Shown: positions 1 through 35,716 of the stretch, one piece after another
Position numbering within the stretch: the stretch's first letter is position 1
Layout: every line of letters starts with the position of its first letter
Source of the DNA: an uncultured Agathobacter sp.
GTDB lineage: Bacteria; Bacillota; Clostridia; Lachnospirales; Lachnospiraceae
DNA: 35,716 bases
Direction of reading: 5' to 3'
Assembly (NCBI GenBank): GCA_945910395.1
Contig: CAMDYX010000022.1
Span: forward strand, 1-35,716
Program-made: the position numbers and the translations under genes
Notes under the pieces: model-generated
Database searches by the model: none
The model's input: the letters and a program-made list of their open reading frames with translations, nothing else
Told to the model about the DNA's origin: nothing

Positions 1-100
1 ACTAAATTCGCAATAAATTGCTCATTAAGTGCCGACGCTTTTTAAACGTTCTGACTCAAATAGCAAAATTCATTCTCAGGAACACAATTCCGAAATGGGA
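1..100. repeat. Dispersed palindromic repeat, half copy at left edge
   Basis: These 100 bases are nearly the exact reverse complement of 900-998. They hold the family's signature blocks: a GCTCATTAAGTGC block, an ACGCTTTTTAAACGTTCTGA block, a TAGCAAAATTCATTC block and an AACACAATTCCGAAATGGGA block. The copy is probably the right half of a larger palindrome whose left half lies outside the window. From 101 to 296 I see no gene, only AT-rich sequence. Confidence 0.75.
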
Positions 101-296
101 TTTTCTTTTTAAATATTACTTCATTGTCCTCATTTCTGCGTTCTGATTTTCGTTATTCTGTTTTGTTTTTTGTTATTCTGTCAGAATAGAAAGTAAGATA
201 AACTAAAAAAATCCCGCAGGTGAGTATTGCAACTCTACTTGTTCCCTCCAGCCGGGAGGAAGCAACGGATACCTTAAAGGGTCTTATTGCCCTATT

Positions 297-328
297 AGAA
301 AAGGGCACCGGCGCGGCCGCCGGAACCC
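297..328 (-). terminator. Rho-independent terminator downstream of spoVAC
   Basis: On the minus strand an 11-bp stem (GGGTTCCGGCG against CGCCGGTGCCC, with a two-base internal mismatch) with a GCCG loop is followed by TTTTCT. It lies 33 bp after the spoVAC stop, so the transcript probably ends with spoVAC and does not run on to spoVAD. Confidence 0.8.
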
Positions 329-360
329 TTGATTATTTGTCGATGATATAGGGTGTGTCC

Positions 361-846
361 CTATACCAGCCCTATTATTTTCAGTATCCAGTATATCAGT
401 CCCAGCACCCCGCTGGAAAAGATTCCGTACAGGATCACAGGTCCTGCAATTCGAAATATCTGGCACCCGATACCAAAAACCTGTCCCTCCTTCTGAAACT
501 CAATAGCAGAGGAACAGACACCGTTTGCAAATCCGGTAATCGGAACAAGGGCCCCCGCTCCTCCCCAGTCTGCAAAAGAAGGATAGACATTTAAGCTGGT
601 AAGTACCACACTGCAGAGTACCAGTATGATACTGCACCAGGTTCCCGCATCCTGCTTATTAAGTCCTAAGGTATTCGTTCCAACATTCAAGATCACCTGA
701 CCTATCGTGCAGATAATCCCACCCAATACAAATGCCTTTAGCATGCTAAGAAATAAATTGTTTTTCGGCGTAATGGATTCCACATACTCATTGTATGCCT
801 CATTCCGCACCTGCTCGGCCTTTGGAAGTTTTTCTTCTTTTTTCAT
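361..846 (-). CDS. spoVAC: Stage V sporulation protein AC (SpoVAC)
   Basis: SpoVAC is a forespore inner-membrane protein of the SpoVA complex that moves dipicolinic acid during sporulation and germination; the family is described as a mechanosensitive channel. The 161-residue product shows the family pattern: a lysine-rich N terminus, a first membrane segment with GGIICTIGQ, an AGALVPITGFANG motif and an AIEFQKEGQVFGIG stretch before the last membrane segment. An in-frame ATG exists at 873, but ATG 846 is preferred because GGGGTG lies just upstream and family members begin with this charged stretch. The gene is in the same orientation as spoVAA and spoVAB but is separated from them by an unknown gene and a palindromic repeat. 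A terminator follows, and spoVAD and spoVAE are not seen. Assignment is confident; the start is likely. Confidence 0.92.
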   Translation of the reverse strand: MKKEEKLPKAEQVRNEAYNEYVESITPKNNLFLSMLKAFVLGGIICTIGQVILNVGTNTLGLNKQDAGTWCSIILVLCSVVLTSLNVYPSFADWGGAGALVPITGFANGVCSSAIEFQKEGQVFGIGCQIFRIAGPVILYGIFSSGVLGLIYWILKIIGLV

Positions 847-899
847 AAAAATACACCCCATGCTTTTTTTCATAGGGTGCGCAAAAATAAAAATAATAT

Positions 900-1079
900 T
901 CCCATTTTACAATTGTGTACCTGAATGAATTTTGCTATTTGAAATCAGAACGTTTAAAAAGCGTCGGCACTTAATGAGCAATTTATTGCGAATTTAGTAC
1001 CGCTACGCTTTTTACAAACGAGAGTGGGTTCTGATTCAAATACGCAAATTCATTCAGAGACACACAAAAGTAAAATGGA
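900..1079. repeat. Dispersed palindromic repeat, complete copy (about 180 bp)
   Basis: This is a long imperfect palindrome. The left arm (923-964) pairs with the right arm (1005-1055), and outer arms (900-922 with 1056-1079) extend the pairing. The loop is 965-1004. The arms begin GAATGAATTTTGC and end GCAAATTCATTC. Positions 900-998 are also inverted against 1-100, and 970-1047 is directly repeated at 28141-28212. It contains no reading frame. It fits a MITE- or REP-like element, which is inference because no transposase is present. Confidence 0.85.
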
Positions 1080-1094
1080 AGAAATAATTTTCAC

Positions 1095-1433
1095 TTATTT
1101 CGGGAAATAATTGGTCTGTACCTTCCACATATCCGGTTCCTGTAAGCCCCACTCAAACAGCTGCTTCATCTGCTCATCCTTCTGTGGAAGTGTCTCATAA
1201 AAACGCACCAGACCAATCAGGTACTTCTCCTGGTCATTTTTGGGTTCTAACTGATCTAAGTTCTTTGAGATGATGGAAAAAAGCTCCTCCGGTGCCATAT
1301 CCGAAGTAAGCCCCAGATGAAACAGCTGCTCCATCAGCCCCGCCAAATAGTAGAACTCATAATTTCCGATCAAAACGGATTTCTGTCTTAAGCACTTTAG
1401 AATGACACTTTGTCTTGCAATTGATAACACCAT
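1095..1433 (-). CDS. Hypothetical protein between spoVAB and spoVAC
   Basis: The 112-residue product is not recognised. It is probably soluble and helical with no clear membrane segment; the centre reads FYYLAGLMEQLFHLG and the C-terminal part is rich in Asp, Glu and Lys. It starts 16 bp after the spoVAB stop with a modest AGGCGG ribosome site upstream, so it is likely co-transcribed with spoVAA-spoVAB and may be a sporulation accessory protein; that role is inferred only from position. The repeat at 900-1079 starts right after its stop codon. Confidence 0.65.
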   Translation of the reverse strand: MVLSIARQSVILKCLRQKSVLIGNYEFYYLAGLMEQLFHLGLTSDMAPEELFSIISKNLDQLEPKNDQEKYLIGLVRFYETLPQKDEQMKQLFEWGLQEPDMWKVQTNYFPK

Positions 1434-1449
1434 ATTTTCTACCGCCTTT

Positions 1450-1896
1450 TTACAGGTCGATTATACCATACCCGGTTATAAAATAAAACAAAGAGCCGCA
1501 CAATTTTCCAAAGGCCATGGCTGCCATAACCCAGGGCAATCCCACTTTTAGACTGATTCTGCGAAACATAATGGGAAAGGTGTGCAGTATTTCCGCCAAA
1601 GCAGCCGCGATACATCCTACAAACATTCCCGCGGATATTCCATAAAGCGCAACAAGGATATGCCCGAAAATCCAGCCCCATATGGGACAAGTCCACATAT
1701 AGACAGAGCTGATCACTCCAAAAATGACTCCCAGTACGATAACATTTTCAATCCGGATAACCTGTTTTGCCAAAGAGGTCTTGCAGAGCATCCTGGGAAT
1801 GACACCGATGACCAGCAAAAAAGCAAAGGTTCCCGCCGAGACCGCAATTCCAAAAAACAGGGCCAGAACCCCCAGAAATATGTGTCTAATTAACAT
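1450..1896 (-). CDS. spoVAB: Stage V sporulation protein AB (SpoVAB)
   Basis: SpoVAB is a small integral membrane protein of the spoVA operon needed for spore maturation. The 148-residue product has about four hydrophobic segments. It carries the family features GTFAFLLVIGVIPRML near the N terminus and the later GMFVGCIAAALAEILHTFPI motif followed by a basic RR pair. ATG 1896 is preferred over the in-frame ATG at 1923 because AAAGGA sits about 8 bases upstream and it gives an 11-base overlap with the end of spoVAA, typical of translational coupling. Family assignment is confident; the biochemical role of SpoVAB is poorly known generally. Confidence 0.88.
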   Translation of the reverse strand: MLIRHIFLGVLALFFGIAVSAGTFAFLLVIGVIPRMLCKTSLAKQVIRIENVIVLGVIFGVISSVYMWTCPIWGWIFGHILVALYGISAGMFVGCIAAALAEILHTFPIMFRRISLKVGLPWVMAAMAFGKLCGSLFYFITGYGIIDL

Positions 1897-2521
1897 CCTC
1901 ACTATGTCCTTTCCGGCTGGCATTCACAATAAAGGTCTCATTGATGTCATTTTCATATTTCCGAAGTTCCACCTGAATCGGAGTGGGGTCCGGAGTGATT
2001 TTTTTCCTTCCTATATGATTAAAAAAAATCAGTATCCCCAGGGCGATTCCGATGCTGTAGCAGACCTCCAGCTCTGTTACCTGGGGTTTTTGATTTCCCA
2101 CCATCTGCATATAGAAGCGCTCAAATACTCCGTTTATGGAAATATCATTATTAAATGCCATAATCGTAAAGGCAGCTCCGAAAAAAGTGATCACACAGAT
2201 TGCTGCCAGCTTGATTTTCTCCAGCCAGACCTTATTGGTACTGCGCCCCTTATATTCTATGATAAAATCCTCTTCCCCCAGTGGTTCAATATCCAGATCC
2301 GGGAAATTTTTGTGAATGAGCTCAATTACTTTTAATACAGAAAAAACTACCAGCTGCTTTTTCGTTGTTGCTTCAAACTCATAAAGCTCTATTTCCTTGA
2401 TTTGAAAAAGCAGCTCCTCCTCAACGCCCTCAAGCTTGGAAACATCCTTTAGATAGACTTTTTCCGTCGTTACAAGAGAATGGACATCGATTTTTAGATA
2501 GATTTTTCCCTGTGCTCCCAT
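1886..2521 (-). CDS. spoVAA: Stage V sporulation protein AA (SpoVAA)
   Basis: SpoVAA is the first protein of the spoVA operon. The 211-residue product has a soluble N-terminal half of about 95 residues, with a start (IYLKIDVHSLVTTEKVYL) typical of SpoVAA, where a cytosolic domain precedes two membrane segments. Hydrophobic segments are visible around residues 105-122 and 155-168, and the C terminus is charged. It follows the 39-residue membrane protein by 3 bp and overlaps spoVAB by 11 bp. The ribosome site (GGAA) is weak, suggesting coupling to the upstream small gene. Confidence 0.88.
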   Translation of the reverse strand: MGAQGKIYLKIDVHSLVTTEKVYLKDVSKLEGVEEELLFQIKEIELYEFEATTKKQLVVFSVLKVIELIHKNFPDLDIEPLGEEDFIIEYKGRSTNKVWLEKIKLAAICVITFFGAAFTIMAFNNDISINGVFERFYMQMVGNQKPQVTELEVCYSIGIALGILIFFNHIGRKKITPDPTPIQVELRKYENDINETFIVNASRKGHSEDVN

Positions 2522-2524
2522 GAT

Positions 2525-2644
2525 CTAAACCAGTGTTCCTTCCAAAACCATTTGATTCTGCTGCGCCAGCCCACAGCAATACCAGACTCCGCCTCCTACC
2601 GCAGCGATTAAGAGGATAATTAAAAACAAACGATACCACTTCAT
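2525..2644 (-). CDS. Small membrane protein at the head of the spoVA group
   Basis: This is a 39-residue single-pass membrane protein: a short basic start, a hydrophobic run FLIILLIAAVGGGVWYCCGL, then a short polar tail. ATG 2644 is chosen over the in-frame ATG at 2719 because AAAAAGGAGATGG is placed well upstream and the longer version would add a charged segment before the membrane helix. It lies 3 bp before spoVAA and is probably its translational partner. I do not recognise the family. A forespore membrane role is inferred from position. Confidence 0.65.
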   Translation of the reverse strand: MKWYRLFLIILLIAAVGGGVWYCCGLAQQNQMVLEGTLV

Positions 2645-2671
2645 AAAACCATCTCCTTTTTCGTTTTTCTT

Positions 2672-2701
2672 AAGTATGCGCACTATTTCCCTATTTATGC
2701 C
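2672..2701 (-). promoter_or_regulatory. Possible forespore sigma-G/F promoter for the spoVA group
   Basis: On the minus strand GCATA (2696-2700) is followed after 17 bases by CATACTT (2672-2678), about 28 bp before the small membrane gene. This resembles the sigma-G consensus (GMATR, then CATNMTA). The family's known forespore control makes it plausible, but the match is imperfect. Confidence 0.35.
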
Positions 2702-2712
2702 GTATTTTCTCG

Positions 2713-2741
2713 TTGACACAAGTGCAAAATAAGCATAAATT
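2713..2741 (+). promoter_or_regulatory. Sigma-A-type promoter for the ThrE-like pair
   Basis: TTGACA (2713-2718), a 17-base spacer and TAAATT (2736-2741) sit about 32 bp before the start codon at 2774. The -35 is a perfect match; the -10 matches 4 of 6. Confidence 0.55.
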
Positions 2742-2773
2742 GAGTAAGAGACAAAAAATATGTGAGGTCTGTT

Positions 2774-3553
2774 ATGGCTTATACAAAAGAAATATTAACC
2801 TTAGCCGTTGAAATCGGAGATCAGATGCTTAGAAACGGAGCTGAAATTTATCGAATTGAAGATACGGTCATTCATATATTACGTGCATATGATATTGAAA
2901 ATTTTGATGTGTATGTACTTTCCAACGGAATTTTTGCAAGTGCAAATGAGGATAAGGAGGATTCCTGCAGTATGATCCGCCACGTTCCTCTTGGGGTTGT
3001 AAATCTATCCAAAATCACTGCATTAAACCAGCTGTCCCGGGAAATCTGTACCCATGAGTGCTCACTAATCGATGCCTGGGACCGATTGGAGGAGTGCAAA
3101 AATCTCCGCCCATACTCCAACCTGACCCGCATCCTATGCTGCGGTCTCGGCTGTGGTGCCTTTGCCTATCTGTTTGGCGGTCAGATCATTGATGCAGTTT
3201 TTGCCTTCCTGATTGGTCTTATGGAACAGATTGCATTACATGCTTTTACAAAGCATAAGGTGTCCCATGTACTCTCAAACGTTTTTGCAAGTGTACTGGT
3301 TACGATCTTAAGTATTCTTGTGCTGCTTACCGGGCTGCCGGTCATGCAGGATAAAATCGTAATCGGTGCAATCATGCCTCTTGTTCCCGGAATTGCATTT
3401 ACTACCTCCATTCGGGATTTTTATAATGGAGATTATTTATCCGGAACCATTCACCTCATTGATGCGCTCCTTACCGCGCTATGCATCGCAGTGGGTGTCT
3501 GCATTTCCATATTCATCTGCCAGAAAATTGCAGGAGGTGTATTTCCGTTATGA
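2774..3553 (+). CDS. Threonine/serine exporter family protein, large subunit (ThrE N-terminal/YjjP type)
   Basis: The 259-residue product belongs to the ThrE N-terminal (formerly DUF1212) family, whose members export threonine/serine or, for the YjjP/YjjB type, succinate. The soluble N-terminal region has the family pattern RNGAEIYRIEDT and a later cysteine-rich stretch. Membrane segments begin near residue 120, and GAIMPLVPGIAFT followed by a conserved RDFYNGDYLSG stretch marks the family. ATG 2774 is preferred over the GTG at 2762 because GAGG lies at suitable spacing before it. It overlaps the next gene by 4 bases (ATGA), which fits a split two-subunit exporter. The substrate cannot be deduced. 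Confidence 0.85.
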   Translation: MAYTKEILTLAVEIGDQMLRNGAEIYRIEDTVIHILRAYDIENFDVYVLSNGIFASANEDKEDSCSMIRHVPLGVVNLSKITALNQLSREICTHECSLIDAWDRLEECKNLRPYSNLTRILCCGLGCGAFAYLFGGQIIDAVFAFLIGLMEQIALHAFTKHKVSHVLSNVFASVLVTILSILVLLTGLPVMQDKIVIGAIMPLVPGIAFTTSIRDFYNGDYLSGTIHLIDALLTALCIAVGVCISIFICQKIAGGVFPL

Positions 3554-4008
3554 TGCTGATTCAGTTTGGTGTTGCATTCCTTGCGACAATATCCTTTTCC
3601 ATTCTATTTTCTGCACCGAAAAAAAATACTGTTTTCTGCGGACTTACCGGTGCTTTTGGATGGATCATCTACTACCTGCTCACCCAGTCAGGCATTAGTG
3701 AAGTTGCGGCCTGCGTAACTGCAACCTTCGTTCTAACCATTATGTCAAGGGCCTTTGCTGCAATCTTTCGCACCCCTGGAACCGTCTATCTGCTCTCCGG
3801 AATCTTTCCTTTAGTTCCCGGTGCAGGCATTTATTACACCGCATATTATATGTTCCGGGGCGATCATGCCATGTCAGGTGCAATGGGCCTGCAGACCTTC
3901 GAGGTTGCCGCCGCAATTGTTTTTGGAATTATTTTTGGCTTCGCAATTCCCCAGGTCTGGTTCAATCGGTTTGGAAAGCTTTTTCACAAGAAAAAAGAGA
4001 ATGAGTAG
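3550..4008 (+). CDS. Threonine/serine exporter family protein, small subunit (ThrE C-terminal/YjjB type)
   Basis: The 152-residue membrane protein has about four or five helices and belongs to the ThrE C-terminal (DUF3815) family that partners the preceding gene. The motif GIFPLVPGAGIYYTAY is the family hallmark and resembles the GAIMPLVPGIAF motif of the large subunit. The start ATG overlaps the upstream TGA, with AGGAGG about 11 bases before it; an adjacent second ATG (3553) is also possible. The last codons lie inside the palindromic terminator shared with the convergent synthetase gene, so both proteins end in Glu-Asn-Glu. Confidence 0.85.
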   Translation: MMLIQFGVAFLATISFSILFSAPKKNTVFCGLTGAFGWIIYYLLTQSGISEVAACVTATFVLTIMSRAFAAIFRTPGTVYLLSGIFPLVPGAGIYYTAYYMFRGDHAMSGAMGLQTFEVAAAIVFGIIFGFAIPQVWFNRFGKLFHKKKENE

Positions 4009-4024
4009 ACTCACTCATTCTCTT
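3995..4024. terminator. Palindromic terminator shared by two convergent genes
   Basis: A 12-bp perfect inverted repeat (AAGAGAATGAGT and its complement) encloses six bases and spans both stop codons. The minus strand has TTTTTT directly after the stem, a strong terminator for the alarmone synthetase gene. The plus strand has only a pyrimidine-rich tail. Confidence 0.75.
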
Positions 4025-4661
4025 CTTCCTGTCTTGCTTTTGCTTCTAAAATCGCCTCATTCAGCTGCAGCATCTTTGCATCCAGTTCGGATACGATGCT
4101 GGCACAGGCCCGAAGGTCGTGGCTGATATATTCCGGTGCGTTACCCTCAAATTTGTAATAGATCTTGTGCTCTAAGGATGCCCAGAAATCCATGGCGATC
4201 GTTCTGATCTGTATCTCTACCTTTGTATCCACAACCTTGTCTGCCATAAAAATCGGTACGGTAACCAGCATATGAAAGCTCTTATAACCGCTTTCCTTTG
4301 GGTGCTTGATATAATCCTTGACGGAGACCACCGTAAGGTCGTTCTGCTTTCCGATCATCTCCGAGAGCAGGTAAATATCCGATGTAAAGGAGCAGACGAT
4401 ACGGATTCCCGCGATATCCTTTACGTGATTTACCATATTTTCAATGGTACTCTCATAGCCATGTCTCTTTAATTTTTTTACAATACTCTCCGGTGTCTTA
4501 ATTCTCGATTTTGTATATTCAATTGGGTTGTAATGATGAAGGTGCACAAACTCATCGTTTAATATTTCCACCTTCGTAGCGACTTCCTTCAGCGCTGAAT
4601 TGTATAGAAACATGACAGACTCCCAGCTGTCAATTCCATCCTGTAAAATTTCTTCCTGCAT
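4011..4661 (-). CDS. Small alarmone synthetase (RelQ/YjbM-type GTP pyrophosphokinase)
   Basis: The enzyme transfers pyrophosphate from ATP to GDP or GTP to make (p)ppGpp. At 216 residues it has the length of single-domain synthetases without the HD hydrolase or TGS/ACT domains. Visible RelA/SpoT features are the substrate loop RIKTPESIVKKLKRHG (about residues 53-68), KDIAGIRIVCSF (about 81-92), the region YKSFHMLVTVP and the EIQIRTIAMDFWASLEHK motif with catalytic-region glutamates. The C-terminal helix is charged and may mediate oligomerisation, as in RelQ. It is monocistronic and ends in the shared palindromic terminator. Confidence 0.9.
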   Translation of the reverse strand: MQEEILQDGIDSWESVMFLYNSALKEVATKVEILNDEFVHLHHYNPIEYTKSRIKTPESIVKKLKRHGYESTIENMVNHVKDIAGIRIVCSFTSDIYLLSEMIGKQNDLTVVSVKDYIKHPKESGYKSFHMLVTVPIFMADKVVDTKVEIQIRTIAMDFWASLEHKIYYKFEGNAPEYISHDLRACASIVSELDAKMLQLNEAILEAKARQEEENE

Positions 4662-4701
4662 ATTATGTAAAAAACCCTTTCCTTTTTTGTCCCCTAATAG
4701 A

Positions 4702-4710
4702 AGTATAGCA
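4702..4710 (-). promoter_or_regulatory. Extended -10 promoter for the alarmone synthetase
   Basis: The minus strand reads TGCTATACT (TG, one base, TATACT), an extended -10 element about 40 bp before the start codon. No good -35 is visible. Confidence 0.4.
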
Positions 4711-4783
4711 TATCCTTATGCAAATTTGCTCACATTTTGCGTAAATTTATACTTTTTTAATTCCTTTTTACAAAAGTGTTCTC

Positions 4784-4844
4784 GAATGAATTTGCATATT
4801 TGATTCGGAACCCAACGTTCTGATTCAAATATGCAAATTCATTC
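4784..4844. repeat. Dispersed palindromic repeat, compact hairpin copy
   Basis: Two 28-bp arms (4784-4811 and 4817-4844) pair with two mismatches around a 5-base loop. They carry the same GAATGAATTTGCATATTTGA block that forms the tips of the 900-1079 copy, with the middle absent. Outer bases (GTGTTCTC against GGAACAC) extend the dyad. It lies after the stop of the 4875 gene and may also act as its transcript end. Confidence 0.85.
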
Positions 4845-4874
4845 CAAGGAACACGTATTCAAAATGAAATAAAT

Positions 4875-5138
4875 TTAATCTTCTTCTAATACTTCCATCT
4901 CTAAATAGTCAAAATCAATTTCTTCTACAAAATTGTCCTTCCGAAATCTGGTTTTGGAATGCTTCTGAAACTCGGCAACATTGCTGTCTAACCAGATTGG
5001 TTTCCCAAGATCCAGATGCACACAGGCCTCCTCCAATGCCTCAAAGATCTTATGGGTTCTGGTATCATTTTTGTGATTTTCAATGGTCTGGGAATGGATG
5101 ATGCGTGTATCTTTTATAATCTTAAACCATATCCGCAA
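4875..5138 (-). CDS. Conserved hypothetical protein, TTG start
   Basis: The 87-residue protein begins (M)RIWFKIIKDTRIIH and ends in an acidic FDYLEMEVLEED tail. I remember similar short proteins in Clostridia but know no function. The TTG at 5136-5138 is chosen because GAGGAGG sits seven bases upstream; the in-frame ATG at 5168 has no ribosome site and would add a stretch encoded by that site. It overlaps the 3' end of the methyltransferase by 17 bases, so it is coupled to it. Confidence 0.65.
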   Translation of the reverse strand: MRIWFKIIKDTRIIHSQTIENHKNDTRTHKIFEALEEACVHLDLGKPIWLDSNVAEFQKHSKTRFRKDNFVEEIDFDYLEMEVLEED

Positions 5139-5949
5139 GGTGGCACCTCCTCTGGCGATTGCATTCATAGGTCAGAAGGGATGCCGCTATCGCCGCATTT
5201 AGGGACTCCACCTTTCCTTCCATGGGAATCCGGATATATTCACTGGCAAGATCTGCAATTTCTGTGGAAAGCCCGTTGCCCTCGTTCCCAATCAGAAAAC
5301 CGCAGGCTTTGGTATAATCCGGTTCATCATAAGACATGGTTCCCTTCAAATGTGCCGCATACAAGGACACACCTTCCCTCTTTACCTCTTCCACGGTTTC
5401 TTTCAAATCCTCCGCAATAAAAAACGGAATGCGGTATATGCTTCCCATGGTAGAGCGAATGGTCTTTGGATTAAAGAGATCCACGGTGGTCTGGTTCATA
5501 ATGATTCCGGTAATTCCGGCACCCTCTCCCGTTCGTATCATGGTGCCAAGATTGCCCGGATCCTGAATGCTTTCCAGCACAAGAAGCAGGGTTTTATCTC
5601 CCTTCAGCAGCTCAAAAAGCTCGTACCGTGGCATTTTTACTACAGCAAGGATTCCCTGAGGGGTCTGTGTATCGGATACGGTTTTAAACACCGAATCCGA
5701 TACCACCTCATATCGAACCGTTGCCTGTTCCCTTTGTGCCGCCGCAATGTAATCCTCAAGCCTTTTAAATTCCTTAACATCCTTATAAAAGCTTTCGGAT
5801 ATATAGATAGCATCCACCCATGAAAATGGCGCTTCCAGGCACATCTTGGGTCCCTCAACCACAAAAAGTCCCTGACTTTTCCGCTCCCTTGCCTTCTTCA
5901 TAAGCAGGGATAGGTTTTTCATCTGCTGGTTACTCGTACTGGTAATCAT
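5122..5949 (-). CDS. TrmH/SpoU-family RNA 2'-O-methyltransferase
   Basis: This family methylates ribose in rRNA or tRNA with S-adenosylmethionine. The 275-residue product has an N-terminal substrate-binding region (SpoU_sub_bind-like) with LFVVEGPKMCLEA, then the SPOUT knot domain: motif 1 as LESIQDPGNLGTMIRTGEGAG, motif 2 as GFLIGNEGNGLS and motif 3 as IRIPMEGKVESLNAAIAASLL. This order fits the YsgA-type group thought to act on 23S rRNA; the target nucleotide cannot be read. ATG 5949 is chosen for its GGAGAAGG site. It follows the pfkA terminator. Confidence 0.88.
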   Translation of the reverse strand: MITSTSNQQMKNLSLLMKKARERKSQGLFVVEGPKMCLEAPFSWVDAIYISESFYKDVKEFKRLEDYIAAAQREQATVRYEVVSDSVFKTVSDTQTPQGILAVVKMPRYELFELLKGDKTLLLVLESIQDPGNLGTMIRTGEGAGITGIIMNQTTVDLFNPKTIRSTMGSIYRIPFFIAEDLKETVEEVKREGVSLYAAHLKGTMSYDEPDYTKACGFLIGNEGNGLSTEIADLASEYIRIPMEGKVESLNAAIAASLLTYECNRQRRCHLADMV

Positions 5950-5968
5950 GAATCCTTCTCCTTCAAAA

Positions 5969-5998
5969 AAAGCTGCCACAGCATGATGTGGCAGCTTT
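5969..5998 (-). terminator. Rho-independent terminator after pfkA
   Basis: A perfect 12-bp stem (AAAGCTGCCACA and its complement) with a 6-base loop is followed on the minus strand by a run of T. It ends 12 bp after the pfkA stop codon and 20 bp before the methyltransferase start, so that gene depends on read-through or its own promoter. Confidence 0.88.
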
Positions 5999-6009
5999 TA
6001 CAGTTTCTA

Positions 6010-6981
6010 TTAAACAAGACTCTTGGAAATCTCGTACATGTATTCCGGAATATCCTTCTGCATTGCAAGAGCTTCATCGATATCATAATCCACGAAGTCT
6101 CCGTTCTTATGAGCAATTACGCGATTTGATTTTCCTTCACAGAGAAGTTTCACTGCCATCGCTCCCATCGTGGTTGCATATACACGATCCTTACAGGTTG
6201 GACTTCCACCACGCTGCATATGTCCAAGGATTGTTGCTCTTGTCTCGATTCCGGTAGCTTCTTCAATACGCTTTGCCATATTCTGGGAATCACCAACACC
6301 CTCAGCGTTGATGATGATGTAATGCTGCTTGCCCATATCATGTGCATGCTTTACCTGCTCGATCAGGCGGCTTTCATCATGATCATACTTTTCCGGAAGA
6401 AGAATCTCCTCTGCTCCGTTTGCAAGACCGCACCACAGTGCAATGTATCCGGCTCCACGTCCCATAACCTCAATGATGGAGCATCTCTCATGGGAGGTGG
6501 AAGTATCACGTACCTTATCAATCGCTTCCATTGCTGTATTACATGCTGTGTCAAAACCAATGGTATAATCTGTGCAGGAAATATCCAAATCGATTGTTCC
6601 AGGAAGACCTACCGTATTGATTCCAAGTGCAGCAAGCTTCTGGGCACCCTTGAAGGATCCGTCTCCACCGATAACTACAATTGCATCAATTCCATGCTTT
6701 CTGCAGATTTCAGCACCTCTTGCCTGACCCTCCGGAGTGGTAAATTCCAAGCAACGAGCAGTCTGTAAAACGGTGCCACCACGTGAAATGGTATCGGATA
6801 CACTCTTTGCATCCATATCAATGATTTCTTCGTTTAAAAGTCCTGCATATCCTCTTTTGATACCCTTTACCTTTTTACCTCTGTGAAGAGCCTCACGAAC
6901 AACCGCACGAATTGCAGCATTCATTCCCGGTGCGTCTCCACCGCTGGTAAGTACACCAATTGTATTGATTTCTTTTGCCAT
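6010..6981 (-). CDS. pfkA: ATP-dependent 6-phosphofructokinase
   Basis: The enzyme phosphorylates fructose 6-phosphate to fructose 1,6-bisphosphate, the committing step of glycolysis. The 323-residue length fits the bacterial homotetramer. Motifs include LTSGGDAPGMNAAIR at the N terminus, IGGDGSF (the Gly after GGD fits ATP rather than pyrophosphate use), and PGTIDLDISCTDYTIGFDTA holding the catalytic aspartate. The usual TIDND reads TIDLD here, a mild variation. EVMGRGAGYIAL and LGHMQRGGSPTCKDR for sugar binding are present. The start has AGGAGG upstream. It follows dnaE by 66 bp on the same strand, a common dnaE-pfkA order in Bacillota. Confidence 0.96.
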   Translation of the reverse strand: MAKEINTIGVLTSGGDAPGMNAAIRAVVREALHRGKKVKGIKRGYAGLLNEEIIDMDAKSVSDTISRGGTVLQTARCLEFTTPEGQARGAEICRKHGIDAIVVIGGDGSFKGAQKLAALGINTVGLPGTIDLDISCTDYTIGFDTACNTAMEAIDKVRDTSTSHERCSIIEVMGRGAGYIALWCGLANGAEEILLPEKYDHDESRLIEQVKHAHDMGKQHYIIINAEGVGDSQNMAKRIEEATGIETRATILGHMQRGGSPTCKDRVYATTMGAMAVKLLCEGKSNRVIAHKNGDFVDYDIDEALAMQKDIPEYMYEISKSLV

Positions 6982-7047
6982 TGCTATATCCTCCTGAATA
7001 TATCGTTAAATTTTTCTCAATCTAAGCCCTTGTATATTGTAAACTCT

Positions 7048-10000
7048 TTAAGCCTTGTTTTCAATATTCTTTTCCACACATTTTACATTTTTTTCGCCTA
7101 AAAAGTCATATAATTTTGCCAAAAGCTGCGGATTTGCATCTACGGTGTAATTTTTTCCGTATCGCTTTAAGGATTTTGGATTTGCAACATATACCACAAT
7201 CTCATCCATGCCGTCGGATTCCCTTAGTATCTCAAAAAGCTCCTGCTGCTTCTGCTGGAACTCATTCATTGTCGCAAACTGAAGCCAAAGCTCTTTGCAG
7301 GTTTCTTCAAAGGGAACGATTCTCTCACAAATGATTTTTCCATTCTGCTCATCCTCGATGGTAGCCCGTCCCACCACAAAAATTTTGTTGTCCATGGTAA
7401 GGGCATGCTGATATTTCTCGTAGGTCTTTGGAAAAACAATCACTTCCACGGAGCCCGTCATATCCTCAAGCTCAATAAAGGCCATTGCCTGATTATTCTT
7501 GGTAAACTTTACCGTCTTATCGGAGATCATACCACCTACAACCACCGTTGCATTGTCTAAAACCTTCACTGCACCGGTTTCTTCGTCTCTTATGAAATCC
7601 GTTGTGCTTGCAGTAACATTCTTTTGAATCTTCTGCGTATATTCCTCCAAGGGATGGCCGCTTAAATAAATTCCCAGCACTTCTTTTTCAAAGCCCAGCA
7701 GTACTTCCTTCTCAAACTCACCCACCGCAGGGTACTTTACCTCGAAGTCCTGACGATCTTCCTCCGGAACCAGATCAAACAGGCTCATCTGACCGGACAT
7801 CATGGATTTTTTCTGTGATGCGGTCTGATCAATGATGGTTGCATATACTGCCACCATCTGTTTTCTTGTTCCGTCTAAGCTGTCACATGCCCCCGCCTTG
7901 ATCAGGTTCTCAACAGCCCGCTTATTTACATCACGGTCCGTGGTTCTTTGAATAAAATCCTGCAGAGTTCTGTATGGACCACCCAGCTCTCGTTCCTCGA
8001 TAATTCGATCAATCACCGGTCTTCCAAGGGATTTGATGGCATAGAGACCATACCGGATATGATCCCCCTCTGCGGTAAACTCCCCCTGTCCCACATTGAT
8101 ATCCGGAGGAAGCACCTTGATTCCCATGATCTTACAATGATACAGATATTCCGATGCCTTCGCGGAGTTATCAATGACAGAAGTCATCAGCGCTGCCATA
8201 AACTCTACCGGATAATAGTATTTCAGCCATGCGGTCTGCATGCTGATAACTGCATAGGCCGCAGCATGAGATTTATTGAATGCATACTTTGCAAAGTCTA
8301 CCATGGAATCATAGATGCTGTTGGCAGCTTCTTCCGTAATACCGTTTGCAACACAGCCCTTGATGCCTCGTTCTTCATCCCCATATACAAAGCTTTTCCG
8401 CTCTGCGTCAATGACATACTGCTTTTTCTTACTCATGGCACGGCGGATATTGTCGGCCTGCCCCATGGTGTATCCCGCCAGCTTCTGCACGATCTGCATT
8501 ACCTGCTCCTGGTACACGATACAGCCATAGGTTGGCTCCAATATGCTTTTCAGCTCCGGAGTGACATAGGTGATGGCATCCTGATCATTTTTTCCTTTGA
8601 TATAGTTTGGAATAAAATCCATGGGACCCGGACGGTACAAAGAAATTCCGGCCACGATATCCTCAAAATTCTGAGGCTTTAATTCCTTCATGAAGTTCTG
8701 CATTCCGGAGGATTCTAACTGGAACACACCCTCTGTCTTTCCCGTTCCGATAAAATCAAGAACCGCCTTATCATTCATATCAATGTGGTCGATATCAATA
8801 TCCTTTCCGGTGGAGGTCTTGATATTTTTTACCGCATCCTTAAGCACAGTTAAGGTACGAAGACCAAGGAAGTCCATCTTAAGGAGTCCCAGTTCCTCAA
8901 GCTGGACCATGTTGTATTCTGCTGTTGGGCTTCCATCGTTTGCCCGGCCCAGAGGGACATAATCGCTTGCTATTCCGGGATAGATTACCACCCCGGCTGC
9001 ATGTACAGAGGTATGGTTCGGCAGTCCCTCCAGCTTCCTGCTCATGTCAATAAGATCATGAATCGCAGGATCACTTTCGTAGATGCCCCGAAGCTCCGGA
9101 TTCATCTGGAGTGCCCTATCAATTGTAATATTTAACTCCATCGGAACCATCTTTGCCAGCTGATCCATCTGGGAATAGGGAAAATCCAGGGCTTTTCCCA
9201 CCGCTTTAATGACTCCCCTTGCAGCCATGGTTCCAAAGGTAACAATCTGGGTTACGGAATCATGCCCGTATTTTTCCTGCACATACTCGATGGCCCGGTA
9301 GCGCTCTGCGTATTCGAAATCCACGTCGATATCCGGCATGGATACACGTTCCGGATTTAGGAAGCGCTCGAAAAGCAGACTGTATTTTACCGGATCAATA
9401 TTTGTGATTCCGGTACAGTAGCATACCCGGCTGCCCGCCGCAGAGCCTCGTCCCGGTCCTACCCAGCAGTCATGGTTTCTGCACCAGTTGATATAATCCC
9501 AGACAATCAGAATGTACTCTACGAATCCCATTTTTTTAATGATGCCAAGCTCATACTGCATCGCATCATAGATTTCCTTTTTCTGGCTTTCATCGTACTC
9601 CTCATTTGAGGTATATTTTTCCTTGAAGCCTTCCTCACAGAGGTGGTTTAAAAACTCCCATGCACTGGAAAAGCCTTCCGGCACCTGATACTTTGGAATC
9701 TTGTAATTGCCAAACTCAATCTCCACATGACAGCGGTCTGCTATTTTCTGGGTATTCTCTACTGCGGAAAGGGCATATGGGAAAAGAGCCTTCATCTCCT
9801 TCTCACTCTTTACGTAGTACTGTCCGCCATCGTAGCGCATGCGGTCCTCATCACTGACCTTTTTTCCGGTCTGGATACAAAGAAGCACATCGTGGGCTTC
9901 CACATCACTATCATAGGTATAGTGGCAGTCATTTGTGCAGACCAGCTCAATTCCCAGCTCCTCGCTCATACGCACAAGCTGCTGGTTTACCATCTGCTGT

Positions 10001-10545
10001 TCCGCAATTCCATGGTTCTGCAATTCCAAAAAGTAATTTTCTTTTCCAAAACAATCCTGATATTTTTTTGCCACCGCTTTTGCTTCTTCATAAAAGCCCC
10101 GGACAATATTTCTTGGAATTTCTCCGGCAAGGCAGGCGGAAAGACAGATTAAGCCCTCGTGATATTTTTCCAGTGTTTCAAAATCCACCCGCGGTCTGTA
10201 GTAATAGCCTTCTGTAAATCCAACAGATACGATCTTCATAAGATTGTCATATCCGGTATTGTTTTCTGCCAGAAGGATCAGATGGTAGTATCTGTCGTCC
10301 CCATGACTTGTCTCCCGGTCGAATCTGGAATTCGGTGCTACATACACTTCACATCCGATAATCGGATTGATTCCCGCCGCCTTTGCAGTCTTATAGAATT
10401 CAATCACGCCATACATATTGCCGTGGTCCGTGATGGCAGCACTATTCATCCCCAGCTCTTTTACCCGGGCAACATAATCCTTTATTTTATTGGAGCCATC
10501 CAGCAGGCTATACTCCGTATGGGTATGAAGATGTACAAAAGACAT
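7048..10545 (-). CDS. dnaE: DNA polymerase III subunit alpha (DnaE)
   Basis: This is the replicative DNA polymerase alpha subunit of the DnaE type; in Bacillota with PolC it usually extends primers on the lagging strand. The product is 1165 residues. The N-terminal PHP domain starts FVHLHTHTEYSLLDG. The palm has the catalytic MPDIDVDFEYAERYR motif and the GPGRGSAAGS motif before it. Later regions include the thumb/fingers (YQEQVMQIVQ, KYAFNKSHAAAYA), a helix-hairpin-helix region and an OB-fold near residues 990-1070 (VVVGGMISDK). ATG 10545 is chosen over a GTG at 10554 because AGGAG lies 8 bases upstream and the GTG falls next to that site. A half palindromic repeat lies in its leader. Confidence 0.96.
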   Translation of the reverse strand: MSFVHLHTHTEYSLLDGSNKIKDYVARVKELGMNSAAITDHGNMYGVIEFYKTAKAAGINPIIGCEVYVAPNSRFDRETSHGDDRYYHLILLAENNTGYDNLMKIVSVGFTEGYYYRPRVDFETLEKYHEGLICLSACLAGEIPRNIVRGFYEEAKAVAKKYQDCFGKENYFLELQNHGIAEQQMVNQQLVRMSEELGIELVCTNDCHYTYDSDVEAHDVLLCIQTGKKVSDEDRMRYDGGQYYVKSEKEMKALFPYALSAVENTQKIADRCHVEIEFGNYKIPKYQVPEGFSSAWEFLNHLCEEGFKEKYTSNEEYDESQKKEIYDAMQYELGIIKKMGFVEYILIVWDYINWCRNHDCWVGPGRGSAAGSRVCYCTGITNIDPVKYSLLFERFLNPERVSMPDIDVDFEYAERYRAIEYVQEKYGHDSVTQIVTFGTMAARGVIKAVGKALDFPYSQMDQLAKMVPMELNITIDRALQMNPELRGIYESDPAIHDLIDMSRKLEGLPNHTSVHAAGVVIYPGIASDYVPLGRANDGSPTAEYNMVQLEELGLLKMDFLGLRTLTVLKDAVKNIKTSTGKDIDIDHIDMNDKAVLDFIGTGKTEGVFQLESSGMQNFMKELKPQNFEDIVAGISLYRPGPMDFIPNYIKGKNDQDAITYVTPELKSILEPTYGCIVYQEQVMQIVQKLAGYTMGQADNIRRAMSKKKQYVIDAERKSFVYGDEERGIKGCVANGITEEAANSIYDSMVDFAKYAFNKSHAAAYAVISMQTAWLKYYYPVEFMAALMTSVIDNSAKASEYLYHCKIMGIKVLPPDINVGQGEFTAEGDHIRYGLYAIKSLGRPVIDRIIEERELGGPYRTLQDFIQRTTDRDVNKRAVENLIKAGACDSLDGTRKQMVAVYATIIDQTASQKKSMMSGQMSLFDLVPEEDRQDFEVKYPAVGEFEKEVLLGFEKEVLGIYLSGHPLEEYTQKIQKNVTASTTDFIRDEETGAVKVLDNATVVVGGMISDKTVKFTKNNQAMAFIELEDMTGSVEVIVFPKTYEKYQHALTMDNKIFVVGRATIEDEQNGKIICERIVPFEETCKELWLQFATMNEFQQKQQELFEILRESDGMDEIVVYVANPKSLKRYGKNYTVDANPQLLAKLYDFLGEKNVKCVEKNIENKA

Positions 10546-10597
10546 TTCGCGCACTCCTTGCAGTAATCAAAAAATAATCTTTATCTCCTGTTTCCAG

Positions 10598-10690
10598 ATT
10601 GCTCATTAAGTGCTGACGCTTTTTAAACGTTCTGATTTGGAATAGCAAAATTCATTTCAAAGCATCAATCTGAAATAGAAGTTTATTATA
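10598..10690 (-). promoter_or_regulatory. dnaE leader: -10 box and palindromic half repeat
   Basis: A TATAAT box (minus strand, 10685-10690) without a convincing -35 is the best promoter for dnaE. Between it and the gene, 10598-10677 is a half copy of the dispersed repeat (GCTCATTAAGTGCTGACGC and TAGCAAAATTCATT blocks), so the dnaE mRNA leader would carry it. Confidence 0.45.
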
Positions 10691-10751
10691 TCATTTTTTT
10701 TAATATTTGGATAGAGTAGGGATTGCTTTCTTCGCAGCAAATGCTATTACA

Positions 10752-10790
10752 AAAAAGGCGTCCCTCACCAACTTGCCGGGACGCCTTTTT
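10752..10790 (-). terminator. Rho-independent terminator after the 10809 gene
   Basis: A perfect 13-bp stem (AAAAAGGCGTCCC and its complement) encloses 13 bases, with T runs on both strands. It stands 18 bp after the stop codon of the gene at 10809-11414. Confidence 0.9.
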
Positions 10791-10808
10791 GTATGTTTTC
10801 TTAAATTT

Positions 10809-11414
10809 TTATTCTTCTTTTGATTTGTAGTAATCCTCAAACATCTGATTTGCAGCATCAATTGTTTTCTGGCAGATTTCCGGAAGCTCTTTTCCCCATG
10901 CTTTCGTAGCCTGCTTGAAGCCTTTCATCATGGCTTCCTGCATCTTTTTCATCTTCTCCACATCATCTCCTGCCAGCGCACTTGCAAAATCAAACAGTCT
11001 CTGAGAGGTCTGGGCTACACCGTAATAGCCGTTCTCAGATACATCTTCTTTTGCCTGTGCAATGGTTGCAGCGTCAACATTCTTTAAGTTCTCCGGAGAA
11101 AACAGACTGGAAAGATTCGATGCATTGGCCTGCTTTCCAAGCATTTCCTGTACCAGATTCGCCAGCTGCTGCTGTCTGGACTGCTGATCTGCCTTCATCT
11201 GTTCTACCAGTGCCGCCCGATCCTCAGCACTCATTTTATGGACGGAGTAAGTTGCTTTTTTGCTTTCGGCATTTTCAGAAGCCTTCTCGTATACAACTCC
11301 CGTTTCCTTTGCCTTACCGTTTTCCTTACTCTCTGTTTTTTCTGCTTTTGCAGCCGATTTATTGTAGGTACTGTATACCTCGGTTGCCGCATTCGTTACA
11401 TTATTTACGCTCAT
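10809..11414 (-). CDS. Hypothetical helical protein, Ala/Lys/Glu-rich
   Basis: The 201-residue product has no signal peptide or membrane helix. It begins MSVNNVTNAATEVYSTYNK, followed by a low-complexity Lys/Glu/Ala linker (about residues 20-60) and a mostly helical C-terminal part with KMKKMQEAMMKGFKQATKAWG. The Ser/Asn/Thr-rich start and central linker resemble small secreted or flagellum-associated proteins of Clostridia, but I do not recognise the family and give no function. ATG 11414 has AAGGAGGG upstream. A terminator follows, and a hairpin precedes it at 11471-11513. Confidence 0.75.
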   Translation of the reverse strand: MSVNNVTNAATEVYSTYNKSAAKAEKTESKENGKAKETGVVYEKASENAESKKATYSVHKMSAEDRAALVEQMKADQQSRQQQLANLVQEMLGKQANASNLSSLFSPENLKNVDAATIAQAKEDVSENGYYGVAQTSQRLFDFASALAGDDVEKMKKMQEAMMKGFKQATKAWGKELPEICQKTIDAANQMFEDYYKSKEE

Positions 11415-11470
11415 ACGTTTTCCCTCCTTGAAAAATCGATGCCCCAAACTCCATTTCGGGGTTATAAACT

Positions 11471-11513
11471 ATATCGGCAGTTGTCCTAAAGAAAATAAGA
11501 CCTCTGCCGATAT
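11471..11513. other. Intergenic hairpin in the 10809-gene leader
   Basis: A perfect 10-bp inverted repeat (ATATCGGCAG and CTGCCGATAT) encloses 23 bases. It lies 23 bp downstream of the FakA-C-like gene. No T run follows on the minus strand, so it is not a clear terminator; it may be a leader structure or an operator. Confidence 0.5.
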
Positions 11514-11536
11514 TTGTTTAATTTTTTTAATTTCTT

Positions 11537-11788
11537 TTACCCCTGAAGGCCTCGGGACTGGCGATCCATATCCTCCACAACAATATCGTAAATTTCTCCC
11601 AGGGACGCACCATACTCTAAAATCTGCCACGGCTCATTGGTATGGAAATGAATCTTGATCAGTTCTTCATCCCCTACCGCCAAAAGGCAGTCTCCTTTGA
11701 AATGCTCCGTAATGTATTCACTGATTTCATCCTCGTCTAAGTTTTCTCCCTCAATCAGCAATTGGGTATCATACCGAAATTCCAACAT
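11537..11788 (-). CDS. Stand-alone FakA (DAK phosphatase) C-terminal-like domain
   Basis: The 83-residue protein resembles the C-terminal segment of the YloV/FakA family (Dak1_2-type region). The pattern of a strand plus acidic helix, then CLLAVGDEELIKIHFHTNEPWQILEYG and a final GEIYDIVVEDM matches the FakA stretch that reads roughly GDSLVVVGDDDLVKVHVHTNDP. FakA is the ATP-dependent fatty acid kinase that works with DegV-type FakB. The kinase domain is absent here, so this is either a small regulatory or binding domain or a remnant. It has a strong AAAGGAGG site and starts 42 bp after dapL, which favours expression. Confidence 0.72.
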   Translation of the reverse strand: MLEFRYDTQLLIEGENLDEDEISEYITEHFKGDCLLAVGDEELIKIHFHTNEPWQILEYGASLGEIYDIVVEDMDRQSRGLQG

Positions 11789-11830
11789 ACTCTAATCCTC
11801 CTTTTTATTTTATAAACCTCTTTTACTTTT

Positions 11831-13045
11831 TTATAATGCCTTAATTCTATCTAGCGCCTTTACCGTATTTTCATAGTTTCCAAAGGCAGTGAGTCTGAAG
11901 TACCCTTCTCCGCTTGGGCCAAATCCGGAACCCGGAGTTCCGACAACATTGGCGTTCTCCAGAAGATAATCGAAAAACTCCCAGGATGTCATGTTGTTCG
12001 GAGTCTTCAACCAGATATATGGTGCATTTACACCGCCGTATACCTCGTATCCTGCATCCTTAAGTCCTGCTTTTATTGTTTTTGCATTATTCATATAATA
12101 GGCAACCTGTTCCTTAAGCTGTGCCTTTCCGGCTTCTGAGTAAACAGCCTCCCCTGCACGCTGTACGATGTATGGTGCCCCGTTGAACTTTGTTCCATGA
12201 CGGCGGGCCCACATTGCATTCAGGGAAACCTCACCGCATTTCAATTCCTTCGGTACTACGGTAAACCCAAGACGGACCCCGGTAAATCCTGCATTCTTTG
12301 AAAAGCTTCTCAGCTCAATTGCACAGGTCTTTGCACCCTTACACTCATAAATGGTATGGGCAACATTTTCCTCTGTTATGTATGCTTCATAGGCAGCATC
12401 ATAGATGATGACCGCACCATTCCTATTGGCATAATCCACCCACTGCTGCAGCTGATCCTTGGTAAGTGTCGTTCCTGTCGGATTATTTGGCAGACACAGA
12501 TAAATCATATCCGGCACCTCCTTCGGGAACTCCGGAACAAAATGATTTTCCGCGGTACAGGGCATATAGATGACATTACTCCACATTTCTGTCTTTGGAT
12601 CGTAATTGCCGCATCTTCCTGCCATAACATTGGAATCTACATACACCGGGTAGACCGGATCACATACTGCGATACGATTCGTTGTGGCAAAAATCTCCTG
12701 AATATTTCCGGAGTCGCTCTTGGCACCATCCGAAACAAAGATCTCATCCGGGCTGATATCGCACCCTCTTGCCTTATAATCATGTTCTGCAATGGCACTT
12801 CGAAGGAAATCGTATCCAAGATCCGGTGCATACCCGCGGAAGGTTGCCGCATCTCCCATCTCGTCAACCGCCTTATGCATTGCCTCTATAATTGCAGGGG
12901 CGATTGGAAGTGTCACATCTCCGATTCCCAGTCTGATAATATTTTTGTCTGGATTTGCGGCTGAAAAAGCTGCCACCTTTTTTCCGATTGTGCTAAACAA
13001 ATAGCTTCCCGGTAATTTTTGATAGTTGTCATTGATCTGATACAT
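11831..13045 (-). CDS. dapL: LL-diaminopimelate aminotransferase
   Basis: This PLP enzyme converts tetrahydrodipicolinate directly to LL-diaminopimelate with glutamate as amino donor, supplying lysine, peptidoglycan and, in spore formers, the pathway leading to dipicolinate. The 404 residues fit the family. Visible motifs are [31 protein letters not shown], the PLP-site tyrosine region, [11 protein letters not shown], and [15 protein letters not shown] with the PLP-binding lysine. The C terminus has [15 protein letters not shown] with the carboxylate-binding arginine. It starts 28 bp after the ANTAR gene, likely in the glnA transcript. Confidence 0.96.
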
Positions 13046-13073
13046 GGTGTTTCCCTTTCTGTCTCTTCATTTA

Positions 13074-13622
13074 TTAATTACCCATTAGGCTTAATATCAT
13101 CTGTGCAGTCTCGACCAGGCCGGTTCCATTGTCCATACTTCGTTTTTGAATATAACGATGAGCCTCCTCCTCGGTCATTTTGTTCCGGTCCATCAGAATA
13201 CCTTTTGCCCTCTGTAATATCTGATGTTCCTCTTCGCTTCTTACCTTCGGTCTGCTTCTAAGCTGCCTTCTCTTCCTCTGCAACTGATAATCCATCATTT
13301 CCAGAGTCTGCAAAAGCTCATGCACCTTCAGTGGCAGGTTGAGTGCAATCAGATTATCGGAATCGATTTCGATATTTGTTCCTGCGGATGCAATAAGAAG
13401 CATTTGAAAGCCCTCGGGAAGATACTCATATATTTCCTCGTACATCATATCAACGAATTGATACCCACACACCAAAACCCCGTCATCTAAACCATTTAGG
13501 CTGGCAAGGGCCTGTGCGCCGGTCGTACAAACATTTGTAACCTGATATCCGCTCTGACCAAGCACTTTTTTTATGCTTAGAGCGATTTCCTTTTTCGGAA
13601 ATGCGATTACAATATTTTTCAC
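13074..13622 (-). CDS. ANTAR-domain antitermination regulator with degenerate receiver
   Basis: The 182-residue protein has an N-terminal receiver-like domain (about 1-115), a coiled-coil linker with LQRKRRQLRSRPKV, and a C-terminal ANTAR domain (about 128-182; RAKGILMDRNKMTEEEAHRYIQKRSMD). ANTAR proteins bind paired RNA hairpins and prevent termination, often in nitrogen metabolism genes. The phosphoacceptor position reads VLVCGYQFVDM, with Gly where Asp is expected, and the acidic pocket is replaced by IVIAFPKKE, so it is probably not controlled by classical phosphorylation. The start is GTG with AAGGGGAA upstream. It follows glnA by 63 bp, which suggests nitrogen control. Confidence 0.9.
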   Translation of the reverse strand: MKNIVIAFPKKEIALSIKKVLGQSGYQVTNVCTTGAQALASLNGLDDGVLVCGYQFVDMMYEEIYEYLPEGFQMLLIASAGTNIEIDSDNLIALNLPLKVHELLQTLEMMDYQLQRKRRQLRSRPKVRSEEEHQILQRAKGILMDRNKMTEEEAHRYIQKRSMDNGTGLVETAQMILSLMGN

Positions 13623-13685
13623 GTTGTTCCCCTTATGTTTGATATGCTTTTATCTGCTAAATTTGTATGTCTACTGCTTCGGTCT

Positions 13686-15017
13686 TTAAATTTTATACAA
13701 GTATTCCTGAATCTCCCATTCCGTTACCTGGTTGCAATAGCGCTTCCACTCTGCCTGTCTGGCTTCTACATATTTTGTTGAGATATGCTCGCCAAGTACA
13801 TCCTGAATAAATTTGTCTGCCTTAAAGGCTTCTATCGCCTCCGAAAGATTCTTTGGAAGAGCCTCTATCTTCTGCTTCTTTCTTTCTTTCTCATCCATCG
13901 CATACACATTTCCCTTAATCGGAGGCTGTGGCTTAATTTTACCCCGGATTCCGTCCATTCCCGCAGCCAGGCATACTGCTAAAAGCAGGTATGGATTTGC
14001 AGCCGGGTCCGGGCTTCGAAGCTCGATCCGCTTATTCTCATTCGAAGAAGAAGGGATTCGAATGAGAGGACTTCTGTTCATCGCTGACCATGCAATATAT
14101 GCCGGAGCCTCATCTCCGGCCCCAAGTCTCTTGTAGGAATTGACAATGGGATTGGTAATCAAAGTCATTCCCTTGATGTGCTTCATGATTCCACCGATAA
14201 AATAGTAGGCTTCCTCGGATAATCCCAGTTCATCCTTCGGATCACCAAAAATATTTACTCCATCCTTTTTCAGGGACATATTGATGTGCATGCCGGAGCC
14301 AAAGGTGTCACTCTTTGGTTTTGGCATAAAGCTTGCAAACACACCATGCTTCTTTGCGATTGTCTTGACTGCAAGCTTAAAGGTCATGATGTTGTCTGCG
14401 GAAGTAAGCGCCTCATCGTATTTAAAATCAATCTCATGCTGGGCAGGTGCACATTCGTGGTGGGATGCCTCGATTTCATATCCCATATCTTCTAACGTCA
14501 GCACCATATCACGTCTTGCGTTCTCCCCAAAATCTGCCGGACCGATGTCAAAATAACCGGCATTTTCATGGGTCATTGTTGTAGGGAGCCCGTTTTCGTC
14601 CTGATGAAACAGGAAAAATTCACACTCCGGTCCCACATCAAAGGTATATCCCAGCTTTTTTGCCTCTTCGATCTGGCGCTCCAGAATATATCTCGGATTC
14701 CCGGCAAATGGGGTTCCATCCGCACAATATACATCACAGATAATACGTGCTACCTTTCCCTGCTGAGGTCTCCATGGGAAAATGGCAAAGGTATCTAAAT
14801 CCGGATACAGATACATATCCGACTCCTCCACTCTTGCAAAGCCCTCTATGGAAGAACCGTCAAACATGCACTGGTTATTCAGCGCCTTATTAAGCTGACT
14901 TGCTGTAATTGCAATGTTCTTTAGGGTTCCAAAGATGTCTGTGAACTGCAGGCGTATGAACTCTACGCCCTCATCCTCTACGATTTGAATAATATCCTGT
15001 TTTGTGTACTTGCTCAT
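13686..15017 (-). CDS. glnA: Glutamine synthetase, type I (GSI-alpha-like)
   Basis: It makes glutamine from glutamate, ammonia and ATP. The 443 residues fit the shorter GSI-alpha subtype of Bacillota, regulated by feedback inhibition rather than adenylylation. Motifs: FTDIFGTLKN, MFDGSSIEGFARVEESDM, VGPECEFFLF and HHECAPAQHEIDF for metal binding, KPKSDTFGSGMHINMS, NPIVNSYKRLGAGDEAPAYIAWS, NRSPLIRIPSSSNENKRIELRSPDPAANPYL. There is no long insert or adenylylation loop near the C terminus. It starts 33 bp after hisA and is followed by the ANTAR regulator. Confidence 0.96.
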   Translation of the reverse strand: MSKYTKQDIIQIVEDEGVEFIRLQFTDIFGTLKNIAITASQLNKALNNQCMFDGSSIEGFARVEESDMYLYPDLDTFAIFPWRPQQGKVARIICDVYCADGTPFAGNPRYILERQIEEAKKLGYTFDVGPECEFFLFHQDENGLPTTMTHENAGYFDIGPADFGENARRDMVLTLEDMGYEIEASHHECAPAQHEIDFKYDEALTSADNIMTFKLAVKTIAKKHGVFASFMPKPKSDTFGSGMHINMSLKKDGVNIFGDPKDELGLSEEAYYFIGGIMKHIKGMTLITNPIVNSYKRLGAGDEAPAYIAWSAMNRSPLIRIPSSSNENKRIELRSPDPAANPYLLLAVCLAAGMDGIRGKIKPQPPIKGNVYAMDEKERKKQKIEALPKNLSEAIEAFKADKFIQDVLGEHISTKYVEARQAEWKRYCNQVTEWEIQEYLYKI

Positions 15018-15050
15018 ATTCTCTCTCCTGTCTTTTTCTATTCGTTTTAT

Positions 15051-15869
15051 CTATTCTTCGTTTGTTTCTCTGCAAAATGCGAGAACTTCCTGATAAGACA
15101 TTTTTCCACCAAAAAGATCCAGTGCACTTCCGATGGTTACGTTCAGTTTATTTTTCCCAAGCCTGTATATTTTTTCCAGATCATCAAAGCTATGCACGCC
15201 ACCGGCATAGGTAATCGGAAGCTTTCCCCAGGCTCCCAGAAGCTTTACCAGTTCCTCCTCGATTCCCTCCGCTTTTCCTTCCACATCCACCGCATGCACC
15301 AGAAACTCCTCTGCATAGTCTGCCAGAAAATCCAGTAATTCTTCGGAAATCCGTTCTGTTGTATACTTCTGCCATCGATCCGTAACAATGTAATATCCCG
15401 GTTCTAATGTTTGGTTTCCTTCCTGCCGCTTACTGCAATATCTACAGGATAAGTCAAGCACAATGTGTTCTTTTCCCACAGCGCTGCGAAGCTTATTCAA
15501 ATGCTCCCTGTTGATTTTTCCATCTGAGAATACGTAGGAGGTGACAATGACCTTATCTGCTCCCGCATCCAAAAAGTACTTCGCGTTTTCTGCCGTAATT
15601 CCTCCGCCGATCTGAAGACCTCCCGGAAATGCAGCTAATGCAAGAAGCGCCTGCTCCTTCGTCTTCTCATAGTACTCACTGCCTTCCTTATTTAATAGGA
15701 TAATATGTCCGCCTTTGATTCCTGCATTCTTATACAGGTTTGCAAAAAAGGCTCCATCCTGCTTTGACACAAAATTGTCTACTGCAAAGCTTCCCTCATC
15801 CTTTAGGCTGCTGCCGACAATCTGCTTTACCTTCCCATTATGAATATCAATGCACGGGCGAAATTCCAT
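15051..15869 (-). CDS. hisA: ProFAR isomerase of the eukaryotic type (HisA/HIS6-like)
   Basis: The enzyme converts ProFAR to PRFAR in histidine biosynthesis. The 272-residue length and motifs match the eukaryote-like HisA group rather than the usual 240-residue bacterial form: RPCIDIHNGKVKQIVGSSL at the N terminus with the first catalytic Asp, GLQIGGGITAENA, HIVLDLSCR with the second Asp, EEFLVHAVDVEGKAEGIEEELV and ITYAGGVHSFDDL. GGG and GGV phosphate-binding loops are present. No other his gene is nearby. A GAGGAAG site precedes the start. A promoter at 15893-15921 may drive hisA-glnA-ANTAR-dapL. Confidence 0.88.
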   Translation of the reverse strand: MEFRPCIDIHNGKVKQIVGSSLKDEGSFAVDNFVSKQDGAFFANLYKNAGIKGGHIILLNKEGSEYYEKTKEQALLALAAFPGGLQIGGGITAENAKYFLDAGADKVIVTSYVFSDGKINREHLNKLRSAVGKEHIVLDLSCRYCSKRQEGNQTLEPGYYIVTDRWQKYTTERISEELLDFLADYAEEFLVHAVDVEGKAEGIEEELVKLLGAWGKLPITYAGGVHSFDDLEKIYRLGKNKLNVTIGSALDLFGGKMSYQEVLAFCRETNEE

Positions 15870-15892
15870 TTTTTCTTCCTCATAGGTCCAAA

Positions 15893-15921
15893 ATTTTACA
15901 TTTTCTTACAAAAATGGGCAA
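15893..15921 (-). promoter_or_regulatory. Possible promoter for hisA-glnA
   Basis: On the minus strand TTGCCC (15916-15921) is spaced 17 bases from TAAAAT (15893-15898), 24 bp before hisA. The -35 lies inside one arm of the upstream gene's terminator. Confidence 0.45.
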
Positions 15922-15952
15922 AGAACCCCCTTTTTGTAAGACGTCTTTGCCC
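15916..15952 (-). terminator. Terminator after the InlB-repeat gene
   Basis: A 9-bp stem (GGGCAAAGA and its complement, 15916-15924 with 15944-15952) is followed on the minus strand by ATTTTT. It stands 68 bp after the stop codon of the 16020 gene. Confidence 0.75.
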
Positions 15953-16019
15953 TTTTTGAATCATAGCACATTTTTCTTCATTTGTGAATGATAAATTATT
16001 TTTAACTTTTCTTTCCATT

Positions 16020-17222
16020 CTACTCTACAGGAACTGCCGTCATATTTGACCAGGATACTTTACCATTACCGGAGCCGGATGCAATATTGGCACCAAGGTT
16101 AAAGGAATAAGACCCGGCAGGATAGGTCCCCACACAAAATGTGCCTGTAGAATAAATTCTGCTTGTGCTGATTCCTTCCACCCAGAATACACATCCATAG
16201 TGTTCCGTTACGGTAATATAAATATTGGATTTCACCGGAAGAGTAATACCTGCACTGCAATTTCTTGCCGGGAACCAGTAATCATCCACAGAAAGAGATC
16301 CCCCGGGAATCGTAACCGTCAGAGACTGCCATCTTGCATACAAGGTGGTATCACAGATGCAGTCCACCCTGTTCTCCGGAAGTATTTGTTCTCCACCCGT
16401 AGGTTGGGAATACCATCCCAAAAAGCTGTAACCGCTTCTTTGCGGCGTCGGCAGTTCTCCATATGTCTCATCATAGATTACAACCTTACTTCCTGTATTA
16501 CAAGCTCCACCGTTTGAATCAAAGGTTATCGTATAGGCATTTGCACTCCAAAGGGCGGTAAAGGACTTATCTTTATCTGCAACGGACGATGTGACGATCT
16601 GTTCTGTTTCATCTTCTACCCATACCCCGGAATAGCCGACCTTTGTTGCAGCGGGTAAAGTAAAGTCCATATTCTCTGCAAGCAGGATTGTTTCACAATC
16701 AACAGATCCGCCGTTTGCGTTCAAGGAAAAAGCATAAAAGGTATCATTTTCTACTGTCACATTTCCTGCATTATCACTGACGGCAAAATAGTACGTACCT
16801 TTTGAATCGATAATACCGGTATTTGTTTCACTATAGGTAACCTCATTTTGTATAGGGTCCGAGGTTCCAAAGTAGTAACCCAATATCCCGCTTCCTTCAT
16901 CTATTCCAATGATGGAAAAATCCTGCATTCCATCCTCCCTCTCTGTTACCGACACGCTTATTTCCGGTGCTATATCATCGACATAAACTGCATAAAAGGT
17001 TTTATCCTGTGCTACAGAGTCCGCAGATAAGGCGGCACCTGCTTCGTCCGCCCATTCCACAAAAGAATATCCATTTAAAAAAGCCTGTGGAAAGAGTTCT
17101 TCTTCCTCATCCTCTCTTTCCAATGTATAGCTACCGCGATTTCTCGACACTACACTATACTTTGCATCAGCAGTGGCGCACTCGCCACCATTAGCGTCGA
17201 AATTTACTGTGCAAAGTCCAAT
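16020..17222 (-). CDS. InlB B-repeat surface protein, second part in the -1 frame
   Basis: These 400 codons run on from the frame of the upstream gene after a one-base backward shift at the A7 tract. The stretch begins IGLCTVNFDANGGECATADA, the start of an InlB B-repeat (Listeria-Bacteroides repeat). Further repeats are visible at YAFSLNANGGSVDCETI and ITFDSNGGACNTG with GYSFLGWYSQPTGGE, ending LYARW. A bacterial-Ig-like part (ISVSVTEREDGMQDFSIIG) and a C-terminal beta-rich domain (from VTIPGGSLSVDDYW) follow. The only candidate independent start, GTG at 17150, has no ribosome site and would cut the first repeat. The full 668-residue fusion would be a membrane-anchored adhesin-like protein. 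No sortase motif is seen. Confidence 0.8.
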   Translation of the reverse strand: MGLCTVNFDANGGECATADAKYSVVSRNRGSYTLEREDEEEELFPQAFLNGYSFVEWADEAGAALSADSVAQDKTFYAVYVDDIAPEISVSVTEREDGMQDFSIIGIDEGSGILGYYFGTSDPIQNEVTYSETNTGIIDSKGTYYFAVSDNAGNVTVENDTFYAFSLNANGGSVDCETILLAENMDFTLPAATKVGYSGVWVEDETEQIVTSSVADKDKSFTALWSANAYTITFDSNGGACNTGSKVVIYDETYGELPTPQRSGYSFLGWYSQPTGGEQILPENRVDCICDTTLYARWQSLTVTIPGGSLSVDDYWFPARNCSAGITLPVKSNIYITVTEHYGCVFWVEGISTSRIYSTGTFCVGTYPAGSYSFNLGANIASGSGNGKVSWSNMTAVPVE

Positions 17223-18025
17223 TTTTTTGATATCAGATTTCCTTCCTCGTCTGTCCAGCTTCCAAACAAATCTCCCTCTTCCACATAGAGTGTGATTCCA
17301 TTTAGGGATTCATCTACCGTAATCATATAATTATTAAGCACCGTAGACAGCTGATTAAATTCCTCCTTTAGCTCCCACAGTTCTCCATTTGACGCTCTGC
17401 TTCCTTCTACATTTGCAATTCTGTCTGACAGATTATGAATCAATGCATCAAGGGAAGCCTTATCACTATCATATTCTGTTGAGCCAGCAGCCAAAAGTGT
17501 CTTTATATTCTCAATATCACCAGCTGCAAGCTGCAACTGTCCTGCTATATCAGGCGTGGATGCGCTGCTATCAGCATCCATCAAATCTCCGTATTGTTCC
17601 TCCACGATCTGCAGTATATAAGTATACAGTTCTTCCTTTCCCAGCTTTGTATAGTAATTTTCTACCAGTCTCTCCACCTCCTGCTGCATCTGCTCACTGG
17701 AAAAAGAGTGCATAAGCTTTGTTTCCTTATTCTCTATGACATCATTTTCTATAACATTTTTTTCTATAACATTTTTTTCTATAACATTACTTTCTGTAGC
17801 ATGATTCTCCATCGCATTACTATTTGTAGCTTTATTATCTTCTGCAGAATGGAATATCGTATCTGTCCCTGCCTCCTGCTGCTTCTCTGAATCTATTTCT
17901 TCCACAACATCCTTAGTGGAGCTTCCCAGAATACGGTAGCGGATTCCCCCTAGTAATATTGCAAAAAACAGTATGACAATGACCATGACTGCTACCACAG
18001 TCTCCTTTTTCTTTTTTCTGTTCAC
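17204..18025 (-). CDS. Membrane-anchored N-terminal part of the InlB-repeat protein
   Basis: The 273-residue product starts with a basic stretch and one membrane helix (about residues 9-32, VVAVMVIVILFFAILLGGI), a signal anchor. An acidic, low-complexity stalk follows with pentapeptide repeats of the VIEKN type, then a coiled-coil-like region (about 100-245). It ends with LYVEEGDLFGSWTDEEGNL and a stop just inside what would be the first InlB repeat. The stop at 17204 is reached only if the A7 tract is read without slippage. The start is GTG at 18025 with GGAGAAA upstream. The function of the short form is unknown; the long form looks like a cell-surface adhesin. Confidence 0.75.
   Translation of the reverse strand: MNRKKKKETVVAVMVIVILFFAILLGGIRYRILGSSTKDVVEEIDSEKQQEAGTDTIFHSAEDNKATNSNAMENHATESNVIEKNVIEKNVIENDVIENKETKLMHSFSSEQMQQEVERLVENYYTKLGKEELYTYILQIVEEQYGDLMDADSSASTPDIAGQLQLAAGDIENIKTLLAAGSTEYDSDKASLDALIHNLSDRIANVEGSRASNGELWELKEEFNQLSTVLNNYMITVDESLNGITLYVEEGDLFGSWTDEEGNLISKKLDFAQ
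17222..17228 (-). other. A7 slippery heptamer joining the two parts
   Basis: On the minus strand the zero-frame codons TCA AAA AAA place a perfect X XXY YYZ heptamer (A AAA AAA) 15 bp before the zero-frame stop. A -1 slip enters the frame of the InlB repeats. A GTGGCG/CGCCAC hairpin lies about 33 bases downstream, farther than usual for a stimulator. One extra A (A8) in DNA or mRNA would give the same result. Confidence 0.7.
17734..17798 (-). repeat. 15-bp tandem repeats with A7 tracts
   Basis: About four imperfect 15-bp units inside the gene encode VIEKN, VIEKN, VIEND and VIENK. Two units contain their own A7 run. The five-residue period extends more weakly into the preceding MENHATESN stretch. 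Confidence 0.75.
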
Positions 18026-18043
18026 GTTGTATTTCTCCTCTCT

Positions 18044-18071
18044 ATTACATACTAATTTCTGATACAGTTAA
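18044..18071 (-). promoter_or_regulatory. Possible promoter for the split InlB-repeat gene
   Basis: On the minus strand TTAACT (18066-18071) and TGTAAT (18044-18049) are separated by 16 bases, just before the GGAGAAA ribosome site. It is back to back with the guaB promoter. Confidence 0.35.
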
Positions 18072-18085
18072 TTTTCCTTCTTACC

Positions 18086-18114
18086 TTGACACTTTCCACC
18101 ATTTTTGATATTGT
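18086..18114 (+). promoter_or_regulatory. Sigma-A-type promoter for guaB
   Basis: TTGACA (18086-18091), 17 bases, then TATTGT (18109-18114), with the guaB start 59 bp farther on. No purine riboswitch was recognised in the short leader. Confidence 0.55.
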
Positions 18115-18166
18115 TATTTGAAATAGTTTTTGAAAAATAATACATATAGAAGAAAGTGAGGATTAA

Positions 18167-19630
<1,464 letters not shown>

Positions 19631-19655
19631 TTATTTTTTATGAGGTGAATCATAT

Positions 19656-20924
19656 ATGGAACCTGGCGACATAGCATCGCTTATTGTATTAATCATTCTG
19701 TTGCTGCTCTCTGCCTTCTTTTCGTCGGCAGAGACAGCACTTACAACTGTGAACAAAATTCGTATGCGTACCCTGTCTGAGACCGGCAATAAAAAGGCGG
19801 ACAGGGTGCTTCGCGTTACAGAAGACTCCGGAAAAATGCTTTCAGCAATCCTGATTGGAAACAATATTGTCAATCTTTCCGCATCTTCCCTTGCTACCTC
19901 CCTTGCCATCAAGTATTTTGGCAGTGTGGGAGCCGGAATTGCTACCGGAATCCTTACGCTATTGATTCTAATCTTCGGAGAAGTAACACCTAAAACAAAA
20001 GCTACGATCCATGCCGATAAAATGTCCTTATCCTATGCATTTGTGATTGAGCTTCTGATGAAGGTGCTTACCCCTGTCATTTTTATCGTTAATAAGCTCT
20101 CCATGGCAATTCTGTTCCTTCTTCGGGTGGATCCGAAGGATAAGGATAAACAGATGACGGAGGAGGAGATTCGCACGATTGTCGATGTCGGTCAGGAGAC
20201 CGGTGTTATCGAAGATGAAGAACGGGATATGATTCACAATCTTTTTGATTTCGGAGATTCCGAAGCCAAAGAGATTATGGTTCCCCGAATTGATATGACC
20301 TTTGTTGAAAAAAATGCCAGCTATGAAGAAATCCTTGAGATCTTTCGAAAGGATAAATTTACCCGTCTTCCTGTATATGAAGAAACCACCGACCATGTCA
20401 TCGGTATTATCAATATGAAAGATCTTCTGCTGTGCGAAGACCCCGAGACCTTTACTATAGACAGCATTTTAAGGGAACCGTATTTTACATATGAGCACAA
20501 GAATACTGCAAATCTTTTCATTGAAATGCGCCAAAATTCCATTGCCCTTGCAATTGTTCTCGATGAATACGGAGTTACCGCAGGTCTTATTACTTTAGAG
20601 GACCTTCTTGAGGAAATCGTTGGTGAGATAAGAGATGAATACGATACAGACGAGGTGGATGATATCACTCGTTTAAGCGACCGCGAATTTCTCGTGTTAG
20701 GCTCTGCCAATCTTGACGATGTAAGTGATGAATTAGACTTCTCATTTACTTCTGAAAATTATGACACCATCGGTGGATACTGCCTGGATCACCTAGATCA
20801 TTTACCGGAAAAAAATGAGATCATCATAACAGACGAAAATGTTCTTCTTCGAATTGATCAGGTAGATAACAACCGTATTGAAAAAATATACATTAAGCTT
20901 CCTCCGGTTCCTACGGAAGATTAG
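19656..20924 (+). CDS. CNNM/CorC (HlyC) family membrane protein with CBS domains
   Basis: The 422-residue protein has an N-terminal DUF21 (CNNM) transmembrane domain: LLLSAFFSSAETALTTVN, ILIGNNIVNLSASSLATSLA and FGEVTPKT. A CBS pair follows (about residues 200-330: VPRIDMTFVEKNASYEEIL and ALAIVLDEYGVTAGLITLEDLLEEIVGEI), then a C-terminal CorC_HlyC domain (TIGGYCLDHLDHLPEKNE). Relatives bind ATP-Mg through the CBS pair and take part in Mg2+ export or resistance; the hemolysin label is historical. The substrate is not provable here. It converges on the Tad-like operon, its 3' end overlapping that operon's last gene by 14 bp. Confidence 0.9.
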   Translation: MEPGDIASLIVLIILLLLSAFFSSAETALTTVNKIRMRTLSETGNKKADRVLRVTEDSGKMLSAILIGNNIVNLSASSLATSLAIKYFGSVGAGIATGILTLLILIFGEVTPKTKATIHADKMSLSYAFVIELLMKVLTPVIFIVNKLSMAILFLLRVDPKDKDKQMTEEEIRTIVDVGQETGVIEDEERDMIHNLFDFGDSEAKEIMVPRIDMTFVEKNASYEEILEIFRKDKFTRLPVYEETTDHVIGIINMKDLLLCEDPETFTIDSILREPYFTYEHKNTANLFIEMRQNSIALAIVLDEYGVTAGLITLEDLLEEIVGEIRDEYDTDEVDDITRLSDREFLVLGSANLDDVSDELDFSFTSENYDTIGGYCLDHLDHLPEKNEIIITDENVLLRIDQVDNNRIEKIYIKLPPVPTED

Positions 20925-22728
20925 CTTTTTTTACAGACTCCCAAAGTGTTGTTCGATAGGTTTCGTCTAGCACCCATTGGGAGTCCTTTTTGATTCCCCC
21001 AAGTTCTTCCGGCACCAGGCCTTCCTCAGAAGAAAAATATGGCTCGTCCACAAACCGGATTTTTCCAAACACACTTCTTCCGCTGGTAATCGTCGTATCA
21101 ACAACATGAATCCAGGCCTCTTCTTCCACCCGGTTCCCCACATGATCGATTGCTTCATAGACGATTTTTACCTTATCGTCCCCCTCCATATTGCAAAACA
21201 CATCCGCATCATAATTTATAATGCAAAAGGAATTTCTGACATTGTATCCATAGGGAATATTCCCATCCTCCCGGTCCGTTACATAAGCACCCTTTGCAAG
21301 CTCTGATTCTGTAATTCTTCCCTCCCTTGCATCCAAAAGCGAGTAATAGAAATCTCCGGTATGAATCTCAGGTGCATAGTCCCAGATTGCATACAAAAGG
21401 ATTGTGGCACCATCCTGAAACAATACCCCGGCTTGTTTTGCAAGCACCTTCACCGCCACCTGCTGACGAATCAGATAATCCGGATCGAAGGCCTGGCTAT
21501 TATGTCCCCAGCCCAGATAGGTACAAATAGGAGCCGGCTTTGCAAAACCATTTTGCGGCATGGTAATCCCCTGCTCATAATTTGCTGTAATGGTGGGCAC
21601 ATTTCCGTAGGGCGCACCATTCCCGTGGAAAGCAACATGATAAGTATTTACTTCCCAGACCGCATACAGCGTCACTCTCGGATAGCGGTCATTGATCCAT
21701 TCAGAGGAAACCAAATGGCACAAATCATACTCCCCACGGCTTGCATTTGGATTTTCGGACCACCCGATCTGATGATACCCCTCTTTTGTATATCCAAGAT
21801 CTCCAAAATACTGGTTTGAGACACCGTAGGTATATTGCCTTGTCTGCGACATCGCATCCCCGGAAAAAGCATTCCGGCAGAAGGTAACCTCCGTTACCTT
21901 TGGCTTTCCATTTGCGATCAGTGTCACATTCCCATTGACATAAAAACCATAGCTTTCACTGTAAGAAACCATAGAGCCACTCCAATGGGAAAAAAGATAT
22001 CCCTTTGCAGGTACTGCATTTACTGCCACATAAGTTCCGTAGCAATATCTTCCTCCGCCCTCTGCCCTTGCAATTCCACTTCCGACACCTACCGAGACAT
22101 TATAAAAAAGTCCATCCACGGATTTATTAAAATAACTGTGCAAAGCCTCCTTTGATGCGGCGCTCCAGCCTGCCGCATTTGCGATTCCATCATAAGAAGT
22201 ATAAACCCTGCCGGAGGTTATTCCACTATCGTTCATCGTTCCCCCCGGTGAACCATTTGTCATCACTACCATGCAGGCATCCAGAACGATTGTGCAGCTT
22301 CCCTGATTCATCGCTGCGATAGCACTTCCGTTCATTCTCTGCTTTAAAGAGCTTAACTGCATTGCATAGAGATTGTAGATGCTATCTCCGTCTTGAACAG
22401 TGTTCACTGTACGCAGATAGTTTCCTCCCAACTGTACATAGAGGGATTGCAGCACTGCTCCGGAGCTGTTTACCACATTGATCTTCCATCCAATGGTTCT
22501 GTATTTTACTCCGGAGTTTGCCTCTACACCACGGGTTCCACAGTATATATATCCATCCGTCGAGGAGGTTCCCCGAAACACCGCACGGTTTCCATAGGTC
22601 TGATAATAATCATATGCGTTTTGCCAGCTATCTGCCAATATCGTATCTTTGCTTCCAAACAACAGCATAGCAAGAATACCTAACAAAAAGCATAGTAATC
22701 GCCCACAACGTTTTCTCCTTTTTTTCAA
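20911..22728 (-). CDS. Secreted InlB B-repeat protein, last gene of the Tad-like operon
   Basis: The 605-residue product has a clear signal peptide (basic KKRRKR start, hydrophobic LLCFLLGILAMLLFG, likely cleavage after ILA near residue 32). A beta-rich domain of about 240 residues follows (NRAVFRGTSSTDGYIYCGTRG). InlB B-repeat-like units follow (EVTFCRNAFSGDAMSQT to TLYAVW; YHVAFHGNGAPYGN with TYLGWGHNSQ to LLYAIW). The C-terminal part (about 455-605) contains an Ig-like segment (IVYEAIDHVGNRVEEEAWIHVVD). No sortase motif or C-terminal anchor is visible. The start is TTG with GGAGGAG upstream, 15 bp after the preceding gene. Its place suggests a substrate, tip adhesin or partner of the pilus-like machine (inference). 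Confidence 0.82.
   Translation of the reverse strand: MKKRRKRCGRLLCFLLGILAMLLFGSKDTILADSWQNAYDYYQTYGNRAVFRGTSSTDGYIYCGTRGVEANSGVKYRTIGWKINVVNSSGAVLQSLYVQLGGNYLRTVNTVQDGDSIYNLYAMQLSSLKQRMNGSAIAAMNQGSCTIVLDACMVVMTNGSPGGTMNDSGITSGRVYTSYDGIANAAGWSAASKEALHSYFNKSVDGLFYNVSVGVGSGIARAEGGGRYCYGTYVAVNAVPAKGYLFSHWSGSMVSYSESYGFYVNGNVTLIANGKPKVTEVTFCRNAFSGDAMSQTRQYTYGVSNQYFGDLGYTKEGYHQIGWSENPNASRGEYDLCHLVSSEWINDRYPRVTLYAVWEVNTYHVAFHGNGAPYGNVPTITANYEQGITMPQNGFAKPAPICTYLGWGHNSQAFDPDYLIRQQVAVKVLAKQAGVLFQDGATILLYAIWDYAPEIHTGDFYYSLLDAREGRITESELAKGAYVTDREDGNIPYGYNVRNSFCIINYDADVFCNMEGDDKVKIVYEAIDHVGNRVEEEAWIHVVDTTITSGRSVFGKIRFVDEPYFSSEEGLVPEELGGIKKDSQWVLDETYRTTLWESVKKANLP
20936..20985 (+). terminator. Probable terminator after the CorC-like gene
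   Basis: GACTCCCAA (20936-20944) pairs with TTGGGAGTC (20977-20985) and is followed by CTTTTT. The loop is long (32 bases) and the whole structure lies inside the last codons of the opposite-strand gene. A shorter TTTTTT run follows the stop codon itself. Confidence 0.5.
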
Positions 22729-22743
22729 TAGATACTTCTCCTC

Positions 22744-23127
22744 CTATTCCACAATGGCAGTTTTTGCATAATGCCAGCTTTTTTCCTTTCCTCCCGGCAG
22801 CATAAAGGTTTCATCCACCCGGACAGATAAGATTCCCATATCCATATCACAGGCAAGTACTGTGATGGAGTAATTGGAATCGGAACGCAGCCGTCTTTCG
22901 ATTTCCTCCGCAACTTCTTTTGTAACTTTTTCTTCCGATACCGGCTCATAATCCTGTTCTCTGAGTATTTTTGGCACATAGTAATTGTCTAATGTCTGCC
23001 ACACGATTTCCGACAAACAATTCTTCAGTTCATTCTTGTGGGTCTGAATAGAATAAATGCTGACAGAAATCATTATGGTATAGAAGAACATCAGTCCTCC
23101 AAATACTCCGATCATTACATTTTTCAT
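22744..23127 (-). CDS. TadE-like single-pass membrane protein
   Basis: The 127-residue protein has one N-terminal membrane helix (about residues 3-25, VMIGVFGGLMFFYTIMISVSIY) with no long leader, and an extracellular part beginning SIQTHKNELKNCLSEIVWQTLDNYY. This pattern is shared with the other TadE-like protein at 23829-24206 (helix, then a polar stretch, then a short beta-rich end). TadE and TadF are minor pilins. Its ATG overlaps the stop of the preceding gene by four bases (ATGA). Family assignment rests on topology and operon context rather than a strong motif. Confidence 0.6.
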   Translation of the reverse strand: MKNVMIGVFGGLMFFYTIMISVSIYSIQTHKNELKNCLSEIVWQTLDNYYVPKILREQDYEPVSEEKVTKEVAEEIERRLRSDSNYSITVLACDMDMGILSVRVDETFMLPGGKEKSWHYAKTAIVE

Positions 23128-23561
23128 ATGAATTTTCTTTGCACTGGAATCTTTAGTTTTCCATACTGTGTACGGCCAATCTGATCCACGGTCCTAAAAT
23201 ACACAGTATAGATCCCCGGTTTTCCAAACAAAAGCTCCTCCTTTCCCTCCCGTACTGTAGAATAAAGCCGATTTCCCTCCTCATCGAGTACCACGCAGAT
23301 TTGAAATTGTACTTTACCAGAATCCCCTAATGCTGCAAGAAAATGATCGTCAACAGCTTCTCTCTTTTGTTCGGTCATCGGCACATTTAAGTATTCCATA
23401 TCTACTTTCCCCTCGGATGCGTAGCTATGGAAAGCTCCTGTACACATCTTTGTCGACTCCAGATTTAGCGGAAATGCAATTCCGGTAAAAAACGGAATGA
23501 GAAAGCACGCTGCAAATACGGCAATGACCATGTCTCCATATTCGTTAAACAATTCTTTCAC
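23124..23561 (-). CDS. Pilin-like protein with EYG start and extracellular beta domain
   Basis: The 145-residue protein begins MKELFNEYGDMVIAVFAAC, nearly the same as the Flp-like small proteins of this operon, followed by one membrane helix to about residue 32. The remaining 110 residues are extracellular and beta-rich (VQFQICVVLDEEGNRLYSTV, then KPGIYTVYFRTVDQIGRT, close to Ig-like surface domains). The start is GTG with AGGAGG seven bases before it, and this ribosome site lies inside the end of the 48-residue gene. It could be a minor pilin or a capped pilin. No cleavage site with Gly before the helix is seen. Confidence 0.65.
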   Translation of the reverse strand: MKELFNEYGDMVIAVFAACFLIPFFTGIAFPLNLESTKMCTGAFHSYASEGKVDMEYLNVPMTEQKREAVDDHFLAALGDSGKVQFQICVVLDEEGNRLYSTVREGKEELLFGKPGIYTVYFRTVDQIGRTQYGKLKIPVQRKFI

Positions 23562-23708
23562 TCAGCATCCTCCTGCAATCCAAAATGCAACTAATCCTGC
23601 AAAATCAGAATCACATGCAAGAAGCAGCTTCTTAAAAAGCTCCAAAACTATGGTAAATCCTGACATTGACAAAATTGTACTCCCATAATTTAAAAATATA
23701 ACCTTCAT
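23562..23708 (-). CDS. Mini-pilin-like protein, 48 residues
   Basis: This gene reads MKVIFLNYGSTILSMSGFT, then a hydrophobic and amphipathic region and a Cys end. GGGAG precedes the ATG by seven bases, and the TGA stop leads directly into the GTG of the next gene. The MK-V-I-F-x-N-YG start matches its neighbours, where Flp pilins have E-Y-G, so it is counted as real despite its size. The C-terminal half (LLLACDSDFAGLVAFWIAGGC) may form a second hydrophobic segment. No function beyond pilin-like is claimed. Confidence 0.6.
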   Translation of the reverse strand: MKVIFLNYGSTILSMSGFTIVLELFKKLLLACDSDFAGLVAFWIAGGC

Positions 23709-23722
23709 TTTATTTCTCCCAT

Positions 23723-23821
23723 CTATATGAGGTCCAAGAGTATTTGCATCAGTTTAAGAATCACTCCTCCAACAAATATCAAAACCGCACAGACTCCATA
23801 TTCTTCTATTATTTGCTTCAT
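23723..23821 (-). CDS. Mini-pilin-like protein, 32 residues
   Basis: The whole protein is a start motif MKQIIEEYG followed by one hydrophobic helix (VCAVLIFVGGVILKLMQILL). It has an AGGAG site just before the ATG and sits 7 bp after the preceding gene and 14 bp before the next. It looks like a Flp pilin reduced to the helix, lacking both the leader and a C-terminal region. Good ribosome site and motif sharing with three neighbours support expression. Confidence 0.6.
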   Translation of the reverse strand: MKQIIEEYGVCAVLIFVGGVILKLMQILLDLI

Positions 23822-23828
23822 CTTTCTC

Positions 23829-24206
23829 CTATCGTGCGTAGGCGCACAGGCTCTTCCTCTCCTCATACTCATAAAACGCGAGCTGCAATGGAAATTGTAG
23901 CTCCACCTTTGCATAAACGACCTCCTCTGTATCAACCGGAATCTCATCCGCATTTTTACAGCATATACTGGTGTAGTCGCTCTGATACAGCGTAATCTCA
24001 AGGGAATATCCCCGATTTTGTGCAAGGGAAAAGCATTCCTTGATCACCTCTGGGTAAAAATCGCTGTTTTCCAGTTCATTGACCATATTTTGGTGTATAT
24101 CCTGGGCATCCGCCACCGTAAGAAAAGCCGACAGAATTCCTGCTGCTGCAAAGGTAATAGATAGGAGGATAAAAAGTCCCATATATGTTTTTATTATCTG
24201 ACTCAT
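23829..24206 (-). CDS. TadE-like minor pilin candidate
   Basis: The 125-residue protein begins MSQIIKTYMGLFILLSITFA, a short start like the mini-pilin MKQIIEEYG, with one helix to about residue 30. After it come DAQDIHQNMVNELENSDFYPEVI and a Cys-containing segment (SICCKNADEIPVDTEE). The architecture is that of TadE/TadF: a membrane helix and a small exported domain. ATG 24206 has AAAGGA seven bases upstream and follows the TadB/C gene by 14 bp. Confidence 0.65.
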   Translation of the reverse strand: MSQIIKTYMGLFILLSITFAAAGILSAFLTVADAQDIHQNMVNELENSDFYPEVIKECFSLAQNRGYSLEITLYQSDYTSICCKNADEIPVDTEEVVYAKVELQFPLQLAFYEYEERKSLCAYAR

Positions 24207-24220
24207 GGTGTGTTCCTTTC

Positions 24221-25606
24221 TCAAATCAAAGAGGAGGACAGGAAGCTTAACATAAAAACCGCCATGTCGATTACAAGCTTTAAGGAAGCTGTCACCACCG
24301 GCGCTAAAAACAGTAAGTACATTCCGCTGTTCTTATCCTTCATCCGCGCAGCCTCCGCCACATCCAGCATCTTCTGATTTTTTTCGATCAGTTCTGCAAT
24401 CTGACGCTTTGCGTTTCCGCTGTTTCCAATGGAAAGGGAATACAGCATGCTCATGGTGGAGGCCACCTCCGGCAGGGCAAAGACCTCTAAAAATCTGTGG
24501 TAAGGCTCTGCATCCTCCGGATTGATTTCCAATCGGGCAACCAGCTCCTCTAAATCTTCCTTCAGGACGCCCGGAACATGAGCTCGTGATTTTTCCAGTG
24601 CGACCTGCACATTCTCACTTTGCAGAAGCAGAACCAGATCCATTAACCAATTGGGAAAAGCACTTTGTATATTTCCTTTGATGTTCTTTTCTGCAATCCG
24701 GTATCCGATTCTATGCTGATTTAAAAAGATCAAGAAAAGTCCCATCATTCCTGCCGCCGCCCAGCTTTTGTGAAGAATCAGAAGTATGCCAACGATGATT
24801 CCCACTATTGCTGCAAGGATCACAGACAGCTTTTTCTCCTTTTTTTCATCATAGGCGTAAAAATCCTTGATTTTCTTTTCATAATCCACATCGTTTTCCA
24901 ATACATCTATGGTAAGCCAGTCGGTTTCCAGATATCTTTGAGCCTGCAGAATGATCAGATCATCCAAAAGGATCACAAGAACCGCTAAGAATTGTACGAT
25001 CCAGTTTTTGCTGATGTCCATATTTCCGATGGGAATATACAGCACCATTCCGCAAATCAAAAGAGATGCGCATACAGACATTACCACCTCCCGGAAGCTT
25101 TTCTTCCGCTCTTCCATGGCCTGCCGGATCCGCTTCTCATAGCTGTTTTTATCTGAAAGCAGCAAAAGAATGGTCTCTTCAATGGCCCCGCCGTAGGCTT
25201 CCACGTGCAGCATAAAATCGTGCATGCTTTTCAACCTCTTGCATGGATAACGTGCTTCTATCCCCGAAAGACCATCTGCGGTTGCATCTGAATTATCAAA
25301 GGTAAGTACCATATGATCATGGGCATCCCATGCCGCATCCCGCATACTTCCTTTGGGTAGAGACATACATACATCCGCCAGCGCCGCCTCTACCTTCTGT
25401 TCCCGCAAAAACGCATACAGCATGGTATCCATATAATTCATGACCTCAAAAAAACGGCTTTCCTGTTCTTTTTTCTTGCTCTGCTTTTTTCTATGCAAAG
25501 GATATACAAGCAGAAAAAAGACTCCAATCGCAATCGTCATATACCAGTTCAGTTTTAAAAGAAGGTGCAAAAAATACACCAGCACTACAATGCACAGGTA
25601 ACTCAT
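24221..25606 (-). CDS. Fused TadB-TadC-like inner-membrane platform protein
   Basis: TadB and TadC are GspF-type platform proteins that work with the TadA ATPase. Here one 461-residue protein shows two halves. The first has two N-terminal helices, a cytosolic helical region (MNYMDTMLYAFLREQKVEAALADVC to AYGGAIEETILLL) and two helices. The second has two helices, another GspF-like region (AFPNWLMDLVLLLQSENVQVALEKS to LYSLSIGNSGNAKRQIAELIEKNQ), and two C-terminal helices. That makes about eight helices. The start overlaps the ATPase stop by four bases (ATGA), with GGAGG upstream. Two separate genes are usual, so the fusion is notable. Confidence 0.75.
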   Translation of the reverse strand: MSYLCIVVLVYFLHLLLKLNWYMTIAIGVFFLLVYPLHRKKQSKKKEQESRFFEVMNYMDTMLYAFLREQKVEAALADVCMSLPKGSMRDAAWDAHDHMVLTFDNSDATADGLSGIEARYPCKRLKSMHDFMLHVEAYGGAIEETILLLLSDKNSYEKRIRQAMEERKKSFREVVMSVCASLLICGMVLYIPIGNMDISKNWIVQFLAVLVILLDDLIILQAQRYLETDWLTIDVLENDVDYEKKIKDFYAYDEKKEKKLSVILAAIVGIIVGILLILHKSWAAAGMMGLFLIFLNQHRIGYRIAEKNIKGNIQSAFPNWLMDLVLLLQSENVQVALEKSRAHVPGVLKEDLEELVARLEINPEDAEPYHRFLEVFALPEVASTMSMLYSLSIGNSGNAKRQIAELIEKNQKMLDVAEAARMKDKNSGMYLLFLAPVVTASLKLVIDMAVFMLSFLSSSLI

Positions 25607-26649
25607 TCTCCTACCTCCCTGCATACAAAGGGATTTTGGATGCCGGCCCGGACAAATCTTTTTTGCAGTTGTTCCGGAATCTGTTCTGGTATGAATTTCC
25701 CATCATTTACAACCATAATAATCTTATTTTGTCCGCCCTCCCTCAGATAAAAGCACACCTGATCGATGTAGCGGTAAAGCTTTCCATTTTCATCCTTTTT
25801 CTTGCGGATCAGCAGCCCCACATCCAAGGCCTGATAGATGTCATTTTCCATGCGGTCCGCATCTGTGCGGTTCTGCAGCATGCTTAAAATCCGGTCCGGG
25901 ACATTTCTTACATCATCGGTATGTAATGTGGTCATGCCTCTCACCCCGGTGGACCACCCCTCCAGCAGATACTTTACTTCCGTAGACCTTGCCTCCGACA
26001 GCATGATCCACTTAGGATTCAGCCTTAGACTGGACTTAATAGCCTTTGCATAGTCAAAGGTATCCTCGCTGACCTTCATCTCCACACAATCCTTTCCCGG
26101 ATTTGTTTTTGAATACCTAAGCTCCAACGTATCCTCGATGGTGATGACCCGCTCATTTGCCGGAATAAACTGGGAAAAAAACTTTGCGGATTCCGTCTTT
26201 CCAACCCCCGGCATCCCGCAAAAAATAAAATTCATTTTCGTTCGTACACAGTTGATCAGAAGTGATAGAATTTCCTTACTGCAAAAGTCTTCCGTAAGTG
26301 CCTTTTCTACTGTCATCCGTATAATTGGGGGTGTTTTCCTGATACTGATGGTACGGCCGGATTTTGCAACGGACTCATGCAGAATCGTCACCCGAAGCTC
26401 GCTGGTCTCAGCCTCAAGTTCCGGATTTCGCTTATTGAACTGAACGCTGACAAGATTTGCGATACGCTGTGTGAACTGCTCAATAAATGCCGGAGTCAGA
26501 TGCTCTTCCACAAACCCCGGATCAACCAGATATCTCTCATTGGCAGTATTCGTAAGCCAAACCTCGCTTCCGTTAAAATCGATATCCGTAATCTCCGGGT
26601 TCGATACAAACTGAAAAAGCGGACCAAAATATTCCTTACCAAGCTCCAT
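25603..26649 (-). CDS. CpaF/TadA-type pilus assembly ATPase
   Basis: This cytosolic hexameric ATPase powers pilus assembly. The 348-residue product has an N-terminal CpaF domain (ITDIDFNGSEVWL; RVTILHESVAKSGRTISIRK), Walker A GMPGVGKTES, an Asp box ITIEDTLELRY, a Walker B region NPKWIMLSEARSTE and a His box MTTLHTDDVRN with downstream arginines. This order matches TadA/CpaF rather than PilB/PilT; the long N-terminal extension of many CpaF proteins is absent. It starts 9 bp after the first mini-pilin and overlaps the TadB/C gene by four bases. No TadZ/CpaE localisation ATPase is present. Confidence 0.9.
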   Translation of the reverse strand: MELGKEYFGPLFQFVSNPEITDIDFNGSEVWLTNTANERYLVDPGFVEEHLTPAFIEQFTQRIANLVSVQFNKRNPELEAETSELRVTILHESVAKSGRTISIRKTPPIIRMTVEKALTEDFCSKEILSLLINCVRTKMNFIFCGMPGVGKTESAKFFSQFIPANERVITIEDTLELRYSKTNPGKDCVEMKVSEDTFDYAKAIKSSLRLNPKWIMLSEARSTEVKYLLEGWSTGVRGMTTLHTDDVRNVPDRILSMLQNRTDADRMENDIYQALDVGLLIRKKKDENGKLYRYIDQVCFYLREGGQNKIIMVVNDGKFIPEQIPEQLQKRFVRAGIQNPFVCREVGE

Positions 26650-26658
26650 GTCCCACCT

Positions 26659-26841
26659 CTACTCTCCGATTCCGATGCTGCTGTTGGCCCGGGCAACAAA
26701 GCTATCGATCAGTCCCTTAAAGGCGATGCCGATTGCTCCGTTCTCATCGCTCCCAATTACAGCAACCACTACTAAAATGACAGAAAGTATCGCAACTACG
26801 GTAATCAATATGCCGCCATATTCCTGAAAAATTTCTTTCAT
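26659..26841 (-). CDS. Flp-like small pilin, first gene of the operon
   Basis: The 60-residue protein begins MKEIFQEYGGILITVVAILS, has one long helix to about residue 31, then a short exported tail (SDENGAIGIAFKGLIDSF). The EYG followed by a hydrophobic helix is the mature N-terminal region of Flp pilins, where Glu is near position +5. Here it is preceded by only six residues instead of a leader ending in Gly. ATG 26841 is chosen for AAAGGAG; an in-frame ATG at 26886 lacks a site. As the first gene and the nearest to a classical Flp, it may be the major subunit. Confidence 0.75.
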   Translation of the reverse strand: MKEIFQEYGGILITVVAILSVILVVVAVIGSDENGAIGIAFKGLIDSFVARANSSIGIGE

Positions 26842-26972
26842 AATTCTCCTTTCCTCGTACATGTTTTGCACGGCAAAAAGAGTCATAGCAATATTCTGTT
26901 AAAATAAATCCGGGATTTTTCTTGACGAATGTCTGTGAAATGTCCCCATAAAATGGAAAAAAGATAACTTGT

Positions 26973-27000
26973 ATTTTACATCAAATTTTTCATTTGTAAA
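26973..27000 (-). promoter_or_regulatory. Possible promoter of the Tad-like operon
   Basis: On the minus strand TTTACA (26995-27000) and TAAAAT (26973-26978) are 16 bases apart, about 130 bp before the first gene. The rest of 26842-27020 is AT-rich and shows no gene. Confidence 0.4.
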
Positions 27001-27024
27001 TAGCATTTTTAAAAAAGTCTAAAA

Positions 27025-27052
27025 AAATAGTGCGCCATTTTGCGCGCTATTT
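27025..27052 (-). terminator. Terminator of the chemoreceptor gene
   Basis: An 11-bp stem (AAATAGCGCGC with GCGCACTATTT, one mismatch) with a 6-base loop includes the stop codon and is followed by TTTT on the minus strand. Confidence 0.85.
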
Positions 27053-27997
27053 ATTAAGTCCTGATTTTATATCTTCTATTTCATCCGTAACCTGGCCGAT
27101 ACATAATGTCAGTTCGTTCACCGATTCGGTAGCCTCTTCCGCCGCTGTTCGAATTGCCTCAATAGCTCTTGTGGAAGATTCCACCTGCTCCGTCAGATTC
27201 TTTGCCATGAAGGAGAAATCCTGCATCTTATCAAACATAATCTTGGAATCTCCCTGATACTTCCTTCCGACCTCCACAAGCTGTGTATAGCTTCCGATTG
27301 TTTTATCCTTCATAAACGAAACCACGTTTTGTGATTCCTCCGCCAGTCCGCTTACCGCGTTCACCACAATATTGGAAATATCGGTAATCTTGCTTGCAGT
27401 CTCTGAGGAATCCGCTGCCAGCTTCTTGATTTCATCAGCAACAACCGCAAATCCTTTTCCGTCATCTCCCGCATGTGCTGCCTCGATGGAAGCATTGAGA
27501 GCCAACAAATTGGTCTGATCTGCAATTTCCATGATATTGGCAGTCAGATCCATGATCTGTTCTGCCTGACGGGATTTTGCGATCTGCTCTTTTAAAGCGA
27601 TCTCCACCTCTTCTGCCCGCTTCTCCACTTCCTTGCGCTCAGCCTCCGAATCCACCATGATCCTATATGCATCCTCGTTGCTGTTCTGCGCGTAATCCGA
27701 TCCATCCTGGGACTCTTCGCTCATTCCAAGAAAGGATTCCTCCATGGATTCCATCACTTCCGAAATCTCACCGATATTCTTCGTCATTTGAAGAAGTGAG
27801 GTATTCACCTCCCCCATCATTCCGGAAAGCGAAGCAATTTCATCATAGACCCCACAAATTCGTGCTTCCAGTCCATCCAACAGCTCTGCCAATTCCTCTG
27901 CTGTCTGTTTTGCGGCCAGAAGCTCTTCGCTTGCTTCGATGCCCGGTGCCTCATTTACAGGATTTCCATTTCCCTTTTTAAAAAATGCTTTCCCCAT
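27047..27997 (-). CDS. Soluble methyl-accepting chemotaxis-type signalling protein
   Basis: The 316-residue protein has the conserved signalling hairpin of chemoreceptors, [19 protein letters not shown] then [15 protein letters not shown] (about residues 163-200), between long coiled-coil helices. No membrane helix or recognised sensor domain is present; the first 40 residues are basic and Gly/Asn-rich. ATG 27997 is preferred over the ATGs at 28015 and 28144 because GAGG lies six bases upstream and the longer N terminus would cover the promoter and repeat. No che genes are nearby. It stands just upstream of the Tad-like operon but has its own terminator, so a link is uncertain. Confidence 0.88.
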
Positions 27998-28091
27998 ACA
28001 TTTCCTCTTTATCATTAATCTGCTCCCTTTTCGGAATTGTGTTCCCGAAATGGAATTAAATTTGTGTAGTTTCGAACACACTAATACATTT

Positions 28092-28119
28092 ATTATAACA
28101 AACGTAAAATATTTGTAAA
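28092..28119 (-). promoter_or_regulatory. Sigma-A-type promoter for the chemoreceptor
   Basis: On the minus strand TTTACA (28114-28119), 16 bases and a perfect TATAAT (28092-28097). Between it and the gene lies a fragment of the dispersed repeat (GAACACAATTCCG near 28030-28052). Confidence 0.6.
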
Positions 28120-28140
28120 TCTTTCTTTTCAAGCAAAAAG

Positions 28141-28212
28141 GCACTTAATGAGCAATTACCTACGAATTTAGTACCGTTACGCTTTTTACAAACGAGAGTG
28201 GGTTCTGATTCA
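28141..28212. repeat. Dispersed palindromic repeat, middle-to-right part
   Basis: Directly repeats 970-1041 with few changes (GCACTTAATGAGCAATT, GAATTTAGTACCG, ACGCTTTTTACAAACGAGAG). It opens a stretch of about 500 bp (28145-28647) without a gene that also holds the elements described next. Confidence 0.85.
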
Positions 28213-28225
28213 TGCTTGATTGTTA

Positions 28226-28458
28226 AATTGTATCATTTCGCCGGTTGATTTTCTTCTGGTACCTAAAATCTATAAAAAAAGCGGCATTTTGAGCGTTTTT
28301 TATGGTCGATTGTATGTTTTCGCCGGATCAATTTTAGCCTGTACCTAAGAAATTGCAAATATTAGGTATACCGCGAAATCCACTCCTCAAAATAATACAA
28401 TTCGCATGAAAAATCTGCAATTTGAAGCTGTTTTTCAAGGATTTTAGGTATATAACAG
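28226..28458. repeat. Cluster of about 45-bp elements with ACCTAA cores
   Basis: Two direct copies (28226-28270 and 28308-28352) share an ATTGTAT block, a TTTCGCCGG block, a GATTTT-like block and end in GTACCTAA. A weaker inverted copy (28360-28402) starts TTAGGTATACCGCGAAAT, and a short inverted fragment TTTAGGTATATAAC is near 28443-28456. TACCTAA (28342) and TTAGGTA (28362) form a perfect dyad. No coding potential is seen. Confidence 0.6.
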
Positions 28459-28490
28459 TTCTAGCACCTCAAATCTTGCCAAATTCCACA

Positions 28491-28540
28491 ATTCTGATTC
28501 GAATATGCAAGTTCATTCGGAGCACAATTCTGAAATGGGA
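28491..28540. repeat. Dispersed palindromic repeat, right half
   Basis: Holds ATTCTGATTCGAATATGCAA, GTTCATTCGG and ACAATTCTGAAATGGGA blocks of the family. Together with 28598-28638 it flanks a terminator in inverted orientation. Confidence 0.8.
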
Positions 28541-28560
28541 TTTCCTTTTCAAGCAAAAAT

Positions 28561-28585
28561 AGAGGCCTCGTTTTACGAAGCCTCT
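28561..28585 (-). terminator. Terminator after the aspartate aminotransferase
   Basis: A 10-bp stem (AGAGGCTTCG with CGAGGCCTCT, one mismatch) with a 5-base loop is followed by ATTTTT on the minus strand, 63 bp past the stop codon. Confidence 0.8.
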
Positions 28586-28597
28586 GAAAAAATCATG

Positions 28598-28638
28598 TCC
28601 ATTTCCGGAATTGTATTTCGAAATGAATTTGTATATCC
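28598..28638. repeat. Dispersed palindromic repeat, left half
   Basis: Contains TCCATTTCCGGAATTGTATT and AATGAATTTGTATAT, the inverted form of the outer and tip blocks of the family. It begins only 10 bp from the aminotransferase stop codon. Confidence 0.7.
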
Positions 28639-28647
28639 GGTCTACCA

Positions 28648-29928
28648 CTATTGCAGAAATTTTTCTACACTTACCAGCTTAACAACGGTAACGAATACCT
28701 CAGCAGCCTTGGTAAGCTCTTCCAATGAAGGATAGGTTGGTGCGATACGGATGACAGAATCCTTCGGGTCCTTTCCATAGGGGAATGGAGCTCCTGCACC
28801 GGTCAGTGTGACTCCTGCCTCCTTACACTTTGCAACGATTTCCTTTGCACATCCTTCCAAGGCAGAAAAGCTGATGAAATATCCACCCTTCGGATTGATC
28901 CAGGAACCGATTCCACGAGGAGCGATCTCCCTGCCAAGAAGCTCATCGATCATCTCAAACTTTGGACGAATGCAGGCCGCCTGCTTTTCCATATGGGCCT
29001 TAACGCCCTCCATATCCTTAAAATACGCTGCATGGCGAAGCTGATTGATCTTGTCATATCCGATGGTCTGGAAGGTAAGCTGTGCCTTGATATCCGCAAT
29101 ATTTGCCGCAGATGATGCCAGGGCTGCAATACCGCTTCCCGGGAAGGTAACCTTGCTGGTGGAACAGAACTCAAAGACCATATCCGGATTTCCTGCTTTT
29201 TCACATTCCGAAAGAATATCCAAAATTTCAGCCTGATCCTCCTCATAGAGATGATGAATAGCATAGGCGTTATCCCAGAAAATACGAAAATCCGGTGCCG
29301 CAGGCTTTAGTGCAGCAAACCGTCTTACCACCTCGTCGGAATACACGATTCCGCTTGGATTGGAATATTTTGGTACACACCAGATACCTTTAACAGAAGC
29401 GTCGTTGTTTACATAGCTTTCCACGGCATCCATATCCGGGCCGTTTTCATTCATATCGATTGGAATCATCTCAATTCCGAAATGCCCGGTAATGGCAAAA
29501 TGCCGGTCATATCCCGGAACCGGGCAAAGGAATTTTACAGTACCCTGCTTAGACCATGGCGTATTTCCACAGATTCCGTCGAACATGGCTCTGGCGATCT
29601 GGTCATACATAATATTTAGGCTGGAATTTCCATAAATCATGACATTCTCCGGCTTGCAGCCAATCATTCCTGCAACCAGTCTTTTGGCTTCCGGAATTCC
29701 GTCTAAGACGCCATAATTGCGAAGGTCGAAACCATTTTCACTCTTTAAGAGGCTCTTGGAAGTAAGAACGTCCATCATCGGCATAGAAAGCTCCAGCTGA
29801 TCAGCTCCCGGTTTTCCTCTTGACATGTCAAGTGCAAGACCCTGCGCCTTGATTTTCTCATACTCAGCCAAAAGCCCTGCTTTCTCCTGTAAAAGCTCTT
29901 CCTTTGTCATTTCCTGGTAACGTTTCAT
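28648..29928 (-). CDS. Aspartate aminotransferase, class Ic (AAT_Ic family)
   Basis: This PLP aminotransferase belongs to the group of atypical aspartate aminotransferases first defined in Corynebacterium and common in Clostridia. The 426-residue product has LALDMSRGKPGADQLELS near the N terminus, NYGVLDGIPEAKRL, YGNSSLNIMYDQ, the VPKYSNPSGIVYS motif, FRIFWDNAYAIHHL, and EFCSTSKVTFPGSGIAAL with the PLP-binding lysine. Residues near the C terminus (DSVIRIAPTYPSLEEL) hold the substrate carboxylate arginine. Its ATG overlaps the rarA stop by four bases, so the two are co-translated. Confidence 0.9.
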   Translation of the reverse strand: MKRYQEMTKEELLQEKAGLLAEYEKIKAQGLALDMSRGKPGADQLELSMPMMDVLTSKSLLKSENGFDLRNYGVLDGIPEAKRLVAGMIGCKPENVMIYGNSSLNIMYDQIARAMFDGICGNTPWSKQGTVKFLCPVPGYDRHFAITGHFGIEMIPIDMNENGPDMDAVESYVNNDASVKGIWCVPKYSNPSGIVYSDEVVRRFAALKPAAPDFRIFWDNAYAIHHLYEEDQAEILDILSECEKAGNPDMVFEFCSTSKVTFPGSGIAALASSAANIADIKAQLTFQTIGYDKINQLRHAAYFKDMEGVKAHMEKQAACIRPKFEMIDELLGREIAPRGIGSWINPKGGYFISFSALEGCAKEIVAKCKEAGVTLTGAGAPFPYGKDPKDSVIRIAPTYPSLEELTKAAEVFVTVVKLVSVEKFLQ

Positions 29929-31262
29929 TCCTTGGGTTCCTCACTTTCACCTTTTATTTTCTTAAAATATTCCTGAATGGTTTTTTCGTATCCGATATCC
30001 GTCGGATGATAAAATACCTTATCGGTAAGTCCATCCGGCAGGTACTGCTGCTTCACATAATGATTCTTGTAATCATGGGCATATTTATAGCCCAGCCCAT
30101 GTCCCAGCCTTTCTGCGCCTTTGTAATGGGCATCCTGCAAATGCGTGGGCACCGGCGGGGTTTTCATACCCCGGACCACTTCCATGGCTGCAAAAACAGA
30201 TTCACAGGAGGCATTACTCTTCGGAGCGCATGCCACATAATTGACAGCCTCTGCCAAAATGATCTGTGCCTCCGGCATTCCGATCCGTTCTACCGCCTGT
30301 GCCGCCGAGGTTGCAACCACCAGGGCCATGGGATCGGCATTTCCCACATCCTCCGCCGCGCAGATCATAATGCGTCTTGCAATAAACTTAATATCCTCTC
30401 CGGCATACAGCATCCGGGCCAGATAGTATATGGCGGCATCTGGATCGGAGCCCCTCATACTTTTAATAAATGCAGAAACCGTATCATAGTGATTATCTCC
30501 GGTTTTATCATAAGAAATTACCCGCTTTTGTATGCATTCGCTGGCAACATCAATGGTAATGTGGATTTTCCCATCCTCCGAGCGGTCCGTGGTAAGAACC
30601 CCAAGCTCGATGGCGGTAAGGGCTGCTCTTGCATCTCCGTTACACACATCTGCCAAAAATTCCAAGGCGTCCTCGTCCATCACCGCATTGTAGGAGCCAA
30701 GCCCCTTTTCCTTATCGGTAACCGCTCGAAGGAGAAGTACCTTGATATCCTCTTTGGAAAGCTTTTTCAGTTCAAAAATGACCGAGCGGGATAAAAGAGC
30801 GCCGTTTACTTCAAAGTAGGGATTTTCCGTGGTGGCCCCGATCAGGATAATCGTTCCATCCTCCACGAAGGGAAGCAGGTAATCCTGCTGTCCTTTATTA
30901 AAGCGGTGGATCTCATCGATGAAAAGAATCGTTTTCTTCCCATACATCCCCCGGCTTTCCTTCGCCTGCTCCACAACCTCTTCCATGTCCTTTTTTCCGG
31001 CGGAGGTTGCATTGATCTGCTTAAATTCCGCGCTTGTGGTATTGGCTATGACCTTGGCAAGGGTGGTCTTTCCGGTTCCCGGAGGGCCGTAGAAAATAAT
31101 CGAGCTTAATTTATCTGCTTTGATGGCCCGGTAGAGCAGCTTGTCCTTCCCCACAATGTGCTGCTGCCCCACCACCTCCTCTAGGGTTGTGGGACGAAGC
31201 CTGGATGCTAAGGGCGACTCCGTTTCCATATTTTGTTCTCTCATATATTCAAAAATATCCAT
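29925..31262 (-). CDS. rarA: Replication-associated recombination protein RarA (MgsA)
   Basis: This AAA+ ATPase of the clamp-loader type acts at stalled replication forks. The 445-residue product has PLASRLRPTTLEEVVGQQHI, Walker A YGPPGTGKTT, Walker B TILFIDEIHRFNKGQQD, sensor 1 LIGATTENPYFEVNGALLSR, and the C-terminal tetramerisation region (RGSDPDAAIYYLARML; AEDVGNADPMALVVA; YKYAHDYKNHYVKQQYLPD). The start codon lacks a strong ribosome site. It is followed by the aminotransferase with an ATGA overlap. Confidence 0.95.
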   Translation of the reverse strand: MDIFEYMREQNMETESPLASRLRPTTLEEVVGQQHIVGKDKLLYRAIKADKLSSIIFYGPPGTGKTTLAKVIANTTSAEFKQINATSAGKKDMEEVVEQAKESRGMYGKKTILFIDEIHRFNKGQQDYLLPFVEDGTIILIGATTENPYFEVNGALLSRSVIFELKKLSKEDIKVLLLRAVTDKEKGLGSYNAVMDEDALEFLADVCNGDARAALTAIELGVLTTDRSEDGKIHITIDVASECIQKRVISYDKTGDNHYDTVSAFIKSMRGSDPDAAIYYLARMLYAGEDIKFIARRIMICAAEDVGNADPMALVVATSAAQAVERIGMPEAQIILAEAVNYVACAPKSNASCESVFAAMEVVRGMKTPPVPTHLQDAHYKGAERLGHGLGYKYAHDYKNHYVKQQYLPDGLTDKVFYHPTDIGYEKTIQEYFKKIKGESEEPKE

Positions 31263-31399
31263 TTGTAAAATCCATCCCCGTATCTATACGAAACCATATC
31301 TGTTTTCTCAAGCCGGCATCCGGCCGTTTTGCATAATTCATATTCAAATCTTGCATTTTATCCTTTGAAAATGATTTATAGCGGTTCATTATGAATAAT

Positions 31400-31454
31400 A
31401 AAGCGTCAGAAGTTTCATATCCATACTATAGAATACATGAAGCTCTGACGCTTT
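31400..31454. other. Long hairpin in the clpB-rarA gap
   Basis: AAAGCGTCAGAAGTTTCAT (31400-31418) pairs with 31437-31454 with one bulge, around an 18-base loop. The AAAGCGTC block recalls the AAAAAGCGTC block of the dispersed repeat. Weak T content follows on either side, so it may be a clpB terminator or a separate element. The rest of 31263-31594 shows no gene. Confidence 0.6.
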
Positions 31455-31594
31455 ACAACAAGAAAATATCTTTTCTACGTTATGCTTAAAAAAATGTAAA
31501 AATGCTAGTGTTTACTGTGTAAAATTCTCGTGATTGCAGGATTTTAGGCCATCTGCTTTTGGACCTCTGCCCTGCGTCCTCTGTTTTCCGGCAC

Positions 31595-34186
31595 TTAGTG
31601 CACCGCATTTGCCACCAGTTCATCCCCCAAGACATCGATTCGTATGGTATCACCTGCCGCAACCTGATCTGCCAAAATCAGTTTAGCTGACAGAGTCTCC
31701 ACATACTTTTGCAGATACCGCTTTAACGGTCTTGCTCCGTAGATGGGATCATAGCCATGATCGATAATATAGCTTTGGGCTGCGTCGGACAACTCCACCT
31801 TGATTTCACGATCTGCCAGACGTTTGTTTAGGTCTGCCATAAGCAGGGTAATGATTCCGGCGATATTATTCTTGGTAAGAGGCTTAAACAGAATGATTTC
31901 ATCCAAACGGTTCAAAAATTCCGGCCGGAAATGTCCCCGAAGCTCTCCCATTACCGCCTTCTCGCATTCCGGATTGATATTTCCGTCTGCATCAATACCC
32001 TCCAGCAGCTCCTGGGAGCCAAGATTGCTGGTCATAATAATGATGGTGTTTTTAAAGTCAACGGTACGTCCCTGGGAATCCGTGATTCGCCCGTCGTCGA
32101 GAACCTGAAGCAGCACATTAAATACATCCGGATGGGCTTTTTCCACTTCATCGAAGAGCACAACGGAATAGGGCTTTCTTCGAACAGCCTCCGTAAGCTG
32201 ACCGCCCTCATCGTATCCAACATATCCCGGAGGCGCTCCGATCAATCTGGAAACGGAGTACTTCTCCATATATTCGCTCATGTCCAGACGCACCATGTTG
32301 CTCTCATCATCGAACAGGGATGCTGCCAGAGCCTTTGCAAGCTCCGTTTTACCAACACCGGTAGGTCCTAAGAACAGGAAGGAACCAATTGGCTTTGTGG
32401 GGTCCTTAATACCTGCCTTGGAACGGATAATGGCTTCTGCAACCTTTGTTACACCATCGTCCTGTCCAATGACACGCTTGTGCAGCTCATCATCCAGATG
32501 AAGGGCTTTATTCCGCTCGCTCTCTGTAAGCTTTGCAACCGGAATACCCGTCCAGCGGGAAATAATTCTGGCAATCTCTTCCTCACTGACATTTTCATGG
32601 ACAAGGGAAAGATCTCTGTTTTTTAAGATTTCCTCCTCGGATTCTAACTGCTTCTCCATCTGTGGAAGAACGCCATACTGCAGCTCTGCAGCCTTTTCCA
32701 GGTCATAGCTTTGCTGTGCCAGCTTGATGTCCGCCTTGGTTTTTTCAATGCTTTCCCGAAGCTTGCTTACCTTTTCAATAGCGCCCTTCTCATTGTCCCA
32801 TTGTGCCTTCTTATTATTCAGTTCGTCCTTTAATTCCGCAAGCTCCTTCTGAAGACTTAAAAGGCGCTCCTGGCTGAGACGGTCTGTCTCCTTTTTCAGC
32901 GCAGTTTCCTCAATCTCTAACTGCATCACACGACGGTTCAGTTCATCCAGCTCTGTAGGCATGGAATCCAGCTCCGTCTTAATCAGCGCACAGGCCTCGT
33001 CCACCAGGTCAATTGCTTTGTCCGGCAAGAAACGGTCTGAAATATATCGGTTGGAAAGTACTGCTGCCGAAACCAAGGCACCGTCGGTAATCTTTACTCC
33101 ATGATAAACCTCATAACGTTCCTTTAATCCACGAAGGATGGAAATGGTATCCTCCACCGTTGGTTCATCCACCTGTACCGGCTGGAAACGTCGCTCAAGA
33201 GCTGCGTCCTTTTCAATGTACTCGCGGTACTCATCCAGAGTGGTTGCACCGATACAATGAAGCTCTCCTCTTGCAAGCATGGGCTTTAAAAGCTGGCCTG
33301 CATCCATGGCGCCATCGGTCTTTCCTGCCCCCACAATGGTATGAAGCTCATCGATGAACAGAATGATCTGTCCGTCAGAGCTCTTTACCTCGTCAAGAAC
33401 TGCCTTTAATCGTTCCTCAAATTCACCACGATATTTTGCGCCTGCAACCAGCGCTCCCATATCCAGGGCAAAAAGCTTTTTATCCTTCAGTCCCTCCGGC
33501 ACGTCACCCTTTACGATTCGCTGGGCAAGGCCTTCCACAACGGCGGTTTTTCCAACGCCGGGTTCCCCGATCAGCACCGGATTATTCTTGGTCTTTCTGG
33601 ACAAAATGCGCACCACATTTCGGATCTCATCATCACGTCCGATGACCGGGTCCATCTTCTGGGCTCTTGCCCGCTCCACCATATCATAGCCATACTTTTC
33701 CAAGGTATCGTAGGTTGCCTCCGGATTGTCCGAGGTCACACGCTGATTTCCCCTAACGGTAGAAAGTGCCTGTAAAAAGCGGTCACGGGTGATGCCGTAC
33801 TCCTTTATCAATTCTTTCATTGCCTTGTTTGGATATTTGAGCAGACATAGGAACAAATGCTCCACGGAGACATACTCATCTCCCATCTGCTTTGCCTCAT
33901 CCTCCGCATTGATCAGGACTTTATTCAAATCAGCACCCACATAGATCTGGGTGTTGGACCCGCTGACCTTTGTTCTTGCTGCCAGTTTCTTTTGGGCATT
34001 CTCGGTAAAATGGGACAGATTGATCTCCATTTTTTCAATCAGCTTGGGAATCAGTCCATCCTGCTGCTGCAAAAGTGCAACCAGAAGATGCTCCTGCTCC
34101 AGCTCCTGATTTCCGTATTCATAGGCCAGTTTTTCACAATCGTTGATTGCCTCAACGGATTTCTGTGTAAATTTTTGAATGTTCAT
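31595..34186 (-). CDS. clpB: ATP-dependent disaggregase ClpB
   Basis: ClpB is a hexameric AAA+ chaperone that pulls proteins out of aggregates with DnaK. The 863 residues are the full family length. It has an N-terminal Clp_N repeat pair (about 1-145), the first AAA+ module ([30 protein letters not shown]), the coiled-coil middle domain (about 405-530, [20 protein letters not shown]) that distinguishes it from ClpA/ClpC, the second AAA+ module ([29 protein letters not shown]) and a C-terminal D2-small domain ([19 protein letters not shown]). The start has GGGGGAG upstream. It follows hsp20 by 67 bp with a hairpin between. Confidence 0.97.
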
Positions 34187-34216
34187 GGTTGCTCCCCCTT
34201 TCTATATGTATAGAAA

Positions 34217-34234
34217 GGCCGGTCGAAACCGGCC
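34217..34234 (-). other. GC-rich hairpin between hsp20 and clpB
   Basis: A 7-bp GGCCGGT/ACCGGCC stem with a TTCG loop on the minus strand is followed by TTTCTAT, just after the hsp20 stop. It is a weak terminator or an mRNA-stabilising element that could lower clpB relative to hsp20. Confidence 0.6.
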
Positions 34235-34253
34235 AGCCTTTCACTTTTCCAAC

Positions 34254-34703
34254 TTATCCTTCGATTGCAATAAATTTCTTCTGTGGAACCTCTTCCTTTG
34301 CTTCCTTTTTCGGAACGCTTACCTTCAAGATTCCGTCCTCAAATCTTGCCTTGATATCCTCTTCGGTAATATCTTTTCCAACATAGAAGCTTCTGCTGCA
34401 GCTGCCGTAGAATCTCTCGCGGCGGATGTAATTGCCTTCCTTGTCCTTTTCATCATTCTGGCTGTTCTTCTGGGCTGTGATTGTCATGTAGCCATCCTTA
34501 AGCTCTGCGTTTACATCCTCCTTCTTGTATCCCGGAAGATCAATGTCAAGCTCGAAGCTGTTGTCCGTCTCCTTGATATCTGTCTTCATCACACTTGTTG
34601 CCGGTGTTGCATATCTTCTGGTGCTTCTTGGCTCCGGTCTTAAAAAATCATCGTTGAAAAACTCATCAAATAAACTCTCTCCAAAAATACTAGGCATTAA
34701 CAT
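34254..34703 (-). CDS. Small heat-shock protein (Hsp20/alpha-crystallin)
   Basis: This ATP-independent holdase binds unfolding proteins and hands them to ClpB/DnaK. The 149-residue product has an N-terminal arm (MPSIFGESLFDEFFNDDFL), the alpha-crystallin domain (about 40-135: DIKETDNSFELDIDLPGYKKEDV; YIRRERFYGSCSRSFYVG; ARFEDGILKVSVPKKE with the conserved G-x-L) and an extension with VPQKKFIAIEG. ATG 34703 has GGAGG at eight bases. An in-frame ATG at 34772 has no site. It lies first in an hsp20-clpB transcript controlled by CIRCE. Confidence 0.95.
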   Translation of the reverse strand: MLMPSIFGESLFDEFFNDDFLRPEPRSTRRYATPATSVMKTDIKETDNSFELDIDLPGYKKEDVNAELKDGYMTITAQKNSQNDEKDKEGNYIRRERFYGSCSRSFYVGKDITEEDIKARFEDGILKVSVPKKEAKEEVPQKKFIAIEG

Positions 34704-34843
34704 ATTGTCGTCCTCCTTTAATATAAGCTGCGGCACAATTGCCGTAATTTGTGAATTAGTATTTCCCTTCACAAGCTATGTTATGCGAAAGAAAACGCCA
34801 CAAGATTTTGAAGTTTTTCTTCTTCGTTTCATCTTGTGATTAT

Positions 34844-34872
34844 GTTATAGCACCAGTATTAGCACTCGTCAA
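34844..34872 (-). promoter_or_regulatory. Sigma-A promoter of hsp20-clpB
   Basis: On the minus strand TTGACG (34867-34872), a 17-base spacer and TATAAC (34844-34849). The -35 lies inside the CIRCE dyad, so a bound repressor would block polymerase. The leader to hsp20 is about 130 bases. Confidence 0.8.
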
Positions 34873-34885
34873 TAGTGAGTGCTAA
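34859..34885. promoter_or_regulatory. CIRCE operator (HrcA site)
   Basis: A perfect TTAGCACTC-N9-GAGTGCTAA inverted repeat, the binding site of the heat-shock repressor HrcA, overlaps the hsp20 promoter. Confidence 0.95.
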
Positions 34886-34924
34886 TAATTTATAAATTGT
34901 TAATATTTGTACTTTGACTCCCGC

Positions 34925-35664
34925 CCGCCTCTTGGCAGTCAAAATTGGGTGTACAGGCGGCTTTTTCAGTGCTCTACACCCAATTCTTCGACTCCATCCT
35001 CCTATTTTGGGTGTGGCAGCTTCTTTTCCTTGCCTCTACACCCAATTTCGGCTTTTCCGTAGCTCTCGCCTGCCTCTCGGCACGCTAAATTGGGTGTACA
35101 GCCTGCTTTTTCAAGGCTCTACACCCAATTCTTCCACTCCATCCTCTTATTTTGGGTGTAGCAGCTTCTTTTCCTTGCCTTTACACCCAATTTCGGCTTT
35201 TCCGTAGTTCTCGCCTGCCTCTTGGCAAGCTAAATTGGGTGTAGAAGCGGCTTTTTCCATGCTCTACACCCAATTCTTCGACTCTGTTCTCCTATTTTGG
35301 GTGTAGCAGCTTCTTTTCCTGGCCTTTACACCCAATTTCGGCTTTTCCGTAGCTCTCCGCAGCCTCTCGACAGTCAAAATTGGGTGTACCGCCTGCTTTT
35401 TCCATGCTCTACACCCAATTCTTCGACTCTATTCTCTTATTTTGGGTGTAGCAGCTTCTTTTCCTTGCCTCTACACCCAATTTCGGCTTTTCCGTAGCTC
35501 TCACCTGCCTCTTGGCACGAAAAATTGGGTGTACAGCCTGCTTTTTCCATGCTCTACACCCAATTCTTCGACTCTGTTCTCCTATTTTGGGTGTAGCAGC
35601 TTCTTTTCCTTGCCTTTACACCCAATTTCAGCTTTTCCGTAGCTCTCGCCTGCCTCTCGACGAT
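34925..35664. repeat. 145-bp tandem array (five units) rich in inverted motifs
   Basis: Five units have an exact 145-bp period (ATTGGGTGTA begins at 34944, 35089, 35234, 35379 and 35524) and a partial sixth follows. Each unit holds two dyads: AATTGGGTGTA with TACACCCAATT, and TTTTGGGTGTAG with a second TACACCCAATTTC, separated by pyrimidine-rich spacers (GCAGCTTCTTTTCCTTGCC). Units differ by scattered substitutions. Open frames in it are short, and 145 is not a multiple of three, so the frame changes at each unit; I regard it as non-coding. Bases 35665-35716 show nothing recognisable. Confidence 0.9.
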
Positions 35665-35716
35665 AAAGCCCATATAATGGTGTAAATTACAAATTCATAT
35701 AAAAAGAGCCAAGTGC

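Follow-up and report, generated by a model that had tools for sequence, protein, structure and literature searches.

Does a compact operon of Tad-like genes that has no prepilin peptidase of its own encode a filament machine, and how would its small subunits be matured? We examined this question for an operon in the window, a 35,716-nucleotide stretch of DNA from an uncultured Agathobacter sp. of the Lachnospiraceae. On balance, we favor the reading that the operon encodes a second, divergent type IV filament machine nearest to Tad, the subunits of which are probably matured in trans at Gly9 by the TadV of another locus in the same genome.

Gene content and conservation of the operon

The operon consists of nine minus-strand ORFs at 20911 to 26841, separated by gaps of 0 to 15 bp or joined by 4-bp overlaps (Table 1); these coordinates agree with the nine tightly packed genes of a preliminary description made from the sequence alone. 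The gene products are a VirB11/TadA-type ATPase, a platform protein, two TadE-like proteins, four small or pilin-like proteins, and an InlB-repeat protein. A Pfam search gave matches above the cut-off for two of the nine proteins, the ATPase (g2) and the InlB repeat of g9, and an Rfam scan of the window for riboswitches and other RNAs gave no match above the gathering score.

Table 1. Genes of the operon in the window. In N-terminal sequences, the slash follows residue 9.
Gene	Position	Strand	Length (aa)	Description
g1	26659..26841	-	60	First gene of the operon; MKEIFQEYG/GILITVV...; one predicted transmembrane helix and a short tail; Flp-like small subunit
g2	25603..26649	-	348	VirB11/TadA-type secretion ATPase; own group beside CpaF
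g3	24221..25606	-	461	Platform of two fused TadB/TadC-like halves
g4	23829..24206	-	125	TadE-like layout of a transmembrane helix and a small head
g5	23723..23821	-	32	MKQIIEEYG/VCAVLIF...; minimal subunit
g6	23562..23708	-	48	MKVIFLNYG/STILSM...; minimal subunit
g7	23124..23561	-	145	GTG start; MKELFNEYG/DMVIAV...; N-terminal helix and predicted Ig-like head
g8	22744..23127	-	127	Other half of the TadE-like pair
g9	20911..22728	-	605	TTG start; last gene; Sec-type signal by eye; divergent InlB B-repeat

Thirty of 35 same-genus genomes carry the operon, in addition to its own genome. Across the Lachnospiraceae, where a comparison of gene neighborhoods had been proposed, the set is kept in 26 of 200 genomes, its own included, and it was found in none of 24 genomes from other families of the same order. 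Among cultured relatives, Lachnobacterium bovis and Roseburia hominis have the operon in their sequence records. A gene for a soluble chemoreceptor lies directly upstream of the operon. Locus counts refer to a set of 58 loci, comprising the window, 20 genome stretches, and L062 to L098, in which L057 and L058 are one organism and L067 and L068 are another; the scan of relatives used the best 80 of 568. A sister form of the operon, with separate TadB-like and TadC-like genes, was present at four Erysipelotrichaceae loci among the matches listed. All four have homologs of an RcpC/CpaB-like protein, which in L095 matched PF16976 (1.7e-4) and SAF (2.9e-4), and three have a subunit beginning with MKAFFEEYG; the L097 locus is cut. 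Related bacteria keep the gene set, and therefore the operon probably encodes a working surface machine, either a pilus or a pseudopilus. At the level of titles and the opening lines of abstracts, we recognized no description of such a second system in Lachnospiraceae in the open-access papers searched, and the machine has probably not been described so far.

We take the small ORFs to be probable genes because their HMMs matched across the 58 loci (55 for g1, 56 for g4, 52 for g5, 56 for g6, 54 for g7, and 53 for g8, at E up to 0.01 and with paralogs cross-matching), because dN/dS was below 1 for all computable pairs (0.01–0.62, with many pairs saturated or lacking a copy), and because a Shine–Dalgarno-like sequence, recognized by eye, precedes the start of g1, including GTG/TTG starts (L064, L065, L069, L072, and L092). 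In the alignment of g1 starts the L043 row is out of register, the g7 set (n = 42) includes some other proteins (e.g., L063:11751, L067:4383, L082:11707, and L093:3692), and the g4 and g8 seed sets include a few (e.g., L089:12073 and L096:7693). The short ATPase, the tiny subunits, and an operon without a peptidase would also be expected of a decayed, nonfunctional tad relic. We find this scarcely credible, given the dN/dS values, the many relatives with similar gene sets, and the retention in the ATPase of motifs that we take to be the Walker A motif, the Asp box, the Walker B Glu, and the His box.

Assembly ATPase and fused platform

The ATPase g2, described earlier as CpaF/TadA, matched PF00437 (T2SSE) at 2.1e-19 and grouped beside CpaF. 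Among NCBIfam models it matched VirB11 (3.7e-28) and TadA (6.6e-22), both below the cut-off (78 bits for TadA, against a cut-off of 373), and its PDB matches were CpaF and VirB11 (VirB11-like, 1.5e-23). It is an assembly ATPase of the PilT/VirB11 class found in the type IV filament superfamily, but it falls outside the TadA/CpaF clade of Tad (type IVc) systems: in quick trees with long branches and an uncertain root, the 47 system ATPases used out of the 58 loci fell together (SH-aLRT 95 and 92), and 44 CpaF-type ATPases stood on the other side of the branch. The score of g2 with VirB11, which is its best and as high as that with TadA, is what a conjugation (type IV secretion) module would predict. 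We regard such a module as next to negligible in probability: the VirB11 match lies below the cut-off, the platform is TadB/TadC-like, and no relaxase, VirB4, VirD4, coupling protein, or any other type IV secretion component was recognized in the window operon from the ORF list and the Pfam search.

The platform is TadB/TadC-like, as had been stated, but instead of being a single protein type it fuses two halves. hhalign gave 83 to 88% for the halves of g3 against TadB/TadC profiles and 99.1 and 99.5% for g3 against the separate Erysipelotrichaceae platform proteins, whereas two membrane control proteins reached only 0.1 to 0.2%. By this comparison with controls, g3 is a PilC/GspF/TadB-type platform of the kind found in the type IV filament superfamily, and its sequence goes with TadB/TadC, unlike the GspF/PilC proteins of type II secretion and type IVa systems. 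The two one-motif platform proteins of Tad are represented by the fused halves in g3 and by separate genes in Erysipelotrichaceae, and this suggests that the fusion was a secondary event. The TadB and TadC labels of the halves rest on the Erysipelotrichaceae gene order because both profiles, of 80 and 79 rows, were drawn from the same 42 loci and so must mix the two proteins. Against Pfam T2SSF, g3 reached only E 0.5, and its profile found nothing useful in the PDB. The AlphaFold2 model of g3 had a pLDDT of 86.8; Foldseek returned no match for it at E 0.001, and in VIA-align a PilC model tied with unrelated helical proteins.

Small subunits, Gly9, and the classic tad locus

The N-termini of g1, g5, g6, and g7 share the pattern MKxIxxEYG followed by a hydrophobic helix, and hhalign (96–98%) identified g1, g5, g6, and the N-terminal part of g7 as paralogs. 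The four small or pilin-like proteins reported previously are thus members of one family. In the window copies, Gly9 stands at the boundary between hydrophilic and hydrophobic residues. Gly occupies position 9 in 159 of 175 copies (Ala in 6 and Ser in 4 of the other 16), counted, like dN/dS and strict sites, on g1, g5, and g6 sets that were aligned on an aromatic-like residue 8 and so are aromatic there by construction. A full G-x4-[DE] site, scored within residues 5 to 30 with a hydrophobic run behind it, was present in 14 of 184 g1/g5/g6/g7 copies, always at Gly9, and Asp/Glu at +5 is missing from the remaining 170. The preliminary description saw no leader-type cleavage site; this holds for the strict site, which none of the window copies has, but not for the Gly9 boundary. 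In an excerpt of PMC10191384, the class III signal consists of a hydrophilic leader whose last residue is Gly or Ala, followed by 20 to 25 hydrophobic residues, with Glu5 present "often, but not always". This definition accommodates a relaxed class III leader that ends at Gly9, and a leader-type cleavage site at Gly9 is arguable from the sequence.

A possible though doubtful alternative is that the small subunits have no cleavable leader and retain Met1, and that g2 and g3 assemble them without processing, with EYG corresponding to +5 to +7 of mature Flp; this was our early idea, which we later demoted to a rival. In an excerpt of PMC3244431, mature Flp has Glu/Asp at +5 and Tyr at +6, and EYG with the hydrophobic run behind it looks similar to this end. 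When the best-scoring start was left unforced, residue 8 was aromatic in 46 of 48 g1, 40 of 45 g5, and 47 of 53 g6 copies; 3 g1 and 6 g5 rows in which this aromatic is missing were left out of the count, which is limited to g1, g5, and g6, with 43 of 51 g7 rows being out of register. Six residues before the aromatic, Gly occurs in none of 146 g1/g5/g6 copies and Ala in one. Residue 10 is Pro in 9 of 47 g1 copies, which would make a poor scissile bond, and the operon of L057 includes an Flp1_like gene (1.3e-9) without Gly/Ala at −1. By contrast, many of the new copies have charged residues 3 and 6, which would become mature +1 and +4, whereas only 1 of 84 residues at +1 to +4 of classic mature Flp (n = 21) is charged; Gly at the boundary and the strict sites at Gly9 likewise argue against unprocessed subunits. 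We consider it rather unlikely that the Lachnospiraceae and Erysipelotrichaceae operons form a machine family with leaderless subunits of 32 to 60 residues without Glu5, peptidase-independent assembly, and a re-fused TadB–TadC platform.

Profile checks against the Flp and TadE families had also been proposed. Aligned with classic Flp by hhalign, g1 reached 44%, but its mature part alone reached 10%, no better than g8 (11.5%), and the register was one residue off Gly9. The EEYG of g5 and g6 fell on the EEDG of the classic Flp leader with low probability (0.7% and 30%). Pfam matches of 21 g1 copies were mostly to unrelated families (FAM210 best, at 0.0029), with Flp1_like (0.045) and Flp_Fap (0.33) found in one member each. 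The g4 and g8 proteins of the window matched no TadE model in Pfam and are TadE-like by layout; g4 gave no Pfam match even at E 10, and its N-terminus is related to g8 (hhalign 93.9%).

TadV and TadZ had been reported as missing, and a search of the whole genome had been suggested. The ORF list and the Pfam search contain neither in the window operon, but elsewhere in the genome, on contig C34, lies a complete classic tad locus that includes TadV, a TadZ-like protein, and Flp. This locus includes an A24 peptidase (6.1e-14), Flp1_like (3.8e-25), CpaF, DUF5702, TadB (below the cut-off), TadC, two TadE (one below the cut-off), and a TadZ-like receiver domain (7.9e-6; 26.6 bits, just below the 27.4-bit cut-off). 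Two A24 matches are on C34 and none is within the operon. A prepilin peptidase is available at the genome level, and its use on g1, g5, g6, and g7 is putative; TadV lies only in the separate classic locus, not in or near the operon as in Tad systems. With this classic set present, which is half of what the preliminary description named as its refutation, the argument for an altered assembly route from a missing peptidase and TadZ is not supported. An excerpt of PMC6668835 describes exchange of peptidases among type IV filament systems and MSH loci that all lack a peptidase, so the small subunits may be processed by the classic peptidase or may follow an altered route.

All 35 same-genus genomes, all 36 locus-bearing genomes, and all 25 further carrier genomes have a prepilin peptidase; these sets overlap, and several genomes were counted under two handles. 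We set this co-occurrence aside: A24 peptidases occur in 199 of 200 family genomes, and because they are near universal, finding TadV beside the operon in a genome does not show that the operon uses it. A related ORF lies 5′ of g1 in L055, L056, L059, and L076 and further upstream in L085 and L088 (1.2e-11 and 1.7e-11), that is, in 6 of 58 loci. We leave it as a candidate and do not call it TadZ; its four-row profile gave 13% over 27 columns against classic TadZ and, in the PDB, only a single unrelated chain (E 1), and the L055 copy matched no Pfam family at E 1.

Proposed machine and its relation to known systems

The operon shares with the classic Tad (type IVc) system of C34 a TadA-type ATPase, a TadB/TadC-like platform, small one-helix subunits, and TadE-like minor subunits; the RcpC/CpaB-like protein of the sister operon is a further Tad-like trait, and the Flp1_like gene in the L057 operon also speaks for this kinship. 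Unlike classic Tad, it has a fused platform, an ATPase group apart from CpaF, no TadV or TadZ of its own, several paralogous subunits of 32 to 60 residues mostly without Glu+5, an Ig-headed g7, and an InlB-repeat g9, and its leader, if any, is 9 residues long, against mostly 13 in classic Tad. The slim type IVc-like machine proposed earlier is supported as conserved and distinct from the classic system. The MSH (MSHA) pilus also has a locus without a prepilin peptidase and is presumed to borrow that of another system, but belongs to a different branch of the superfamily, found in Proteobacteria and a few other groups (PMC6668835, in excerpt).

In the machine that we propose, a g2 hexamer would turn on the fused platform g3 and extract single-helix subunits of the g1/g5/g6 family from the membrane to build a thin pilus or a short pseudopilus. 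The TadV of the co-resident classic locus most likely cuts in trans after Gly9 of the MKxIxxEYG leader. The Ig-headed g7 and the TadE-like pair g4/g8 would be minor subunits, and Sec-exported g9 may sit at the tip or close to it, where it would serve adhesion. A DNA-uptake (competence) pilus is very unlikely: the ORF list and the Pfam search showed no recognizable DNA-receptor or uptake gene in the operon. In its favor, the genes are those of a type IV filament machine with small subunits, the adhesion role is only putative, and Flp-type machines of Actinobacteria can function in transformation (PMC4322843, abstract).

If the proposed machine is real, many gut Lachnospiraceae have two Tad-type machines, one of which is barely named by standard models. 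Its near-minimal subunits, mostly without Glu5, would offer a natural way to learn what processing and assembly demand of a type IV pilin, and the fused platform, compared with the separate sister genes, may reveal how platform proteins split or join. A conserved surface machine also bears on the attachment of gut commensals to mucus, fiber, and each other.

The large secreted protein noted earlier is g9; its N-terminus reads as a Sec-type signal by eye, and in Pfam it matched only a divergent InlB B-repeat (PF18998, 3.6e-8). Sequence like its N-terminal part was present in the operon region at 19 of the 58 loci, and sequence like its C-terminal part at 25, window included; none was found in the remaining loci of the set, some of which end at a contig edge. 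The hosts of the operon are expected to be monoderm. Because there would then be no outer membrane to cross, and because no g9-like sequence was found at the remaining loci, we judge it unlikely that the machine, instead of forming an adhesive pilus, is a T2SS-like pseudopilus for the secretion or release of g9 and other InlB-repeat proteins related to it. In favor of that reading are the tiny subunits, a g9 that looks Sec-exported and shows no LPxTG-like motif within its last 60 residues, and the g9-like sequence near the operon in many relatives. Several g8 relatives are longer and carry an InlB-repeat-like tail, as judged by eye.

Gene organization and conservation of the operon

Nine minus-strand genes, g1 to g9, run from position 26841 down to 20911 of the window with spacings of 0-15 bp or 4-bp overlaps, and the end of g9 shares 14 bp with a convergent ORF (see the table). 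Among the nine proteins, Pfam matches over cut-off named only g2 (T2SSE, 2.1e-19) and g9 (divergent InlB repeat, 3.6e-8). Against NCBIfam, g2 scored far under cut-off for both VirB11 (98.4 bits; cut-off, 249.95) and TadA (78.2 bits; cut-off, 373.15). The chemoreceptor-type protein encoded upstream might serve in regulation or sensing for the machine; in two relatives' loci (L042 and L052), an MCP-like ORF was also seen by eye ahead of the operon.

Table. Features of the operon, its surroundings, and related loci
Feature	Coordinates	Strand	Length (aa)	Remark
g1		-	60	first gene of operon
g2		-	348	ATPase
g3		-	461	membrane protein
g4		-	125	
g5		-	32	
g6		-	48	
g7		-	145	GTG start
g8		-	127	
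g9		-	605	TTG start
Convergent ORF	19656-20924			
Soluble methyl-accepting chemotaxis signalling protein	27047-28144	-		directly upstream of operon, same strand; PF00015, 5.8e-27
Extra Flp1_like gene	L057 5738-5956 (also L176)			inside relative's operon
g7-like gene, Lactonifactor longoviformis	L078 10679-11770		364	
PilT-like ATPase cluster, own genome	L060 ~6890-10750			contig C24
Mobile-element-like region, own genome	L061 ~5727-11150			contig C70

A relative of g3 was present in the same genome and in 30 of the 35 other genomes of the genus (absent from G009, G020, G021, G032, and G033; completeness, 68-99%) but in 0 of 24 genomes from other families of the order; across the family, the g3 profile matched 26 of 200 sampled genomes, own genome counted. 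Among the best 80 matches listed in an ATPase-alignment scan of named genomes, at least 33 loci had 44-72% identity, with titles of Lachnospiraceae, Clostridiales, or single genera, including Lachnobacterium bovis, Roseburia hominis, and Lactonifactor longoviformis; at least four Erysipelotrichaceae-type loci followed at 37-40%, and then came a drop to remoter ATPases (≤33%, E 3e-27 or weaker). Gene content was similar across the loci read, and gene order varied in some (e.g., L078 and L084). HMMs of the small genes, whose paralogues cross-match, hit 55 (g1), 56 (g4), 52 (g5), 56 (g6), 54 (g7), and 53 (g8) of 58 loci. The dN/dS values were 0.01-0.62, below 1 in all computable pairs, with many pairs saturated, and ribosome-binding sequences were visible by eye ahead of the g1 start, GTG or TTG starts included. 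The operon is therefore unlikely to be a relic; what the preliminary description set out is real and conserved.

In one relative (L066), g1 occurs in two tandem copies upstream of the ATPase. The long g7-like protein of L. longoviformis has a BspA-type leucine-rich repeat match (7.8e-4, under cut-off), which suggests head-domain exchange.

Relationship to the Tad system

The operon fits best as a second Tad-like system within the type IV filament superfamily, and a divergent one. The N-terminal half of g3 matched a TadB-seeded profile at 88% (hhalign); for the C-terminal half, the TadB-seeded profile gave 87% and a TadC-seeded one 83%. Because these profiles come from common loci and each must contain both proteins, the halves are named by gene order. 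In the Erysipelotrichaceae operon, the two halves are separate genes, whose products matched g3 at 99.1% and 99.5%; against the TadB- and TadC-seeded profiles they reached 91% and 95%. Two control membrane families gave 0.1-0.2%. Pfam T2SSF reached g3 only at E 0.5. The AlphaFold model of g3 was confident and all-helical (pLDDT 86.8); Foldseek returned no significant match for it, and in VIA-align unrelated helical chains did as well as a PilC model, so that the fold search adds little.

In quick maximum-likelihood trees with long branches and an uncertain root, a branch separated the system ATPases (47 from the 58 loci; SH-aLRT 95, or 92 without PilT) from 44 CpaF-type ATPases (99, or 97 without PilT). 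Against the PDB, the ATPase profile matched VirB11-like chains at 1.5e-23 and CpaF at 1e-18. The ATPase alone leaves Tad versus VirB11 undecided, and g3 decides better. Homologues of an RcpC/CpaB-type protein occur in all four Erysipelotrichaceae loci; that of L095 matched PF16976 under cut-off (1.7e-4) and SAF over cut-off (2.9e-4). The Flp1_like gene inside the L057 operon (Pfam, 1.3e-9; local HMM, 8.9e-12) lacks Gly or Ala at -1 and may start as a two-helix protein. Together, the g3, RcpC/CpaB-type, and L057 Flp1_like evidence ties the system to Tad.

The machine probably functions like a Tad system. Judged by these comparisons, the operon is not a standard Tad locus: its platform is fused, its ATPases form their own group, and its subunits are very small and paralogous. 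A complete classic tad locus lies on contig C34 of the same genome. Among the open-access papers listed in literature searches, we recognised none describing such a system.

Subunit cleavage and the peptidase

The preliminary description saw no leader-type cleavage site, TadV, or TadZ, and proposed an altered route. Under a strict rule, which asks for G-x4-[DE] ahead of a hydrophobic stretch, no site was found among 47 g1, 42 g5, 47 g4, and 40 g8 copies, but 7 of 53 g6 and 7 of 42 g7 copies had one, all 14 at Gly9, the end of the shared N terminus MKxIxxEYG. By a published description (PMC10191384), class III leaders are hydrophilic and end in Gly or Ala before 20-25 mainly hydrophobic residues, and Glu5 is frequent, not invariable, in class III pilins. 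Most small-subunit copies fit this broader definition. In the 175 copies whose residue 8 is aromatic, residue 9 was mostly Gly (159), with Ala (6), Ser (4), Leu (4), Thr (1), and Phe (1) making up the rest. For classic Flp, 23 matches from 20 operon-bearing genomes had Gly (18) or Ala (4) at residue -1, the one exception being the in-operon L057 gene. With hhalign, the EEYG of g5 and g6 aligned on EEDG, the classic leader end, at 0.7% and 30%, and g1 was placed one residue out of the Gly9 register.

Two features speak against cleavage: in 9 of the 47 g1 copies residue 10 is Pro, and most copies miss Glu+5. Assembly of unprocessed subunits with no cleavable leader is a possible reading and would, if true, be the striking claim. 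It would put positions 3 and 6, charged in 30 and 34 of 47 g1 copies, at +1 and +4, whereas classic mature Flp (n = 21) has one charged residue in the 84 positions from +1 to +4. Given this misfit and the fit of most copies to the broad definition, we favour, without being sure, a cut at Gly9 made by a peptidase whose gene lies outside the operon.

The absence of peptidase and TadZ holds at the operon but not for the genome: the C34 locus carries an A24 peptidase, CpaF, TadC, Flp1_like, DUF5702, an FHA protein, a TadZ-like receiver protein (just under cut-off), TadB (under cut-off), and two TadE (one under cut-off). Flp1_like was present in 20/20 genomes searched and A24 peptidases in 35/35, 36/36, and 25/25 genomes of three overlapping sets; the peptidases also occur in 199 of 200 family genomes, so their co-presence with the operon proves nothing. 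Published work (PMC6668835) describes how type IV filament systems exchange peptidases and notes that MSH loci lack a prepilin peptidase.

An ORF with a degenerate-looking P-loop, upstream of the operon in six relatives, was considered as TadZ, an identity unconfirmed by profile comparison. It lies upstream of g1 in L055, L056, L059, and L076 (187-216 aa) and further upstream in L085 and L088; no match to it was found upstream of the window operon.

Elsewhere in the genome, the mobile-element-like region L061 holds, by eye, a relaxase-like ORF, together with a VirB11-class ATPase and a 159-aa protein resembling a degenerate A24 peptidase (GSGDND motif, by eye) that is not among the Pfam A24 matches. 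The small L060 cluster encodes a PilT-like ATPase (T2SSE match) and, by eye, a platform-like protein as well as several proteins with an N-terminal helix; it may be the third system of the type IV filament kind in this genome.
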